Source: Halogranum rubrum (lineage in GTDB: Archaea > Halobacteriota > Halobacteria > Halobacteriales > Haloferacaceae). From it: a stretch of 64,000 nt of DNA. Of the stretch, positions 1-64,000 are shown one piece after another. The notes under the pieces were generated by a model. It did no database searches and was not told the origin of the DNA. It saw nothing but the letters and a program-made list of their open reading frames with translations. Position 1 is the stretch's first letter; every line of letters starts with the position of its first letter. The stretch is taken from NCBI RefSeq assembly GCF_900114455.1, contig NZ_FOTC01000001.1, positions 955,058 through 1,019,057 of the forward strand. Reading direction: 5' to 3'. Made by a program: the position numbers and the translations under genes.

Positions 1-109
1 CCAACTCGTCCATGAGCACGCCGGGGACGGCGGCGTAGGCGAAGAGAACGTAGCCGACGCTCGCGACGACGAGATGTGGGGCGAGGCGGAGGCCGCGCGG
101 TGCGCTCAC
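1..109 (-). CDS. N-terminus of a membrane protein, cut by the window edge
   Basis: Only the first 36 codons are present, read from a GTG at 109. The translation has a short basic head and then a hydrophobic stretch (LVVASVGYVLFAYAAVPGVL) that looks like a first transmembrane helix, as in a transporter of the MFS type, but the family cannot be named from this fragment. A 20-codon ORF (168 down to 106) ends in a GTGA overlap with this GTG, so the start could be translationally coupled to it, or the short ORF may be chance. Confidence 0.5.
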   Translation of the reverse strand, partial: MSAPRGLRLAPHLVVASVGYVLFAYAAVPGVLMDEL

Positions 110-174
110 TGCGTGGCCTCTCGAATTGCGTCCCGACCAACCGCGTCCACGTCACACTCCGAAACCATACTGGC

Positions 175-1014
175 TCACAGACGAGAGGGAGTCAAAACAG
201 TTCGCGAGTCAGCAGTCGCCGCCGGGTTCGACTTCGTCGAAGCGGATGTCAGTTCCAGAGGCGAGTCGTCGCCACCAACGGCGGATGTCGCGTGAGACGT
301 CAGCCACGGGACGAGCACGTCGCCGAGTCGCCGATGCGCTTCGTCGTATGAGAGTGGCGCAGGCGAATCACCGCGTTGGCCGCGATACGAACCGAACTGG
401 GTGTGGTTCATCCCTTGCACTTCGTGGGTCGTCGAATCCGGGGGGAGTCGAGTCGTCGCCTTCTGGTAGCTCTCTCGGTTGAGGACGGTATCTGCACTCC
501 CGGTGACGCTGAGGACGGCGAACGACTCGTCGCTCACGTCGTCGTTGCAGTAGGAGGCGAACAAGACGAGACCCTGCACGTCGTTCGAATCAGCGTACTG
601 ACAGGCAGCGACACCACCGAGTGAATGGCCTCCGACGAACCACGTCCGAATACTGGGATGCTGCGACCGAACGCTCCCAGCGGCGTCGGCGTCGAGAAGT
701 GCAAGGTTGAGTGGCATCTCCGGGACGAACACCGTGACGTTCGCCTGTCTCACCACCGGTGCGAACGTGCTGTAGTAGGCGTCCGGAGCGACACGCGCAC
801 CAGGATAGAAGACGACTCCGACGGTCGAGTCGGCGTTCGCTGGAGCGAGAACGTGGACTCCGTCTTCGGTTGTCACGGTCACGCTGGGGTCGTCTACGAC
901 CTGTTGAATCGACGACGACCCGTGATACGGCATCGAGAAGTAGAGCGCGACACCACTGCTCGCGAGAACCAACACCACGACCACGACGACTACTCCTCGT
1001 TTCCACCGGTTCAT
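175..1014 (-). CDS. membrane-anchored or secreted alpha/beta hydrolase
   Basis: This 279-aa protein begins with a single hydrophobic segment (residues 7-27), an uncleaved anchor or signal peptide, so the enzyme should face outward. The catalytic core shows the nucleophile elbow GGHSLGG with Ser131, and a late His in GMNHTQF (about residue 201) is the likely catalytic base. This fits the alpha/beta-hydrolase family of short secreted esterase-like proteins; the substrate is unknown. The tail after about residue 245 is Ser/Thr-rich and probably disordered. It stands alone: the next gene upstream is 211 bp away. The ATG at 1014 is directly before the basic MNRWKRG head of the signal segment. Confidence 0.75.
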   Translation of the reverse strand: MNRWKRGVVVVVVVLVLASSGVALYFSMPYHGSSSIQQVVDDPSVTVTTEDGVHVLAPANADSTVGVVFYPGARVAPDAYYSTFAPVVRQANVTVFVPEMPLNLALLDADAAGSVRSQHPSIRTWFVGGHSLGGVAACQYADSNDVQGLVLFASYCNDDVSDESFAVLSVTGSADTVLNRESYQKATTRLPPDSTTHEVQGMNHTQFGSYRGQRGDSPAPLSYDEAHRRLGDVLVPWLTSHATSAVGGDDSPLELTSASTKSNPAATADSRTVLTPSRL

Positions 1015-1225
1015 GTCCGAGCTAATAGCGTTCCCGTACGACTAACAACTGTTCGGTGGCTCTCCTTGGCGTCACGCTTCGACGCACTCGGTTACTGTCA
1101 GTGAGGAGCGCCCCGCCGCGAACAAGGGTTCGACGTGCGCTACTCTCGATGCAGTCGCACGTCACGGCCGAGTCGGTTGCGGCTATCGAGAGAGGCGACG
1201 CGAGTGTTACGTCACGGAGAACGAC

Positions 1226-2791
1226 CTAACACTCGTCTTCGTCGACGTCGACGCCGCCGTCTCCGTCGCTTCCGTCGCTTCCGTCGCTTCCGTTGCTCTC
1301 ATCTCCGCCTTCGGTTCCGTCGTCCCCGTCGGTCTGCGACGCCACCGTGACGGTGAACTGGTACTGGTGTTCCTCCGGGTCCGGCGCGATGTCGGCGTCG
1401 TCCGGTCGGATGTAGATGTAGTACTGTCCGGGTTCGCCCGCGTACTCTTCGACGTCGCCAGTCGACTCGCCGCTCGGCGTCCGGAGCCTGTAGTCGTAGT
1501 TCAGCGTCGCGTCCTCGGGCGAGGTGAGACTCCAGTCGATACTGACCGTCTCTCCCTGTTCGACGGGGAACGTGTACCAGTCTTGGTCGTAGGTTCCGGT
1601 GAGCGTGTCGGTCACCTGCTCGCCGGATTCGATTTCGGTCGCGTTCTGTCGCTGGTCGTCGCCGTCTTCACTGCCGCTGTCGACGAGCGTACGCGTCTTC
1701 GCCAGTACTGCGTCGGCATCGTCGCCGCCCGTCGTTCCGGCGATGACGACGCTCTCGTCGTACAGGCTGACGAGTGCGTGTGCCTCGCCGTCGTAGTCTT
1801 CGAACCGCTGTTTTACCCCCTCACTGTCCGTCTGGAGGAGGCCGAACTCGTCCGTCGAGAGGACGAAGTCGTCGTTCGTGAGTTCGGTGACGGCGCTCGC
1901 ACTGTCGGCGTCGATAGCGTCGTACTGCGTCGTGAACCGAACCGTTCCGTCCAGCGCGTACCGGGTGAGGTACGGTGAGAACCCGCCGCTGCCGACGACG
2001 CTGCCGGTGCTGAGGATGTCGCCGTCTGCGGTGAGATAGACGTCTTCGGCCTCACCTTCTCGGGGCGCGGTGCTCCACTCTTCGTTCCCCTCGCTGTCCG
2101 TCTTCACGGTCCAGTTTCCGTTGAGGTCCAGGTACCCGGCGAGTGCGTAGCCAGCGTCGCGCGTCGCGACGACTGCGTTGAAGTAACTCGGGCCAACGTC
2201 CGTCCGGTAGTTCTTCGTCCACTCGACGTCCCCGTCCATCGTGAGTTTCGCCAGCATCGGGTAGACGTCCGCATCCGAGTCCATCTGGAGGCCCACGACT
2301 GCGTACCCGCCGTTGATACTCTGCGTGATGTCGGCGATCTCGGTGCCGAGGTTCGTTCGCCACTGTTCGGTCCCTTCGTCGTCGGCTTTGATGACCACTC
2401 CGCCGCTGTCTCCCTCTCCACAGAGGATGTAGCCGACGCTGGCTTTGAGTAGTCCGTGGATTTTCTGGACACCGTCGCCGTCGAACGTCGTGCGCCACTG
2501 CACTTCGCCGGCGTCGTTCACCGCGGCGAGATACGCGTCGCTCCCGCTCGATTCCGTGGCCGTCGACCCGGCGAAGACGTAGCCGCCACTGGTGTGGACG
2601 ACGTCGGTTGCGACGTCGTTCCCGCCGAAGTCGTACGTGCGTCGCCATTCGGTAATCTGGTCGTCCGAAACGTCCGCGAAGTGTGACCCGTTCGTGCGCG
2701 TTCTCGATGCGGCGATACCAGAGAGACTCAGTGTGCCCGCTGCAGCACCGAGAAGCTTCAGTGTACTACGCCGGTTGATGTCGTCAGACAT
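1226..2791 (-). CDS. Tat-exported beta-propeller protein with a C-terminal pre-peptidase-like domain
   Basis: This is a 521-aa secreted protein. Residues 7-29 form a twin-arginine signal (NRRSTLKLLGAAAGTLSLSG). Residues about 50-370 carry repeats of the type GGYVFAGST / GYILCGE / GYALAGYLD that mark a beta-propeller, as in haloarchaeal PQQ-like or delta-60-repeat proteins. Residues about 375-480 (DQDWYTFPVEQGETVSIDWS) match the pre-peptidase C-terminal beta-sandwich. The last 35 residues are an acidic Gly/Ser/Asp tail ending in Cys. There is no catalytic motif, so binding or a structural role outside the cell is more likely than catalysis. The start is the ATG at 2791, just ahead of the RR motif. 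Confidence 0.75.
   Translation of the reverse strand: MSDDINRRSTLKLLGAAAGTLSLSGIAASRTRTNGSHFADVSDDQITEWRRTYDFGGNDVATDVVHTSGGYVFAGSTATESSGSDAYLAAVNDAGEVQWRTTFDGDGVQKIHGLLKASVGYILCGEGDSGGVVIKADDEGTEQWRTNLGTEIADITQSINGGYAVVGLQMDSDADVYPMLAKLTMDGDVEWTKNYRTDVGPSYFNAVVATRDAGYALAGYLDLNGNWTVKTDSEGNEEWSTAPREGEAEDVYLTADGDILSTGSVVGSGGFSPYLTRYALDGTVRFTTQYDAIDADSASAVTELTNDDFVLSTDEFGLLQTDSEGVKQRFEDYDGEAHALVSLYDESVVIAGTTGGDDADAVLAKTRTLVDSGSEDGDDQRQNATEIESGEQVTDTLTGTYDQDWYTFPVEQGETVSIDWSLTSPEDATLNYDYRLRTPSGESTGDVEEYAGEPGQYYIYIRPDDADIAPDPEEHQYQFTVTVASQTDGDDGTEGGDESNGSDGSDGSDGDGGVDVDEDEC
1263..1298. repeat. 9-bp tandem repeat coding for a Gly-Ser-Asp tail
   Basis: Three exact copies of ccgtcgctt and one degenerate copy lie inside the 3' end of the propeller gene. 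On the coding strand they give repeated Gly-Ser-Asp. The unit is in frame, so copy-number change would only lengthen or shorten the acidic tail. Confidence 0.8.
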
Positions 2792-2890
2792 ACACGAGGG
2801 GCTATTCTGGAGAGCCGGAATATTATAAACGGTGTAAATTCTGTTAGTGTCGTATTAAGTAGTACGAAGGTGGTGCTTCGAGTGGACCGT

Positions 2891-4648
2891 TTACTTCTCT
2901 TCGACGTGGCGCACTTCGGCGGCGACGCCTCGCGTCGACTCGGTCATCTCCGGGCCGGACATCTCCGCGCGACCCACGGCGAACGCCTTCGGCCCCTCGA
3001 TGACGACTTCGTCGCCGGTGCGGATGTCGGCGTCGGCGTCGACGACACCGGGTGCGAGCACCGACCCGTGCGGGGCGAAGTTGTCTATCTCGACGCGCTT
3101 CGTCGGGGCGTCGCTCTCCACCCAGTGTTTTGCGCCTTTCAACGTGAAGGAGAGCACGCCGTACTGCGGCACCATCGCCGCGAGTTGCTCGCCCTCGGTG
3201 TCGCGGACTTGGAGTTTCGGGTAGCGCGAGGTGGTCTGAATCTCGCTGTCCTCCCAGAGTGCGTCGCCCGCGCCGTCGCCGAACTGGTAGTCGGCGATGG
3301 CTTTGATGGTGTTGTACTCCCGCTCTCGCTTCGTGAACTTCAGTTCCCCTTCGAGGGTTCGCATGAGGTTACCGATGGACTCCGTCGTCGTCGGGTGCTC
3401 GTCGACGGTGTACTCGAACTCCATGCCTAACTCGGCTTCGACGCGCTCACAGATGTCGCGGTAGCCGTCTTCGGGAACGTGCGCGATGACGCGTGGGTAC
3501 TCGTTACGCTGGAGATATCGCTTGAGTACTTCGGCGACGAACCTCTTCTCGTCTTCCGACCACTCACCGGTCACGACCGAGTCGTAGTGCTGGGCGGGGT
3601 AGGTGAGTTCCAGTTCCTGCGGCACGACGCCGATGGGCGACGTCATCGAGACGGTGTGGGCGCGGAACTGGATGGCGTCGTGGTACTGCGCGTGGCTCTG
3701 TGACTCGCTGTAGGGTTTCTTCGCCGAACACGGGACGAGGACGAGCGGGTTCTTGAATCGGTTCTGGTATCGCGTCGTCACGCGCTCGGCGAAGCGCTGA
3801 ATCTCGACGCGGCGAATCGAATCCGACGTCGCGGCGGCAAGTTCCGAATCGCGGATGACGGGCGTGCGCTCCTCGACGTAGCCGTACTGCTGGTCGAGTT
3901 CGCGGAAGGCGGCGGTCAGCCACTGGTCGTGACGCGCCTGCCCCTCGATGTAGTCGCGCAGTCGGCCGTCGCGGATGCGTCGACGGACCACGGCGAGTTC
4001 GGTTCGGAGCGCGTTGGCGTTGTGCTCTGCGCAGTCGCGGCGCGTGAACTCCTCGCGCGGGGTCTGACACGCCGGACACGAGCAGGGGAGTTCGTCTAAG
4101 TCTTCGAGGAAGTACTCGTTCTCGCTCGTGAGGTACATCCCTTCGAGACCCTTCACCTTCGCCAACTTGGCGTCGACGAGGTCCACACCGGCGTAGACGA
4201 GCGTCGCCACGTTCAACGACGTCGCCACACCCGAGAGGTAGAGCGCGGTGTCGGCGGGAAGGGACTCCTTCGCCTCGATAATCGCGTCTTTGAACGCCGA
4301 CGCGTGGCCGACGAACCCCTGCGCGTCCGAGAGGATGTAGGCGTCGGTGCCAGCGTCGTGTGCGTCGTCGCTGGCGACGACGGCGACGCTCGGGTAGTCC
4401 GTCTCCGGGTAGTCGACGCGGAACGACTCTTTCACTTCGTCTGCGGTTCCGGCCGGGAAGGCGCGGTGCGGCAGGACGGTCAGTACCGAGTCGTCACCCT
4501 CCGGAACCTCGCGCTCTTCGCTCCAGAGACTGCCGGCGTCTTCGACGTGGTCGTCGGCGAGCGCCGGCGTCGTCACCGGCGACGAGAGGCGGAGTTCGCC
4601 GATGCGGGCCGCCCCGTCCCGCGAGAGAACCTCGAAATAGTCGGTCAT
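2891..4648 (-). CDS. arcS: archaeosine synthase ArcS (TGT-like paralogue)
   Basis: ArcS (TgtA2) acts on preQ0 at position 15 of tRNA; in Euryarchaeota it is reported to attach lysine to preQ0-tRNA, and a radical-SAM partner (RaSEA) then yields archaeosine. The 585-aa product has a TGT-like N-terminal barrel with a CSCPAC zinc cluster (189-194), but the TGT active-site motif DSGSFQ is replaced. It carries the ArcS signature PCSAKKPYS (306-314) and ends in a PUA RNA-binding domain (about 505-585, with PTKRVEIDNFAPHGSVLAPGV). The true transglycosylase, tgtA, lies 3.6 kb away on the same strand. No RaSEA gene is visible in this window. The start is the ATG at 4648. Confidence 0.93.
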   Translation of the reverse strand: MTDYFEVLSRDGAARIGELRLSSPVTTPALADDHVEDAGSLWSEEREVPEGDDSVLTVLPHRAFPAGTADEVKESFRVDYPETDYPSVAVVASDDAHDAGTDAYILSDAQGFVGHASAFKDAIIEAKESLPADTALYLSGVATSLNVATLVYAGVDLVDAKLAKVKGLEGMYLTSENEYFLEDLDELPCSCPACQTPREEFTRRDCAEHNANALRTELAVVRRRIRDGRLRDYIEGQARHDQWLTAAFRELDQQYGYVEERTPVIRDSELAAATSDSIRRVEIQRFAERVTTRYQNRFKNPLVLVPCSAKKPYSESQSHAQYHDAIQFRAHTVSMTSPIGVVPQELELTYPAQHYDSVVTGEWSEDEKRFVAEVLKRYLQRNEYPRVIAHVPEDGYRDICERVEAELGMEFEYTVDEHPTTTESIGNLMRTLEGELKFTKREREYNTIKAIADYQFGDGAGDALWEDSEIQTTSRYPKLQVRDTEGEQLAAMVPQYGVLSFTLKGAKHWVESDAPTKRVEIDNFAPHGSVLAPGVVDADADIRTGDEVVIEGPKAFAVGRAEMSGPEMTESTRGVAAEVRHVEEK

Positions 4649-4738
4649 GTCGAGGACTGGGCGACGGAGGGTGAATTATCTTCCCTTGTCGGGTCGAGAG
4701 TGTGTGGATTCTTGACGGACGAGTCCATCTTCCCGACG

Positions 4739-6097
4739 ATGCCCTCCACGTCTCGACGCCGACTGCTCGCGCTCGCCGCTTCTGGTGGTCTCGGTGCACT
4801 CGGTGGCTACGGCTACGCCGTCCGCGACGACCCACAACGAAATCCACTCCGCGACGCCGACTGCGACCCCGCACCGCTCACGTCGGTACCGACGGAGTGG
4901 CCCTATCCAGGCTACGACGCCAATCGAACGGGTGCTGCACCCGCCGAGAGCGCGCCGGACGAGTCGCTTACCGAGCGATGGCACGCCGAGACGGAGAAGG
5001 GTGCTATCGGCCAACCCGTCGCCGCCAACGGCCTCGTCTTCGTCTGCTTCGCGCCGGACTTCGGCGGCGACGATGCGGTACAGATGCTTCGCGCCTACGA
5101 CTTGCAGACGGGAGAGGAACGCTGGCGACAGCGACTCGCACCGGACTACTTCGACCGGTTCCCGCCAGTCGTCGCCCTCGGCGACAGTCTCTACACGATT
5201 CGAGAGGTAGACGGCACGGACGTGGTTGCTGCACTCGCGATGAGCGACGGGTCGATTCGCTGGCAACGGTCGCCGAGGCTGAACGCGCTCTTGGAGAGTG
5301 ACGCCCGATACGCCCCCGAACTGACCGTCTTCGACGGCCACGTCTACAGCCTCGTCGAAGGTGTCGGACCGAGCGGTGACCGAACGTTTGTCCAACTTCT
5401 CCATCCGCAGACTGGAGACGAGTGTCGTCGGATGTCGTTGCCAACAGATGACCTCTCGTCGCCCGTCTTTGCCGACGGGTTCGCGGCGTTCGCCGAGTGG
5501 GGTGACGCAGTGGTCGGTGTCGAGCGAACGACTCGCGAGGTGGCGTGGCGAACGACGTTCGACACTGGCACAGTCCGTCTCTCCGCTGCCGAAGACCGAC
5601 TCTACGTCTCAGGGTTCGACGGCATCTTCGCGGCGCTGTCCCCGGCAGATGGAGAGAGACTGTGGACACACGAGACGACCCACTATCTCCCCGGCGGAAC
5701 TGAGGGAGACAAAGAGTACGCCCTCCCGACGCTGGAAGTCGGCGTTGTCATAGGCGAACTACTTGTACTCCGTGAGCGAGTGTACAGCGATTACTCCGAC
5801 CGGATGAAAGCACTCGACGCCGAAACGGGTGAGGTTCAGTGGACGTACACCCCCGACCACCCGGCCGGCGAGGTACGTCTCTCACGCCCGGTTGCGGCAG
5901 GAAGCCGCGTGTACGCTACCGAACTCGACTACCAGAGTGACCGCTGGCGACTCGTCCAACTCGGCTTCGACGATGGCGATAGACTGGAGTCCGTCGAACT
6001 GGCCGGAATCCCGACGCTCCGAGCGACCCCCATCGTCACCGACAGTACTGTCGTCGTCCCGACGAACCGTGGCTTGCAGGCGTTCGGCGGGGAGTGA
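4739..6097 (+). CDS. PQQ-binding-like beta-propeller protein, Tat signal
   Basis: The 452-aa product begins MPSTSRRRLLALAASGG, a twin-arginine signal that leads into a hydrophobic Gly/Ala stretch with no lipobox Cys nearby. The body holds PQQ-type repeats such as LRAYDLQTGEERWRQ, AALSPADGERLWTH and KALDAETGEVQWTY, each a propeller blade with a conserved Trp. The family serves as extracellular scaffolds or, if PQQ is bound, dehydrogenases; no cofactor residues can be assigned here. It is divergent from arcS, 90 bp away. A much longer reading frame exists upstream but overlaps arcS, so the ATG at 4739 just before the RR motif is preferred. Confidence 0.78.
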   Translation: MPSTSRRRLLALAASGGLGALGGYGYAVRDDPQRNPLRDADCDPAPLTSVPTEWPYPGYDANRTGAAPAESAPDESLTERWHAETEKGAIGQPVAANGLVFVCFAPDFGGDDAVQMLRAYDLQTGEERWRQRLAPDYFDRFPPVVALGDSLYTIREVDGTDVVAALAMSDGSIRWQRSPRLNALLESDARYAPELTVFDGHVYSLVEGVGPSGDRTFVQLLHPQTGDECRRMSLPTDDLSSPVFADGFAAFAEWGDAVVGVERTTREVAWRTTFDTGTVRLSAAEDRLYVSGFDGIFAALSPADGERLWTHETTHYLPGGTEGDKEYALPTLEVGVVIGELLVLRERVYSDYSDRMKALDAETGEVQWTYTPDHPAGEVRLSRPVAAGSRVYATELDYQSDRWRLVQLGFDDGDRLESVELAGIPTLRATPIVTDSTVVVPTNRGLQAFGGE

Positions 6098-6152
6098 CCG
6101 ATTCAGCTACCCGGTCTGGTGGATTTTTGGGTCCGCCACTCGTAGCAGTAAC

Positions 6153-6623
6153 ATGGAACCGCAGGATACGGTCGAGTTCTCGGGCGTCTGGTCCCCCGAC
6201 GAGGTCGAGCAGTTTCTCACCGAGACGACCGTGCCGATTCGGGTCTCCTGTCGGACGCCCAGCGACGACCTCTGGATGTTGTCGCTGTGGTACGAGTACG
6301 CCGACGGCGAGTTCCGGTGTGCGACAGGAGCGGATGCCGACATCGTCGAGTTCCTCCGGTCGACGGCTGACGTGGCCTTCGAGGTATCGACGAACGACCC
6401 GCCATACCGCGGCGTCCGTGGCCGCGGGACGGCCTCACTCGGCCCCGACCACGACAAAGCGCAGTTGAAGCGCCTGCTGAACCGCTATCTCGGCGGCACC
6501 GACAGTTCGCTCGCCGAGTCGTTGCTCTCCCCCGATAGAGCGGAAGTCCGCATCCGAATCTCCCCCGAGAAGCTCTACAGTTGGGACTTCAGCGAGCGAA
6601 TGCGCGACTTCGAGAGCGACTGA
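6153..6623 (+). CDS. FMN-binding split-barrel (pyridoxamine-phosphate-oxidase-like) protein
   Basis: The 156-aa protein has the layout of the PPOX-like split barrel: PIRVSCRTPSDDLWMLSLWYEYADGEF, a strand-loop-strand that normally binds flavin phosphate, followed by ADVAFEVSTNDPPYRGVRGRG. Members reduce F420- or FMN-linked substrates or act as heme or flavin binders; the substrate is unknown. A T-rich box (ATTTTTGG, about 6123-6130) lies 26 nt upstream of the ATG, consistent with a leaderless transcript, so the shorter start at 6153 is chosen over longer frames that run back into the propeller gene. A second, unrelated-looking member sits at 53829-54266. Confidence 0.72.
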   Translation: MEPQDTVEFSGVWSPDEVEQFLTETTVPIRVSCRTPSDDLWMLSLWYEYADGEFRCATGADADIVEFLRSTADVAFEVSTNDPPYRGVRGRGTASLGPDHDKAQLKRLLNRYLGGTDSSLAESLLSPDRAEVRIRISPEKLYSWDFSERMRDFESD

Positions 6624-6689
6624 GAGTCGTCCGCCGCGATGTGGACAGCGCAGCGCGAAAGTGCAGATTCGGCGGAGACGCCGGCCGAG

Positions 6690-8198
6690 TCACCGACTCG
6701 CGACCGACTCCGACGACTCGTTGGTCGGTGGCAACGCCTCGACACCGTCGTCCTCCGTGAAGTCGAGACGACCCCGAGCACCGCCGTTGGGGCTCTCTTC
6801 GAGCACGACGTTCCATCCGTGCGCGTTGGCGTTCTCAGCGACGATGGCGAGTCCCAGTCCGGTTCCCCCGTTGCCGGAGACACCGAGGTCGAGAAGTCCT
6901 TCGTGGTCCTCCGGAAAGCCGTCTCCGTCGTCGTCGATGGCTACCCCATCGCCGACGTCGCGAACGGTCACCGTCGTACTCGGAGCACCGTGCTCGACCG
7001 AGTCGTCGGACTGCGTCCGACTGCCCGTGGAGCCATGCTCCACCGAGTTCCGAAACAGGTTCTCGAACAATCTCCGAATCAGCCCTTCGTCGGCGTGTAC
7101 GGTTCGGTCGGTTTCGACGACGAGCGCTGCGTCGCCCGTCTCGACTGTCTCCCACGCCCGCCGTACGAGCGAGGCGAGCGAGAGAGGGGTTCGGTCGAGG
7201 TTCGTCGACCGTTGGGTGGTCAGCGTCAGGACGTCGTCGACGAGGCCGTCCATCCGGTCGAGTGCGTCGTCGAGTCGGTCGAAGTGTTCGTCTGCGCCGG
7301 TCTGCCGTGCGAGTTCGGCGTACCCGGTGGCGACGTTCAGCGGGTTGCGCAGGTCGTGCGAGAAGAACCGTGCGAGGTTGGTGAGTTGCTCGTTACGGGC
7401 GGCGAGTTCCTGCTCCGCTGCCACCCGCTCGGTGATGTCCCGTGTCGTCCCGACGACACCAGAGAGTCGGTCCTCGTCGAGTCGCGTCAGTCTCACTTCG
7501 ACGGTTCGCTCCCCGTCGTTCGGGAGTGCCAACGTCATCTCGACGCGCGCCGTCTCGCGCTCACCGTCGAGAATCTCTCGGGTCATGGTCTGATAGTGGT
7601 CCAACTCCGACTGCGACATGATGCCCATCTCGACGAACACGTCGGGTGCGTCCGACTCGAGGCGGTCGGTGTCCATGTCGTGGACGACAGAGCTTCGACT
7701 GTTGAAGTAGACGCGCTCGCCCGTCTCGTCGATGATGTGTGCACCGTCGAGCATCGTCTCGACGATTGCCCGGTAGTGTTCGAACCGGTCCGCTCGGGCG
7801 GTCTGTCGCGAGCGAGTTTCGACGGCGTCGGATACGCGAGCGCGGAGTCGGTCGTAGTCGTCTTCGGTGCCAGTATTCGGGAGGTAGCCGTCGACGCCGG
7901 CGGCGAGTGCGTCCCCGGCCAACTGTTCGTCGCCGTGAGCGGTGAAGAAGACGACTGACGTGGTCTCGTCTTTCCGGACTACGTCCGCGAGGGCGAACGC
8001 GTCGACACTCGGTGGTCGGTGCTCGGTGACGATACAATCGATAGATGAGTCTGTGGTCTCGTCGAGTCGGTCGAGTGCGGCGTCGGTGTCGGATGCGGTG
8101 AGGACGGAGAACTCGTCGGCCTGCTGGAGGGCTGAGGTGGTTCGGGTGAGGGTGTCTGTGTCGGCGTCGACGACGAGCACCCGGAACTGCCGAGTCAT
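6690..8198 (-). CDS. receiver-PAS-histidine kinase with a degenerate receiver
   Basis: Order of domains in 502 aa: receiver-like (1-125), PAS (about 145-260, with VGTTRDITER), HisKA dimerisation helix with the H-box FFSHDLRNPLN, then HATPase with N-box LFENLFRNSVEHG and G-boxes near GTGLGLAI. It should be a cytosolic sensor kinase, as there are no membrane segments. In the receiver the usual phospho-accepting Asp is Glu59 (IVTEHRPPS), and the conserved Lys appears to be Asn (YLPNTG), so it probably cannot be phosphorylated normally. An AT-rich box (atataaat, about 8223-8230) lies upstream of the ATG. No output regulator is adjacent. Confidence 0.88.
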   Translation of the reverse strand: MTRQFRVLVVDADTDTLTRTTSALQQADEFSVLTASDTDAALDRLDETTDSSIDCIVTEHRPPSVDAFALADVVRKDETTSVVFFTAHGDEQLAGDALAAGVDGYLPNTGTEDDYDRLRARVSDAVETRSRQTARADRFEHYRAIVETMLDGAHIIDETGERVYFNSRSSVVHDMDTDRLESDAPDVFVEMGIMSQSELDHYQTMTREILDGERETARVEMTLALPNDGERTVEVRLTRLDEDRLSGVVGTTRDITERVAAEQELAARNEQLTNLARFFSHDLRNPLNVATGYAELARQTGADEHFDRLDDALDRMDGLVDDVLTLTTQRSTNLDRTPLSLASLVRRAWETVETGDAALVVETDRTVHADEGLIRRLFENLFRNSVEHGSTGSRTQSDDSVEHGAPSTTVTVRDVGDGVAIDDDGDGFPEDHEGLLDLGVSGNGGTGLGLAIVAENANAHGWNVVLEESPNGGARGRLDFTEDDGVEALPPTNESSESVASR

Positions 8199-8268
8199 CT
8201 CTTACAAACATTCTGGCGAAGCGATATAAATTGTCGCACACCGGAGACAGACGGTCTCTCGTGTGTCG

Positions 8269-9819
8269 CTAGACGTTTTCGACGCCCGTCTCGCTCATTT
8301 CGTCAGACTCCTCGTCGTCAGTATCGGAATCAGCGTCGGCGTGACCTGCACTCGTGAGGTCGTCCAGCGCGACGCTCTCGGGAAGCGCCGACAGCGCCAC
8401 GTCGGGCCAGTCGTCGTGCGCGAAGGTGAACGTCACGTCGGGGTTCGCGTCGACGAGGCGAGCGACGCCGTCGGCAGCGGCGAGATAGGCGTCCGTGTCG
8501 ATACGCTCCGGAACCTCCGCGGTGAGCGGGTACGTCTCCGAGAGTGCACGCGGGAACGGCCCGAACGGCGGGACGACCCGCCAGACGGCGTCGTAGTCGT
8601 GTTCCTTCGGTGTGCCGCCCTGTGTGAGTAGCACGTCGCCGGAGATGGAGAGTCGATCCAGTCGCTCGTGGTGGCGCAGGACTTCGGGTCGGCGGGCGCT
8701 CTCGTTCGAGAGATAGAAGAACGAGCCCTTGGAGACGCGGTCCTCGCGTTCGAGTTGGTCGGCGTGTTCGAGTAGCGCGCGGTAGCCGTCGAGCATCGCC
8801 GGATGCCCGCGAGCGCGCGTCTCGACGAGTTCGAGGAGGTTGCCTGCGCGAATCGCCTGCTTGATGCGGCGAATCTCCTCGAAGGTGACGTGGAGGTTGT
8901 GCTCGGCGAGCAGGCGTTCCGTCGTCTCTTCGTCGAACCCGCGGACGTCCTCGGGGGTGTGCTCCGCACAGACCGGACACGAGCAGGGGAAGTAGTCGAG
9001 TTCTTCCAGATGTTCGGTGCTCTGGACGGTCAGATATCGTCCGTCGCGCGCGTAGAGCGCGTATGCGGCGGAGTCGAACAGGTCACAGCCCATGGCGACG
9101 GCGAGTGCGAACATCATCGGGTGGCCCGCGCCGAAGAGATGCACCGGACAGTCCGCCCCGAGTCCGCGTTTCGCACCGGCGACGACGTCGACCATGTCGT
9201 CGTAGCGGTAGGCGTTCATCAGCGGGACGACGGCACCGACGGGGAACACGTCGAGGTCCGTCGTCGCGGCGTGGCGGCCTGCCTCCTCTCGGAGGTCCGG
9301 ATAGGTCGACCCCTGGACGGGCGCGTTGACGAGCATGTCGCCGGTGTCGATGGCTTCGGCGTCGGCGAGCGCCTCCTGTGTGACTTCGAGGTCTCCCTCG
9401 GCCTGTTCGCGGGAGACGTCCGGCGGCGTCGGAATGTCGACGGGCGTGCCGATGTCGGAGCCGATGTCCAACTGGAACTGGATAATCTCCTCCGTCGTGA
9501 CTTCGATTTCGCCGTACTCGGCGAGTTGGAACGACCCGGAGTCGGTCATGATGGCTCCCGAGAAGTCGAGCATCTCGTGGAGGCCGACGTCGAGCGCCCG
9601 CTCGTGGAGGCGCTCGGTCTGGCGGATGATGTAGGAGTTCGTGATGAGAATCTCCGCGCCGAACTCGGATTCGAGTCGGGCGGGTGAGATTGTCTGCAGG
9701 TTCGGGTTGACGACGGGCAGCAGTGCCGGTGTCTCGACGGTGACGCCGGCACGAGGGACGGTGAGTTGGCCGATACGGCCGCCCACGTCGCCGTCGCGTA
9801 CCTCGAAGCAATCGCGCAT
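8269..9819 (-). CDS. tgtA: tRNA-guanine(15) transglycosylase
   Basis: This enzyme swaps guanine-15 in tRNA for preQ0, the first step of archaeosine formation on tRNA. The 516-aa protein has DSGSFQ (93-98, catalytic Asp93), a second active-site Asp249 in [13 protein letters not shown], and the zinc set Cys279, Cys281, Cys284 and His307. The archaeal TGT barrel is followed by an extra region, but I do not see a clear PUA domain at the C-terminus, which is instead a Ser/Asp/Glu-rich tail; the PUA is present in ArcS. The gene is monocistronic, with kinase and trehalose genes on either side on the same strand. Confidence 0.95.
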
Positions 9820-9920
9820 GGGGCTGAGTTTCCAGTCGCCGGCGGTAAGAGTTACGTTCGGCCGGCACTGGAGCGGCCGGGCGAAGCGTTACGTTCGACC
9901 GGCACCGAAGCAGTCGCTTC

Positions 9921-10760
9921 TCAGACTGCTGTCGACGACCCGAGATGCTCTACACCTTCGTCGGCCAGCCACTGGAGGAACCGTTCGACGGTGTCGGGGT
10001 CGGGCGTCCGATAGACGGCGGCCGTCTCGTCGTCGTCGCCGACGTGGATACTGACGCCTGCCGGTTCGATGGCCCGGAAGGCGTGTTCGTCCGTGGTGTC
10101 GTCGCCGAGGTACATCGTCGTCCACGTCTTCGGAACGTCCGATTTGAAGAACGAGACCGCCTGTCCTTTGTCCCACGGGACGGCGGGAGCGAGTTCGATG
10201 ACGGCTTTTCCCGTCGACACCTCGATACGGTCCGGTGCGAGTTCGTCGACGACGTCCTCGACGGCCCGCCGAATCTCCGGTGTGTCGTTCAGGTCGGCCT
10301 GCCGATGGTGGACCGTCGCGGTGACGCCTTTGTTCTCGACGAAACAGCCGTCGATGTGGCCGACGCGTTGCGTTATCGCCTCGCAGGCGGTTCGAATCTC
10401 CGAGGCTTGCTTCTCGGCGACGGGGTGGACGGTCGTCTCGCCCCGGTAGGCGAGTTCGAGACCGTGGTTTCCGGCGTAGGAGACGTTTTCGAGGCCGACG
10501 CGCGCTCGAAGGTCGTCGAGTGCGCGACCGCTGACGACGGCGACGGCGACGTTCGGACGAGCGTGGAGTCGGTCGAGCGAGGTCCGGTTCTGCGGGCGCA
10601 TCTCCGGTGCGTCCGGGTCGGCGACGATACCGGTGAGAGTTCCGTCGAAGTCGGTACAGAGCAGGAGACCCTTCGCGTCCTCCAGTCGCCCGGCGACAGT
10701 CTGTTGGAGCTCTCGAAGGTCGGACTCGCGTGTGTCCGCGGAAGTGGAGTCGTCGCTCAT
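9921..10760 (-). CDS. otsB: trehalose-6-phosphate phosphatase
   Basis: OtsB removes phosphate from trehalose-6-phosphate to give the compatible solute trehalose. The 279-aa HAD-family protein shows the nucleophile motif DFDGT (37-41), a Lys-bearing middle section (IELAPAVPWDKGQAV) and the acidic motif GDDTTDEHAF. The ATG at 10760 overlaps the otsA stop as ATGA, so the two are translationally coupled, and this start is preferred over a longer frame that runs inside otsA. Together with otsA it forms a complete two-step trehalose pathway, expected to serve in osmotic or desiccation stress. Confidence 0.93.
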   Translation of the reverse strand: MSDDSTSADTRESDLRELQQTVAGRLEDAKGLLLCTDFDGTLTGIVADPDAPEMRPQNRTSLDRLHARPNVAVAVVSGRALDDLRARVGLENVSYAGNHGLELAYRGETTVHPVAEKQASEIRTACEAITQRVGHIDGCFVENKGVTATVHHRQADLNDTPEIRRAVEDVVDELAPDRIEVSTGKAVIELAPAVPWDKGQAVSFFKSDVPKTWTTMYLGDDTTDEHAFRAIEPAGVSIHVGDDDETAAVYRTPDPDTVERFLQWLADEGVEHLGSSTAV

Positions 10761-12271
10761 CGTGTCTGGGAGTTCTCTGACGCCTCGGCGTCCCGCTGTC
10801 GTTTCACATCGCGGGCAGTGGTGAGGCTGTCCTCCAACCACGCGAAGAGGTCGTACTCCTCGACTGTGTCTCGTAGTCGACGCATCCGTTCGCCCCGTTC
10901 GTCGTCCTCCATCGTCAGCGCGTACTGAAGTTGCTCCACGAACTCGTCGATATCGCGGGGGTTGATGGTCACCGCGTCGTCACCGAACTCCTCGTGTGCG
11001 CCCGCCTGATTCGAGAGAATCAGGACGCCGTCTTCGTCGTGTTGGGCGGCGACGTACTCCTTGGCGACGAGATTCATCCCGTCGCGGAGCGGACTCACGA
11101 GCGCCACGTCGCTGTGTCGACACAGACCGTACAGGTCTGTCTCGGAGAGCATCTCTTCGGTGTAGATGACTGGTTGCCAGTCGTCGGTCCCGAAGCGACG
11201 GTTGATTCTGGCGACGGCTTCCTCGACTTCCTCCTGTAGTTCTTTGTAGTCGGAGATACGCGAGCGACTCGGACTTCCCTTCTGGAAGAACGTGAGTTCG
11301 CCGCGCCACTCGGGGTGTTCCTCCCACAGTCGCGCGAGGGCGTCGAGTCGCTCCGGAATCCCTTTGGTGTAGTCGAGACGGTCGATGCCGACGGCGACTT
11401 GGACGCCGTCGCCGATGCCGTACGAGTCTCGGAACTCGCCCCACCACTCGTCGTCGGCCTCGGCGCTCTTCGAGGCGATGTCGTCGAAGTCGACGCTCAG
11501 TGGGAACGACTCCACGTAGGTGGTGTGGCCGTCGTAACGAACCTTCTTTCCGTCCAAGTCGACGAACGCCGTCTCGAACGCTTCGTCGACGCAGTGGAGA
11601 AAGTTCTCGCAGTACGAGTCGGTGTGGAACCCGAGGAGGTCGTTGCCGAGCAGTCCGTCGAGTACCTCTTCGTGGTTCGGTAGCGACCGGACACTGTCCC
11701 ACGACGGCCACGGGATGTGCCAGAAGTGCATGAGGAACGCCTCGGGGAGTTCCTCTCGCACCATCCGAGGAGCGAGTCCGAAGTGGTAATCTTGGAACCA
11801 GATGAGCGAGTCATCGTCGTACTGTTCGACGACTGCGTCGGCGAACGTCTCGTTGACGTCGCGATACGTGGTCCAAAACTCGTTTGCGAACTTCGTCTTC
11901 CACATCCCGCCGTGGCAGACGGGCCAGAGAACTTGGTTGCTGTAGCCGTAGTAGTAATCTTCGACCTCTTCTTCGGTGAGCCACACTCGTTTGAGCGTGT
12001 ACGCCTCGGATTCGGGGGGAACCCGAACACAGTCGTCCTCGTCCACTATCTCTTCGTCGGCGTCGCCGTCGCCCCACGCGACCCACGTCCCGTCGGTCTT
12101 CTGCATGACGGGGTCGATACCGGCCGTCAGTCCACCAGCAGGGCGGTCGACGGTGATCGTTCCGTCGTCGTCGTAGCTGTGTTTGTACGGTTGCCGATTC
12201 GAGACGACGAGAAGTGAGTCTCCGCCGAGAGCTGATTCGATATCTGTGGAAATGTCCGTGTTTGTTACCAT
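10757..12271 (-). CDS. otsA: trehalose-6-phosphate synthase
   Basis: OtsA joins UDP- or GDP-glucose (other NDP-glucoses are possible) to glucose-6-phosphate. The 504-aa product is a GT20 glycosyltransferase with a Rossmann N-terminus (LLVVSNRQPYKHSY), the acceptor-site stretch IWFQDYHFGLAPRMVR, the phosphate-binding segment GIDRLDYTKGIPERL, and a nucleotide-sugar end region SPLRDGMNLVAKEYVAA. Length is usual for the family. It is the first gene of the otsA-otsB pair. The upstream 130 bp is shared with a divergent gene at 12403. Confidence 0.94.
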   Translation of the reverse strand: MVTNTDISTDIESALGGDSLLVVSNRQPYKHSYDDDGTITVDRPAGGLTAGIDPVMQKTDGTWVAWGDGDADEEIVDEDDCVRVPPESEAYTLKRVWLTEEEVEDYYYGYSNQVLWPVCHGGMWKTKFANEFWTTYRDVNETFADAVVEQYDDDSLIWFQDYHFGLAPRMVREELPEAFLMHFWHIPWPSWDSVRSLPNHEEVLDGLLGNDLLGFHTDSYCENFLHCVDEAFETAFVDLDGKKVRYDGHTTYVESFPLSVDFDDIASKSAEADDEWWGEFRDSYGIGDGVQVAVGIDRLDYTKGIPERLDALARLWEEHPEWRGELTFFQKGSPSRSRISDYKELQEEVEEAVARINRRFGTDDWQPVIYTEEMLSETDLYGLCRHSDVALVSPLRDGMNLVAKEYVAAQHDEDGVLILSNQAGAHEEFGDDAVTINPRDIDEFVEQLQYALTMEDDERGERMRRLRDTVEEYDLFAWLEDSLTTARDVKRQRDAEASENSQTR

Positions 12272-12373
12272 TTCGGTGAACTCAGTTAGGAGAGGTTACG
12301 TGGCAATCACACAAATGGATACGGGCCAACCCGAATGAAAGAAGATGTGTGAATGGTCACTCTGTCTTTCTGA

Positions 12374-12379
12374 TTTATG
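12374..12379 (+). promoter_or_regulatory. TATA box for the 12403 gene
   Basis: TTTATG is centred 26.5 nt upstream of the ATG at 12403, the spacing expected for a leaderless haloarchaeal mRNA. It supports the shorter of two in-frame starts. Confidence 0.55.
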
Positions 12380-12402
12380 CTCTCAGACGACGTGTACTGG
12401 CT

Positions 12403-13257
12403 ATGGCATTCGAGTGGAATCTGTCCGACGACCACCTTGATACCGGCGACGTCGACGAGCGCTTCGAGTACTACTCGACGACGATAGACGACTGGTTCGA
12501 GACGACCGACGACGACGTCCGTGGATTCGGCGGCGACGGCCCCGAGTTCGACGTGGACGGGAAATCTGAGCAGTCTCCCATCTACCTTCCCGACTCGCGA
12601 CACTCGGACCAGACTGCCCCACGGGTCCGCCGCACGTACGAGGAGGGTGTCGAAATCTATCCCGGTCGGCGGTCCGTCTGGCGTGTCCCACATCCAGAAC
12701 TATTCGAAGACGCAACGGAACGCGCGTTCTACCTGTTGTACTTCCCGATAGACATCTATCCGTTCAAGAACGACAGACGGTACTCCCGTGTCGAGTTCGG
12801 CATCGAACTCGACGAATCGGACGACGTCGACGCGATGGACCTCTGTCCACAGGACGTGTACGGAAGTGAGCAAGTGACGCGAAAGTACACGCTCCAACCG
12901 TCGCTGAAGTTCGCCGAGGTGCAAGCGAGCGTCGGCAGTGCGGAGTGGCAGACGACGTACACGCAACTCCACCCGACGGTCACGATGTTCGGACCGGGCA
13001 AGTCGAAGTTCGGGTGGGTGTTCTCGACGGGAACGGGTGAGTCGGTACTCCCCGGCGCTCGACACAACTGGATTCTGCTGAACGCGCCCGCCGACTGCGA
13101 GACACTCGACGGAACGTACTACTCCGACGTCGTGTACACGGAGAAGAAGTACGGCTACTACTGGAAGAAGACGGCGTCGGCCGACCGGTCGTTCAGCGTC
13201 GCCCTGACCGACGCCGAGGCACTGTCCGAACGGTGGTGGACGAACGCAGGGAACTGA
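12403..13257 (+). CDS. uncharacterised haloarchaeal protein
   Basis: I do not recognise this 284-aa protein. It is acidic and rich in Tyr and Trp (YYSDVVYTEKKYGYYWKKT), with no signal peptide, membrane segment or obvious catalytic motif. The central part (RRSVWRVPHPELFEDATERA through AFYLLYFPIDIYPFKN) suggests a compact beta-rich fold. A phrase such as FGPGKSKFGWVFS resembles no nucleotide-binding loop I can name. It is divergent from otsA across 131 bp, so shared regulation is possible but not shown. Confidence 0.6.
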   Translation: MAFEWNLSDDHLDTGDVDERFEYYSTTIDDWFETTDDDVRGFGGDGPEFDVDGKSEQSPIYLPDSRHSDQTAPRVRRTYEEGVEIYPGRRSVWRVPHPELFEDATERAFYLLYFPIDIYPFKNDRRYSRVEFGIELDESDDVDAMDLCPQDVYGSEQVTRKYTLQPSLKFAEVQASVGSAEWQTTYTQLHPTVTMFGPGKSKFGWVFSTGTGESVLPGARHNWILLNAPADCETLDGTYYSDVVYTEKKYGYYWKKTASADRSFSVALTDAEALSERWWTNAGN

Positions 13258-13309
13258 ACGACACGTTTGCTATCGCAACTATCGGTTTATACAGAACTTC
13301 TTCTTCGAC

Positions 13310-13648
13310 CTACTTCGACGTCGTCAGGTGATACAGTAACTCGTACTCAGCGACGTTCTCTCCCGAGACCAGCACGTCGCGCATGACCGCTTTGTGCGCC
13401 TCGTCGATAGCGTGGTCGGACTCTTCGAACGCCTCGTAGACGGCGTCGATGTCGTCGGCTTTCATGAAGTAGACGAGATAGTCACCCTCGTCGTCGCTCT
13501 CGACGAACGCCGCCTCCTCGCGCATCCCTTCGTCTCTGAGCGTCGCCAGTGCCTCCGTTTCGCGCTCTCGAATCTCGGTACACCACTCGCGGAGTCGGTC
13601 GGTCTCACTGGGTTCGATTCGTTGTTTCGTCAAGACGACGTCGACCAT
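13310..13648 (-). CDS. DUF6176-like small protein
   Basis: The 112-aa product looks like the dimeric alpha-beta barrel type annotated DUF6176 in haloarchaea: a first strand with VDVVLTKQRIEP, a helix with EIRERETEALATLRDEG, then VESDDEGDYLVYFMKADD. That assignment is from memory of the family and is not certain. There are no catalytic residues to point to. The gene is flanked by a hydrolase on the same strand 54 bp upstream and a convergent gene. Confidence 0.6.
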   Translation of the reverse strand: MVDVVLTKQRIEPSETDRLREWCTEIRERETEALATLRDEGMREEAAFVESDDEGDYLVYFMKADDIDAVYEAFEESDHAIDEAHKAVMRDVLVSGENVAEYELLYHLTTSK

Positions 13649-13702
13649 AGAGCTGAATCTACACGAGAGAGAGAAAAGGTAGCCGACCAGACAGCTCTAC
13701 AG

Positions 13703-14569
13703 TCAGAGTCGGTCGAGGAACGTCTCGACGGTCCGGTTGAACACGTCCGGATTGTCGAGATTCGAGAGATGGCCTGAATCGGGGATGACACTCGTCGTCG
13801 AGTCGTCGATGGACCGGACCAGTCGTTTGTTCTGAGCGACGACGGCTTTCGCCTCGTGGTCACCGTAGAGCACGAGTGTCGGCGCGGTGATGTGGTCGGC
13901 GTCTTTCGGGTCCGCTTCGTAGAGTGCGTCGAACACCTTGATGAACTCCCGAATCGGGAAGCTGTCGACTTCCGAGAAGGCGTAGTCGCGCACGTCGTCG
14001 TCGAGTGCGAGCCAGTAGGAGCCTTCGATGGCTCTGACGCTCTGGAGGAGCAACCGGAAGGACGCGCCGGACCCGAGCATGCGGAAGGTGGGATAGAGCG
14101 AGACCTTCGGGAACATGAACTGCTTCTGTAGATTCGTCATCGGAACGGGTGGCAGCGACTCGACGGTGTCTGCGAGAACCAGTCCGGAGAGTTCGTCGGG
14201 ATAATTCGTGGCGAACGTCTGGGCGACGAGTCCGCCGAGCGAGAGGCCACAGATGATCGGTTGGTCGACGCCGAGTTCGGAGAGACAGCGCCGAAGGTCG
14301 TCGGCGAAGAGGTCGATGGTGTAGTCGCGTTTGTCCGTCGCACCAGTCTCGCCGTGGCCGCGTAAGTCGACGACGACGACGCGGTAGTCGTCGGCGAAGT
14401 GGTCTATCTGTGGACCCCACATCGACCCCGAGAGCCACCCACCGTGGACGAGGACGAGTGTCTCCTCGTTCCCGTTCGCTTCACCGTACACGTCCGTGTG
14501 CAGCGGAACGTCATCGAGTGTCCGCGCGTCGTCGTTGTCCACAGTGTTGGGTGGATACGTTGCAGTCAT
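13703..14569 (-). CDS. alpha/beta-fold hydrolase
   Basis: The 288-aa soluble protein has the full alpha/beta-hydrolase set: oxyanion loop VHGG (41-44), the strand-helix phrase VVVVDLRGHGETG, nucleophile elbow GLSLGG with Ser110, and the late His in PDSGHLSNLDNP. The fold serves esterases, lactonases and C-C hydrolases, and the substrate is not deducible. It lies three bases from the stop of the CPBP gene, which is read in the same direction and ends at 14572, so the two are very likely one transcript (CPBP first). Confidence 0.85.
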   Translation of the reverse strand: MTATYPPNTVDNDDARTLDDVPLHTDVYGEANGNEETLVLVHGGWLSGSMWGPQIDHFADDYRVVVVDLRGHGETGATDKRDYTIDLFADDLRRCLSELGVDQPIICGLSLGGLVAQTFATNYPDELSGLVLADTVESLPPVPMTNLQKQFMFPKVSLYPTFRMLGSGASFRLLLQSVRAIEGSYWLALDDDVRDYAFSEVDSFPIREFIKVFDALYEADPKDADHITAPTLVLYGDHEAKAVVAQNKRLVRSIDDSTTSVIPDSGHLSNLDNPDVFNRTVETFLDRL

Positions 14570-14571
14570 CG

Positions 14572-15336
14572 TCAGAGAAGCACCGCCGCAGACGGTTCAA
14601 TACTTGGGCCGTACGTGATGACGATGTAGAGCAACGAGAACAGCATCGCGTCGTACGCGCCGTGGATGAGCGCCGGGACGACGATGTTGTCCGTGTACTC
14701 GTACGTCACACCGAAGACGAGACTCGGGAGGAACAGGATAGCGATGGTGTTCAACCGAGCGGCAGAAGGCCCCGAGAGCGCGAGGAAGTGAATCGCTGCG
14801 AAGAGCGCCGCGGCGATGACGATTGCCGGTGCGGGGCTGAACGCCTCGCGGAGTCGTCGCTGGACGATACCGCGGAACAGAATCTCCTCACCGGGGCCGA
14901 TGATGAGGAACGACGCCGGGATGAGCACGAGGAGGATTTCAGGCGTCTCCTGTGCCATCTGCGCCGTGGAGTTCGGTGCCGTCTGCGTTCCGAGCGCCTG
15001 TATCACGATGCTCGCGACGATGACGAGACCGAACGCGGCGAGGAACCCACCGAAGACGACGAGGAGGTCACGCAGCGACGGTATCCGGACGCCGATATAG
15101 TCGAGCGACAGTCCGCGAATTCGGAGATAGGCGAATGCGACACCGCCGAAAGAGACGTACTGGTTGAGAAACAGTGCGAGGAGGATGGTCGCCACCGCCG
15201 AGAGCTGTATCCCCAGGAACCGAATCCCCAAGACGACAGCGAAGACGAGGACCAGCGAGACGAGAATCCCTGCGAGTCCAGCACCGACGCCGACGCCGAG
15301 GGCGCGCAGTTTGGACGACTGCGTGATGTTCGACAT
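14572..15336 (-). CDS. CPBP-family intramembrane metalloprotease
   Basis: This is a multi-pass membrane protein of 254 aa related to Rce1/CAAX proteases and bacteriocin-processing enzymes. The catalytic signatures are intact: Glu150-Glu151 with Arg155 in GPGEEILFRG, His183 in FAAIHF, and His in LIHGAYD. It should cleave a substrate within or next to the membrane; no obvious substrate gene is adjacent. The ATG at 15336 is used rather than a TTG nine codons upstream. It is followed at once by an alpha/beta hydrolase gene. A second, catalytically dead-looking homologue is at 27577-28524. Confidence 0.88.
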   Translation of the reverse strand: MSNITQSSKLRALGVGVGAGLAGILVSLVLVFAVVLGIRFLGIQLSAVATILLALFLNQYVSFGGVAFAYLRIRGLSLDYIGVRIPSLRDLLVVFGGFLAAFGLVIVASIVIQALGTQTAPNSTAQMAQETPEILLVLIPASFLIIGPGEEILFRGIVQRRLREAFSPAPAIVIAAALFAAIHFLALSGPSAARLNTIAILFLPSLVFGVTYEYTDNIVVPALIHGAYDAMLFSLLYIVITYGPSIEPSAAVLL

Positions 15337-15413
15337 ACGTGTCTCCAAGGCCGCCGCCGTCAAATCGGTTCCGTCTGGACGAACGACCGTCGGTCGGTGA
15401 TCAGGGTCAGCAG

Positions 15414-15971
15414 TCAGCGCTCGGCGAGTTCGTACTGCAACACACCGATGGCCGTCCGGCCGTCGACGACGCCGTCTCTCCCGCCGTCGACGACGTCGCT
15501 CAGGAGACGGTCGTAGTCTGTCGTGTCGACGCGAATGCTCTCGTTGAAGTCGAGTTCCTGTTCACCCGTCGGTTCACACCCGCGCGCGACGAAGTAGTGG
15601 TGGACGGTGTTGCTGATGCCGTTGGCCGGTTCGGCCGTCGTGAGTGGTTCCACGTCGGCCGCTTCGTACCCCGTCTCCTCGGTGAGTTCGCGATAGGCGG
15701 CGGCGGCCAGGTCGTCGTCCTCCGGTTCGCTCGTCCCCGCCGGGAGTCCGCGGTTGACCCGTCCGACCGCCTGCCGCCACTCCTCTATGACGACCACGTC
15801 GCCGTCGGGCGTGAACGGCAGCACCACGACTGCGGGCGGTTCGTCGACGTAGTGGTAGTCCGTCTCCGTCCCGTCGGGGAGGCGTACGTCGTCCTTCCGG
15901 ACGTCGAACCCGGGACAACTGTAGTCGATGTCCGTCGCCGTCGTCTCCCACGTGAGGTCGTCGTCGTTCAT
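15414..15971 (-). CDS. Nudix hydrolase, ADP-ribose-pyrophosphatase-like
   Basis: The 185-aa protein carries a Nudix box in the region LPAGTSEPEDDDLAAAAYRE followed by LTEETGY, which provides the metal-binding REL-TEE glutamates. Compared with the canonical spacing there is one extra residue between the Gly and the Arg. The LPAG lead-in and the length are typical of ADP-sugar pyrophosphatases, which hydrolyse nucleotide diphosphate linkages. The start at 15971 is 158 bp from the divergent binding-protein gene, so the paired TTTAGGC operators in that gap could also act on this gene. Confidence 0.85.
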   Translation of the reverse strand: MNDDDLTWETTATDIDYSCPGFDVRKDDVRLPDGTETDYHYVDEPPAVVVLPFTPDGDVVVIEEWRQAVGRVNRGLPAGTSEPEDDDLAAAAYRELTEETGYEAADVEPLTTAEPANGISNTVHHYFVARGCEPTGEQELDFNESIRVDTTDYDRLLSDVVDGGRDGVVDGRTAIGVLQYELAER

Positions 15972-16072
15972 GGTCCGACGTCCGCGCGAGCAGGCAAAAA
16001 CAGCCCGGTTGGTGCCCGCGTGTGCCGGTTCTGCGCACCGCCGTGGAATCTCTCCTCGGAGACCCTCGCCGG

Positions 16073-16090
16073 TTTTAGGCCCGCCTAAAA
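16073..16090. promoter_or_regulatory. palindromic operator, DtxR/SirR-type iron box (site 1)
   Basis: TTTTAGGC and GCCTAAAA form perfect 8-bp inverted arms around a 2-bp centre. This resembles the TTAGG/CCTAA boxes described for DtxR-family iron regulators (Idr, SirR) in haloarchaea. It stands 38 bp upstream of an iron-type ABC binding-protein gene. Confidence 0.75.
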
Positions 16091-16109
16091 TTCGATGGAG
16101 CTATGTATG

Positions 16110-16125
16110 TTTAGGCGAGCCTAAA
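16110..16125. promoter_or_regulatory. palindromic operator, DtxR/SirR-type iron box (site 2)
   Basis: TTTAGGC and GCCTAAA form perfect 7-bp arms around GA. The centre is 36 bp from that of site 1, and the site ends 3 bp before the GTG start, so a bound repressor would cover the transcription start region. Confidence 0.75.
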
Positions 16126-16128
16126 ATC

Positions 16129-17349
16129 GTGGTCAGAGATACTGGAGACGAGACGGTACCGACGCGGCGAGACTATCTGAAGTACGGGAGCGGCGTCGTC
16201 GTCGGTGGATTACTCGCCGGATGTACGGAGAGTGCAGAGTCGGAGGGCACACCGACGGGCGCCACCGAGACGACGTCGGCAGCGACGTCGACGACGACCG
16301 AACCGGTGCAGACCGAAGACGGGAGCTACACCGTCTCGATGGAACCGGTCGGCGACGTCACCTTCGAGTCGGTTCCCGAGACGTGGGTCGCCTACGACGG
16401 TGGCTACGCCGACATGGGCGTCGCACTCGGGAAGGCTGACGCGATGACGGGTATCGGCGGTGCGGGTCGCTACTACACGGGCGTCTACGACGAGTTACCC
16501 GGCGTGAGCGTCGACCGAAGTACGCTCGAAGCCAACGACTTGGGCAACGCGGATATGTCCAAGGAGATTTTCTACGAACTCGACAACGACGTCCACCTCA
16601 TGGACCCACAGATGCTCGTCAACTGGTTCGATTGGAGCGAGGGGGATATAGAGGAGATTGCGACGAACGTCGGGCCGTTCGTCGGGAACCTCATCTTCCG
16701 CCGCGAAGACGTGTGGCACGACTACCGTTACTACACGCTCTACGAGGCGTTCGAGACGGTCGCCGAGGTGCTTCAAGAGCGGGCGCGCTACGAGGCGTTC
16801 GAGGAACTTCACGACGAGTTCATCGCGGACATTCAGACGAAACTCCCGCCGGCGGACGAGCGTCCGAACGTGTTGCTCGTCTACGAGGGGAGCGACGAAC
16901 CCGAGGAGTTCTCACCGTACCGCCTCAACGACCAGGGAACCAGCAAGAAACAGTGGCGCGACTTGGGCGTCAGCGACGCACTCGCCGGAACGGGTATCCA
17001 CGGCATCAGCACCACCGACCGCGGACGCATCGACTACGAGACGATGCTCGAAATCGACCCCGACGTCGTCATGCTCCGCGCCCACGAGCGGAAGTCCGCG
17101 ACCGAGTTCCGCGACACCGTCCTCGCGTTCATGCAGGACCACCCGGTCGGGAGCGAACTCACCGCCGTCCAGAACGGCCGCGTCTACCGCGGCGGCTACC
17201 TGTTTCAGGGACCGATTCACAACCTCTTCCTGACCGAGCGAGCGGCGAAACAGCTCTACCCGGACGTCTTCGGCGAGGTGACGAGCGACGAGCAGTTGTT
17301 CGACCGCCAGCGCGTCGCCGACGTCGTGGCTGGGGAGTTCTCGGACTAA
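16129..17349 (+). CDS. ABC transporter substrate-binding lipoprotein, iron/siderophore type
   Basis: The 406-aa protein has a Tat lipoprotein signal: TRRDYLKYGSG, then GGLLAGC with the lipobox Cys, followed by a Ser/Thr/Glu linker. The mature part is a two-lobe FepB/BtuF-like fold (VGDVTFESVPETWVAYDGG, EIDPDVVMLRAHERKS), which captures ferric siderophore or a related chelate for an ABC importer. No permease or ATPase gene is adjacent. No in-frame ATG precedes the signal, so the GTG at 16129 is the start. Two TTTAGGC/GCCTAAA palindromes immediately upstream indicate iron-dependent repression. Confidence 0.85.
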   Translation: MVRDTGDETVPTRRDYLKYGSGVVVGGLLAGCTESAESEGTPTGATETTSAATSTTTEPVQTEDGSYTVSMEPVGDVTFESVPETWVAYDGGYADMGVALGKADAMTGIGGAGRYYTGVYDELPGVSVDRSTLEANDLGNADMSKEIFYELDNDVHLMDPQMLVNWFDWSEGDIEEIATNVGPFVGNLIFRREDVWHDYRYYTLYEAFETVAEVLQERARYEAFEELHDEFIADIQTKLPPADERPNVLLVYEGSDEPEEFSPYRLNDQGTSKKQWRDLGVSDALAGTGIHGISTTDRGRIDYETMLEIDPDVVMLRAHERKSATEFRDTVLAFMQDHPVGSELTAVQNGRVYRGGYLFQGPIHNLFLTERAAKQLYPDVFGEVTSDEQLFDRQRVADVVAGEFSD

Positions 17350-17448
17350 CTCGACGGGTTTCGTCCACCACCGAGAACCCTTCGACACCCGTCGCGGGTC
17401 GCCGGTGACGTCAGGTTTTGACCCGTCGTGGCCGAACAGGGAGGTGAG

Positions 17449-18447
17449 ATGTCATCGGAGATGAGCGCCTACGTCATCGAAGAGCACGGCGACCCGGACG
17501 TCTTCACCGAGGAGACGGTCGAGGTTCCCGAACCCGCGGCCGACGAGATTCGCGTCTCCGTGACGGCGACGAGTCTCAACCCGGTCGACTACAAGATTCG
17601 ACGCGGTGACCTGCCGGACTTCGCACCCGAGTTCCCCGCGACGCTCCACTGTGACGTCTCGGGCGTCGTCGACGCCGTCGGCGACGACGTCGAGCAGTTC
17701 GAACCCGGCGACGAGGTGTACGGGATGCCCGGCGGTGCGGGCCGGCAGGGTGCACTGGCCGACTTCGTCGTCGGCCACGCGGGGACGTTCGCGCACGCAC
17801 CCGAGCGACTCCCGCTCGAAGAGGCCGCCGCACTCCCCGTGGTCGCGCTCACCGCGTGGGAGATGCTCACCGACAAGGGTGCGGTGGATATCGACGACGA
17901 CGTCCTCGTCTACGGCGCGAGCGGCGGCGTCGGTCACGTCGGCGTCCAACTCGCTCGATGGCTCGGCGGGAACGTCATCGCGACGGGGTCGAACGAGCGA
18001 AAGCGTTCGCTGGCGAGCGCACTCGGTGCGGACGCAACCGTCGACTACACCGCCACCGACGTCGAGGAGTACGTCGAGACGTACACCGACGGGACCGGAT
18101 TCGACACCGTCTTCGACCCGGTCGGCGACGACCACCTCCAGACGTCGTTCGAGGCGGTTCGCCCGTTCGGGAGCGTCGTCACGACCGAGTCGAGTTCGAC
18201 GCAGGACGTCTCGGCGATGCACGCGAACTCGCTGGACCTCGGTGTCGTCCTCGTCATCCTCCCGGTCATCCTCAGGGAGCGACAGGAGCGAATCGGCGAG
18301 GAACTCGCCGACATCGCGGCCCTCGTCGACGACGGAGCGATAGAGCCACACATCGACCAGCAGTTCGGTTTCGACGAGGTGTCGGAGGCCCACCGCGTCG
18401 GTGAGGAAGGCGACTTCGTCGGAAAACTGCTGTTGGTCAACGAATAG
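17449..18447 (+). CDS. MDR-family NADPH:quinone oxidoreductase
   Basis: The 332-aa protein is a medium-chain dehydrogenase/reductase without the catalytic zinc ligands: an N-terminal GroES-like part (SLNPVDYKIRRGDLPDF), the Rossmann glycine motif in VYGASGGVGHVGVQLA, and a typical GSNERKRSLASALGA cofactor pocket with Ser/Arg suited to NADPH. It should reduce quinones or conjugated carbonyls in the cytosol. A strong ribosome-binding sequence GGGAGGTGA (17439-17447) lies just before the ATG at 17449. The gene is convergent with the M23 peptidase gene. Confidence 0.87.
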   Translation: MSSEMSAYVIEEHGDPDVFTEETVEVPEPAADEIRVSVTATSLNPVDYKIRRGDLPDFAPEFPATLHCDVSGVVDAVGDDVEQFEPGDEVYGMPGGAGRQGALADFVVGHAGTFAHAPERLPLEEAAALPVVALTAWEMLTDKGAVDIDDDVLVYGASGGVGHVGVQLARWLGGNVIATGSNERKRSLASALGADATVDYTATDVEEYVETYTDGTGFDTVFDPVGDDHLQTSFEAVRPFGSVVTTESSSTQDVSAMHANSLDLGVVLVILPVILRERQERIGEELADIAALVDDGAIEPHIDQQFGFDEVSEAHRVGEEGDFVGKLLLVNE

Positions 18448-18461
18448 TCGCGGAGACGGCT

Positions 18462-19436
18462 TCAGATGTCGACGAGCGCCTGCCACGTGTCGTGGCCGAC
18501 TTTCCCGTCGACGGCGAGTCCGGCGCTACTCTGGAAACTCTCGACTGCGCTCTTCGTCTCGGACCCGTAGTAGCCGTCGACGCTGATACTGTAGCCTTCG
18601 CCGTCCCGGAGGTGGTGTTGCGCGCCGTAGGTCGCCCAGTAGGGGTCCTCGCTCGCGGAGAGGACGGGGACGTACAGCGACTCCCAAGTGTTCGGTCCGA
18701 CGACGCCGTCGACGGCGAGTCCCCGACTCGCTTGGAACTCCTCGACGGCCGTCTCGACTTCCGACCCGTAGATACCGTCGTGGTAGTCGAGGGCGTAGCC
18801 GTGGTCTTCGAGGAGGTACTGGATGGAGTACACCGACTCGCCCGAGTCGCCGTCGGCGTAGGTCGGCCAACTGTACGCGGTGCCGCCGTCACCGCCGCTT
18901 CCGCTCAACCCCGGGAAGTCCTTCGGAATCGCGTCCGTGTGGCTGATGGAGTCGTAGTACTCGCCGGGGATGTACTGGTACTCGCCGTCGCGTTTGATGT
19001 CGAAGTGGACGTGTGCGGCGTAGTCGCCGCCGCTCGACCCGATGTCGGCGATGTGCTCGTGTTTCTCGACGGTGTCGCCGACGGACACCTTCAGGTCGGA
19101 CTGGCAGTGAGCGTACCGACTCTGGTACCCCGATTCGTGGTCGATGACGACGCGATAGCCGTAACCGCTCGTGTAACTCGCCGTCGAGACGGTTCCCGCG
19201 CGAGCGGCGTAGATTGGGTCGCCGGTGTACCGGTCGGCGTCGATACCGCGGTGCGTCCGCGTCCCGCCGTCTCGGGTGTCGTAGTACGTCGACGTGATGG
19301 TACCCGTGATTGGCCACGCGAAGTCGCCACCGTCGCTCGCGGCCGCCCGCTCACTCGTGAGGGTCGGTACCGCGAGAGTCGTCGCCGCTGTTCCTACCGC
19401 TGTCAGAAACGTCCGTCGAGAGGGACTCTGTCTCAT
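18462..19436 (-). CDS. Tat-exported M23 peptidase with two peptidoglycan-binding domains
   Basis: The 324-aa product has a twin-arginine signal (SPSRRTFLTAVG, 4-15). A LytM/lysostaphin-type M23 domain covers about 40-165 with all expected metal and catalytic residues: His62 and Asp66 (HRGID), His110 (YAHC), His142 and His144 (HVHF). Two PG_binding_1 modules follow, about 198-255 and 265-323, each with the DG-YG-T-AV-FQ-GL-VDG-VG-TW pattern. The family cuts peptide cross-bridges in bacterial peptidoglycan, a polymer that haloarchaea do not make. The target is therefore probably foreign cell wall, or less likely a cell-surface glycoprotein. The ATG at 19436 beside the RR motif is preferred over a GTG four codons upstream. 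Confidence 0.9.
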   Translation of the reverse strand: MRQSPSRRTFLTAVGTAATTLAVPTLTSERAAASDGGDFAWPITGTITSTYYDTRDGGTRTHRGIDADRYTGDPIYAARAGTVSTASYTSGYGYRVVIDHESGYQSRYAHCQSDLKVSVGDTVEKHEHIADIGSSGGDYAAHVHFDIKRDGEYQYIPGEYYDSISHTDAIPKDFPGLSGSGGDGGTAYSWPTYADGDSGESVYSIQYLLEDHGYALDYHDGIYGSEVETAVEEFQASRGLAVDGVVGPNTWESLYVPVLSASEDPYWATYGAQHHLRDGEGYSISVDGYYGSETKSAVESFQSSAGLAVDGKVGHDTWQALVDI

Positions 19437-19509
19437 GAACTGAAACACCGAGTAACGACGGGTGCTTGATGAATTTAAATTTTGTCCTAAAATTAGTGAG
19501 ATAATGTCG

Positions 19510-20790
19510 TCAGGCTCGACGGCGACGAACGAACTCGCTCAGATACAGCGTCCCACCGCTCAGAACCATCCCGAACGAGACGAGCGTCAAGAGGACGTGT
19601 ATCTCAGAGAGCCAGAACGGAAGCGGATAGCTACTCTTGGCCGCGCGCAACAGCAACGAGAGGACGGGAATCTCGTTCAACTCGTCTGCGTTCTCGTCGA
19701 CGTCGTATCGCTGCCCTCCGACCGTCTCGCCCTCGGGAAGGCGTTCTGCTTCGTAGGGAACACGGGGCGTCCGGTAGCTCCAGACCGTCTCACCGGATTC
19801 GTTGACCTCGACGATGCGACTGTTCAGCGAGTCGGTGACGAGCGTGTTGCCGTTGTCGAGGCGGTCGGCATCTCGCGGCCAGCGAAGTGAGACGCCATCG
19901 GCCTCCGAGAGCGACCACGCGACTTCCCACTCGCCGGACTCGTTCGAGCGGTGGAGTTCGACGACACGACCGTTCTCGCTGTCGGCGACGAGCACCGCCC
20001 CGTCGTCCAACCACTGCGGGTTGTGTTGCTTCTCCAGCACGTCGGGGTCGCCGCGGCGCGGCCCTTCCTCTGGCGTCGGGTCCGCGTTGACGACCTCGAC
20101 GACCTGCGAGTCGTACTTCCCCTCGCCACGTTCGACGACGAGCAGTTGGTTCGCGTTGCGTACCGAGACAAGATATCGGTTCTCGCCGATTCGGTCGACG
20201 TCGTTGATGTGAAGCCAGTCGGTTCGTGTCGGGTCTGGCGGGGCCTCGTAGAAACTGCTGGCGTTCCACTGCCACGTCACCTCGCCGTCTTCGACCGTGA
20301 AGATACGCTCGGCGTCCATGTCGGTCATGAGGTACTCGCCGGAGGGGAGTTTCTCCACGTCGTGGACCTCGCTGTTACCGCGCGTACGGACGGGGAAACT
20401 GTACTCGGAGAGCACTTCGGGGTCCGGTCCGGGCTGGATGATGCGGAACCCGGTGCGGACACACGGCGAGTCGTAGGGTTCACAGTCGGTGTAGCCGCTG
20501 TCCATGAACCCGGCCATCACGCTGCCGTTCTCCAGTTGGGTCACGTCGAAGTAGCTGTCGGCGTCGGCCAGTCGCCACGTCGTCTCGTTGCCCGTGACGA
20601 GATAGACGCTCCCGTAGTCGTGGAGTCCCGGCCCACCACCTTGTGACCCGACGAGTGTCTCTCTCGACCCGTCGGTACCAGTCGCCGACCCGAGATTCGG
20701 TGCCAGCGCCGCGCTGACGAGGAGCATCACCACGAAGAGGGCGACGCCACCACCAGCCAACGCCGTCCCTACAGTGTCTCTCGAAACCAT
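19510..20790 (-). CDS. membrane-anchored arylsulfotransferase-like propeller protein
   Basis: The 426-aa protein has an N-terminal membrane segment (about 8-30) and a C-terminal one (about 393-415), so the central part should be exposed outside. The centre has propeller repeats with HINDVDRIGENRYLVSVRN, KQHNPQWLDDGAVLVADSEN and WPRDADRLDNGNTLVTDSLN, the pattern of haloarchaeal ASST-domain proteins. Whether it transfers sulfate is unproven. A longer frame extends 1 kb upstream, but it runs over the UbiA gene and looks like antisense shadow, so the ATG at 20790 is used. It is divergent from the UbiA gene by 132 bp. Confidence 0.72.
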   Translation of the reverse strand: MVSRDTVGTALAGGGVALFVVMLLVSAALAPNLGSATGTDGSRETLVGSQGGGPGLHDYGSVYLVTGNETTWRLADADSYFDVTQLENGSVMAGFMDSGYTDCEPYDSPCVRTGFRIIQPGPDPEVLSEYSFPVRTRGNSEVHDVEKLPSGEYLMTDMDAERIFTVEDGEVTWQWNASSFYEAPPDPTRTDWLHINDVDRIGENRYLVSVRNANQLLVVERGEGKYDSQVVEVVNADPTPEEGPRRGDPDVLEKQHNPQWLDDGAVLVADSENGRVVELHRSNESGEWEVAWSLSEADGVSLRWPRDADRLDNGNTLVTDSLNSRIVEVNESGETVWSYRTPRVPYEAERLPEGETVGGQRYDVDENADELNEIPVLSLLLRAAKSSYPLPFWLSEIHVLLTLVSFGMVLSGGTLYLSEFVRRRRA

Positions 20791-20922
20791 CGATTTGTCG
20801 ACTGAATGGTACCGAGTAGCGTGGATAAGCTTTCGGAAAGCGAGCGCAATCTCCGCACAGTGTCTCCCGGCAGTCTCGGCACCGGCCCCTCCAATGATGG
20901 TGCTCGCCGTCTTGTTTCGTGT

Positions 20923-21774
20923 ATGCACATCGCGCGCCACGAGTCCGGTGTCGGTGGTGCAGTTCGAGCACTCGCTTCGCAGATTCACCCCGTATTCATG
21001 CTCCCACCGGTGGCAGCGTCGGCGTTCGGGGCAGTACTCGCCGGGCTTCCTGACCCCGGACTGGCACTCCTCCACGTCGCGACGGCGTTCGTCGCACTCT
21101 ACACGGCCCACGTGAAAGACGGGTACGTCGACTTCTACCACCGGGGTGAAGACGACGACCACCCCCTGACGGCCGCCGGCTGTCGACTCGCACTGGTCGG
21201 GTCGACGGCACTTTTCGTCGCTGGCACCGTCGCTATCGGCGTCCTCGTCGGTCCTCTCGCGGCGCTTCTCACCCTCCCGGGGTGGCTCTTCGGCTACCTG
21301 CACGCGCCCTACCTCGACACGAACCCGGTGACGGCGACGATGGGCTACCCACTCGGCATCGGGTTCGCGCTCCTCGGCGGCTACTACGTGCAGGCGGAGT
21401 CGCTCTCGGCGACGGTGCTCGCGTTCGCCGTCGTCTTCGTCGCCATCCTCTCGGGTATCAAGACCATCGACGACTCGAAAGACTACGAGTACGACCGCTC
21501 TATCGACAAGCGCACCGTCGCCGTCGTCCTCGGCCGACGACGAGCGCGGACGGCGGCGTTCGCGGTCATGATGCTCGGTCTCGTCGCCGCCGTCGGATTC
21601 GTGGTCGTCCGGGCCTTCCCACCGAGTGCAGTGTTCGCACCGCTCTCCTTCGCCGTCGTCGCGGCCTTCGCCGCCCGCGGTGACGACGAACTCGCGACGA
21701 TGCTCCTCATTCGCGGGTCGTACGTCTTCCTCGCAGTCCTCGTCGTCGCGGTGTGGTTCCACCCGCTCTCCTGA
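20923..21774 (+). CDS. UbiA-family prenyltransferase
   Basis: The 283-aa integral membrane protein has about seven hydrophobic helices and two acidic motifs of the UbiA fold: KDGYVDFYHRGEDD after helix 2 and DDSKDYEYD in the middle, which bind Mg2+-diphosphate. UbiA enzymes add prenyl groups to aromatic rings, glycerol phosphate or, in haloarchaea, lycopene (bacterioruberin synthesis). The gene directly downstream encodes a lycopene-cyclase-like protein, which makes a carotenoid role plausible; the exact substrate is not set by the sequence. The ATG at 20923 is chosen because upstream codons lack hydrophobic character and overlap the divergent promoter. Confidence 0.82.
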   Translation: MHIARHESGVGGAVRALASQIHPVFMLPPVAASAFGAVLAGLPDPGLALLHVATAFVALYTAHVKDGYVDFYHRGEDDDHPLTAAGCRLALVGSTALFVAGTVAIGVLVGPLAALLTLPGWLFGYLHAPYLDTNPVTATMGYPLGIGFALLGGYYVQAESLSATVLAFAVVFVAILSGIKTIDDSKDYEYDRSIDKRTVAVVLGRRRARTAAFAVMMLGLVAAVGFVVVRAFPPSAVFAPLSFAVVAAFAARGDDELATMLLIRGSYVFLAVLVVAVWFHPLS

Positions 21775-21794
21775 TTCGCTGTCCGGCTGACAGC

Positions 21795-21800
21795 TTTTTA
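21795..21800 (+). promoter_or_regulatory. TATA-like box for the lycopene-cyclase-domain gene
   Basis: TTTTTA is centred 26.5 nt before the ATG at 21824, which indicates a separate leaderless transcript rather than only read-through from the UbiA gene. Confidence 0.45.
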
Positions 21801-21823
21801 CTCGTCGCCTCCGAACCGGGAGT

Positions 21824-22135
21824 ATGTTACCCGACATCGGTGTCTTCGGCCCGTACACCTATCTCGTGACCGAAGTCGTCTGGGGGACCATCGCGCTGGC
21901 ACTCGTCGTCTACGCCGGAGTCGTCCGAGAGGCGGCCCGGACCGTCGCCGTCCTCTACCCCTTCGCCTACGTCTGGGACTGGTACACGCTAGAAGTAGGT
22001 GTCTTCGCGATTCCACTCCGGACAGGTGTCGAGTTCCTCGGTATCCCCATCGAGGAGCATATCTTCATGGTCGTCGTCCCCGCGATGGTCGTCGGCACGC
22101 ACGAGACGATACGGAAACTCACCGAGGAGGAGTAG
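21824..22135 (+). CDS. single lycopene-cyclase domain protein
   Basis: The 103-aa membrane protein has three hydrophobic helices and the signature GIPIEEHIF with its paired Glu residues, as in CrtYc/CrtYd-type lycopene beta-cyclases. Full archaeal CrtY has two such domains in about 230 aa, and heterodimeric forms have one domain per chain. Only one half is present here, and no partner half is visible in the window. It may work as a homodimer, pair with a gene elsewhere, or act with the neighbouring UbiA protein. It is 49 bp downstream of the UbiA gene. Confidence 0.75.
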   Translation: MLPDIGVFGPYTYLVTEVVWGTIALALVVYAGVVREAARTVAVLYPFAYVWDWYTLEVGVFAIPLRTGVEFLGIPIEEHIFMVVVPAMVVGTHETIRKLTEEE

Positions 22136-22257
22136 CTACGACTCCAGGAGTCACGGTACGAATACCCACGAGAACAGCCACCAGACGGACGACGGAAGGG
22201 AAAGACGGTTAATCGTTCGGGCCAAACGCGGGACCAAGCGTGCCCGCTACTCTACCG

Positions 22258-22602
22258 ATGACGCACGAGACAGACGCCGCCGCCGACGCTACCGACGACC
22301 CGTACGACCTCAACCGTCCGAACGACTGGAGCTACGCCGTCGACGACGGTCGGGTAGTCTACGAGAACGACGACGCGACCGTTCGCGTCTCTATCACGGA
22401 GTTCTCTCGGCATCTCCAAGTCTACTGGTGGGTCGACGTGTTCACCCGCGACGACACAGAGGAGACGTGGACCAAACGGGAAGCAGGACTCGGTGACTCC
22501 TTCCGTGACCCCGAAGACGCCGCGCAGGTCGCCGAGGTACTCGTCGAATCCGTCGAAGACGGCGACGACTTCACCGAACTCCCCGTCAGCACCGTCGTCT
22601 GA
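22258..22602 (+). CDS. small acidic haloarchaeal protein
   Basis: This 114-aa protein is not recognised. It begins with an Asp/Ala-rich head and has a core RPNDWSYAVDDGRVVYENDD followed by VRVSITEFSRHLQVYWWVDV, which suggests a small beta-sheet domain. The end is EDAAQVAEVLVESVEDGDDF, an amphipathic helix. There are no Cys residues, metal sites or membrane segments. The ATG at 22258 is taken over a GTG six codons upstream. Confidence 0.6.
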   Translation: MTHETDAAADATDDPYDLNRPNDWSYAVDDGRVVYENDDATVRVSITEFSRHLQVYWWVDVFTRDDTEETWTKREAGLGDSFRDPEDAAQVAEVLVESVEDGDDFTELPVSTVV

Positions 22603-22713
22603 GCGAACGGTCGACGACGCTACTCGCCCTCCACACTCTCGGCGCTGTTTCCACGCGTCTCTGGTCTCTGGTCTCTGAACCTCGCTGACGAGCGAGCGCA
22701 GCGTGTGTGCCAG

Positions 22714-24843
22714 TCAGGCGCTCTCGACGACGACGTAGCCGACGCGCTCCTCGTAGTGACTGGTCTCGGCGTCCTCGCTTTGGTCTTCCTGCAAGAACAC
22801 CTCGACGCTGTCGCTCGTCAGGTTCCGATAGCGGACGACGACCGAGTTCCAGCCGTTGTACGTCTGGACGTCGGCGAGGAACCGTGGGTCGTCGTAGTCG
22901 TTCTCGAACTCGATGGTGTACCAGCCGTCGTCGACGGCTTCGGGCGTCCGGCCCGCCTCGAACTGCTGGTCTTCGAAGGACCCCGTCCCCGGTTCGATGG
23001 CGACGTAGCCAACCGTCTCGATGTAGTGATAGCCGCCGTGCTCCTCGCCGTCTTCCTCCTGCAGGCGGACGGTGAACCCGTCCGCGTCGAGATTCTGGAG
23101 GCGAGTGGTGATGGGGTCGCTGCCGACGACGGTCTGTGCCTGCGAGAGGACGACCGGCGTGGTGTCGAACGACTGGTCGAAGTCGACGCCGCTGAACTGG
23201 TTGTTCGTCTGGACGGTCCCGACTTCGGCGGCGAGGCCGCCAACGGTGGTCACGTCGTCGTCGAGGACGAGATAGTGGGCCGTCTCGGTCCAGTGTTCGC
23301 CGCTGTCGAGGTACATCCACTCTTCGAGTTGGAACTCGAAGCGCTCGCTGCCGACGTTTCGCAGGCGAACGTCACAGGGATGCGGTCCCTCGTACGTAAT
23401 CGGGTTGGCGAACGCGACCGGTCTGCTGTACTGCCCTTGGAGGCTCACCGAGTGCCACTCGCCCGCGTCGGCTTGGTCCGTCCGAACCGTCCCCGTCTCG
23501 CCCGAGACGGCGGTTCCGGAGTCGCCGCCACTGCCCGATGGGAGGGGGCAACTGCCGGACGTGCTGATGGCACTCGTCTCGACAGACGATTCGCCGACTT
23601 CGCGGATGGCGTCGTCGGTGACGTCGATGGTCGAATCGACAACCGTGTTGTTCGTCGAGTCCACGAAGACGATACCGTCGCGGCCCGTCCCGGACTGTTC
23701 GAGACAGCAGTTTCGCACCGTGTTGCCGTCGCGTCTGAGCACTATCGCACTCCGGTAGGTGCCACCGCCAGTAATCGAGACGCCGTCGAACGTCCGTGTC
23801 CCCGGGTCTGCTGCCGTCGCCTGGTCGACGAAGATGCCGTACCCGGTTCGCGCCCCGTCGGACCCGATGGTCGTGTAGTCTGCACCGATGTAGATGCGGG
23901 TGTCCGTGACGTCGAACGACCCGCCGGAGTACGCCCCGACGATACCGCCCGTCCCGTCACTGTCCTTCATCGTGATGTCACAGTCTTCGATGGTGACCGG
24001 TCCGGGTCCGTCGGCGATGCGGATGCCGCGCATGTTCCGTGGTTCGTCTTCGGGGAGTGGCAGTGGTTCGTCGACTTCGACGACGGCACCACTGACGACG
24101 CTGTTCGGACTCCCGACACGAATCTGTGCGACGTTGTTGTTCCGATAGACGCCGCCGTCGACGGTAACCGACCCGCCGAGGTTCGACACGTAGAGGCCGT
24201 TGTCTGCGAACCGTTCGAGACGTGAGTCACGGACGGTCAGCGAGCCATCACCGCTCGCGTAGAGGCCGACCGATTGGCCGCCGTCGGTGGCGACGTAGCG
24301 TTCGACGAGTGCCGACCCGCCGTCGTAGATGTTGAGTCCTACCGCCGGCCCACCACCGTCGTGGCTTCCGATCTTCGTGACGTCGCGGAAGACGAGTCCG
24401 TCGTGAACGCCGATGTCGACCTGTGGCGAGACGTCGTCGCCGCGATGGTCGAACGTGAAGTTCTCGATGTGGACGTCCCGCGTCTCTGCACCAGCCAACC
24501 ACAGGTCGGGGTCGTAGTCGTCGCCGGGAACGAGTCTCACGTCCCCCTCGCCGACCATCGCGAAGTTGGTCAACTGATAGATGATGAGCCTGTTCGCTCG
24601 ATAGGTCCCTTCCGGGAACCGCACGAGGGTATCGTCGCCTTTGACGTCGTCGAAGACGTCGTCGATGGGTTCGCCACCACTGCTGTCTGCACCCGCCTCC
24701 TCGATGTCTACGACCGTATCGTAGTCCGATTCCGCCGCCGCCACGACGGAACCGCCCGCACCGACAGAGAGGCACGCGAGACCGACCGACCCCAGAAGGG
24801 TCCGCCGGCTCAGCGCGTAGTGACCCGATTGGTCTCGTACCAT
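22714..24843 (-). CDS. Tat-exported right-handed beta-helix protein with three C-terminal tandem modules
   Basis: The 709-aa protein starts with a Tat signal (LSRRTLLGSVGLA, 11-23). Residues about 40-445 form a pectate-lyase-like right-handed beta-helix, seen in repeated short phrases such as HIENFTFDHRG, VRDSRLERFADNGLYV and NTVVDSTIDVTDD. Residues 451-540, 541-639 and 640-709 are three divergent copies of one module with the common core VRLRNV/TRLQNL/VRYRNL and a VGYVxxE-like end. The helix fold often binds or cleaves polysaccharide, and it lies divergent from a fructan-cleaving GH32 gene. No catalytic residues can be assigned. Confidence 0.82.
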   Translation of the reverse strand: MVRDQSGHYALSRRTLLGSVGLACLSVGAGGSVVAAAESDYDTVVDIEEAGADSSGGEPIDDVFDDVKGDDTLVRFPEGTYRANRLIIYQLTNFAMVGEGDVRLVPGDDYDPDLWLAGAETRDVHIENFTFDHRGDDVSPQVDIGVHDGLVFRDVTKIGSHDGGGPAVGLNIYDGGSALVERYVATDGGQSVGLYASGDGSLTVRDSRLERFADNGLYVSNLGGSVTVDGGVYRNNNVAQIRVGSPNSVVSGAVVEVDEPLPLPEDEPRNMRGIRIADGPGPVTIEDCDITMKDSDGTGGIVGAYSGGSFDVTDTRIYIGADYTTIGSDGARTGYGIFVDQATAADPGTRTFDGVSITGGGTYRSAIVLRRDGNTVRNCCLEQSGTGRDGIVFVDSTNNTVVDSTIDVTDDAIREVGESSVETSAISTSGSCPLPSGSGGDSGTAVSGETGTVRTDQADAGEWHSVSLQGQYSRPVAFANPITYEGPHPCDVRLRNVGSERFEFQLEEWMYLDSGEHWTETAHYLVLDDDVTTVGGLAAEVGTVQTNNQFSGVDFDQSFDTTPVVLSQAQTVVGSDPITTRLQNLDADGFTVRLQEEDGEEHGGYHYIETVGYVAIEPGTGSFEDQQFEAGRTPEAVDDGWYTIEFENDYDDPRFLADVQTYNGWNSVVVRYRNLTSDSVEVFLQEDQSEDAETSHYEERVGYVVVESA

Positions 24844-24919
24844 TGCATGCGTGCGGTCAGTGAACACGACCATAAAGTCAGTGGCAGCAGATTGGCGAGA
24901 AGACTTATATATCGTGTGA

Positions 24920-27175
<2,256 letters not shown>

Positions 27176-27192
27176 CAGACGAATGGAAATTA

Positions 27193-27198
27193 TTTATA
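27193..27198 (+). promoter_or_regulatory. TATA box for the 61-aa membrane protein
   Basis: TTTATA is centred 24.5 nt before the ATG at 27220. It separates this small gene from the GH32 gene, whose stop overlaps an earlier in-frame ATG (27172). Confidence 0.6.
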
Positions 27199-27219
27199 TC
27201 GAGAACGCGTAGGCAGGAT

Positions 27220-27405
27220 ATGGACGAGCTACATCCAGTCGAAATCGTCGTTCCCGCGGTGACGTTCACCGTCGCCGGCTTTCTCATCGGTGGAACCGCC
27301 GTGGGAGCGGTCGTCGGTGCAGTCGTCGGTATCGCACTCGGCGCGATGGCGAGTGTCGTCGACCACGGAGACGAGGAGCACTTCGTCGGCGCCGACGCCG
27401 AGTGA
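27220..27405 (+). CDS. glycine-zipper membrane microprotein
   Basis: The 61-aa product is a short acidic head, one or two hydrophobic segments with a glycine-zipper pattern (GGTAVGAVVGAVVGIALGAM) and an acidic tail. Such helices pack tightly and often oligomerise in membranes. No family is recognised. A longer in-frame start at 27172 would overlap the GH32 stop as ATGA and add 16 residues, but the TATA box at 27193-27198 favours ATG 27220. Confidence 0.6.
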   Translation: MDELHPVEIVVPAVTFTVAGFLIGGTAVGAVVGAVVGIALGAMASVVDHGDEEHFVGADAE

Positions 27406-27544
27406 CCCGACTGCGGTTCTTCGTTCGGCGAATCGTTGGGAGATGTACTCTGTCGATGTCGAAACGACACTACACGCTCTACAGCACGTTGTTTCTCCTT
27501 ACTCAGAAGTCTACATCTATGCGGCCACATGATACTCAGGAAAA

Positions 27545-27550
27545 TTTATA
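27545..27550 (+). promoter_or_regulatory. TATA box for the degenerate CPBP gene
   Basis: TTTATA in an AT-rich patch is centred about 29 nt upstream of the ATG at 27577 and predicts a very short or absent leader. Confidence 0.55.
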
Positions 27551-27576
27551 TTAAGTTCCCAACAATATGTGGTTCT

Positions 27577-28524
27577 ATGGTCCTCGGTCAAACTCCTCCA
27601 ACACGTGCAGTCATCGACAATTTTGTTCGGCGCGCGTTCGTCGTCGAGTTGGGTATCGTGGTCGCACTGTTCGTCGGATTCCACGCCTTCACGATCGCTC
27701 TGGACAACGTCCTCGACCCGTATTTCCTCGACAGCGACACCACGCTGTTGGTCGTACGAAGCGTGCTCGCTCTGGCCGGGATGGGTGTAATTACCATCTC
27801 GTATGCATCCTGGCGGGGTTACTCACTCCCTGTGTCACTCCCCAACCGGACGGATGGATGGTTGATAGCCGCTGTCGTACCCGGTACGGCAGTGCTCGCC
27901 ACGCTCCCGTTCCTGCTGCTCGCCCTGCGTGTGGATGTCGGAGTCAGTCACGTCGCGTCCACAGTCTTCGAACTGGGCGGCATCTTCTTCAACCGGAGGT
28001 TGATACGGGTAGCGTATTTCGTGTCGGGGATGGTCCTCCTGTATCACGTTCTCATTCAGGGAGCGCTCCAGCGTGTGTTCGACCACGACCGTAATCTGAC
28101 CGTCGTCGTGACGACGCTCCTGGGTGGGTATCTGGTGGCATCGACCGTCGTCACGTATGGATCGTTCACTAATGGACCGTGGGTATCTCTCTGGGGGGCT
28201 CGCGCCGCGGTAGCGGTACTGTTCGTGCTCGCACTCGGCATCGTCGTCTATGCGGACGAGCGGAGTGATGCCAGCCGGATGCACGGGCTGGGATTGCTGG
28301 CCACGCTAGCGACGCTCGTGCTCGCTGTTTTCGTCCTCATGACCGAGGCTGGCTCCCCAGAGGGAGGTCTCGTAGTGCTGACTCGAGCGGCGGTCGTCGG
28401 TCTCGCGGCTTACACGTACGATAGAACAGAGTCGCTGGTCAGCCCGACGCTCGTCTACGCGACCTACGCCATCGTGAGCACTGTGTTCTACTCCGCAGTT
28501 GTCGCCGCAGTTCTTGGAACCTGA
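27577..28524 (+). CDS. multi-pass membrane protein, degenerate CPBP homologue
   Basis: The 315-aa protein has about eight hydrophobic helices. The region LLYHVLIQGALQRVF aligns with the CPBP protease motif (EEILFRGIVQRRL in the 14572-15336 gene), but the catalytic Glu-Glu are Tyr156-His157 and the Arg is Gln161. If the match is right, this is a proteolytically inactive member that may have a binding or chaperone role. Codon use looks less GC-biased than neighbours (for example many TAT, GGA and ATA-type codons), which could mean a different history. It stands alone between the GH32 and GH68 genes. Confidence 0.6.
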   Translation: MVLGQTPPTRAVIDNFVRRAFVVELGIVVALFVGFHAFTIALDNVLDPYFLDSDTTLLVVRSVLALAGMGVITISYASWRGYSLPVSLPNRTDGWLIAAVVPGTAVLATLPFLLLALRVDVGVSHVASTVFELGGIFFNRRLIRVAYFVSGMVLLYHVLIQGALQRVFDHDRNLTVVVTTLLGGYLVASTVVTYGSFTNGPWVSLWGARAAVAVLFVLALGIVVYADERSDASRMHGLGLLATLATLVLAVFVLMTEAGSPEGGLVVLTRAAVVGLAAYTYDRTESLVSPTLVYATYAIVSTVFYSAVVAAVLGT

Positions 28525-28682
28525 TGGCATCGATTGGGTCGTACTCTGTCTCGAACAATCCGAGTGAGCGGTCCTTCGCCGCTGCTTCTGGCCCACTCGC
28601 GCTCTCTATTCAGCACGGCCAAATCGTCAAAATCGTAATAGACGTCGACAGAATGTACAGATAACTCTCAGGCGCTACCCGT

Positions 28683-29969
28683 TCAGTAGCCGCCGAACCG
28701 CCGGCCACGACGCGGCTCGAACGGTTCCTCCAACTCCTCGTCTCTCGTCGGGATGTGCCCGTGAGCGAGCGTCCCGCGGACCCACGTCTCGTCGCCGTCG
28801 ACGCCGAGTCGGAGCGTCGGCGCGAAGTTGCCGCCGAAGCGACGCTGCTGTTCTTCCGGCGGTAAGTCGGCCACGTCGTCCAGCGACCGACCGCGTAGGT
28901 CGTAGTAGTTGAAGAAACTGTGAACCAGAATCTCGTCGCGGTGGTCGAACGCGAGCCACGAGTAGGCTTGGAACGGCGCGTTCCCCGGGTTGGCGACGAC
29001 GAGACCCGACTCGTTCAGCGGTTCGTATTCGCCGTCGAGCGAGTCGGCGACGAAGCCGTAGAGGCCGTCGAAGCCGTGGAGACCCGGTGCGAACGTGTGT
29101 TCGTGACTCGGCGTGAAGAGGTAGTAGCGGTCGTCGCGGACGACGACGTGCGGGCGTTCGAGTTCCTGATTGACGCACGTCCCTTCGACCAGCGGTGGCT
29201 GTATCTCCCACTCCGTCGGGTCGCCGCTCTCGGAAGTAGCGACGCCGATACAGCCGTTGAACTCCTGTTGGGCCGCGTCGCCGCCGCAGGCGTCGCTCCC
29301 TTCGGGAACGGGCGTGTTGCCCTCGAAGAGGAGATGCGTCTTTCCAGTCTGCGGGTCCTCGAAGAACCACGGGTCGCGGAAAGTGTAGATCATCCCACGG
29401 GACTGGGATTCAGTCTCGTAGTGCTCGCCGTCGGCGGTGAGCATAATCTCGTGTTCGAACGGCCCGGAGATGTCGACGCCGTCGTCGTCCGCCTCGACGC
29501 TCCCGCCGTGGCCGACGGCGAGACGCTGTTCGTAGGTCAGTTCTTCCTCTCCCTTCCGACCAGAAGCGGTGTAGAAGAAGTACAAGTCGCCGTCGTCGTA
29601 GAGCGCGGACCCGGCCCACTGCCGCGACCCGAACGTCGTGCCTTCCTCGAAGACGCGCCCGCCGCGGTGCCACTCCTGTCCGTCTCGGGAGTAGAAGTAT
29701 CGGAGTGCGGCGACGTCGTGGCGCTTGCCGGGGAGGAGGTCTGCCGGAGCGGTCAGCGAGACGACGACGCGCCAGCCGTCGAAGTCGGCCATCGACCCGT
29801 CGCGGGTCCGCAGGAGCCACGTGTCCCAGATGTGGAGTTCGGGAAAGGCGTCGTTCGTCGGGGGATAGATGATTGGCGCGACGTTGTCGTCGGTGCGTTC
29901 GATTCGCTCGGCTTGCTCGCGAGTCCACGAACTCGGGCGCCGCCCGCCGTCAGGAGATGGAAGAGTCAT
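28683..29969 (-). CDS. GH68 levansucrase / fructosyltransferase
   Basis: GH68 enzymes transfer fructose from sucrose to growing levan or to water. The 428-aa protein shows the complete active site: nucleophile Asp49 in WDTW (48-51), transition-state stabiliser Asp199 in FRDP, and acid/base Glu271 in ERP. Residues in ETESQSRGMIYTFRDPWF and NQELERPHVVV are typical. I see no signal peptide at the chosen ATG (29969) or in the longer reading frame, which is unusual for an exopolysaccharide-forming enzyme. With the GH32 gene at 25025 the window holds both fructan synthesis and breakdown. Confidence 0.92.
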   Translation of the reverse strand: MTLPSPDGGRRPSSWTREQAERIERTDDNVAPIIYPPTNDAFPELHIWDTWLLRTRDGSMADFDGWRVVVSLTAPADLLPGKRHDVAALRYFYSRDGQEWHRGGRVFEEGTTFGSRQWAGSALYDDGDLYFFYTASGRKGEEELTYEQRLAVGHGGSVEADDDGVDISGPFEHEIMLTADGEHYETESQSRGMIYTFRDPWFFEDPQTGKTHLLFEGNTPVPEGSDACGGDAAQQEFNGCIGVATSESGDPTEWEIQPPLVEGTCVNQELERPHVVVRDDRYYLFTPSHEHTFAPGLHGFDGLYGFVADSLDGEYEPLNESGLVVANPGNAPFQAYSWLAFDHRDEILVHSFFNYYDLRGRSLDDVADLPPEEQQRRFGGNFAPTLRLGVDGDETWVRGTLAHGHIPTRDEELEEPFEPRRGRRFGGY

Positions 29970-30022
29970 ACGGCGAGGTTTTCGTGTGTACTCGAAAAGT
30001 TCCCGGTCCGCGTCGGGCGAAC

Positions 30023-30919
30023 TTACGACCGCTTGCCGACGAACGCCAGCAGTTCCTCGTTCACGCGTTCCGGCGCGTCCATCTGGACCCAGTGACTCGC
30101 GTCGGGGATGCGCTGGACCGTCAGGTCCGACACCCACCGGTCGAGGCCCTCGGTCAGTTCTGGAACGAGTGCCATATCGTCTTCACCCCACAGGAGGAGC
30201 GTCGGTACGTCGACGTCACGTGCGGCTACGTCGCCGTCGACGAACGGTACGAGGTTCTTCGCCTCCTCGCGAATCACCGACCGGTAGTAGTTGATGGCAG
30301 ACGTGGCCGCACCGGGTTTCGAGAAGGCCTCTTTGTACCGCTCGACGTCGGCGTCGCTGAAGGCGTCGGGCGTCGACGCCCCCTCTCTGAGAATCTCGTC
30401 GAACGCCGCGCAGTCGCGTCGAGTGAGCCACCACTCGGGGAGCCACGGCAGTTGGAAGAAGGCCATGTACCACGACTTCCGGCGTTGCTCGCCGTTCCGG
30501 CGCAGTTCACGCTCGAACGCGCCAGGATGCGGCGCGTTCAGGATGGAGAGCGTATCGACCACGTCGGAGTGGCGAGCGGCGACGTTCCACGCGATACCGC
30601 CGCCCCAATCGTGGGCGACGAGGTGGCCACTATCACCGAACTCCCGAATCAACTCGACCACGTCGGCGGTGAGTTCGGACATCCGGTAGGCGTCGACGCC
30701 GTGTGGTTTCTCCGAGCGGTTGTAGCCGCGCAAGTCGGGTGCGACGACGTGGTACTCCTTCGCGAGTGCGGGAATCTGTTCGTGCCAGGAGTACCAGCAC
30801 TCGGGGAAGCCGTGGAGGAGGACGATAGTCTCGTCGTCGTCATCGCCCGCTTCGACGTAGTGGAGGCGAACGTCGTTGACGACTGTCTGTCGGTGGACCA
30901 TCCGTGTGTAGGTGGCCAT
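30023..30919 (-). CDS. epoxide-hydrolase-like alpha/beta hydrolase
   Basis: The 298-aa cytosolic protein has HGFPE (36-40), the oxyanion motif typical of epoxide hydrolases, and an Asp nucleophile (Asp104 in HDWGGG) instead of Ser, the mark of epoxide hydrolases and haloalkane or fluoroacetate dehalogenases. The late catalytic His is in DASHWVQMD and the acid is likely in LLWGEDDMAL. Two Tyr/Trp-rich cap-domain stretches (SWYMAFFQLPWLPEWW) fit an epoxide-binding lid. It lies 54 bp downstream of no other co-directional gene start, so it is probably its own transcript. Confidence 0.85.
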   Translation of the reverse strand: MATYTRMVHRQTVVNDVRLHYVEAGDDDDETIVLLHGFPECWYSWHEQIPALAKEYHVVAPDLRGYNRSEKPHGVDAYRMSELTADVVELIREFGDSGHLVAHDWGGGIAWNVAARHSDVVDTLSILNAPHPGAFERELRRNGEQRRKSWYMAFFQLPWLPEWWLTRRDCAAFDEILREGASTPDAFSDADVERYKEAFSKPGAATSAINYYRSVIREEAKNLVPFVDGDVAARDVDVPTLLLWGEDDMALVPELTEGLDRWVSDLTVQRIPDASHWVQMDAPERVNEELLAFVGKRS

Positions 30920-31063
30920 GGTCGACTGTTCGGCCGAGCGTCACTAAACGTCGCGGGGTTCGTCGCCGACGCGACGACTACCGGTCGACGGATTTCTCTC
31001 GGCAGTCGAACTGACAGAGACGAAACCAAATGTTTGTATCAATCGGCCTCGCAACCGAAGGAG

Positions 31064-31879
31064 ATGAGCCATCACAGGTCGAGATTCACCGGTGATTCGA
31101 GGCTCCTCCATCGCCGTGCGATTCGAATCCCGCTCCCGAACGAGGCGGCCGAACTCGGTCTCCATCTGAACATGGCGACGACGGCCGCCGCCCAAGAGCA
31201 GAAAGCCGACCTCATCGAAGACCCGGACGTGCCGATGTTGGACGTCTACGAGTCACAACTCGACGGTATCGCACAGAGTTACCGCGACGCCGTCGAACGC
31301 GATGCGGGCGACGACTTCGAGGGCGCCGCACTCGCCTACTCGTCTGGTGACCGGGCGGACGGCGTCGCGGCGATGGCGGCGTACCTCTCGGAAGGAATCT
31401 GGCGCATCCAGCAGATGTTCACGGTCACGGACATGGTCGTCTTCCCAATCGTCCTCCGATACCCCGACTGTTGTACGGTCAACGTTCGGTTCGCTCGCGG
31501 CGGTGTGAACGACAACGTCGTCTGGTACGAGTCACCCGAACACTCGGCCGAAGAACTCGACGAGGAGTACGCCGAGGTGTACCACTGCGAGAGTCAGTAC
31601 TCGCAGCGACAGGCCGCCGAACGCATCAGAGAGAGCGCACAGGTCGTCCGCGACCAGTTCCCCGACCCGCGCGAGACGTCGTTCGAGGAGCGTCGACTCG
31701 GCGGCATCGTGACCGCCTTCGGCCGACAGGGGTCGCAGTTCTGCTCCGGTCTCGAAGCAGTGAATCCGAGTCCGGACCGCTTCGACGACACTATCTCCGA
31801 ACCGCAAATTATCGAGGAGAGCCCGATTGCTCGACAGACCGAAGACGAGTGGCTCGACGACGACGCCGTCGTACTCTGA
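31064..31879 (+). CDS. uncharacterised haloarchaeal protein
   Basis: This 271-aa protein is not recognised. It has helical stretches (YESQLDGIAQSYRDAVERD, AAERIRESAQVVRDQF) and a middle part with DCCTVNVRFARGGVNDN. The Cys pair in that middle part and a Cys in SQFCSGLEA are the only striking residues. No signal peptide or membrane helix is seen. The ATG at 31064 follows AAGGAG directly, but an ATG at 31172 (MATTAAAQEQK) would remove a basic, low-conservation-looking head and cannot be excluded. Confidence 0.5.
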   Translation: MSHHRSRFTGDSRLLHRRAIRIPLPNEAAELGLHLNMATTAAAQEQKADLIEDPDVPMLDVYESQLDGIAQSYRDAVERDAGDDFEGAALAYSSGDRADGVAAMAAYLSEGIWRIQQMFTVTDMVVFPIVLRYPDCCTVNVRFARGGVNDNVVWYESPEHSAEELDEEYAEVYHCESQYSQRQAAERIRESAQVVRDQFPDPRETSFEERRLGGIVTAFGRQGSQFCSGLEAVNPSPDRFDDTISEPQIIEESPIARQTEDEWLDDDAVVL

Positions 31880-31937
31880 CACTCACATCTCGTCGTTTCT
31901 CCCGGCGGCGCTGCTCAGGAAGTGATTCACGAGAGAC

Positions 31938-31961
31938 GTGGGCCGTCCCGGATTGTGAACC
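31938..31961 (-). repeat. duplicated 3' end of tRNA-Pro, possible old attachment site
   Basis: Seventeen bases (31938-31954) repeat the 3' end of the tRNA-Pro gene (32099-32115) exactly, and the match continues for six bases after a 1-nt insertion. It lies downstream of the tRNA in its own orientation, 144 bp away, the arrangement left by tRNA-targeting integrative elements. Confidence 0.6.
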
Positions 31962-31964
31962 AGC

Positions 31965-31998
31965 GCAAGACGTGCTCGCTTCGCTTCGCTCGTCTTGC
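31965..31998. repeat. 8-bp stem hairpin between the tRNA repeats
   Basis: GCAAGACG and CGTCTTGC form a perfect 8-bp stem around an 18-nt loop. It lies within the segment bounded by the two tRNA-Pro 3' copies. Confidence 0.6.
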
Positions 31999-32018
31999 AG
32001 GGTTCAAATCCTCAGTAA

Positions 32019-32102
32019 CCACTTCCTCACAACTCGATTGAGACTCGCATACGCCTCGCTATCGCTCGGCGACGCTCGGTAGGTGAGTTGTGAGAGAAGT
32101 GG
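32019..32102. repeat. imperfect inverted repeat ending at the tRNA 3' end
   Basis: The left arm (32019-32035) and right arm (32085-32102) are inverted copies with one inserted base: CCACTTC then CTCACAACTC against GAGTTGTGAG then AGAAGTGG. The right arm runs into the last bases of the tRNA-Pro gene. Confidence 0.6.
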
Positions 32103-32172
32103 GCCGTCCCGGATTTGAACCGAGGTTCCGAGCACCCGATGCTCGAAGGATACCAAGCTACCCCAACGGCCC
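32100..32172 (-). tRNA. tRNA-Pro(CGG)
   Basis: Read on the minus strand, a full cloverleaf folds: acceptor GGGCCGT/ACGGCCC with discriminator A, D-arm with AGCTTGGTA, anticodon stem CGAGC/GCTCG with loop ATCGGGT and anticodon CGG (proline), a 4-nt variable loop, and T-arm CTCGG/CCGGG with loop TTCAAAT. No intron is present and CCA is not encoded. A T/A-rich stretch (ttaag, about 32200) upstream is a possible TATA box. Confidence 0.92.
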
Positions 32173-32268
32173 GCATGTTATCGGATGCGAGGATAGTGTT
32201 TAAGGGTTATGATACGTCGACCGAGCGCGGCCCGTTAGCGCACTGCGACCCCCGTGCTGTCACTCGAT

Positions 32269-32865
32269 TCAGTACGTCTCGTACCCGTCCGTGTCGAGGT
32301 AGTTGTGTATCACCGTCATCGAGTGGTCGGCGTGGAGCACCTTCGGGCCGATACGGACCCGTTCGTCGGCCGCCTCGGCCAGCAGTTCGGCCTCCTCGTC
32401 GGTGAAGTCGTTGTGGTCCGAGAGGACGAACAGCGGATTCTCCGGCGGTTCGACGTCGACGACTGGGTCGCCGTCCTCGTGCAACTGGACGACCGTCGCG
32501 TCTCTCGACGCCGCCTCCAGCGTCGCCTCGAAGTCCATCCGGTAGACCGAGACACCCGGCGACGACTCGGCGGGCATGTGGCCGATAGCCTCGTCTTTCT
32601 TCTCCAGTGCCTTGCGAACCAGTGCGGCCGTACTCCGCTCGTCGGGGTTGAGTCGCCGGAGTTCACTCCCCTCGAAGCGAACGGTGAGTTCGTCGCCGAG
32701 AACGAGGTGGACGCGGACGTCCTCACGGATGGCGTGCGAGAGGAAGAACGCCGAGTTGACACAGCGACACAGCACGTCGAGGCGGCCCGCGCCGCCCGCG
32801 ATGTCGTCGAGCGAGAAGTCGGAATGGGTAGGGACGTCGTGACCGAGGACGATGAACTGACGCAT
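32269..32865 (-). CDS. trmY: tRNA pseudouridine(54) N1-methyltransferase
   Basis: TrmY uses SAM to convert pseudouridine 54 to N1-methylpseudouridine in archaeal tRNAs. The 198-aa SPOUT-family protein begins [21 protein letters not shown] and includes [20 protein letters not shown], and the knot region near the end has [15 protein letters not shown] and [20 protein letters not shown], all characteristic. Length matches the family. An ATG 18 codons upstream exists, but the MRQF start is the usual N-terminus. It sits 96 bp from the tRNA-Pro gene. Confidence 0.93.
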
Positions 32866-32992
32866 ATCTGGGGATACGGCGAGTGGGTAATGGCTCTGTT
32901 CACTCGCCTCCGTGCTCACCCTGTCGACTCGCCGGTTCGTCGATTCGTCACCTCGGCGCTACCGCTATGCTCTCGTGGCCCCTGACTCGGGT

Positions 32993-34552
32993 ATGCAACG
33001 GGTCCTCCTCACGCTCCTCGTCCTCCTGTCGGTGCTGTCGACGACGCCGACGGTAGCCGTGGGTGTCCCCGACGTCCGCCTCACTGTCTCGGCCGTGACT
33101 GTCGAACCCGAGACGCCGCTCGTCGGCGAGACTATCACCGTCACCGCGACGGTGCAGAACTCCGTCGGGAGCGCCTCAGCCGTCGACGTCGACCGAATCG
33201 TCCTCCGCGGCCCCGACGGCCGACTCGACGAGGCGGAGAACGTCGGGTCGCTCTCGACGGGTGACTCCGTGACCGTCCCGCTGACGGCGCGGTTCGACGA
33301 ACCGGGCGTACGAACGCTGGAACTCCGTATCTCGGGGACCGACGCGAACCGAGACACCGTCAGCATCTCCCACCCCGTCCCCGTCGCCGTCGAACGCGCC
33401 GCCCCGCAGGCGACACTCGACGTGTTCGACCCCGCCGTCGACGCCGAAAGCCGAGTCCAGGTGACGCTCGCGAACCCGGCGGCGACACCTGTCCGAAATC
33501 TCGTCGTTGGCTTCGACCGACCGTTCGGCGAGAGTGTCGAAGACCGACGGGTCGTCCCGCTTCTCGACGCTGGTGAGACGGTAACGGTGAACCTCACGAC
33601 GATTCCGGCCACGAGCGGCGAACAGGAACTCGCCGTCCGAGTCGACTACACGAGTGAGTCGGGGACGGAGGCGACGACACGCCTCACTCGGACGGTGACC
33701 GTCGAACCCTACGTCGACGACGTCGGCGTCGAGGTGCGACCAGTCCGGCCGACCGAAGACGACGGCGGAACCGACGTCGGCGACCTCCAAGGACTGCTCA
33801 CCGGCGGCGGGGCGGTCACCGACGCGGGAGAAGCAGGGGAGACCGTCGAACCAGACCCGACGTTCGTCGAAGTGGTCGTCACCAACTTCGGTACCGTCGC
33901 CCTCGACGACGTCGTCGTCGCGCCGTCGACGGCGAACGTCTCGCTCCCCAGACAGGCCGTCTCCGGACCGATTCTCCCCGGCGAGAGCGCGACGGCGCTC
34001 GGCGACCACCGAGAGGTCAGACAGACCGAGGCCGTGCGAGTCGTCGTCGACTACGAGGCGGGCGTCCGCGAGAGTCGGACGGAGACGACCTACGCCTACC
34101 GACCCCTCGTCGGCGACGTTCGTATCACCGACGTGGAGATGACGCGCACCGACGACGGACGAGTCACCCTCTCGGGCAACGCCGCCAACGTCGGCCGCGC
34201 GGAGGCGACGGGTCTCGTCGTCGCCGTCCTCCCGTCTGAACTCGTTGAACCCACCTACCCACAGCGCGACTACTTCGTGGGAACGGTCGGCGGTAGCGAC
34301 TTCGCCCCGTTCGACCTGACCGCGGAGGTCAACGAGTCGGCGACGACGGTACCCGTTCGGGTCACGTATCAGGTCGACGGTGTCCGGTACGACCACGTCT
34401 ACGACTTGCCGTACGACGTCTCGGAGCGCGAGCGAACCCGCACCGGACTAAGTATCCCGGCGCTCGGCACCGGCATCGCACTCCTCGTGGGCGTTCCTGC
34501 GCTCCTCGTCCTCGCGCATCGGTCGGGGCGATTCGACCGATTCCGCCGATGA
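32993..34552 (+). CDS. secreted CARDB-domain protein with C-terminal membrane anchor
   Basis: The 519-aa protein has a Sec signal peptide (MQRVLLTLLVLLSVLSTT), three to four tandem immunoglobulin-like CARDB repeats (GETITVTATVQNSVGSASAV; LANPAATPVRNLVVGF; VVVTNFGTVALDDVVV; SGNAANVGRAEATGLVV), and a final membrane helix (about 490-510) followed by Arg-rich residues. It should be anchored with its domains outside. The stop overlaps the next ATG (ATGA), tying it to an FtsX/MacB-like permease, so it may be the extracytoplasmic partner of that transporter. Confidence 0.82.
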   Translation: MQRVLLTLLVLLSVLSTTPTVAVGVPDVRLTVSAVTVEPETPLVGETITVTATVQNSVGSASAVDVDRIVLRGPDGRLDEAENVGSLSTGDSVTVPLTARFDEPGVRTLELRISGTDANRDTVSISHPVPVAVERAAPQATLDVFDPAVDAESRVQVTLANPAATPVRNLVVGFDRPFGESVEDRRVVPLLDAGETVTVNLTTIPATSGEQELAVRVDYTSESGTEATTRLTRTVTVEPYVDDVGVEVRPVRPTEDDGGTDVGDLQGLLTGGGAVTDAGEAGETVEPDPTFVEVVVTNFGTVALDDVVVAPSTANVSLPRQAVSGPILPGESATALGDHREVRQTEAVRVVVDYEAGVRESRTETTYAYRPLVGDVRITDVEMTRTDDGRVTLSGNAANVGRAEATGLVVAVLPSELVEPTYPQRDYFVGTVGGSDFAPFDLTAEVNESATTVPVRVTYQVDGVRYDHVYDLPYDVSERERTRTGLSIPALGTGIALLVGVPALLVLAHRSGRFDRFRR

Positions 34553-35709
34553 GCAACCGCGACCCCTCGTCGTCACTCGCCGACCGCTCGCCGTCGCTCC
34601 TCCTCGCCCGGCGCAACCTCAGCCGTAACCGACTCCGGTCTGGACTCGCGGTGCTCGGTATCGTCGTCGGCGTCTTCGCCATCGCCGCGCTGGGAATCCT
34701 CGGAACCGTCCTCGAACTCACCGCGGCGGACTCGCTCGGCGGCCTCGGCAACCAGGTCATCGTCAGTCCCAACGCCGACGTGGGCAGCGAGACTGTCAGT
34801 CCCCGAGACGTCCAGCAGATAGAGCGTATCGCCGAGGGCGCGGAGGTGGTCCCGCTGGTCACGGGCGGCGCAGTCGCAGAGCGTGGCGAGAGCCGAACGT
34901 TCGTCACACTCTACGGGACCGAAGAGCCAGCCTCGCTGTTCGTCGCCGCCGACGGTGAACTCCCCGAGCGACACGCTCGTGGGGCTATCGTCGGGTCGGA
35001 CGTGGCCGCCGACCTCGGCGTCGGCGTGGGACGGACGCTCACCATCGAAGGCGCCGAATACCGAATCGTCGCCGTCCTCGAACCCCAGGAGGGAATCTCG
35101 CCCGTCTCGTCGGACAACGCGGTGATTCTCCCACCCGCCGCGTTCGTCGAAGAGGAGTACACGCAGGTCATCGTGCAGGCCGACTCCGGGGCGGAGGCCG
35201 CCCGTATCGCAGACGGTATCCGCGAACAACTGAACGCCCGCGACGAACGTGTCGACGTCTTCGAACTCTCCTCTATCATCGACCAGATCGGCGACTTCTT
35301 CGACCTGCTCTCGGCGTTCCTGCTCGCCATCGGCTCTATCTCGCTGTTCGTCGCCGGCGTGAGCATCCTGAACGTGATGCTGATGAGTACGAGCGAGCGT
35401 CGCGAGGAGATCGGCGTCTTCCGCGCCGTCGGTATCCAGAAGCGCGACGTGATGCGGATGATTCTCGTCGAGGCCGCGCTCCTCGGTGTGGTCGGTGGCG
35501 TCTTCGGCGTCGTCCTCGCCGTCGTCGGCACGGCGGCTCTCTACGTCTTCGTCGCCGAAGTGACGCTCTCGGCCGTCGTCGCGGTACAGAACGGCCTCTA
35601 CCTCCTCGGTGCGTTCGCGTTCGGCGTCGTCGTCAGCCTCGCCTCCGGACTCTATCCGGCGTGGAAGGCGGCGAACGAGCGACCCGTCGACGCGATTCGG
35701 GGTGGCTGA
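34549..35709 (+). CDS. ABC transporter permease, FtsX/MacB type
   Basis: The 386-aa protein has the MacB-like layout: helix 1 after RRNLSRNRLRSGLAVLGIVVG, a large extracytoplasmic domain (about 45-240, GNQVIVSPNADVGSETVSP), then three helices near the C-terminus with the FtsX phrase ILNVMLMSTSERREEIGVFRA. These permeases drive conformational change of outer-facing partners or export of lipid-linked or peptide substrates. Its ATPase is not adjacent: the next gene is a self-contained exporter. It is translationally coupled to the CARDB gene. Confidence 0.87.
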   Translation: MSNRDPSSSLADRSPSLLLARRNLSRNRLRSGLAVLGIVVGVFAIAALGILGTVLELTAADSLGGLGNQVIVSPNADVGSETVSPRDVQQIERIAEGAEVVPLVTGGAVAERGESRTFVTLYGTEEPASLFVAADGELPERHARGAIVGSDVAADLGVGVGRTLTIEGAEYRIVAVLEPQEGISPVSSDNAVILPPAAFVEEEYTQVIVQADSGAEAARIADGIREQLNARDERVDVFELSSIIDQIGDFFDLLSAFLLAIGSISLFVAGVSILNVMLMSTSERREEIGVFRAVGIQKRDVMRMILVEAALLGVVGGVFGVVLAVVGTAALYVFVAEVTLSAVVAVQNGLYLLGAFAFGVVVSLASGLYPAWKAANERPVDAIRGG

Positions 35710-35947
35710 CCGAGTGAGGGTTTATCACACAGAACGGTACCACCGACCCTGTGCGCTGAGCGACGCACGAAACGCCCCGCGGGAGTACGGCACAGCGTTT
35801 CGTGACCTAACCGAGGGTGCCGTCTGTTCGCCTTCTCACCAGTTTGGTCAACCAGCGGACAGTCTCCGCGCAGTTCAAATCTGTTCGGTCCCTAACTACA
35901 GGTAAGTCTCGGGTGCTGTCGCGACGACTCGCCCGGAGGAACACCAC

Positions 35948-37864
35948 TTGGAACCGGAGACACCCAACCCGTTCGACGAGTACCGCGATACCGACAGCGA
36001 CCCGCTGGTCCGCATCTTCGAGGAGTACGGTCGAACGGACCTCCACTGGTTCGTCATCGGTCTCCTCGCCAGCATCGTCGGTCGACTGCTGAGTCTCACG
36101 CCACCGCTGGTGCTGGGCCTCGCTATCGACTCGGTGTTCACACCGGGCGGGCCACCGTTTGGTCTCCCACTCGTCCCCGCCACGATGATGCCGTCGACGA
36201 CGGCGGGTCTCGTGTGGCTCTCCGTCGGACTCATCCTCGGTGCGTTCGCGTTGGGCGTCGTCTTCTCGTGGGTGCAAGGCGTCGGTCTCTCGCTGTTCTC
36301 GAACCGCGTCCAGCACGCGGTTCGGACCGACACGTACGCCGCGATGCAGCGACTCGACATGGCCTTCTTCGACGACAAACAGACCGGACAGGTCATGAGC
36401 GTCCTCAACAACGACGTCCGGAACCTCCGGACGTTCCTCGACAGCACGCTCTCGGGGGCGATTCAACTCGTCGTCACCGTCGTCGGTATCGCCGTCATCC
36501 TGTTCACATTGAACTGGCAACTCGCGCTCGTCACGCTCGTCGCCGTCCCGCTTCTCACGGTGTTCACGCTCCGGTTCATGACGACGATTCGACCGCTCTA
36601 CCGAGCGCTTCGCGCCAGCGTCGGTGCGCTCAACACGCGTCTGGAGAACAACCTCAGCGGCATCGAGGTCATCAAGACGTCGAACACGGAGATGTACGAG
36701 GAGGCCCGCGTCACGGAAGCCTCGCGAGAGTACTACGACCGAACGTGGGACGTCGTCAAACTCGAGTATCTCTACCAGCCGAGTATGGAACTCCTCGCGG
36801 GTGTCGCGTTCGCGGCTACGTTCGTCGTCGGTGGACTGTGGATCGCCTTAGAGGAGCCTCCGCTGTTCTTCACCGGTGACCTCCTCGTCGGCGAGTTCGT
36901 CACGTTCCTGTTCATGACCCAGCGGTTCATCGACCCACTTGCGGGGGCGGGACGTATCGTCAACGCCTACGAGAACGCCCGTGCTTCCGGCGAGCGTATC
37001 TTCGGTCTCTCGACGCTTCCCGTCACTATTGGCGACGATGCCGACGCAGTCGCGCTCGACGACGTTCGAGGGGCTATCGAGTACGACGGCGTCGACTTCG
37101 CCTACGCGAACGGCGTTCCCGTCCTCCACGACGTCGACTTCACTGTCGACCCTGGCCAGACAGTCGCACTCGTCGGCCCGACCGGTGCCGGGAAGTCGAC
37201 GGCGGCGAAGCTCCTTCTGCGCCTCTACGACGTGACTGATGGGACGATCCGACTCGACGGAACCGACGTTCGAGACGTTCGACTCGACAGTCTCCGCTCG
37301 GCCGTGGGGTACGTCAGCCAAGAGGTCTACCTGTTCGACGGGACGGTTCGAGAGAACCTGACCTATGGCGCGTTCGACGCGACGGAAGTCGAGATGGTCG
37401 CCGCCGCGGAGGCGGCCGAGGCCCAGGAGTTCATCGAACGTCTGCCCGACGGCTACGACACCCGAATCGGAGAGCGTGGTGTGAAACTCTCCGGCGGTCA
37501 GCGTCAGCGCATCAGCCTCGCTCGTGCCATGTTGCAGGACCCGGCCGTCCTCGTCCTCGACGAGGCGACGAGCGCCGTCGACACCGAGACGGAACTCTAC
37601 ATCCAGCGGGCGCTCGCTCGGTTGACCGAGGGTCGGACGACGATGGTCATCGCGCACCGACTCTCGACGGTTCGCCACGCCGACCAGATTCTCGTCCTCG
37701 ACGGCGGGCGAGTCGTCGAGCGAGGGACACACGACGAGTTGCTCGCACAGAACGGTCTCTACGCGACGTTGTGGAACATCCAAGCCGGCGCACTCGACGA
37801 AGCGGATGCCGACATCCTCGACGAGTTAGCTCGCCGCGAACGTTCTGCGGTCGAGACCGACTGA
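35948..37864 (+). CDS. ABC exporter, fused permease and ATPase
   Basis: The 638-aa half-transporter has six membrane helices (about 40-350) and a nucleotide-binding domain with Walker A GPTGAGKST, signature LSGGQRQR, Walker B VLVLDEATSAVD and the H-loop IAHRLSTVRHADQ. It is of the MsbA/multidrug type and should act as a homodimer exporting lipids or amphiphiles. No ATG fits the N-terminus; a TTG at 35948 lies 7 nt after GGAGGA, so the TTG start is well supported. The 238 bp upstream hold no other gene. Confidence 0.9.
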   Translation: MEPETPNPFDEYRDTDSDPLVRIFEEYGRTDLHWFVIGLLASIVGRLLSLTPPLVLGLAIDSVFTPGGPPFGLPLVPATMMPSTTAGLVWLSVGLILGAFALGVVFSWVQGVGLSLFSNRVQHAVRTDTYAAMQRLDMAFFDDKQTGQVMSVLNNDVRNLRTFLDSTLSGAIQLVVTVVGIAVILFTLNWQLALVTLVAVPLLTVFTLRFMTTIRPLYRALRASVGALNTRLENNLSGIEVIKTSNTEMYEEARVTEASREYYDRTWDVVKLEYLYQPSMELLAGVAFAATFVVGGLWIALEEPPLFFTGDLLVGEFVTFLFMTQRFIDPLAGAGRIVNAYENARASGERIFGLSTLPVTIGDDADAVALDDVRGAIEYDGVDFAYANGVPVLHDVDFTVDPGQTVALVGPTGAGKSTAAKLLLRLYDVTDGTIRLDGTDVRDVRLDSLRSAVGYVSQEVYLFDGTVRENLTYGAFDATEVEMVAAAEAAEAQEFIERLPDGYDTRIGERGVKLSGGQRQRISLARAMLQDPAVLVLDEATSAVDTETELYIQRALARLTEGRTTMVIAHRLSTVRHADQILVLDGGRVVERGTHDELLAQNGLYATLWNIQAGALDEADADILDELARRERSAVETD

Positions 37865-37877
37865 TCACCGGTCGAAC

Positions 37878-38435
37878 TCAGTCGAGTTCTTTGACGACTC
37901 GTGCTGGGTTACCGCCGACGACGACGTTCTCCGGCACGTCCTTCGTCACGACTGCACCCGACGCGACGATCGCGTCGTCACCGACGGTGATACCGGGGTT
38001 GACGACCGCTCGCCCACCGAGCCAAACTCGACTACCGATGTCGACGGGTTCGCCGTACTCCGGCCCGGCCACCCGCGTCTCGGCGTCGAGCGGGTGCGTC
38101 GCGGTGTAGATGTGAACACCCGGTGCGAGCATACACTCGTCACCGAACGTCACCTCACACACGTCGAGAATCACGCAGTCGTAGTTCGCGTAGAACGAGT
38201 CTCCGACGTGGATGTTGTACCCGTAGTCACACCGGAACGGCGGTTCGACGTGGCAGTTCTCGCCGACGGAGCCGAAGAGTTCAGAGAGGAGTTCCTCGCG
38301 TCGGTCGTGTTCTGTCTCCGTCGTCTCGTTGTACTGCCGGGTGAGGCGTTTCGCTCGTTCTCGCTCTTCGACGAGGACGGGGTCCGATGCGTCGTAGAGG
38401 TTACCTGCGAGCATCTTCTCTTTCTCCGAGTCCAT
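37878..38435 (-). CDS. sugar O-acetyltransferase (maltose/galactoside acetyltransferase type)
   Basis: The 185-aa protein has an N-terminal helix with [17 protein letters not shown], as in Maa/LacA/NodL enzymes, and then a left-handed beta-helix of hexapeptide repeats ([40 protein letters not shown]). The catalytic His lies in [13 protein letters not shown]. It uses acetyl-CoA to acetylate sugars in the cytosol, normally as a trimer. The ATG at 38435 is used instead of a GTG four codons upstream. It is convergent with the ABC exporter gene. Confidence 0.9.
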
Positions 38436-38489
38436 GAATCCGCCCACACGGGGTGGTGAGATAAACTGTCGCCTACTGTGATTGCCGAG

Positions 38490-39923
38490 TTAGTTGTCGT
38501 CGCCACTACTGTAGTAGTTGGCGAGGCCGGCACCTACGACGCCGCCTGCGGCCGCCGCCGCTGCCAGCTTCTGCCACTCGGGCATCGACCCAGTACCACG
38601 CTCCAACGCTCCGTCGCCGTCGGCTGTGTCTGGGACGGTGACGATGTACGCGTGGGTCTGTCCGGCCGCTATCGATGTCGTCACCGCCGAAGAGAAGAGT
38701 TCACCGCTCGTGTCGGCGGCCACCGTCTTCAGCGTGTAGTCGGTCGGTCGTTGGCCGGTGATAGCCACGTGATACTCGCCGTCTGGGGCACCGTAGCGGT
38801 AGCGCATCGCGTGACACTCGGTCTGACGACGGTCCATGTTGTTCGACGCGATACGTGAAACTGGGTTTCCGTCAGGCCCGGAGACGGCGACGGCGACGGC
38901 GTCGCTGTCGACGGTGAACATCGTCAGCGCGAGGAGGCGCTCCCGAAGGGTTGTTTGGCTCACGTCGGATGCGAGGTGAGTGTCCGGGTCGCTCCGTGCG
39001 CGGATGATGCGGTCCCAGCGGTTGTAGACGAACTCACTGAAGCCGTCGAACGACTCGTAGCCCGGTCCACGAAAACCGGTCTTGTAGGGTTGGACTGTCG
39101 GCGTGTCGCCCGTCGTATCGACGAACAGCCTGGCCGTCCGTCGGTTGGCGCTCCGCTTGTAGAACCGTGCTTGAAAGTTCGGGTCGTAGAGGGAGAGAGA
39201 GACTCCAGTCGGCGACCGTTCGTAGTCGTAGACGAGCGCTTGATGTGCGAGTCGCGTCTTCGGGTCGTACAGGGTGATTCCCGCCGTGCCGAGTTCGTCG
39301 ACGACGGCGGTGAGGTTCGTCAGTTGCTGTTCGTAGTCGATCCACGCGGGGTTGATGAGGTTCCGTCGGCCGAACCACGAGTAGAGGCTCAGTGCCTGTG
39401 TGGTCTGATAGAGGTCTACCTCCTCGGCGACCGGCCCCGAGTCGGGGCGCTCCGTGGGTGCCTCCGGGTGACGCACGTCGCTTGCGGTATCCACGTCGAA
39501 CGGGAGAGTGTCCGGTCGCTCGAAGTACTGCTGTGCCGTGAACACCATCCCGTAACAGTGGCCGTTCGTCGCAGACAGTTGGTTCGCCGTGACGTACACC
39601 TGTTCGGCGATGGTGTTGACGAGAGTACTGGGAAGCCCACTCATCTCGACGTCGAAGACGCTCTCCAGTGGGTCTTTCCAGTCGCGTTTGATGGTCCGTC
39701 TGACTTCGCGCTCCGACACGTCTCGGTGGTCGTGGCTGGGAACGATGGGGTCCGTCGTCGCCCAGTTCCGGAAGCCGAACCCGTGGACGGCGGGGTCGAA
39801 CACCCGTGACTGCTGTCGGTTCGACGTGGCCCTCGCCCGCCCGACTGCCGAGAGGCCGGTCGGAACCAGTGACAACGAGGTGACTCGGCGGAGGAACCGG
39901 CGCCGAGTCGGACGAGGTGACAT
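38490..39923 (-). CDS. Tat-exported protein with papain-like Cys/His/Asp pattern
   Basis: The 477-aa product opens with a Tat-like signal (PTRRRFLRRVTSLSLV). The mature part has NGHCYGM with Cys123 at the start of a helix, a later LAHQALVYDY with His227, and a LYDPNF with Asp247, the order and spacing of a papain-like cysteine peptidase or transpeptidase. Residues after about 330 form a beta-rich domain, and the C-terminus has a short Ala/Gly helix (KLAAAAAAGGVVGAGLA) that may anchor it. I do not recognise the family; the protease assignment is an inference from the three motifs. Confidence 0.6.
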   Translation of the reverse strand: MSPRPTRRRFLRRVTSLSLVPTGLSAVGRARATSNRQQSRVFDPAVHGFGFRNWATTDPIVPSHDHRDVSEREVRRTIKRDWKDPLESVFDVEMSGLPSTLVNTIAEQVYVTANQLSATNGHCYGMVFTAQQYFERPDTLPFDVDTASDVRHPEAPTERPDSGPVAEEVDLYQTTQALSLYSWFGRRNLINPAWIDYEQQLTNLTAVVDELGTAGITLYDPKTRLAHQALVYDYERSPTGVSLSLYDPNFQARFYKRSANRRTARLFVDTTGDTPTVQPYKTGFRGPGYESFDGFSEFVYNRWDRIIRARSDPDTHLASDVSQTTLRERLLALTMFTVDSDAVAVAVSGPDGNPVSRIASNNMDRRQTECHAMRYRYGAPDGEYHVAITGQRPTDYTLKTVAADTSGELFSSAVTTSIAAGQTHAYIVTVPDTADGDGALERGTGSMPEWQKLAAAAAAGGVVGAGLANYYSSGDDN

Positions 39924-40001
39924 CGTTACGTTATCCAAGCGGTTCTCCTATGTAAACGTCACCCAACAATTCAATCAACAAATACGATATGTTCGGTAGC
40001 G

Positions 40002-40676
40002 TTATCGGGGCTGTCCACCGTTTGACTCGTTAGTAGCTTCGAGGTATTTCTGGAGAAGTGACGGGAAATCTCTCCCTTTCAGATACCGCAGGCCGAAGTC
40101 CTCGGCCCAGGCGATGATGCCGGTGTCTTCGGTGACGACGCCGGCGTCCAGTTCGCGGGCGAGGATGAGCAGGTCGAAGTCCTCGCGAGAGTCGAGGACG
40201 CCACGGCGGAGTGTCGAGCGGTACTCCTGTCTGAGATCGGAGATGACCTTGTCTATCTCCGTCATGTGTTCGTGTTCGTCGAGCGGTTTGCCTTGCGACC
40301 CTTCGACTTTTCTGACTGCTTTCTCCGAGACTCTGAGTCCGCGGTTGACTCGGTCGCTCATCTCGTCGATGAAGCGAAAGACGATTTCGGCGGGAATCGT
40401 GACTTCGAACCGGTCGGGGTTCTTCTTGATGACCCACGTGTTGAGCTTCGCGAACAGTTCCTCGTCGACGTTGCGGTCGGCGAGCATCTCCGTGAGTTCC
40501 TCGTACACCGACGGCGGGATGTAACAGGAGATGTTGAGTTCGAGTTTCGCTCGGGCGACGAGGTCCAAGAGTCGGTCGACGGCGGCCGCCAAATCCTCGT
40601 CGTCCTCGCGAATCTCCTCCGTGATGAACACGGAGGTGTCGAGGACGAACCGTTGCTTCAGTGGGTGCTCGACCAT
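40002..40676 (-). CDS. RNA ligase partner protein (PIN domain)
   Basis: The 224-aa protein belongs to the archaeal RNA ligase partner family, a PIN-fold nuclease-like group. Acidic residues expected for metal binding appear in FVLDTSVF (Asp13) and near the end in [20 protein letters not shown] followed by [14 protein letters not shown]. It starts at the ATG at 40676, and a longer frame runs into the shared promoter region. It is divergent from the RNA ligase gene at 40800 across 123 bp, so the two are probably regulated together. Whether it cuts RNA for the ligase to rejoin is not known. Confidence 0.85.
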
Positions 40677-40770
40677 TGTGAGGTCTTTGTGCCGCGTTGA
40701 CAAAGCGTTCTCGCCTACGGAGTGACGACGCTCCGCGAGAATCACGCCGCAGCGACGTTCGAGCGAACGC

Positions 40771-40776
40771 TTAATT
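40771..40776 (+). promoter_or_regulatory. TATA-like box of the RNA ligase gene
   Basis: TTAATT is centred 26.5 nt upstream of the ATG at 40800, as expected for a leaderless mRNA, and it decides this start over an earlier in-frame codon at 40722. Confidence 0.5.
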
Positions 40777-40799
40777 CGATTGCTATGCTCTCTCATATC

Positions 40800-41909
40800 A
40801 TGGAGAACCACGAGTTACTTGGCGTGGCTCCCGCCGCGGCCGACGACGTCCTCGAACACTTCGAGCGAGCGACCTACGGGAATCGAACGTACCTCCATCT
40901 GACGGACACCAGACACGGTATCGAGCGTGGGACGGTCCTGTTCGGTGAGACGGTGGTCCGCGGCTTCCCGAAGATTTCGCGAACACTCGTGCTCGACCCC
41001 GGTATCTCGCAGTTCTTCGACGGGCCGTTCGTCGTCGAGGAGAAACTCAACGGGTACAACGTCCGCATCGCCCGACTCGACGGCGAGGTGTTGGCCTTCA
41101 CGCGCAGCGGCTACGTCTGTCCCTTCACCACCCACACCGTCTCCGAGCGTCTCGACCTCGACCCCTTCTTCGACGACCATCCCGAGTCGATGCTCTGCGG
41201 CGAGATGATCGGTCCGGAGAGTCCCTACACCGACCACGACTACCCGGCAGTCGACTCACTCGACGTCTCCATCTTCGACGTTCGACACCGACGGACGGGA
41301 AACCCGCTGCTCGTGGACCGTCGGCGACGGCTCTGTGACGCCTACGGCTTCCCGCAGGCGACGTCCTTCGGTGTCTTCGACCCTGAGACAGCCGTACCAG
41401 AACTTCGGCGCATCGTCGAGGAACTCGGGAACGAGGACCGTGAGGGCGTCGTGATGAAGTCTCTCGACGGTCGGAGACAGTTGAAGTACACAACGTCTGC
41501 GGCCAATCAGGGGTCGCTCGCCTACGCCTTCGCCGTCCCCTTCGACTACGGGCCCGACTTTCTCTTTCCGCGTATCATGCGCGAGGCGTTTCAGTCGGTC
41601 GAGTTCGGCGAGAGCGACGCGGCGGCCCGCGAGCGAGCACGGTCGCTCGGTGAGGCGATTCTCCTCCCCGCAATCGGTGCCGTTCGGGAGGTGAGAGAGG
41701 AGGGATCGACCGGCGAGGAACACACCGTTCGTGGGTCACCCGAGGCTATCGACGCGCTGTTCGCGCATCTCGACCGGATGAAGTTGCGGACGACGATTCG
41801 GCGCGACGAGACGGTCGACGGAGAACGCGTCGTCACGTTCCTGAAGCACTCGGCGGCGACGACAGATTCGGTCAAGAGCTACCTCGCGGGCCAGACGTTC
41901 GACGCGTAG
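40800..41909 (+). CDS. ATP-dependent RNA ligase, archaeal Rnl3 type
   Basis: The 369-aa enzyme seals RNA 5'-phosphate and 3'-OH ends through an adenylated lysine. Motif I is KLNGYN with Lys82, motif III lies in MLCGEMIGP, motif IV in EGVVMKSL and motif V in QLKYTTS. The C-terminal third (about 260-369) matches the dimerisation region of the Methanothermobacter and Pyrococcus-type enzymes, which can circularise RNA in vitro. The divergent PIN-domain partner gene is its usual genomic neighbour. The in vivo substrate is unknown. Confidence 0.9.
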
Positions 41910-41914
41910 ACAAC

Positions 41915-43246
41915 TCACTCGGTCTCGCCGGACTCTTCTCGGTCGTCGACTCGCCGATTGACGTCGAGGTGGTAGTGTGTGAGGATGTCGCGACCGAGGA
42001 GTACTGGATGTGTCATGTGTCCGCGGTCGACGACGTTCGCCGCGACGGTGTGTTGCGTTCCGCCGATACCGACGACGACGTCGACGACGGGGCGACTTTG
42101 CCCACTCTTGACACTGCCCGAACGGACGCGACGCGCGGTGTGAATCGGCCCGGCGCCGATTTCGGCGGCCAGTCGGATGTCGATACTCGTCCGTTCGGCA
42201 CCCGTGTCGGCCTTTCCGACGACCGTCTCGGTGCCCGTCGTCCCGCTGACGACGACTCGCTCGGTGAGACCGATGACGACCGGGTCGTCGGAGACGTACG
42301 AGAGCGGCGTCGGTGCGCAGGCCGGTTCCGAGTCGTCCAGTGTCGCCGCCAAGTCTCGAACTCGCTCCTCGTCGACAGTGCCACCCGCTCGTTCGATAGC
42401 GAGACGAGCGATGTACGGGGCCGGACTCGTCCCCGTCGCTCGATAGAGGCCTCTGAACCCGGCCGTCGGGTTGACTTCGAGGACGTACCACCCGTCGTCG
42501 CCCTCGATGAGGTCGACGCCCGCGTAGTCGAGTCCCATCGCCGCCGTCGCGTCGCGGGCGAGTGTGAGCAGGTCGGGTGTCACTTCGTCGCTCGCGTCTT
42601 CGACGGTACCGCCGAGAGCGACGTTGGTTCGCCAGTCGCCTTCCGGCGCGTACCGAAACATCGACCCGATAACCTCGTCGCCGACGACGTACACGCGGAG
42701 GTCACGTGGCTGCTCCGGCGTCTCGACGAACGCTTGGAGGAAGGCACGGTTGGTTCCGACTTTTCCCGTGAACGACTCCTGTTCGTCGACGCACCACGTT
42801 CCACGTCCGTTGGTGCCGACGGCCGTCTTGTAGACGGCGCTCGGACCGAACAACGGGCGGAACTCCGAGAGGAGGTCCCCGCTGAGTGCGAACACCGTCT
42901 CGGGGGTTCTGATGCCCGCTCGCGCCAAGACGGCGGCCGCGGCCGTCTTGTGGGCCGCTCGACTCGTCGCGTCTGGGCTGTTGAGCATCGGCCGAACGGC
43001 GTGGAGGGTGAGCGCGATACCGTGGTCTTCGAGCGGGTGGTCCGTCTTCGACAGGAGGAGGCGGTTGACGACGACGTCGACGTCCGGACGCAGGTGGACG
43101 CCGTCGTCGGCGAAGTGGACGACGGTGTTCTCCTCGCGTAGCCACTCGGGGACGTGACCGAGTGCGTCGACAGCGTTGAGGATGGCCTTCGTCTCCTTGC
43201 TGTTGTGCAGACTCAACACCCCCACCCGAACGCGACTCTGTCCCAT
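41915..43246 (-). CDS. RimK-type ATP-grasp ligase fused to a retropepsin-like Zn-protease domain
   Basis: In this 443-aa protein residues about 1-300 are a RimK/MptN-like ATP-grasp ligase (AVYKTAVGTNGRGTWCV, RVYVVGDEVIGSMFRY, VDLIEGDDGWYVLEVNP), which joins amino acids such as Glu to a carboxylate acceptor. Residues about 320-443 carry KADTGAERTS (Asp347) and VLLGRDIL, the signature of RimB-like ATP-dependent zinc proteases with a retropepsin fold. The fusion suggests that one protein both adds and removes glutamyl-type modifications. It overlaps no neighbour and is convergent with the RNA ligase gene, 5 bp apart. Confidence 0.87.
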   Translation of the reverse strand: MGQSRVRVGVLSLHNSKETKAILNAVDALGHVPEWLREENTVVHFADDGVHLRPDVDVVVNRLLLSKTDHPLEDHGIALTLHAVRPMLNSPDATSRAAHKTAAAAVLARAGIRTPETVFALSGDLLSEFRPLFGPSAVYKTAVGTNGRGTWCVDEQESFTGKVGTNRAFLQAFVETPEQPRDLRVYVVGDEVIGSMFRYAPEGDWRTNVALGGTVEDASDEVTPDLLTLARDATAAMGLDYAGVDLIEGDDGWYVLEVNPTAGFRGLYRATGTSPAPYIARLAIERAGGTVDEERVRDLAATLDDSEPACAPTPLSYVSDDPVVIGLTERVVVSGTTGTETVVGKADTGAERTSIDIRLAAEIGAGPIHTARRVRSGSVKSGQSRPVVDVVVGIGGTQHTVAANVVDRGHMTHPVLLGRDILTHYHLDVNRRVDDREESGETE

Positions 43247-43297
43247 CCGGAAACGTAGTCGACGAGTGAGCGAAAGGGTGTCGCCCCGCGAACTACC

Positions 43298-43654
43298 TCA
43301 CGAACTCTCGTCTGCTCGGTGGCGAGTGTCTTCGACGATGCCGACGAGTTCGTCGGTGCCGTGGTATCCGAACAGTTGCTCGACGACTTCGCCCTCGCGA
43401 TAGAACACCAGTGTCGGGACGCCCTGCATCTCCAGTTCGTCGACGAGGTCGAGCGTGTGCGAGGCGTTTATCATCGCGACTGTCACGTCGGTCACACGGG
43501 CGACGTTGCCGAGAATGGGCTCTTGCATCTTGCACTTACCACAGCCGTCGGTGTAGAACTCGACGAGGAGGTGGTCGTGTTCGTCGATAGCGTCGTCGAG
43601 AGCGGTACGGTCGGCGAGGCGGAGGGGCTTGGTCCCGAGTTCGGCGTCGGTCAT
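43298..43654 (-). CDS. thioredoxin-family protein (CGKC)
   Basis: The 118-aa protein has the thioredoxin fold with active site CGKC in FYTDGCGKCKMQEPI and the cis-Pro loop GVPTLVFYREGEVV. CGKC differs from the usual CGPC and alters redox potential. No signal peptide is present, so it should act on cytosolic disulfides or persulfides. The start at 43654 is used, though an in-frame ATG at 43702 exists. It heads the sulfur region together with a second thioredoxin 108 bp upstream on the same strand. Confidence 0.85.
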   Translation of the reverse strand: MTDAELGTKPLRLADRTALDDAIDEHDHLLVEFYTDGCGKCKMQEPILGNVARVTDVTVAMINASHTLDLVDELEMQGVPTLVFYREGEVVEQLFGYHGTDELVGIVEDTRHRADESS

Positions 43655-43762
43655 ACTGTCTGCTACTGTCGGCGACGAGTTAGCTGTTGATGGGTTGTGC
43701 ATCGGAGTACCACAATCGTGCTGTTACTGTCGACGGACCGTCGAGAGGCCCGTGTGTCGGTT

Positions 43763-44107
43763 CTACGCGTACTGGTCGATGAGACTGGCATACTCGTCGG
43801 CCTGGTGGACGCCGACGAGCGACTCTCGTGGTTCGCCGTCTGCATAGAGTACCGTCGTCGGAATCCCTCGGACCCCGTGCTGTGCGGCGAGCTGCTGGAA
43901 CCGGTCGGAGTCGACCTTCAGTACGGTGGCCGGCGTCTCCTGTGCGACCGTCTCCAGAATCGGTTCGAACATCTGACACGGGCCGCACCAGTCGGCGTAG
44001 AAGTCCACGAGGACGACGCCGTGTTCGGTGACGACCGTCGAGAAATCGTCGGCAGTCTCTAGCGTGAGCGGCCGTGTCGTGGTCTGCGTCGCTTGTTCGT
44101 CTGTCAT
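43763..44107 (-). CDS. thioredoxin (WCGPC)
   Basis: The 114-aa protein has the classical active site WCGPC in VDFYADWCGPCQMFEP and the cis-Pro in GIPTTVLYADGEPR. It reduces protein disulfides and may release sulfur from persulfide carriers. The minus-strand TATA box (plus-strand ATATAA at 44131-44136) is centred 26.5 nt upstream of the ATG at 44107 and predicts a leaderless transcript. A GTGTGC/GCACAC pair (44142-44147 and 44165-44170) lies just upstream of the box, resembling motifs at other promoters in this locus. Confidence 0.92.
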   Translation of the reverse strand: MTDEQATQTTTRPLTLETADDFSTVVTEHGVVLVDFYADWCGPCQMFEPILETVAQETPATVLKVDSDRFQQLAAQHGVRGIPTTVLYADGEPRESLVGVHQADEYASLIDQYA

Positions 44108-44141
44108 CGAGACTAGTAGGTGCGCCGTAGATATAACTGTT

Positions 44142-44170
44142 GTGTGCAGTTTGCCCACTATTACGCACAC
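44142..44170. promoter_or_regulatory. inverted GTGTGC/GCACAC motif upstream of thioredoxin
   Basis: GTGTGC (44142-44147) and GCACAC (44165-44170) are inverted arms 17 nt apart, next to the TATA box. The left arm extends to TTGTGTGC and matches half-sites near the TrmB-like regulator genes. Confidence 0.4.
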
Positions 44171-44192
44171 GTGGATAGACGAGGCGACTCGC

Positions 44193-45458
44193 TCAGTCGA
44201 GTCGGTCGGCGAACGCGTACGGGAGTGCGGTGTAGACGAAGGCGTTCCCGGTCAGGGCGTCGACAGTGGTGTACTCGTCGACGGCGTGGGCGGTGTCGGT
44301 GCCGAGTGCAAACTCGATTGTCGGGATACCGACCTCTCTGAGTCGTTTGGCGTCTCCACCGCCGGTTGCACTCCGTCTGTAGACTCGTTCGCCGGTGACC
44401 TCACGTGCGAGAGACGTCGTCGCCGCCACGACGGGACTCTCCGGGTCGACGGCGGTTCCGAGACTCCAGCGGCTCTCGGTGACGACGACGTCGTCGAACG
44501 TCGTCAGATGGCTGTAAATCGCTTCGAGAACGGTTCGCGTGTCGACGCCGGGCGAGACGCGGATGTCGATACGTGCTCGCGCCCGTTCGGGGACGCTGTT
44601 TATCGCCTCACCGCCTTCGAACGTCCCGAGGTTGAGCGTCGGATACTCGAACACGACTCGGGCCGCCTGCTCACCCATGCGAGGCGCGTAGTAGTCCACC
44701 GACTCCTCGATGGTCGCTCGGACCTCGTCGTCGACGTCGAGCGGTCGCTCGCCGAGTCGGTCACGGAGCGCCGTCACGGCCTCGTACAGTCGGTCGATTG
44801 CGTTCGTCCCGAGCATCGGTCGCGACCCGTGCGCCGCCGTCCCTCTCGCTTCGAGGGTCAACCAGATACTGCCGCGGTCTGCGACGGTGACGGAGTGCCG
44901 ACCTGCTTCGCACGTCGTCTCACCGATGACGCAGGCGTCGGCGGTGAGATAGTCGCCGTCGACGAGTGCAGGGAGACCGACACTACCGCCCGTCTCTTCG
45001 TCGCTGACGACGGCGAACGCCAGCGACACGGGCGGGGTCGTGTCCGTCTCGGCGTACGCCAGGGCGGCGACGAACATTGCTGCCAGCGGCCCCTTCATGT
45101 CCGTCGCGCCGCGCCCGTAGAGTCGGTCTCCGACGCGTTCTCCGAGCGGTTCGTACGTCCAGTTCGTCGCGTCGAACGGGACGGTGTCGACGTGGCCGAC
45201 GTACAACAGCGTGCGTTCGGACGCCCCGGGGAGCGTCGCGACGAGGTTCGGTTTTGCAGCGTCGACAGCGACCCGCGCTGTCTCGAACCCGGCGGCGTCG
45301 AACGACTGCGCGAACCACGAGATCAGGTCGGCGGTCTCGCCGGGGGGGTTCTGTGTGTCGAACCCGAGGAGGTCCAGCGTCGTCTCGACGAGTCTCTCGC
45401 GGTTGTCGTCGAGATACCGACCGAGGTGAGACGGAAGCGACGACACGACCGTCCTCAC
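44193..45458 (-). CDS. M20-family metallopeptidase (ArgE/DapE type)
   Basis: The 421-aa protein has the dinuclear-zinc motifs GHVDTVPF, GRGATDMKG and SDEETGG, and a dimerisation insert with TAAHGSRPMLG. Members remove acyl groups or split dipeptides (acetylornithine, succinyl-diaminopimelate, aminoacyl histidine); specificity is not readable here. A GTG at 45458 overlaps the stop of the TrmB-like regulator gene as GTGA, so the two are co-translated. This link to the regulator is unexpected and suggests the peptidase may work on a sulfur-containing dipeptide or acyl-cysteine, which is inference only. Confidence 0.85.
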   Translation of the reverse strand: MRTVVSSLPSHLGRYLDDNRERLVETTLDLLGFDTQNPPGETADLISWFAQSFDAAGFETARVAVDAAKPNLVATLPGASERTLLYVGHVDTVPFDATNWTYEPLGERVGDRLYGRGATDMKGPLAAMFVAALAYAETDTTPPVSLAFAVVSDEETGGSVGLPALVDGDYLTADACVIGETTCEAGRHSVTVADRGSIWLTLEARGTAAHGSRPMLGTNAIDRLYEAVTALRDRLGERPLDVDDEVRATIEESVDYYAPRMGEQAARVVFEYPTLNLGTFEGGEAINSVPERARARIDIRVSPGVDTRTVLEAIYSHLTTFDDVVVTESRWSLGTAVDPESPVVAATTSLAREVTGERVYRRSATGGGDAKRLREVGIPTIEFALGTDTAHAVDEYTTVDALTGNAFVYTALPYAFADRLD

Positions 45459-45859
45459 TCGTCCGCCGCCGGGTCCCCGGCGTGGTCGTTCGCGTACGTC
45501 TCGCGGAACTCGTAGACGAGGTGCCCCATCTCCGCGTACCAGTCGTTGAGCGCCCGCTGTAGGTCGTCGGCGATTCCCGCTGAGTCGGCCACCTGATAGA
45601 CGTGGCAGTAGCCACCCGTCTCGTAGGACTGTTGTTCCTTCTCGACGAGTCCACGCTGACAGAGTCGCTGTACTGCACGATACGTCGTCGACCGCTCCCG
45701 GTCGACGGCGGCCGCGAGTTCGTCGACAGTCGTCGGACGCGCCGCTTCGACGAGCGTCCGGAAGCACCGACGTTCGAGGTTACCGAGTCCGTGGATGCAC
45801 TCCAACAACCCCTCGCACTCCATCTCCTGTCGGAGGTAATCGCGCATCGAGTTCGCCAT
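45455..45859 (-). CDS. TrmB-like HTH regulator with conserved cysteines (copy 1)
   Basis: The 134-aa protein has a winged-helix domain (TVDELAAAVDRERSTTYRAV, then QRLCQRGLVEKE) and a C-terminal helix resembling dimerising coiled coils (ADDLQRALNDWYAEMGHLVY). It is clearly paralogous to the 47325-47735 gene. Both have Cys15, Cys21 and Cys32 at the same positions, upstream of the HTH, which could sense persulfide, thiol state or metal. A TATA box (plus strand 45882-45887) is centred 25.5 nt from the ATG, and a GTGTAC-N5-GTACAC palindrome abuts it, suggesting autoregulation. Confidence 0.85.
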   Translation of the reverse strand: MANSMRDYLRQEMECEGLLECIHGLGNLERRCFRTLVEAARPTTVDELAAAVDRERSTTYRAVQRLCQRGLVEKEQQSYETGGYCHVYQVADSAGIADDLQRALNDWYAEMGHLVYEFRETYANDHAGDPAADE

Positions 45860-45888
45860 ACTCTCTGTTGGACCCCAACCGCCAAAAT

Positions 45889-45907
45889 AGTTGTGTACTA
45901 CTTGTAC
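45889..45907. promoter_or_regulatory. palindromic operator upstream of the regulator gene
   Basis: GTGTAC (45891-45896) and GTACAC (45902-45907) are perfect 6-bp arms with a 5-bp spacer; the left arm extends to TTGTGTAC. The site overlaps the BRE position next to the TATA box at 45882-45887, where a bound regulator could block or recruit the transcription factors. Confidence 0.6.
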
Positions 45908-45928
45908 ACTTTATGCAATACTAATGCC

Positions 45929-46933
45929 CTACGCAGACGACTGCTGCTGTTCGACGCGTCGGTGGCGGAGTTCGCGGACGCTGTTGTAGACGACAGCGCC
46001 GCTGACGAGCACCGCCGACCCGACGATGATGACGAGACTCACCGTGTTCAGCACGTCCAGACCGTAGTTGTTTCCCACCTGCCGGACGGCGACGGCGACT
46101 GCCCCGCCCACCAGCATCAGACCGAAGTAAATCTTGATACCGTCCTCGTCGACGAGACTGGTCGCGGCAGTCCCAATACGCGCACCGAGTGCGCTCCCAG
46201 CGAGGAGCGGTGCGACGATGCTCAGGTCGACACCACCCGACTGGGCGTACAGGAAACTCCCGACGCCGCCCGAGATGGTAATCTGGAGGATATCGGTACC
46301 GACAGCGACGGCTGCTGGAACACCGAACCCGTACATCATCGCGGGCATCAAGAGGAACCCGCCGCCGACGCCCAGGAACCCGGCGAGGACGCCCACGACG
46401 AGGCCAACGGTCAGAATCACCCACAGCGACACCGACGGCGCACCCATCAGCGACACCATCGGCGGGAGACGAATCCCGCTGAACAGTCCGGGTGACTCCT
46501 CGTCGTCTGCGGCGTCGGCGTCCTCGTCGTCGGACGACCCTCGAGAGTCGTAGACGACGAACGCTCCGACCAATCCCAGCAGTCCAACGTAGGCAACGGA
46601 GATGACCGTATCCGCGAGTCCCATCGATTCGAGCGTCAGGACCACTGTCTTTCCCGCCTCGATGCCGGCGGTCACGCTGACGGTCATCAACGCGGCGAGT
46701 TTGTAGTCGACCTGTCCGAGTGAGCGGTGCCGAAGGGCACCGATGACGGACGTCCCGAACACGAACGCGAGACCGCTTCCAACGGCCACGCGCGTGGGGT
46801 ATCCCATCACGATGAGTGCGGGCGTGACGAGGAAACTGCCACCCATTCCGAAGAACCCGAACAGGATGCCGATGAGTACCCCGAACCCGACGAAGAGAAC
46901 GAGGAGGGCCAGACCGATTCCGAGGACTTCCAC
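45929..46933 (-). CDS. TauE/SafE-family sulfite/organosulfonate exporter
   Basis: The 334-aa membrane protein has eight or nine helices with the repeated TauE/SafE pattern GFFGMGGSFLVTPALIVMGY and GFLGVGGGFLLMPAMMYGFG. The family moves sulfite, sulfoacetate or related anions across the membrane. A GTG at 46933 follows the stop of the 49-aa DUF7512-like gene by 2 nt, so the two form one transcript. In the context of rhodanese and sulfur-carrier genes, export of sulfite formed by sulfane oxidation is the likely job. Confidence 0.88.
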   Translation of the reverse strand: MEVLGIGLALLVLFVGFGVLIGILFGFFGMGGSFLVTPALIVMGYPTRVAVGSGLAFVFGTSVIGALRHRSLGQVDYKLAALMTVSVTAGIEAGKTVVLTLESMGLADTVISVAYVGLLGLVGAFVVYDSRGSSDDEDADAADDEESPGLFSGIRLPPMVSLMGAPSVSLWVILTVGLVVGVLAGFLGVGGGFLLMPAMMYGFGVPAAVAVGTDILQITISGGVGSFLYAQSGGVDLSIVAPLLAGSALGARIGTAATSLVDEDGIKIYFGLMLVGGAVAVAVRQVGNNYGLDVLNTVSLVIIVGSAVLVSGAVVYNSVRELRHRRVEQQQSSA

Positions 46934-46935
46934 GA

Positions 46936-47085
46936 CTACTCACCACCGAGGGCGTTCACGACGGTCGGTCCGACCAGACGGACGAGACCGCCGTAGCCGA
47001 CGTATAGCGCGATGGCCTCGGAGAGGACCAATCCGACGAGGACCACCGCCTGCATCGACCCAGACAACGCTTCGATTCCGAACAT
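46936..47085 (-). CDS. 49-aa membrane microprotein (DUF7512-like)
   Basis: This small gene lies directly upstream of the TauE/SafE gene. The product begins MFGIEALSGSMQAVV and has a single hydrophobic helix (VVLVGLVLSEAIALYVGYGG), ending in VVNALGGE. I recall the haloarchaeal family DUF7512 with this shape next to TauE/SafE genes; the assignment is from memory. The spacing to the exporter start is 2 nt, so it is likely an accessory subunit or a translational coupler for the exporter. Confidence 0.72.
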   Translation of the reverse strand: MFGIEALSGSMQAVVLVGLVLSEAIALYVGYGGLVRLVGPTVVNALGGE

Positions 47086-47324
47086 CGACTATCGCACCTC
47101 ACTCGTGCATGGTTTTGTACGAATCATACTTTTCTGTCTACTACCTCGTATCCGGTAGAGTGACTTAACAGTTATGGGGTTACTGTACAATACTACTTCT
47201 GTAGTCGAAGAAGGTCTCTACGGGTGAACGAGGTTGGAACCGACAGTCGTGGACGTTTCGGCAGTGGCGACGCCGCAGAACGGCTTGGTGGCGTCACTGA
47301 AAGTTGAACGAGAATCGAGAGCGG

Positions 47325-47735
47325 TCAGTTTTCGGCGGTCACCGACTGCTCGGCCTGCTCCGACTGCGGATACTTGTCGCGGAACTCGTGGATGAGTTGC
47401 CCCATCTTCGCGTACCACTCGTTGAGCATGGTCTGCATGTTGTCTGCGATTTTCTCGGGGTTCGTCGGGCGATAGACGTGGTAGTAGCCTCCCTGATCGT
47501 AGTTCACCTGTTCTTTCTGGATGAATCCCGTTTGGAGGAGACGCTGGACGGAGCGATAGGCAGTCGACCGTTCGCGGCCGACTTGCTCTGCGACTTCGTC
47601 GACGGTCAGCGGTTCTGCGCTCTCGGTGAGCACGCTGAAACATCGTTTGTCGAGTTCTTTTAGCCCGTGCATACACTCCAGCAGCCCTTCACACTCCATA
47701 TCCTGCTGAATCAGCTCGCTCATCGAGTTAGCCAT
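47325..47735 (-). CDS. TrmB-like HTH regulator with conserved cysteines (copy 2)
   Basis: The 136-aa paralogue of the 45455-45859 protein keeps the same start (MANSM), winged helix (TVDEVAEQVGRERSTAYRSV) and dimerising C-terminus. Cys15, Cys21 and Cys32 are conserved in both. It is read away from the YeeE/YedE genes on the same strand and lies 75 bp downstream of their last stop. A TTGTGCAC half-site (minus strand, 47786-47793) lies upstream, and a TATA-like box (TTTTAT on the minus strand, 47766-47771) is 33 nt from the ATG. Confidence 0.85.
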   Translation of the reverse strand: MANSMSELIQQDMECEGLLECMHGLKELDKRCFSVLTESAEPLTVDEVAEQVGRERSTAYRSVQRLLQTGFIQKEQVNYDQGGYYHVYRPTNPEKIADNMQTMLNEWYAKMGQLIHEFRDKYPQSEQAEQSVTAEN

Positions 47736-47784
47736 ATTTCTTGTCTATCACCTAGTCCTACTGCGATAAAAGGCTTGTCTAGTC

Positions 47785-47803
47785 TGTGCACAATCGCGCA
47801 CAC
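47785..47803. promoter_or_regulatory. TGTGC/GCACA inverted motif upstream of regulator copy 2
   Basis: TGTGC (47785-47789) and GCACA (47798-47802) form 5-bp arms around 8 nt. The minus-strand reading holds TTGTGCAC, which also occurs upstream of tusA (50116-50123). Confidence 0.4.
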
Positions 47804-47810
47804 CCGCCGG

Positions 47811-48284
47811 TCAGTCGGCACCGACGGCACTCGTCGAATCTCCCGAGACACGCGCTCGGAGATACCCCTGTGCGTACGCACCGAGGAACATTCCGCCGAT
47901 TGCCCACAGGATGGGGAGGTTACCGATACCGACGCTGGCGTAGGCCGCACCCGGACAGATGCCCGAGATACCCCACCCGACGCCGAAGATACCGCCCCCG
48001 ACGAGGACGTTCCGGTCCATCGACTTCAGCCGTCGGGTGTACGCGCGGCCGGTCAGCGGTGCGGTCCGGTCCAGACGCGTCGCCACGGCGAACGTCACGG
48101 CGGTGACGGCGGCGGCCCCGCCCATCACGAACAGCAAGCCGAGGTCGTCGAACTGGAGGAAGTCCAACACGACTTCCGGCTTGGCCATCTGGCTGAGACC
48201 GAGGCCGAACCCGAAGACCAGCCCACCGAGGAGAATCACCGGCATGAACAGCGGGTGCCGTTCGTCGGTCGTCTCGGTGCTCAT
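47811..48284 (-). CDS. YeeE/YedE sulfur transporter, C-terminal half
   Basis: The 157-aa membrane protein has four or five helices and the motif GVGWGISGICPGAAYA with Cys110, matching the second half of YeeE/YedE (TsuA) thiosulfate importers. In TsuA, cysteines lining the path hand thiosulfate along. Its ATG overlaps the stop of the N-terminal-half gene (ATGA). The pair replaces the single chain found in many bacteria. Confidence 0.88.
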   Translation of the reverse strand: MSTETTDERHPLFMPVILLGGLVFGFGLGLSQMAKPEVVLDFLQFDDLGLLFVMGGAAAVTAVTFAVATRLDRTAPLTGRAYTRRLKSMDRNVLVGGGIFGVGWGISGICPGAAYASVGIGNLPILWAIGGMFLGAYAQGYLRARVSGDSTSAVGAD

Positions 48285-48754
48285 GGACTCACCCCCAACG
48301 CCTGCACCAACTGCGCCGTGCCGATGGCGACGGCCATGAACGTCACGACGTTCACGATAGAGGTCTGCGAGGCCGAACCGATACCGCAGACGCCGTGGCC
48401 GGAGGTACACCCCTTCCCGAGGCGCGTGCCGACGCCGACGAGGAAGCCGCCGCCGAGCAGTCGCCACCACTGCACCTCGGTGGTAAACCAGCCGTTGAAC
48501 AGGAACGCGTAGATGGCCGCCCCACCGACGATGCCGAGGGTGAAGACGACCCGCCAATCACGCGAGCGGAGATACTTCCCTTGGTTGAACCGAGGGAGCT
48601 TCGACACGTACGACAGCGTCGACTCGAGGAACGTGCTCGCCCCAGCGATGATACCCGTGGCGAGGTAGATGACGGTGGCTCCGAGACCGATGAGGAGCCC
48701 CCCGAGCGCGTAGTGACCGATTCCGTTCGGAAAGAACGTCGCAATATCTAACAT
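48281..48754 (-). CDS. YeeE/YedE sulfur transporter, N-terminal half
   Basis: The 157-aa membrane protein ends its last loops with GTRLGKGCTSGHGVCG, holding Cys116 and Cys123, the TsuA signature for thiosulfate passage. It is the first gene of the split pair and follows the rhodanese-metallo-beta-lactamase gene by 6 nt, so all three are likely co-transcribed. Function: uptake of thiosulfate or another sulfane-sulfur anion across the cytoplasmic membrane. Confidence 0.9.
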   Translation of the reverse strand: MLDIATFFPNGIGHYALGGLLIGLGATVIYLATGIIAGASTFLESTLSYVSKLPRFNQGKYLRSRDWRVVFTLGIVGGAAIYAFLFNGWFTTEVQWWRLLGGGFLVGVGTRLGKGCTSGHGVCGIGSASQTSIVNVVTFMAVAIGTAQLVQALGVSP

Positions 48755-48760
48755 CGTGTC

Positions 48761-49948
48761 TTAGTTCGTCAGCGCGTCCTGACTCGCGGCGCAGTTGTTC
48801 GGGCCGAGTTCGAGTTCGAACGCTTCCTCGTCGGAGGCGTCTTGCTGGCCTAAGTTCGTCGCGATGATGTCCTCGTAGTTGCTCGGTCGCGGTGGCATAT
48901 CCGAGAGGATGAACTCGACGAACTCGTCTCTGTCCATGTGGAGTGCGTCCATCCGACTCTTCAGGTCGCCGAGCGTCGCCCCGTAGGTACCGTCGTCGCG
49001 AGGCGTCGCGGCGTCGCTAAAGTGCGCTGGCGCGACGAGCGTCTCGTCGGAGAGCGAGAGGACCGTATTCTGAAGTGTGTCGTAGAGCGTCCGTGCCGCG
49101 TCGGTCGCACCGTCGTCGCCGTCTTCGAGGTCCGGACGCGCGACGCTCTCGGTGAAGAGTCCGTCACCGGTCGCGAGCACCGTCCCGTCGACGAGGTAGG
49201 AGGTCATCCCCGAGGTGTGCCCCGGCGTGTGGAGCACCTCGATGTCGACGTTCCCGACCGTGAGCACGTCGCCGTCGGCGACCGTCTCGTAGTCGCTGTC
49301 GTAGTCGACGCCACGAGCGACGGCGGGTTCGGGGAGAATCGCGGTCGCGTCCGTCTCGGTGGCGAGCGTCCGAACACCCGAGATGTGGTCGGCGTGCACG
49401 TGCGTGTCGAGTGCGTACGTCAGGTCGGCCCCGAGCGCCCGGGCGTCCTGTACGTACTCCGACGCGAAGGCTCGAAGCGGGTCGATGACGGCCGCTTCGC
49501 CCGCTGAAACGACGAGGTAGGCGAGACACCCGCTGGAGGGACGACGGTACTGGGCGATGGTCGCCTCGGAGTCGACGTCGAGTTCGGCGTACTCGTAGAT
49601 ACGTGCCCACCCCTTCATGCCGCGTTCGAGGTTCGTCGCGTCGACGCCCTCCTCTTTCAGGAGTCCGGCGATAAACTCGCTGGAGCCACCTTTCGCACAG
49701 ACGACGACGACCGGTTGGTCCTCGGGGAGGCGTGCCAACAGGTCTTCGTCGACGCCGTCGAGGAGTTCGAAGTACGGTACGTTGAGCACGTCGACGTTCT
49801 CGCCGTCGATGCGCCACTTCTCGAACTCGTTCTCCGCACGGACGTCGAGGATAGTCAGAGGCTCGTCAGCGTCGACCTTCTCCTTGAGCTCCGTCGGCTG
49901 TATCGCCTCGACTGCCACGTCCGGTTCGGGGAACTGTGAATCGCTCAT
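48761..49948 (-). CDS. rhodanese-metallo-beta-lactamase fusion (persulfide dioxygenase type), copy 1
   Basis: The 395-aa protein has an N-terminal rhodanese domain with catalytic Cys84 (VVCAKGGSSE) and then a metallo-beta-lactamase domain with HVHADH (183-188) and GHTSGM. Similar fusions join sulfur transfer with glutathione- or thiol-persulfide oxidation to sulfite. The tail ends in LELGPNNCAAS, and a matching tail with Cys is found in the second copy at 51160-52314, so this Cys may be a sulfur acceptor. The gene leads the operon into the YeeE/YedE pair. Confidence 0.88.
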   Translation of the reverse strand: MSDSQFPEPDVAVEAIQPTELKEKVDADEPLTILDVRAENEFEKWRIDGENVDVLNVPYFELLDGVDEDLLARLPEDQPVVVVCAKGGSSEFIAGLLKEEGVDATNLERGMKGWARIYEYAELDVDSEATIAQYRRPSSGCLAYLVVSAGEAAVIDPLRAFASEYVQDARALGADLTYALDTHVHADHISGVRTLATETDATAILPEPAVARGVDYDSDYETVADGDVLTVGNVDIEVLHTPGHTSGMTSYLVDGTVLATGDGLFTESVARPDLEDGDDGATDAARTLYDTLQNTVLSLSDETLVAPAHFSDAATPRDDGTYGATLGDLKSRMDALHMDRDEFVEFILSDMPPRPSNYEDIIATNLGQQDASDEEAFELELGPNNCAASQDALTN

Positions 49949-50115
49949 CTTCACTCCACTGTACCGGGTCGTTCGCCTTAAGAGTTTGCATAGTATTTTG
50001 AAGATTATACAATACCGCTTGGCTCCCTTTCTCTCCAAACCGCTCATTTACGGCCCAATACTCCATTTAGCGCGCGTTGAGCATCCCTCTCGCCCGCTCT
50101 ACCGACTCGAATAAT

Positions 50116-50123
50116 GTGCACAA
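50116..50123 (-). promoter_or_regulatory. TTGTGCAC motif upstream of tusA
   Basis: Read on the minus strand this is TTGTGCAC, identical to the half-site before regulator copy 2. A TATA box TTTTAT (50143-50148) lies 20 bp downstream on the plus strand, with the tusA start at 50197. Confidence 0.4.
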
Positions 50124-50196
50124 GTCCCATCTATCGACACACTTTTATCGCTCAGACCAATATTGTGTGGTACGTCCAATAACGGACAGACCAACC

Positions 50197-50451
50197 ATGA
50201 GCAGCGAACTAGATTCCAGTGAAGTCACCGAGACGCTCGACGTACAGGGAGCCAACTGCCCGATGCCGGTCATCAAGACGAAGCAAGCCATCGACGGCCT
50301 GTCGACGGGCGACGTCTTGGAAGTCGTCGCCACCGACTCGGGGAGCATGAGCGACATCAAGGGGTGGGCAGAGACGACAGACGGCGTCGAACTCGTCGAC
50401 CAGGTCGAAGGCGACGGCGTCTACACCCACTACGTCCGCAAGACGGAGTGA
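50197..50451 (+). CDS. tusA: TusA-family sulfur carrier
   Basis: The 84-aa protein has the TusA signature with sulfur-carrying Cys21 in ANCPMPVIKTKQAI. TusA proteins receive persulfide from rhodaneses or desulfurases and pass it on to DsrE-type or thiolation proteins. The gene heads an operon with a DsrE-like gene 6 nt downstream, and faces the divergent rhodanese-MBL gene across 248 bp. No tRNA-thiolation MnmA gene is nearby, so a dissimilatory or detoxification role is as likely as tRNA modification. Confidence 0.92.
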   Translation: MSSELDSSEVTETLDVQGANCPMPVIKTKQAIDGLSTGDVLEVVATDSGSMSDIKGWAETTDGVELVDQVEGDGVYTHYVRKTE

Positions 50452-50457
50452 TTCGTC

Positions 50458-51051
50458 GTGAGTACTGACACCTCAACCGCCTCGGACACGTCGGAGACGG
50501 TGGACGAACCGGACGCCGCCACCGTCGCCGAGTTAGAGTCCCGTATCGAGGAGTTGGAGGCGAGCCTCGCGGCAGTCGAGGCGGACGACGGCCCCAAGAA
50601 GATGTCTATCATCGCGACGAAGGGCACCCTCGACATGGCCTACCCGCCGCTCATCCTCGCCAGCACCGCCGCCGCCTTCGGGTGGGAGGTGCAGGTGTTC
50701 CACACCTTCTGGGGGCTCGACATCCTCCACGAGGAGCGTTCGAAGAACCTTAAACTGAGCGCCGTCGGCAACCCGAACATGCCGATGCCGAACGCCATCG
50801 CCGCCCTTCCGGGGATGGACTCGATGGCGACGAAGATGATGCGCAAGAAGATCGCCGACAACAACACCGCCTCTATCGAGGAACTCATCCAGACCTCACT
50901 CGACATGGGCGTCGAGTTCCAGGCCTGTCAGATGACTATCGACCTGATGGACTACGACGAGGACGACTTCTACGACGGCGTCACCACCGGCGTCGGGGCC
51001 GCGACCGCCCTGCAGTTCATGGGCGACGCGGACGTCCAACTGTTCGTCTAG
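50458..51051 (+). CDS. DsrE/DrsE2-family sulfur carrier with N-terminal coiled coil
   Basis: The 197-aa protein has an acidic, Ser/Thr-rich start, a heptad-like coiled coil (about 20-42, VAELESRIEELEASLAAVEA) and a DsrE2-type domain with SIIATKGTLDMAYPPLILAS and Cys157 in VEFQACQMTIDLM. It passes sulfane sulfur with TusA. A GTG at 50458 starts 6 nt after the tusA stop. The DsrE2 form with long helical insert is typical of archaea and of bacteria with rhodanese-TusA-DsrE modules. Confidence 0.87.
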   Translation: MSTDTSTASDTSETVDEPDAATVAELESRIEELEASLAAVEADDGPKKMSIIATKGTLDMAYPPLILASTAAAFGWEVQVFHTFWGLDILHEERSKNLKLSAVGNPNMPMPNAIAALPGMDSMATKMMRKKIADNNTASIEELIQTSLDMGVEFQACQMTIDLMDYDEDDFYDGVTTGVGAATALQFMGDADVQLFV

Positions 51052-51159
51052 AGCAGCTAGAACACAGACCCCCCGCCGGTTCGCGTCGGCGTGGAGTAGT
51101 GTCCGGTTCGTAGTCGACTACACACCAGCTTAACCGACTCACACGCGTACCTACTACCA

Positions 51160-52314
51160 ATGACAGACGCTATCACCGCGACCGAACTCCGCGACCGAAT
51201 CGACAGCAACACCACCTTCGAACTCGTCGACACGCGCCCCGAAGACAACTACGAGTCGTGGCACATCGACGGAGCCGTGAACTACCCGTACAAACCCGAC
51301 GACGACTTCGACCCCGAGACGTTCAAATCGGAGACGGGAATCGAGGAAGACGACACCGTCTACACCATCTGCGCGAAGGGCATCTCCTCGAACGACTTCG
51401 CGGACGAGTTGAAGAGAAACGGCTTCGAGGACGTCACCGTCGTCGACGACGGGATGGAGGCGTGGAGCGCCGTCTACGACGTCGTCGAGATTCCGACCGA
51501 CTCCGAGAGCGTCGAAATCTTCCAGATTCAGCGCCGGGCGAAAGGCTGTCTCGGCTACCTCGTCGGGTCGACGGCGACCCGTGAGGCCGCCGTCGTCGAC
51601 GCCTCCAGACACACCGACGAGTTCGTCGCCGCTGCCGACGAACACGGCTACACCGTCACCGACGTCTTCGACACGCACGTCCACGCCGACCACGTCTCGG
51701 GCGGTCGACAGTTGGCGAACGAGGTCGGCGCGACGTACTACCTCGGCGCAGACGCCCGCGAACGCGGCGTCGAGTACGAGTACGACGCCCTCGGCGCGAA
51801 CGACGTCGTCCGCGTCGGCGACGTGGAGATAAAAGCGCTCTCGACACCCGGACACACCTCGGAGATGGTGAGCTACCTCGTCGACGGCGAGGCCGTACTG
51901 ACCGGTGACACGCTCTTCGTCGGCTCTGTCGGCCGGACGGAACTTCAGTTCGGTGGCGGCGGTGCTGCCGACGGCGCACACCTGCTCTACGAGTCGCTCC
52001 ACCGGACGCTGCTCGCCGAACCGGACAGCGTCACCGTCCTCCCCGGCCACTTCGCACTGAGCAACGACGGGGAAGCCACTGACGGCACGCCGGGTGAACC
52101 CATCCTCGCGAGTATCGGCGACCTTCGACGCGGACAGGAACTCTTGCAGGCCGACGAGGAGACGTTCGTCGACCGACTCACCGACCGCCTTCCCGAAAAG
52201 CCGCCGAACTACGAGACGGTCATCGACGTGAACACCGGCAGAACGAAACTCGACGACGAACAGGAGGCGACGGAGTTGGAACTCGGTCCGAACCGCTGTG
52301 CGGCGAGCGAGTAA
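51160..52314 (+). CDS. rhodanese-metallo-beta-lactamase fusion, copy 2
   Basis: The 384-aa protein has the same order as the 48761-49948 product: rhodanese domain with Cys71 (ICAKGISSN) and then metallo-beta-lactamase with HVHADH (173-178), CLGYLVG and the metal ligand GHTSEM. The tail ends in LELGPNRCAASE, again with a Cys. Copy 2 is expected to be a persulfide dioxygenase or a thiol-sulfur transferase; the two may differ in donor. It is 108 bp downstream of the DsrE gene, and the gap holds a plausible terminator-promoter region with nothing certain. Confidence 0.88.
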   Translation: MTDAITATELRDRIDSNTTFELVDTRPEDNYESWHIDGAVNYPYKPDDDFDPETFKSETGIEEDDTVYTICAKGISSNDFADELKRNGFEDVTVVDDGMEAWSAVYDVVEIPTDSESVEIFQIQRRAKGCLGYLVGSTATREAAVVDASRHTDEFVAAADEHGYTVTDVFDTHVHADHVSGGRQLANEVGATYYLGADARERGVEYEYDALGANDVVRVGDVEIKALSTPGHTSEMVSYLVDGEAVLTGDTLFVGSVGRTELQFGGGGAADGAHLLYESLHRTLLAEPDSVTVLPGHFALSNDGEATDGTPGEPILASIGDLRRGQELLQADEETFVDRLTDRLPEKPPNYETVIDVNTGRTKLDDEQEATELELGPNRCAASE

Positions 52315-52323
52315 CTCGACGCC

Positions 52324-52794
52324 TTAGCTTCGGACCGTCGACTCGACGTCTGTCGTCTCTGTTTCCTCGCCACTGAGAGCGACGGTCATCACGGGAACCG
52401 GTGCGTCGGAGATGACGCGCTGGGCGACACTGCCGAGCATGTTACGGCGGAAATCCGCACCGCGCGTCCCCATCAACACGAGGTCGATATCGTTCTCGAT
52501 GGTGTAGTCGAGAATCTCGTCGCTCGGGTTTCCGACTCGAACGACGATTTCGACGTCGACACCGGCCTGTCGGAGCAGCGTCGCCGCCGTATCTGTCACG
52601 TCTCGTCCCTCGGCTTCGAGTTCGGCGGTCACGTCGTCGACGAGGTCGTCACGGAGCGTCAGAAACGCCCGGTCGTCGACGACGTAGAGGAGATGAACCG
52701 TCGCGTCCTGCCAGTCGGCGAGGGCCGCGGCGTGTTCGACGACAGCGTCGGTCGTCTCGCTTCCATCCGTCGGTAACAGCAGGTTGGAGTACAC
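52324..52794 (-). CDS. universal stress protein (UspA family)
   Basis: The 156-aa protein has the UspA fold with the nucleotide-binding motif GTRGADFRRNMLGS near residue 120 and starts VYSNLLLPTDGSE, as do other haloarchaeal members. The start is a GTG at 52794: a TATA box (minus-strand TATTAT, plus 52818-52823) is centred 26.5 nt upstream, which rules out the longer frames. It is convergent with the rhodanese-MBL gene. It should help with stress adaptation, with ATP as the likely ligand. Confidence 0.87.
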   Translation of the reverse strand: MYSNLLLPTDGSETTDAVVEHAAALADWQDATVHLLYVVDDRAFLTLRDDLVDDVTAELEAEGRDVTDTAATLLRQAGVDVEIVVRVGNPSDEILDYTIENDIDLVLMGTRGADFRRNMLGSVAQRVISDAPVPVMTVALSGEETETTDVESTVRS

Positions 52795-52872
52795 GCTCAC
52801 TGATTGTTCGCCGAGACATAATACCGAACTGGTGGTTCCCACGACGTGAGAACCGACTTCGCTCTTCCCGAC

Positions 52873-53823
52873 TCAGGCCGAACCCGAGATGGACGCTCGC
52901 ACCGTCTCCAGTGTCGGAATCGACGCCTGCGCGCCCGACGCTTCGATGCTCATCGAGGCAGCCATCGTCGCGACGTCGACTGCCTCTCGGAGCGGCGACC
53001 CGCGAGCCAACTCGGCGGCGAGATAGCCGTTGAACGTGTCGCCCGCACCCGTCGTGTCGACTGGGTTCGTCGGCGGCGGCGAGACGGTGAACTGCTCGTC
53101 GTTCTCGACGAGCACCTCGGCCGGACCGCGGGTCTGGACGATTGTCCCGTCGAAGTCAGCGAGTTCCGATTCGAGTGCGGCGTACTCGTGTTCGTTCGGT
53201 CGGACGATGTCGACGGCAGGGTGGCGAACGAGCGGTGCCGAACCGTCGACAGGTGCCGGGTCGACGACGACCGTCGGTCCGTCGTCCGTCATGGCGAGTC
53301 GGTCGAGGAGTGCGAGGACGGGCGGGACGGGAATCTCGTTCTGGAGGAGGAGGCAGTCTGCGGCGCACACGCGGTCGGCGTAGGCCTCGACGTAGCGTTC
53401 GTCGACCTGTCCGTTCGCGCCTTCGACGACGACGATACGGTTCTCGCCGTCTTCGTCGACGAAGACGTAGGCCTTCCCCGTCTCGGCATCACCGACGTGG
53501 ACGCAGTCGACGTCGACGCCCGTCGCGTCCAGTCCGTCGAGAACGTCGTAGCTCTGCTCGTCGGAACCGACCTTTCCGAGTAAGGTCGTCTCCGCTCCAG
53601 CGCGGGCCGCGGCGACGGCCTGATTCGCCCCTTTTCCACCCAGGAACACCTCGTGTGGGAACGCTTCGACGTCGTCGGGAACGTCAGCGACGCGGACGGT
53701 CGACCCGGCGGTGGGGAACCACTCGTACTGTTCGGCGAGTCGAGTCAAGACGGCGGAGTCGAGGCGGCTAACGACGTCGACGTTGACGCTTCCGAGACTG
53801 ACGACGGTTCCCGTGTGTCGCAT
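52873..53823 (-). CDS. rbsK: ribokinase (PfkB family)
   Basis: The 316-aa protein has the PfkB glycine signature GGKGANQAVAAARAGA and the ATP-side signature DTTGAGDTFNGY, with a conserved DPAP segment. It phosphorylates ribose or a related pentose or nucleoside sugar to a 5-phosphate in the cytosol. The N-terminal lid contains an insert (RLAEQYEWFPTAG) compared with E. coli RbsK, so the sugar specificity is uncertain. An FMN-barrel gene lies 5 nt upstream and is on the same strand, so they may be one transcript. Confidence 0.88.
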   Translation of the reverse strand: MRHTGTVVSLGSVNVDVVSRLDSAVLTRLAEQYEWFPTAGSTVRVADVPDDVEAFPHEVFLGGKGANQAVAAARAGAETTLLGKVGSDEQSYDVLDGLDATGVDVDCVHVGDAETGKAYVFVDEDGENRIVVVEGANGQVDERYVEAYADRVCAADCLLLQNEIPVPPVLALLDRLAMTDDGPTVVVDPAPVDGSAPLVRHPAVDIVRPNEHEYAALESELADFDGTIVQTRGPAEVLVENDEQFTVSPPPTNPVDTTGAGDTFNGYLAAELARGSPLREAVDVATMAASMSIEASGAQASIPTLETVRASISGSA

Positions 53824-53828
53824 TCGGT

Positions 53829-54266
53829 TTAGCTACTCGTTCGTCGCCCCGTAATCTCATCGATGTCGAGGCGCACGAACACCGGGTCGAGGTCGTCGAG
53901 CGACTCGCCGAACACGCGCAGTGGGGTGTAGTCGGGGTTCCGCTCGTCGGGCGCGAACTCGTCGCTGTCGACGCGTGAGAGCGGTCCGCGAACGACGATA
54001 CTCCACGACGTGTCCGCGTCGGCGTCGTAGTCGTAGACGAGCAGACAGCCTCGCGTCGTCGTGTCGAGAAACGCCATCTTCTCGCTTCCTTCGTGCTCGC
54101 CCAGTCGGAAGTAGACGGCACCGTCTTCGACGTGATACGCCACCGGAACCGCGTACGCCTCACCGTCGTCGGCGAGTGAGAGTGACCCCGTTCGGTGGGT
54201 TCGAAGGTGTTCGTCCACCTCTGTCTCGTCCATTCCGAGCGTATACGTGTACTCGATATCTCTCAT
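53829..54266 (-). CDS. pyridoxamine-phosphate-oxidase-like FMN/F420-binding protein
   Basis: The 145-aa protein is a split-barrel of the PPOX type: AVPVAYHVEDGAVYFRLGEHEGSE followed by KMAFL is the usual flavin phosphate region, and GCLLVYDYD and SWSIVVRGPLSRV make the barrel wall. No partner points to a substrate. It ends 5 nt before the ribokinase start, so the pair may share a promoter. Confidence 0.85.
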   Translation of the reverse strand: MRDIEYTYTLGMDETEVDEHLRTHRTGSLSLADDGEAYAVPVAYHVEDGAVYFRLGEHEGSEKMAFLDTTTRGCLLVYDYDADADTSWSIVVRGPLSRVDSDEFAPDERNPDYTPLRVFGESLDDLDPVFVRLDIDEITGRRTSS

Positions 54267-54315
54267 CGTCGTGAGATACGTTCGGGAGAAGGATGACTGT
54301 ACTGACGGGCGAGTG

Positions 54316-54528
54316 TCAGCACATCTCGGCGAGCGAGACGAAGGAGTTGCCGGACGCGCTTACCCACATCGCTGCCCGGTGTGTCGAACCGGAACCACTC
54401 GAATAAATCGTACACTGCCTGTCTCCGCCCGCACACGCGGTAACCGAGGCGAGAAGCACGGGAGGTGCGTCGAACTCGTCGAGTTCGCCCGACTCGCCGA
54501 ATGGGTCGTCTCTCTCAGCGATTTCCAT
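54316..54528 (-). CDS. small DUF7511-like protein
   Basis: The 70-aa product ends in RQCTIYSSGSGSTHRAAMWV then SASGNSFVSLAEMC, which resembles the C-terminal pattern of the haloarchaeal DUF7511 family as I recall it (CTIYPR, W-D/T-ADE-FV-L). The head is acidic and variable. It is a single small ORF between the FMN-barrel gene and the molybdoenzyme gene. A conserved end with Cys and Trp is unlike random sequence, but the call is moderate. Confidence 0.5.
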   Translation of the reverse strand: MEIAERDDPFGESGELDEFDAPPVLLASVTACAGGDRQCTIYSSGSGSTHRAAMWVSASGNSFVSLAEMC

Positions 54529-54617
54529 TGTCTCTACTAGGCCGTCGGTAGGGCAATCCTCTCACGCTTGTACGTACAAGTAAGTTATATGCAAGTACCA
54601 ATCCGTGAATCCCGTAA

Positions 54618-56690
54618 TTAAGGACGTACTCCCGCAATACGAACGGCCGTGTGTTTGTACTCGGGTATCTTCGCGACTGGGTCGAGGGCATCCCCCGTAA
54701 GCAGATTCGCCAACGGCGTCGCGTAGTGGAACGTCGTGAACACCGTCCCCGGCCGAATCGCCGGCGTCACCTCCACCTCCACAGTGACTTCTCCGCGAGC
54801 GTTCGAGACGACGACGGTGTCGCCGTCGTCGATACCCCGAACCGCTGCATCGTCGGGGTGCATCTGGAGTACGTCGGCACCACGCAACCGCATCAACATC
54901 CCCGACCGGCGAGTGACCGCGCCGCTGTTGAACTGCTGGAGGACGCGCCCGGTGGTGAGCACGAGTTCGTCGTCGCCGACGTCGTCGGCCGGGTCGACGT
55001 GAGCGACCGGCCGCAACTCGGCAGTTTGGGACCCGGAGGCAAAGTGGTCGACGTGGAGGACAGCGGTTCCCGCCGTCGCTCCGGCGGGGAACGGCCACCG
55101 TTGGCTCCCCGTGCCGATGCCGTCGTAACTCATCCCGGCGTACTGCGGCGTCACCCGCTTCAGTTCCTCGAAGACGGCTTCGGGGCCGTCGTACTCGAAC
55201 TGTCCGGGGTGTTCGGTGAGTCGTCGCCCGAGTTCGCAGAGGACGTCGAGGTCCAGTCTCGCGTCGCCGGGCGTGTCGGCGAGAGGTCGCATCCGCATCA
55301 CCTGCCGGTCCGTGTTCGTCACGGTCCCGGCTTTCTCGGCCCACGAACTGCCCGGGAGGACGACGTCGGCGAGTTCGACGGTTTCGGTCGGAAAGATGTC
55401 GAGGACGACGAGACAGTCGAGTCGCTCGAACTGCTCGCGGACTCGGTTGAGGTTCGGTTCGGTGACGAGTGGGTTCTCCCCGAAGACGAGCGCGCCGAAG
55501 ACCGACTCGCCGAAGGCGTGAGTCGCTTCGACTTCGGTCCGTCCAGGCAGTTCGGGCAGTGTGTCGGCGCCGACGCCCCACACCTCGGCGACGCGCGCCC
55601 GAGCCTCCGGGTCGGTCACGTCGGCGTAGCCAGGCAGGAGGTCCGGCAGGGCGCCCACGTCGCCTGCGCCCTGTACGTTGTTCTGTCCACGCAGCGGGTT
55701 GATACCCGCACCCGGTTTGCCGAGGTTACCGGTCAGAAGTGCGAGGTTCAGCAGGGCGTGGACGTTGTCGGTGCCGTAGTGGTGCTGGCTCATCCCCATC
55801 CCGGTGACGATTGCTGCGTTCTCTGCGCTCGCGTACGCGCGGGCCGCCTCCCGAATCGTCGCCGGGTCGACGCCAGCCAGTTCGGCGTTCGCCTCCACGT
55901 CGACGTCGTCGAGAGCGGTGTGGAACGCCTCGAAGTCGGTGACGCGAGTCGACACGAACGCGTCGTCGACGAGTCCCTCGTCGAGGACGACGCGAGCCAT
56001 CGCGTTCAACAGCGGGATGTCGTAGCCCGGTCGGACGGGGAGATGGAGGGTCGCCGCGTCCGTCGTGGCGTTCGCGCGCGGGTCGACGTGAATCAGCGTG
56101 GCCCCACGACGAATCGCGGGCAGGAGATAGGACCGAAAGATAATGGGGTGTTGCTCGGCGGGGTTCGCGCCGACGACGAGGAGACAGTCCGTCTCGTCAC
56201 GGACGTCGGCCAACGAGTTCGTCATCGCACCCGCGCCGAGTCGCTCGCGCATCGCCGCGACGGTCGAGGAGTGACAGAGTCGAGCGCAGTTGTCGACGGA
56301 GTTGGTCCCGAGGAGGCGAGCGAGTTTCTGGAGGACGTAGTTCTCCTCGTTCGTGCAGTTCGAAGAGGCGAAGAAGGCGAGTGCGTCCGGTCCGTGGCGA
56401 CGAACGACGTCGCCGAAGGCGGTTTCCACCCGCGAAACTGCCTCCCCCCACGTCGCCTCGCGCAGGTCACCGTCGTCGTCGCGGACCAGCGGCGTGGTCA
56501 GTCGCTCGGCGTGGTCGACCACGTCGAACGCGGCGACACCCTTCGGACAGACCTCTCCTCGACTGTTGACGGGACCGCGCCAGCCAGTCGCAGAGTCACG
56601 CTCGGCGTCGAACTGGAGGCTACAGCCGACGCCGCAGAACGGGCAGATGCTCGGCACAGACGTGCGTGTGTTTCTCAGGGTGTCGCTCAT
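54618..56690 (-). CDS. formate-dehydrogenase-like molybdopterin oxidoreductase
   Basis: The 690-aa enzyme carries an N-terminal [4Fe-4S] site with Cys16, Cys19, Cys23 and Cys48 (CPFCGVGC, EVCPKG) and the active-site pair Cys139-His140 in NCARLCHSS, the arrangement of FdhF-type formate dehydrogenases in which Sec is replaced by Cys. The two-domain molybdopterin-binding body follows. No signal peptide is present, so it is cytosolic. No FdhD, iron-sulfur or diaphorase subunit lies next to it, so its electron partner must be elsewhere. The ATG at 56690 is favoured by a minus-strand T-rich box about 26 nt upstream. Confidence 0.88.
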   Translation of the reverse strand: MSDTLRNTRTSVPSICPFCGVGCSLQFDAERDSATGWRGPVNSRGEVCPKGVAAFDVVDHAERLTTPLVRDDDGDLREATWGEAVSRVETAFGDVVRRHGPDALAFFASSNCTNEENYVLQKLARLLGTNSVDNCARLCHSSTVAAMRERLGAGAMTNSLADVRDETDCLLVVGANPAEQHPIIFRSYLLPAIRRGATLIHVDPRANATTDAATLHLPVRPGYDIPLLNAMARVVLDEGLVDDAFVSTRVTDFEAFHTALDDVDVEANAELAGVDPATIREAARAYASAENAAIVTGMGMSQHHYGTDNVHALLNLALLTGNLGKPGAGINPLRGQNNVQGAGDVGALPDLLPGYADVTDPEARARVAEVWGVGADTLPELPGRTEVEATHAFGESVFGALVFGENPLVTEPNLNRVREQFERLDCLVVLDIFPTETVELADVVLPGSSWAEKAGTVTNTDRQVMRMRPLADTPGDARLDLDVLCELGRRLTEHPGQFEYDGPEAVFEELKRVTPQYAGMSYDGIGTGSQRWPFPAGATAGTAVLHVDHFASGSQTAELRPVAHVDPADDVGDDELVLTTGRVLQQFNSGAVTRRSGMLMRLRGADVLQMHPDDAAVRGIDDGDTVVVSNARGEVTVEVEVTPAIRPGTVFTTFHYATPLANLLTGDALDPVAKIPEYKHTAVRIAGVRP

Positions 56691-56856
56691 ACACCGTTCG
56701 TTCGACCTGAGACGGCAAAATCGCACTGGTACATATAAAGAAGGGTACCAAAACCGCAACACGGCGTCGGGTCTCTCTCTCACTCCCAAACTGTTTGGGA
56801 ACGATGTTGAATAGGAATACCTGCGTTCGAATAAAGTACGCAGAAGGAGTCAGACC

Positions 56857-57519
56857 ATGAGCACGGTGGGAAAACAACAACACAAAGGCAAGGGGAATGC
56901 GGCCGTCGACGACGTTGAGGGCGTCGAAGACGGGAGTACAGAGACGAACGAACAACAACGACTGGAGACGGACGACCTGTTTCACATCCTGCAGAATCAG
57001 CGTCGCCGTCGCGTCTTAGAGCATCTCCAAGACCACGATGCTGGTGAACAGGTCGACATGCGCGACATCGCCGAGCAGGTGGCCGCGTGGGAACACGACA
57101 CGACGCTCCAGCAACTCACCTCGAACGAGCGTCAGCGCGTCTACATCGCGCTCTACCAGTCACATCTGCCGAAACTCGACGAGAAGGGCATCATCGAGTA
57201 CAACCAGAGCCGTGGCTTCGTCGAACGCACCGCCGTCGCCGACCAGTTCGACCCGTATCTGGACGTCGGAGCCGACGCGAGCGACGAGACGGACGGTGCG
57301 GTCGAACAGACAGACGGTCCGGAGACGACGTCGACACCCGCCTCGACCAGTTCTCGCTCCACGAGTTACTACAGCGGTGCGACCGCACTCGGTCTCACCC
57401 TGACCGCGATGTCGTGGGTCGGCCTCGCACCGACCGCGGTGACGAGCTACCTCGCGACGTTCATCACGGGGATGTTCGCGTTCATCACCATCGGTCTCAA
57501 CTACCAGCGCTACACGTAG
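56857..57519 (+). CDS. DUF7344-domain HTH protein with C-terminal membrane helices
   Basis: The 220-aa protein begins with low-complexity sequence and then has LETDDLFHILQNQRRRRVLE, the DUF7344 winged-helix signature of haloarchaea. The C-terminal part has two hydrophobic helices (ATALGLTLTAMSWVGLAPTA; SYLATFITGMFAFITIGL), so the regulator appears membrane-tethered. It may link DNA binding to a membrane signal. An AT-rich box (GAATAAAG, 56829-56836) lies about 25 nt upstream of the ATG. It is divergent from the molybdoenzyme gene. Confidence 0.82.
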   Translation: MSTVGKQQHKGKGNAAVDDVEGVEDGSTETNEQQRLETDDLFHILQNQRRRRVLEHLQDHDAGEQVDMRDIAEQVAAWEHDTTLQQLTSNERQRVYIALYQSHLPKLDEKGIIEYNQSRGFVERTAVADQFDPYLDVGADASDETDGAVEQTDGPETTSTPASTSSRSTSYYSGATALGLTLTAMSWVGLAPTAVTSYLATFITGMFAFITIGLNYQRYT

Positions 57520-57734
57520 ACTGAGACGCGCAGAACGGTTTGGTACCTTGGTTGGGTACGTCGAGGGATTTCGGGCACGGCAGAGAACGTAGACACCGCT
57601 TCGGGCAGTTCTCTGGCCACATCTAACGTCTTGTCGAATCGATGCTACGACCTCCGAGAGACGTCTCTCGAGAGCGAGCACGAGCGTTCGGCCGCGCACG
57701 AAGAGTCAGGTAGACTGACTCCCTCTCTTCACCT

Positions 57735-58478
57735 ATGGCGACGACAGTCCTCGTGGCAGGTGCCAGTGGTGGAACGGGCCGACGACTTCTCGAACAGCTC
57801 GAAACGACCGACTACACCGTCCGGGCGCTGACCCGGTCGTGTCGAAAGGTCGGGACACTCTCCGACCTCGGTGCCGACGAGGTGATGGTCGGTGACTTAC
57901 TCGACCCCGCGGACGCCGCGAAGGCCGTCCGTGGCTGTGACGCAGTCTTGTGTGCCGTCGGGACGACACCCGGCCTCGCCGACTTCCTCGGCGAGGACGT
58001 CGTCGACGGGGCGGGCGTAGTCAACCTCGTCAACGCCGCCGTCGCCGCCGACGTCGAGACGTTCGTGATGGAGAGCGCACTGGGTGTCGGCGACTCGCGT
58101 GACCAAGCACCGCTCGGTCTCCGCCTCGTCCTCTGGCGTTATCTGACTGCGAAGAACCACGCAGAGGCGTGGCTCCGCTCCTCCGGTCTCACGTACACCA
58201 TCTTCCGTCCGGGGCGACTGACTGACGACCCGGCGTCGGGGGACATACTCGTCGGTGAGGGGGGTGCGACGGTACGCGGCGCAATCGCTCGCGACGACGT
58301 CGCCCGACTGATGATTGCCGCGTTGTCGACGCCGGAGGCGGCCAACCGGACGTTCGAGGTGGCCGACCACGGGCACGCTCGTGGACCGACTCGTGGACTC
58401 GTCGACGTCGACTGGCAGTTCCCACCGGAGCGACCACAGTCGGACGACCCGATACGTATCGACGTCACCGAGGAGTGA
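57735..58478 (+). CDS. NAD(P)-binding SDR/atypical (NmrA-like) oxidoreductase
   Basis: The 247-aa protein starts with the Rossmann motif VLVAGASGGTGRRLLEQL and has the segment DAVLCAVGTTPGL, typical of atypical short-chain dehydrogenases of the NmrA/YwnB type. The Ser-Tyr-Lys triad is not clear, with Lys in YLTAKNHAEAWLR. Such proteins bind NAD(P)H as redox sensors or reduce flavin and quinone substrates. It is an independent gene; the closest neighbours are convergent. Confidence 0.85.
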   Translation: MATTVLVAGASGGTGRRLLEQLETTDYTVRALTRSCRKVGTLSDLGADEVMVGDLLDPADAAKAVRGCDAVLCAVGTTPGLADFLGEDVVDGAGVVNLVNAAVAADVETFVMESALGVGDSRDQAPLGLRLVLWRYLTAKNHAEAWLRSSGLTYTIFRPGRLTDDPASGDILVGEGGATVRGAIARDDVARLMIAALSTPEAANRTFEVADHGHARGPTRGLVDVDWQFPPERPQSDDPIRIDVTEE

Positions 58479-58507
58479 GGCGAGCGAAACGCACACGTAC
58501 CCGTCGA

Positions 58508-58735
58508 CTACTCGAACTCCGGTGCCCACGTGTCGGCGAGTTCGTCGTCCGTCCGGCGCTGTTCGACGTAGTAGACGTTCGCGTCGGGGATTCGGCGGAG
58601 CACGTTCATCCCCGCTTCGTCCTGTTCGAGTTTCACCACCCAGTAGCCGGTGTCGGCGTGATACCAGAGGTCTTCTTCTGCGATCTCTTCGAGGCGTTCG
58701 ACGCCGTCGGGACCGTCGTAGACGATTCGAGCCAT
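58508..58735 (-). CDS. small conserved-looking haloarchaeal protein
   Basis: The 75-aa acidic protein is not recognised. It has an alternating beta pattern (ARIVYDGPDGVERLEEI; GYWVVKLEQDE; NVYYVEQRR) suggesting a compact sheet domain. There are no metal-binding residues or membrane helix. It is on the same strand as the small membrane protein at 58806-59027, 70 bp downstream of it. Confidence 0.5.
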   Translation of the reverse strand: MARIVYDGPDGVERLEEIAEEDLWYHADTGYWVVKLEQDEAGMNVLRRIPDANVYYVEQRRTDDELADTWAPEFE

Positions 58736-58805
58736 TCAGTACTCTAGGCTACGTGAGTGCATCAACGAAGCGGCGTGTCGAGACGCAGTCGAGTAAAGAG
58801 AGCCG

Positions 58806-59027
58806 TTACAACAGACCGGGTACGAACATCGACACGAGCAACAGCACGCCGACGACGAGTGCGGCGATAGTGACGAGTCGCCACGCGATGCTCAAGACGA
58901 CCCGTCCGACGAGGACGACGACGCCGATACCGACGATGACGACGAGTAACTGTCCGAGTGACGTGTCGAGGAGTCCACCCGCCTGCAGCAGCACTGGGAG
59001 GACGTTCGCGATGACGGGGTGTATCAT
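58806..59027 (-). CDS. small two-helix membrane protein
   Basis: The 73-aa product has a short head followed by two hydrophobic helices (LLVVIVGIGVVVLVGRVVLS and ITIAALVVGVLLLVSMFVPG region), with an Arg between them, so it should insert as a hairpin. No family is recognised. A TATA box (minus-strand CTTATTT, plus 59051-59057) is centred 26.5 nt before the ATG at 59027, which selects this start. Confidence 0.6.
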   Translation of the reverse strand: MIHPVIANVLPVLLQAGGLLDTSLGQLLVVIVGIGVVVLVGRVVLSIAWRLVTIAALVVGVLLLVSMFVPGLL

Positions 59028-59151
59028 ACTAGAAAGAAGTACCACCGAGGAAATAAGTCTGTGGGAGAATGAGAGCGGTAGTTCCGCCTATGGCCTCGCT
59101 CGCTGACTGTCGACCGGAGAGACGTCGTTTTCAGTCGGGCAACTTGAAGTC

Positions 59152-59164
59152 GAAAGTCACTTTC
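59152..59164. promoter_or_regulatory. palindrome GAAAGT-C-ACTTTC upstream of nrdJ
   Basis: A perfect 13-bp palindrome lies about 140 bp upstream of the predicted nrdJ promoter. The arms share the ACTT/AAGT core with the inverted repeat at 59268-59295. Confidence 0.35.
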
Positions 59165-59267
59165 ACCCTGGTCTGAATACTATTATACCCGTTGGACGGT
59201 TAGTTACGAGCGAAGCGTATCACCGGCGCACTGGACGCAAGAAAACGCCGAGAACCATCCGTATCCA

Positions 59268-59295
59268 ACTTCAGTTGAACTAACACAAGTGAAGT
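59268..59295. promoter_or_regulatory. inverted repeat beside the nrdJ promoter
   Basis: ACTTCAGTTG (59268-59277) and CAAGTGAAGT (59286-59295) are inverted arms of 10 bp with one mismatch, spaced 8 bp. The site lies 7 bp before a TATA-like TTTATG (59303-59308), which is the position of a repressor or activator operator. The regulator is unknown. Confidence 0.55.
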
Positions 59296-59339
59296 CGCAC
59301 CGTTTATGAGGGTGGCTTCGTATGAGTCTCCCGTTACAA

Positions 59340-59414
59340 ATGAGCGCAGAGAGAACCACGCCCCACGTCGAACTATCCCGGCAGACGCCCGCTGCCGGCG
59401 AGGAGGAACGGTAG
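59340..59414 (+). CDS. 24-codon upstream ORF abutting nrdJ
   Basis: An ATG at 59340 opens 24 codons that end in TAG at 59412-59414, directly before the nrdJ ATG at 59415. An in-frame ATG at 59322 would add six codons. The peptide is MSAERTTPHVELSRQTPAAG then EEER, with no known domain. Because stop and start are adjacent and an AGGAGG lies inside the last codons (59401-59406), ribosomes ending this ORF could restart at nrdJ. It may be a leader peptide, or a non-functional ORF in the transcript. Confidence 0.45.
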   Translation: MSAERTTPHVELSRQTPAAGEEER

Positions 59415-62400
59415 ATGAGCAACGCGGACATCACTGCGGAGGAGCTGAAACTTCCGATCAAGCGAACCGACGGCGAGACACTCGCCGAGCGGATGACCGG
59501 CAACGCCTACAACAACATCCTGCCCGCGCGGTATCTTCGGAAGGACGCCAACGGTGACCCCATCGAGACGCAGGAAGACCTGTTCCCCCGCGTCGCGAAG
59601 AACATCGCCCTCGCGGAGGCAGTCTTCGAAGCCGAACAGCAGGGCGTCGAGATTTCGGTCACGCCCTCGCAGTTGAAGCCCGGCCACCCCCGTCGCAGCG
59701 AACTCGCCGACGAAGTGTTCGGCAAAGGAACCACCGTCGACGACGATACCGAGACGACGCTCTCCGTCTACAACGTCAACAAGTTCGCCTACGACACCGT
59801 CGTCCCTGACCTCCCCGAGGAAATCCGCGCCGTCGTCGAAGAGAAGCGCGAGTCGTTCCAGGACCTGATGGAGAACCTCTCGTTCATGCCAAACTCGCCG
59901 ACGCTGATGAACGCCGGCGACGAACTCCAGCAGCTTTCGGCGTGTTTCGTCGACTCCCCGGACGACGACATCACCGACATCCACCAGACCGCCAAGGAGG
60001 CCGCCGAAGTCTTCCAGTCCGGCGGCGGGATGGGCTACGCCTTCTGGCGACTCCGCCCGTACGGTGACGCCGTCGGCTCGACCGGTGGTATCGCCTCCGG
60101 TCCCATCACCTTCATGCGGACGTTCGACCAGATGTGCGAGACCATCGCGCAGGGCGGCGCACGCCGTGGTGCCCAGATGGGCGTCATGCGCGTCAGCCAC
60201 CCGGACGTCATCCAGTTCATCCACGCGAAGAACAAGGACGTCTCGCTGGCCAACACGCTCCGACTGAACGACCCCGACGACTTCACGCACACCAAGTTCG
60301 CCGACGCACTCGACGAGGCACGTGAACTCATCGACGAGGACGGAAAGGTCCCGAAACACCTCCGTAACGCCGTCGAGGGCCACCTCTCGAACTTCAACAT
60401 CTCCGTCGGCGTCACCGACGACTTCATGGAGGCGCTCTACAACGAAGAGGAGTTCACCTTCACCAACCCGCGGACCGAAGAGCCACACGTCGCTACGCCG
60501 CAGACGAAAGAACTCTACGACATGTTCGACCTCGGCGAGTACGTCGAGGTCGGCGAAGTGCTCTCCATCCCGGCCGAAGAGCTCTGGACGCACATCGTCG
60601 AGGGTGCCCACGAGAACGGCGAACCGGGCATCATCTACCTCGAGCGTGTCAACAAGCAGCACTCCTTCGACGTCGAGAAACATCCCGACCACCGCATCCT
60701 CGCGACGAACCCGTGTGGCGAACAGCCACTTGAGGAGTACGAGGCGTGTAACCTCGGGCACATCAACCTCTCGACGCTCGCGGCGACGGACGCCCCCGAC
60801 TGGCGCGTCTGGTCCGAAGCACACCGCGACGAGTACGACTCCGAGGCGGCCGCCATCGAGGCGTTCCTCGACGAAGCGCTCGACTGGGACGAGTTCGACC
60901 ACCGCATCGAGACGGGAACCCGATTCTTGGAGAACGTCGTCACGATGTCGGACTTCCCGGTCCCCGAAATCGAAGAGAAGGTACGGGACATGCGCAAGAT
61001 CGGTCTCGGCGTCATGGGACTGGCCCAACTCTACATCCAACTCGGCATCCGCTACGGCTCTGATGCCGGAAACGAAGTCGCCGAAGCGGTGATGACCCAC
61101 ATCAACCACCAGTCCAAGTGGGCTTCCCACGAACTCGCCGAACAGCGTGGCCCGTTCAACGACTGGTCGGACTCGAAGTACGCCGACCCGACCGAGTACC
61201 GCGAGTGGTTCGAGCACCACACGGGACTCAACGCCGACGACTGGGCAGACGGCTTCTCCGTCCGCAACCACAACACGACCACCATCGCGCCGACGGGAAC
61301 CACCTCGATGGTCGGCAACACGACGGGTGGCTGTGAACCCATCTACAACGTCGCCTACTACAAGAACGTCTCCGACGACGTGCAGGGCGACGAGATGCTC
61401 GTCGAGTTCGACGACTACTTCCTCCGTGTCTTGGAGGCCAACGACATCGACGTCGAGTCCGTCAAGCAGGAGGCCCAAGACCAGATGGCCAACAACGAGT
61501 TCGACGGCGTCGACTCGCTAACCTCTGTGCCGGACGCCATCAGTGAACTGTTCGTCGTCACCGCCGACCTGACCGGCAAGCAGCACGCCGCCGTCCAGTG
61601 TGCCTGCCAGCAGGGTGTCGACTCTGCCATCTCGAAGACGTGTAACTTCCCGAACTCCGCCTCCATGGAGGACATGGACGAGGTCTACCGCTACATCTAC
61701 GACCACGGCGGGAAGGGCGTCACCGTCTACCGCGACGGCACGCGCTCGAAGCAGGTGCTGACGACGCGTGCGAAGAACGCCGACTTCGCCGACGACGGCG
61801 AGGCCGCAGAGGCGCTCGTCGCCCAGATGGAAGAGGTGTTCGGCGGCATCGAAGGCTTCCTCAGCAACGACGAGGTTCGCGCCGCTCTCGGCGAGGACTT
61901 CTCGCTCGAAGACCGCACCGGTAAGGCCTACGCACAGGAACGACCGCGCCCCGACGTGCTCCACGGCGTCACACAGCGCATCGACACCGGCTACGGGAAG
62001 ATGTACGTGAACATCAACGAGGACGACGAGGGCGAACCGTTCGAACTGTTCGCCACCATCGGCAACTCCGGTGGATTCACGAACTCCTTCACCGAGGCGC
62101 TCGCGAAGGTCATCAGTTACTCGCTGCGTTCGGGCGTCGACCCGCGTGAAATCGCCAGCGACCTGCAGGGCATCCGAAGCCCGAAAGTCGCGTGGGACAA
62201 GGGTGAACAGATCAACTCCATCCCGGACGCCATCGGCGTCGCCATGCGACGCTACCTCGACGGCGAAATCGACAAGCCGTACCCCAAACAGCAGAGTCTG
62301 ACCGAAATCGAGAGCGAGTCGGTCGAAACCGACGCGCCCGAACCGGACGGCGGTGCGGCCACGACTTCCGGTCCGTCGGACGACGCGACGCAGGACCTAC

Positions 62401-62504
62401 TCGACGCAGGCGAGAGCCCCGAGTGTCCCGAGTGTGGCAACATGACGCTGTACTTCTCGGAAGGCTGCAAGACCTGCGAGTCCTGTGGCTGGTCCGAGTG
62501 CTGA
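59415..62504 (+). CDS. nrdJ: adenosylcobalamin-dependent ribonucleotide reductase (class II)
   Basis: The 1029-aa enzyme reduces ribonucleotides to deoxyribonucleotides using a cobalamin-derived thiyl radical. The catalytic loop NPCGEQP (432-438) with its radical Cys and Asn/Glu neighbours is present, as are LSACFVDSPDDD with an active-site Cys and a C-terminal Cys-rich tail (CPECGNMTLYFSEGCKTC then ESCGWSEC) that reduces the active site. No intein interrupts it. An AGGAGG (59401-59406) precedes the ATG. It is a large, constitutive-type gene whose leader carries an uORF and an inverted repeat. Confidence 0.96.
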   Translation: MSNADITAEELKLPIKRTDGETLAERMTGNAYNNILPARYLRKDANGDPIETQEDLFPRVAKNIALAEAVFEAEQQGVEISVTPSQLKPGHPRRSELADEVFGKGTTVDDDTETTLSVYNVNKFAYDTVVPDLPEEIRAVVEEKRESFQDLMENLSFMPNSPTLMNAGDELQQLSACFVDSPDDDITDIHQTAKEAAEVFQSGGGMGYAFWRLRPYGDAVGSTGGIASGPITFMRTFDQMCETIAQGGARRGAQMGVMRVSHPDVIQFIHAKNKDVSLANTLRLNDPDDFTHTKFADALDEARELIDEDGKVPKHLRNAVEGHLSNFNISVGVTDDFMEALYNEEEFTFTNPRTEEPHVATPQTKELYDMFDLGEYVEVGEVLSIPAEELWTHIVEGAHENGEPGIIYLERVNKQHSFDVEKHPDHRILATNPCGEQPLEEYEACNLGHINLSTLAATDAPDWRVWSEAHRDEYDSEAAAIEAFLDEALDWDEFDHRIETGTRFLENVVTMSDFPVPEIEEKVRDMRKIGLGVMGLAQLYIQLGIRYGSDAGNEVAEAVMTHINHQSKWASHELAEQRGPFNDWSDSKYADPTEYREWFEHHTGLNADDWADGFSVRNHNTTTIAPTGTTSMVGNTTGGCEPIYNVAYYKNVSDDVQGDEMLVEFDDYFLRVLEANDIDVESVKQEAQDQMANNEFDGVDSLTSVPDAISELFVVTADLTGKQHAAVQCACQQGVDSAISKTCNFPNSASMEDMDEVYRYIYDHGGKGVTVYRDGTRSKQVLTTRAKNADFADDGEAAEALVAQMEEVFGGIEGFLSNDEVRAALGEDFSLEDRTGKAYAQERPRPDVLHGVTQRIDTGYGKMYVNINEDDEGEPFELFATIGNSGGFTNSFTEALAKVISYSLRSGVDPREIASDLQGIRSPKVAWDKGEQINSIPDAIGVAMRRYLDGEIDKPYPKQQSLTEIESESVETDAPEPDGGAATTSGPSDDATQDLLDAGESPECPECGNMTLYFSEGCKTCESCGWSEC

Positions 62505-62651
62505 ACCGAACTGCACTGCACTGAGCGTCACGGCGACCGAAACCGGCCGCTCGACTGAGAGGTCGTCCGACCTCACCGGTTTCTCACGAGTCGACAGGTC
62601 TCGTCACGTACGCCGGCGTAACCGCGTTCTGACGAGTCGAAACCGACGACG

Positions 62652-62671
62652 GCGCACGCGCGAACGTGCGC
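62652..62671. repeat. short GC hairpin in the gap before the zinc-finger gene
   Basis: GCGCACG and CGTGCGC form a 7-bp stem around CGCGAA. The surrounding 218-bp gap (62505-62722) holds no gene that I can support. Confidence 0.5.
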
Positions 62672-62722
62672 GGACTGGCCGCGCACGAAACCGACTTGGT
62701 TCTCGCGCCGAGAGAGGTCGGT

Positions 62723-62854
62723 ATGAGCGAGGAGTCCGCCGAACCGAAGGGGCGACCCTGTCCGTTCTGTGGGGCGTCGATGATGCACCGCCACTGCAAG
62801 TACGTCTGTCCGCAACACGGCGTCGTCTACGACTGTGCAGACACGTTCTACTGA
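62723..62854 (+). CDS. CPxCG-type zinc-finger microprotein (HVO_2523-like)
   Basis: The 43-aa protein carries CPFCG near the start and then HRHCKYVCPQHGVVYDC, providing at least four Cys and several His for one zinc ion. It matches, from memory, the haloarchaeal HVO_2523 family, which lies beside phytoene synthase (HVO_2524) in Haloferax volcanii; here too crtB is the next gene, 165 bp downstream. The function is unknown; members are thought to bind nucleic acid or protein. Confidence 0.8.
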   Translation: MSEESAEPKGRPCPFCGASMMHRHCKYVCPQHGVVYDCADTFY

Positions 62855-63019
62855 GTGTCGAAAAATCTGCAGATGCGAGCGAGCGACCCCGTTTCTGACT
62901 GGCGATTTCTCGTTCGCCGTGGCGCGAAACGTTATGTCGAACGCATCCTTAGAGAACTCACACGATATGTGCGGAACTGACATGACTCGACAGACGAGGG
63001 TGCCGCTCATCTCCTCTCT

Positions 63020-63973
63020 ATGGTAGACGACGACCAAATTGCGCGGAGCAAGGAGATTCAACAGCGGACGGGCAAGACCTTCCACTTCGCGACCCGTGTC
63101 CTCCCGAAGCGAGTCAGAGAGGCGACCTATGTCCTCTATGCGTTCTTCCGCGTCGCCGACGAAGTCGTCGACGACGCCGGCGGTGCGACCCCCGACCAGC
63201 AGCGAGAGACGCTCGAACGCCTCCGTGCAGAGGCACTCGGACAGCGAGAGACCGACGACGCCGTCCTCGCCGCGTTCTCGGAGATGCGCGAACAGTACGA
63301 CATCGACGAGACAGACGTCGACATCTTCATCGACGCGATGTTGACCGACATCACGAAGAGTCGCTACGAGACGTACGACGAACTCGAAGCGTACATGGAC
63401 GGGTCGGCCGCCGCCGTCGGCCGGATGATGACGGCCGTGATGGACCCCGACGAGGCCGACAAGGCGCTCCCGCACGCGACGGCCCTCGGTGAGGCGTTCC
63501 AACTCACGAACTTCCTGCGCGACGTCCGAGAGGACGTCGTCGAGCGCGACAGAATCTATCTCCCACAGACCACACTCGACGAACACGGCGTCACGACCGA
63601 ACAGATTCGTTCGTTCGAGATGGACGACCGGTTCGCCGCCGCCATGCGCTCGGAACTCCACCGGGCGGAACATCTCTACAAGAACGGCGTCGCCGGCATC
63701 AAGTTCCTCCCGGAGGATTGTCAGCTCGCTGTCCTCTTAGCCGCCGTGCTCTACGCCGAACACCACCGCCTGATTCGTCGCCGGAACTACGACGTCCTCT
63801 CGAAGACACCGCAGTTGAGCACGCCGCACAAAGCGCTCCTCACCGCGAAGACGTGGCTCCACTGGCAGTTCTCGAAGGACCCCGAGACGGTGTTCAGAAA
63901 GGTGAGTACCGTCTCCTACCACGACTCGCGACACAGCGGCCCGGAACACGCAGAACGGCTACCGACACGGTAG
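63020..63973 (+). CDS. crtB: phytoene synthase
   Basis: CrtB joins two geranylgeranyl diphosphates head-to-head into phytoene, the first carotenoid step leading to bacterioruberin. The 317-aa trans-isoprenyl fold has the two acidic motifs RVADEVVDDAGG and QLTNFLRDVREDV, and the flanking LYAFFRVADEVV and RDRIYLP typical of phytoene/squalene synthases. It sits at the right edge of the window; no desaturase gene is visible. It is 41 kb away from the UbiA and lycopene-cyclase genes, so the pathway is scattered here. Confidence 0.93.
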   Translation: MVDDDQIARSKEIQQRTGKTFHFATRVLPKRVREATYVLYAFFRVADEVVDDAGGATPDQQRETLERLRAEALGQRETDDAVLAAFSEMREQYDIDETDVDIFIDAMLTDITKSRYETYDELEAYMDGSAAAVGRMMTAVMDPDEADKALPHATALGEAFQLTNFLRDVREDVVERDRIYLPQTTLDEHGVTTEQIRSFEMDDRFAAAMRSELHRAEHLYKNGVAGIKFLPEDCQLAVLLAAVLYAEHHRLIRRRNYDVLSKTPQLSTPHKALLTAKTWLHWQFSKDPETVFRKVSTVSYHDSRHSGPEHAERLPTR

Positions 63974-64000
63974 ATTCGACTCTTCGGACTCTCCTCGCCT

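Follow-up and report, generated by a model that had tools for sequence, protein, structure and literature searches.

A probable sulfide and sulfane-sulfur oxidation regulon, with CX5C regulators and a TATTG-N11-CAATA motif, conserved across Halobacteria

Genes of the Halogranum rubrum locus

We analysed a 64,000-nt stretch of Halogranum rubrum DNA (the window), in which a compact group of sulfur-related genes lies at 43298–52314. Every gene that a sequence-only reading had named there was found by domain search; an M20 deacylase, encoded between the two thioredoxin genes and the first regulator gene, had been left out of that reading, and its "DsrE-type carrier" does belong to the DsrE family and is now refined to DsrE2 (PF13686). 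The genes are as follows:

43298–43702, minus strand: Trx1, thioredoxin-like, Cys54/Cys57 (PF00085, E 1.7e-15)
43763–44107, minus strand: Trx2, thioredoxin, WCGPC (PF00085, E 6e-25)
about 44193–45440, minus strand: M20 ArgE/DapE-type deacylase, start uncertain (PF01546, E 9.6e-29; TIGR01910, E 3e-60)
45455–45859, minus strand: HTH1, OxsR/Lrs14-like winged-helix regulator, CX5C (C15, C21) (PF01978, E 1e-12; NF053606, E 1.6e-16)
45929–46933, minus strand: TauE/SafE exporter (PF01925, E 4e-41)
46936–47085, minus strand: DUF7512 microprotein, 49 aa, one hydrophobic stretch (PF24352, E 1.7e-20)
47325–47735, minus strand: HTH2, conserved CX5C winged-helix regulator (PF01978, E 4.5e-17)
47811–48287, minus strand: YeeB, DUF6691 half of a split YeeE/YedE, GICPG Cys (PF20398, E 1.9e-19)
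48281–48754, minus strand: YeeA, Sulf_transp half of the split YeeE/YedE, GCTSGHGVCG (PF04143, E 2.6e-13, model positions 177-306)
48761–49948, minus strand: RMa, rhodanese-MBL protein (PF00581 and PF00753)
50197–50451, plus strand: TusA sulfur carrier, CPMP (PF01206, E 4e-21)
50458–51051, plus strand: DsrE2 sulfur carrier, QACQMT Cys (PF13686, E 1e-52)
51160–52314, plus strand: RMb, second rhodanese-MBL protein (PF00581 and PF00753)

The start of Trx2 was set at an internal Met behind an operator-like site, and the two thioredoxin genes probably form one transcript. DsrE2 scored 179 bits against NF047629, below the cut-off of 210. The candidate sulfur-handling cysteines are well kept: that of TusA in 97% and that of DsrE2 in 92% of locus homologs, the GICPG Cys of YeeB in 100% of 66 sequences, and, among 24 YeeA sequences, C123 is invariant and C116 nearly so. 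Both RMa and RMb carry THVHADH, TPGHTS, and TGD, corresponding to the ETHE1-type THxHADH, GHT, and D metal motifs. In both, the rhodanese domain is N-terminal and the MBL domain C-terminal, the reverse of the solved bacterial fusions.

Conservation across Halobacteria

No haloarchaeal system of such content had been known to the sequence-only reading; its core, however—rhodanese-MBL with the split YeeE, TusA with DsrE2, and DUF7512-TauE—recurs nearly class-wide in Halobacteria, including on pNRC100 of Halobacterium salinarum NRC-1, where the cluster also holds cydAB and trxA. Among 62 sampled DsrE2 loci, 61 have TusA within 1 kb of DsrE2; a distance of up to 4 kb takes in a rhodanese-MBL gene in 57 and the two YeeE halves in 55. 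The genes are clustered in relatives, in conserved order, rather than scattered, and chance clustering was rejected because these partners stand beside DsrE2 in most of the loci. DsrE2 (131/145 genomes) and DUF6691 (133/145) are also lost together: both are present in 130 genomes, one alone in only 1 and 3, and neither in 11 (Fisher p 4e-13, an optimistic value, the genomes being related). RMb (6/62 loci), HTH1, and the M20 deacylase (22/62 loci, at a distance of 9.5 kb or less from DsrE2) are accessory rather than core, and Trx1 is uncommon (2/62). Judged by gene labels, no DsrAB, sHdr, or Sox enzymes occur among the labelled neighbours.

DUF7512 is encoded in 117/145 genomes and stands immediately 5' of TauE in 43/44 loci; in Halogranum rubrum it stops 2 nt before the TauE start. 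It is probably a subunit of the TauE exporter, a contact that we infer from this arrangement. No paper on DUF7512 was found in the literature searched.

Sulfide:quinone oxidoreductase (SQR) is encoded outside the window, 0.53 Mb off in Halogranum rubrum (C6:474105), where a CX5C regulator with strong operator-like sites lies 6 kb away. In relatives SQR is part of the gene set: it adjoins the cluster in many of them, and in 55 of 79 SQR-bearing genomes it lies no farther than 20 kb from DsrE2, DUF6691, or DUF7512. As a separate and suggestive observation, 10 of 45 DUF7512 copies far from the core have SQR within 10 kb.

A shared operator-like motif and CX5C regulators

Almost all transcription units of the locus have an inverted repeat, TATTG-N11-CAATA, in their promoters. 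The palindrome was found in 83 of 98 non-redundant divergent regions (at most 3 in shuffles), and hits across the 145 genomes numbered 419, compared with 52 for a reversed control. With a hold-out position weight matrix (PWM), the six top-scoring matches in the 64-kb window all fell inside the locus; in the null of 100 × 64 kb, the largest maximum was 13.0 and 95% of maxima were below 9.5. The sites, to which no strand is assigned, are:

44140–44160: operator-like site 5' of Trx2-Trx1 (hold-out PWM 16.2)
45900–45920: operator-like site 5' of HTH1-M20 (hold-out PWM 12.4, above 95% of null maxima and below the largest, 13.0)
47113–47133: weaker second site 5' of DUF7512-TauE (hold-out PWM 10.0)
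47172–47192: operator-like site ~87 nt 5' of DUF7512-TauE (hold-out PWM 27.8)
47773–47793: degenerate operator-like site 5' of HTH2 (PWM 1.5, alone not significant; at the usual position before the TATA box)
49994–50014: predicted operator of RMa-YeeA-YeeB (one mismatch to TATTG-N11-CAATA; hold-out PWM 31.6)
50161–50181: predicted operator of TusA-DsrE2 (exact TATTG-N11-CAATA, between the TATA box at about 50143 and the TusA ATG)

RMb and Trx1 have no operator-like site of their own. Across homologs, a site precedes TusA in 97%, the SQR unit in 90%, RMa in 88%, Trx2 in 79/84 (94%, score ≥10), and DUF7512 in 82/94 (87%), compared with 1 of 327 background genes; in relatives, the regulator gene is preceded by a site too. 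As an operator of a haloarchaeal sulfane-sulfur gene set, the motif appears to be new.

HTH1 and HTH2 are TrmB/Lrs14-type winged helices, and the HTH2 fold matches 3r0a and 6cmv. Their closest known relative is OxsR (HVO_2970) of Haloferax volcanii, likewise a single-domain winged-helix thiol regulator of the TrmB family with a 3r0a-like fold; C21 corresponds in alignment to 3r0a C17, which in turn matches C24 on the N-terminal helix of OxsR (PMC9426492). OxsR, however, has one Cys, a CG-rich motif, and an oxidant-stress regulon (PMC9426492), whereas CX5C is found in 94% of 39 HTH2 locus homologs and in nearly all strong homologs, and in none of the OxsR-type paralogs, which lack the first Cys. 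The second Cys (C15) and the AT-rich sites therefore place the locus regulators in a sister branch rather than in OxsR itself.

We take these two-cysteine relatives of OxsR as the probable regulators acting on the operator, judging from how regulators and sites are distributed: sites precede 72 of 104 CX5C regulators near the core and 0 of 19 OxsR-type genes. It is possible, though we think it improbable, that the operator is served by a different regulator encoded elsewhere and that the CX5C proteins control something else. The weak HTH2 site in the window (1.5) would fit such an arrangement, as would the CX5C regulators in genomes or regions lacking the core, 3 of 11 of which have no site at all. 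Yet sites of 7 of these 11 exceed the 99th background percentile, so that the association holds partly away from the core too, and the loci have no second regulator family in common. Some core-less genomes have no exact sites, and where a strong CX5C homolog is missing, in four genomes and so too few for a trend, the numbers are 0, 3, 1, and 0.

Control by thiol-sensing repressors, as the sequence-only reading had it, stands as to the cysteine-bearing regulators, but these need not be repressors: in most promoters the site immediately precedes the TATA box, the position from which OxsR, a thiol switch, activates thiol genes (PMC9426492).

A proposed sulfane-sulfur pathway and its bacterial counterparts

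The split transporter resembles YedE1E2 of Cupriavidus and Sinorhizobium, where adjacent genes encode two half-YeeE proteins, each has its own conserved Cys, and a persulfide dioxygenase (PDO) partner is nearby; this split pair imports zero-valent sulfur in bacteria, whereas single-chain YeeE imports thiosulfate, and the pair cloned from S. meliloti led to faster polysulfide use (PMC10812762). On S. meliloti pSymA, the YeeA-YeeB homologs lie beside an MBL gene and a TauE-like gene, and their Cys motifs match; the haloarchaeal members, ~40-47% identical to the bacterial ones in the conserved half, are predicted importers. Because the pair resembles YedE1E2 and not single-chain YeeE, polysulfide or S0 is a likelier substrate than thiosulfate. 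Of the earlier suggestion of thiosulfate or polysulfide uptake, the polysulfide half is thus favoured, and plain thiosulfate uptake was dropped as first choice. A selenium-type YedE/YedF was rejected, matches being only weak. YeeA had no match in a PDB sequence search, and its AlphaFold model was of low quality (pLDDT 53), insufficient for searching by fold.

RMa, whose PDB relatives are ETHE1, BpPRF, 3tp9, and MBL-rhodanese fusions, is a probable persulfide dioxygenase/sulfurtransferase. TauE/SafE probably serves sulfite/thiosulfate efflux, on family grounds; it had no match in the PDB sequence search.

We consider it probable that the locus is a haloarchaeal regulon for the oxidation and detoxification of sulfide/sulfane sulfur, governed by CX5C regulators on TATTG-N11-CAATA. 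YeeA and YeeB would import zero-valent sulfur or polysulfide, which TusA and DsrE2 would take up as protein persulfide; the rhodanese-MBL proteins would transfer the sulfur to a low-molecular-weight thiol and use O2 to turn the persulfide into sulfite; TauE, DUF7512 being its probable subunit, would export sulfite or thiosulfate; and thioredoxins would reduce leftover persulfides. SQR would supply persulfide from sulfide, and the regulators would turn the units on once their dithiol is modified by sulfane sulfur. The sequence-only reading had likewise joined uptake, a carrier relay, oxidation of persulfide, and export of sulfite in a single unit; homology and conserved neighbourhood bear this out, with SQR added and thiosulfate demoted. 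At the threshold used, 65/145 genomes lack SQR, and there the proposed pathway leaves the sulfide step unaccounted for.

The same genes might instead serve assimilation or trafficking, with thiosulfate or S0 taken up, TusA and DsrE2 supplying sulfur for molybdopterin, cysteine, or tRNA thiolation, and hydrolase activity in the MBL proteins. In E. coli, TusA has a role in tRNA thiolation; TusA is the single above-cut-off match in a family search of the Halogranum rubrum genome, and a cysteine desulfurase-like gene lies near the clusters of relatives. Single-chain YeeE with the TusA-like YeeD does work in thiosulfate uptake (PMC11073785), but split pairs behave differently (PMC10812762). With persulfide dioxygenases as the MBL relatives, a regulon that includes SQR and an exporter, and viable genomes that have lost the cluster, TusA and DsrE2 included, we regard this reading as unlikely. 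Least likely of all is a general thiol/oxidant-stress regulon (hypochlorite, disulfide stress) with reactive sulfur as a by-product: the OxsR-type regulators, the 3r0a-type fold, and the thioredoxins suit it, but C15 is missing from the OxsR branch, whose published motif is CG-rich and which has no TATTG-N11-CAATA-type site upstream, and the most consistent targets here are sulfur-specific genes.

On the best reading, this oxidation and detoxification regulon corresponds in archaea to the yrk system of Bacillus, the cst system of Staphylococcus, and the bigR system of proteobacteria. As there, the unit contains an MBL-fold protein with rhodanese (MBL motifs and rhodanese Cys, hence a predicted activity), and where those systems have a TauE exporter, a split YeeE, or both, it has both; no ArsR (BigR), CsoR (CstR/YrkD), or sigma54 FisR regulator, however, is present at the locus. 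The Bacillus licheniformis cluster (yrkD-yrkJ/ydfQ/nreBC/sqr/pdo) shares DsrE-like and TusA-like proteins, rhodanese, an MBL PDO (yrkH), TauE, thioredoxin, SQR, and a two-Cys sulfane-sulfur repressor, but uses CsoR-family YrkD and NreBC rather than OxsR-type winged helices, and neither a split YeeE pair nor DUF7512 is reported (PMC9918477). The bigR/yeeE-yedE-pdo2 operons of Acinetobacter (PMC7315123) and of Xylella and Agrobacterium (PMC5823870) share the split YeeE/YedE beside a persulfide dioxygenase and a dithiol sensor; theirs is the ArsR-family BigR, and no TusA-DsrE2 pair is described in the operon (PMC7315123, PMC5823870). As cited in PMC9918477 and PMC7315123, the Staphylococcus aureus cst system (CstR, CstA, CstB, SQR, TauE) shares TusA/DsrE/rhodanese functions, an MBL-rhodanese PDO, SQR, and TauE, but has a CsoR-type regulator and a single fused CstA.

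No description of haloarchaeal sensing and disposal of sulfide or polysulfide was found in the literature searched. On balance, we favour a class-wide archaeal sulfane-sulfur regulon with a new OxsR-like CX5C sensor branch, a TATTG-N11-CAATA operator, and a TauE exporter into which a dedicated membrane microprotein, DUF7512, is built. The analysis yields a defined set of genes, two candidate sensing cysteines in one regulator branch, an operator sequence, and, for model organisms, targets at the level of single genes. If this reading is true, archaea would have reached dithiol reactive-sulfur sensing via a regulator family other than ArsR and CsoR, from which bacteria draw their sensors, and the uncharacterised microprotein family DUF7512 would gain a role.

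A conserved sulfur gene set of the Halobacteria

All of the sulfur genes named in the sequence-only reading were found in the region, although an M20 ArgE/DapE-type deacylase had been missed. Transcription probably proceeds in the units HTH1-M20, Trx2-Trx1, DUF7512-TauE, HTH2 and RMa-YeeA-YeeB, with a probable divergent unit, TusA-DsrE2, and RMb placed behind DsrE2; HTH1 and HTH2 are regulators, RMa and RMb rhodanese-MBL proteins, and YeeA and YeeB the Sulf_transp and DUF6691 halves of a split YeeE/YedE. The genome is haloarchaeal (4.57 Mb), and its closest named DsrE2 match is that of Halogranum amylolyticum (90%). The M20 gene (44193-45440) has a counterpart close to DsrE2 in 22 of 62 loci (best relatives ~60% identical), and a RimK-type ATP-grasp protein with a C-terminal aspartyl/zinc-protease-like domain (41915-43246) adjoins the locus.

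Across 145 genomes of the class, DsrE2 occurs in 131, DUF6691 in 133 and DUF7512 in 117; no more than 5 kb separates DsrE2 from DUF6691 in 104 of the 114 genomes with both positions listed, and 11 of the 145 genomes lack both. The order TauE-DUF7512 ... YeeB-YeeA-RMa, divergent from TusA-DsrE2, is repeated across families in 71 retrieved neighbourhoods; as the counts were all taken from related genomes, and the 80-locus and 71-locus sets share species, percentages denote consistency, not independent events. DsrE2 adjoins TusA in 61 of 62 DsrE2 loci; a distance of 4 kb takes in RMa in 57 of these loci and both halves of YeeE in 55, and TauE is found together with DUF7512 inside 9.5 kb in about 40. 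RMb (6 of 62), HTH1 and Trx1 are accessory. This recurring order, proximity and joint absence strengthen the view that the genes form one system. Strong DUF6691 matches beyond the class were not seen in a phylum sample (best E 3.7e-8).

The belief that no haloarchaeal system had this content was mistaken, since the set is conserved in the class and is carried on pNRC100 of Halobacterium salinarum NRC-1, with cydAB and trxA alongside, under annotations such as "YeeE/YedE family protein" and "hypothetical protein". On pNRC100, cydAB adjoins the sulfur core (7141-19741 of that locus), and several further retrieved loci contain CydA homologs. Cytochrome bd oxidase is sulfide-resistant in bacteria, and its position beside the core fits sulfide exposure. 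In relatives, YeeB is often followed by a PiT-family transporter gene that the window lacks (74 of 140 related loci; 12928-14103 in the pNRC100 locus); this transporter might move sulfate or sulfite. YeeA matches were found on 91 haloarchaeal plasmid records; the cluster is often plasmid- or megaplasmid-borne, which suggests mobility.

Predicted sulfur chemistry

The matches of RMa and RMb are MBL-rhodanese fusions, ETHE1 and BpPRF, but RMa and RMb differ from the matched fusions in that their rhodanese domain precedes the MBL domain. One half of the Sulf_transp model corresponds to YeeA and the other to YeeB, and both proteins share Cys motifs with homologs on Sinorhizobium meliloti pSymA, which adjoin an MBL gene and a TauE-like gene. 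In E. coli carrying persulfide dioxygenase, polysulfide is used faster when a cloned YedE1E2 pair of Cupriavidus or S. meliloti is present (both subunits and both conserved cysteines being required in the Cupriavidus pair), whereas single-chain YedE3 has no such effect (PMC10812762). Because of this difference, the likeness to YedE1E2 favours zero-valent sulfur or polysulfide as the probable YeeA-YeeB substrate, so that, of the thiosulfate or polysulfide uptake first proposed, the polysulfide part gains and thiosulfate becomes the less favoured option.

DUF7512 is a 49-aa protein with a single hydrophobic stretch; in 43 of 44 sampled cases, the gene that directly follows it, read from the same strand, is TauE. 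On the simplest reading, DUF7512 would be a subunit or chaperone of TauE. A sulfide:quinone oxidoreductase (SQR) lies within 10 kb of 10 of 45 DUF7512 copies located far from the core. SQR occurs in 80 of 145 genomes; of the 79 SQR genomes with listed positions, 55 have it no farther than 20 kb from DsrE2, DUF6691 or DUF7512. The SQR of one Halorubrum-type neighbourhood is related to human SQOR and has as neighbours a thioredoxin, a second TusA and a cysteine desulfurase-like protein. The SQR of the window's own genome (C6:474105) is 0.53 Mb from the window, and at 6 kb from this SQR lie a CX5C regulator and two strong operator-like sites. The gene logic equals that of the yrk/sqr/pdo system of Bacillus and of the cst and bigR systems (PMC9918477, PMC7315123).

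A candidate operator and its probable CX5C regulators

An inverted repeat, TATTG-N11-CAATA, is present in 83 of 98 non-redundant divergent regions between RMa and TusA; in shuffled regions, no 5-bp palindrome exceeded 3. The window's copies and regulator genes are:

49994-50014: TATTG-N11-CAATA with one mismatch, sequence match
50161-50181: exact TATTG-N11-CAATA, sequence match
45455-45859, minus strand: HTH1, winged-helix regulator
47325-47735, minus strand: HTH2, winged-helix regulator

Two such copies appeared in 0 of 100 shuffled windows, and exact sites number 419 in 145 genomes versus 52 for the reversed control. When the window and its nearest relatives were kept out of the matrix training, the six best places in the 64 kb (ranked: 49994, 47172, 50161, 44140, 45900 and 47113) all precede transcription units of the sulfur locus, the first four exceeding the highest score in 100 simulated windows (13.0). 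Among relatives, a score of 10 or more is reached by sites upstream of TusA (97%), Trx2 (94%), the SQR unit (90%), RMa (88%) and DUF7512 (87%), versus 1 of 327 background genes; the M20 gene is preceded by a site in some cases. Two of the genome's strongest sites fall outside sulfur genes: C13:81654, flanked by a DUF302-like gene and, in divergent orientation, a copper-ATPase-like gene, and C13:74058, next to short ORFs.

Because sites scoring at least 10 precede 72 of 104 core-near CX5C regulator genes (those encoding both C15 and C21) and 0 of 19 OxsR-type genes, and 7 of 11 CX5C genes in core-less regions exceed the 99th background percentile (p ~1e-7 against background, kinship ignored), the operator appears to be tied to the CX5C branch, which also suggests autoregulation. 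Eight retrieved loci (L287, L288, L291-L296) hold CX5C regulators in genomes or regions without the core, and an operator-like site precedes most of these regulator genes.

Four promoters (RMa, DUF7512, Trx2 and HTH1) have the site immediately upstream of a TATA-like element, where it overlaps the BRE or is close to it; in the promoter of TusA, the site follows TATA and covers the probable start. OxsR, the thiol regulator HVO_2970 of Haloferax volcanii, activates from a site directly upstream of TATA (PMC9426492). The regulator is possibly a dual activator/repressor, and not necessarily the repressor envisaged earlier.

HTH1 and HTH2 are TrmB/Lrs14-type proteins with a single winged helix, and the HTH2 model (pLDDT 83) best matches Methanosarcina 3r0a and Sulfolobus AbfR2 6cmv, the templates used for OxsR (PMC9426492). 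C21 aligns to C17 of 3r0a and is therefore equivalent to OxsR C24, which forms an intersubunit disulfide (PMC9426492); C15, six residues earlier, is extra relative to OxsR. Since C15 and C21 occur together in 119 of 121 strong homologs, and the aligned OxsR-type paralogs all have C21 and never C15, the CX5C motif marks a sister branch of OxsR. In bacterial CstR and BigR, Cys pairs sense sulfane sulfur, and the C15/C21 pair of the haloarchaeal regulators may do so likewise.
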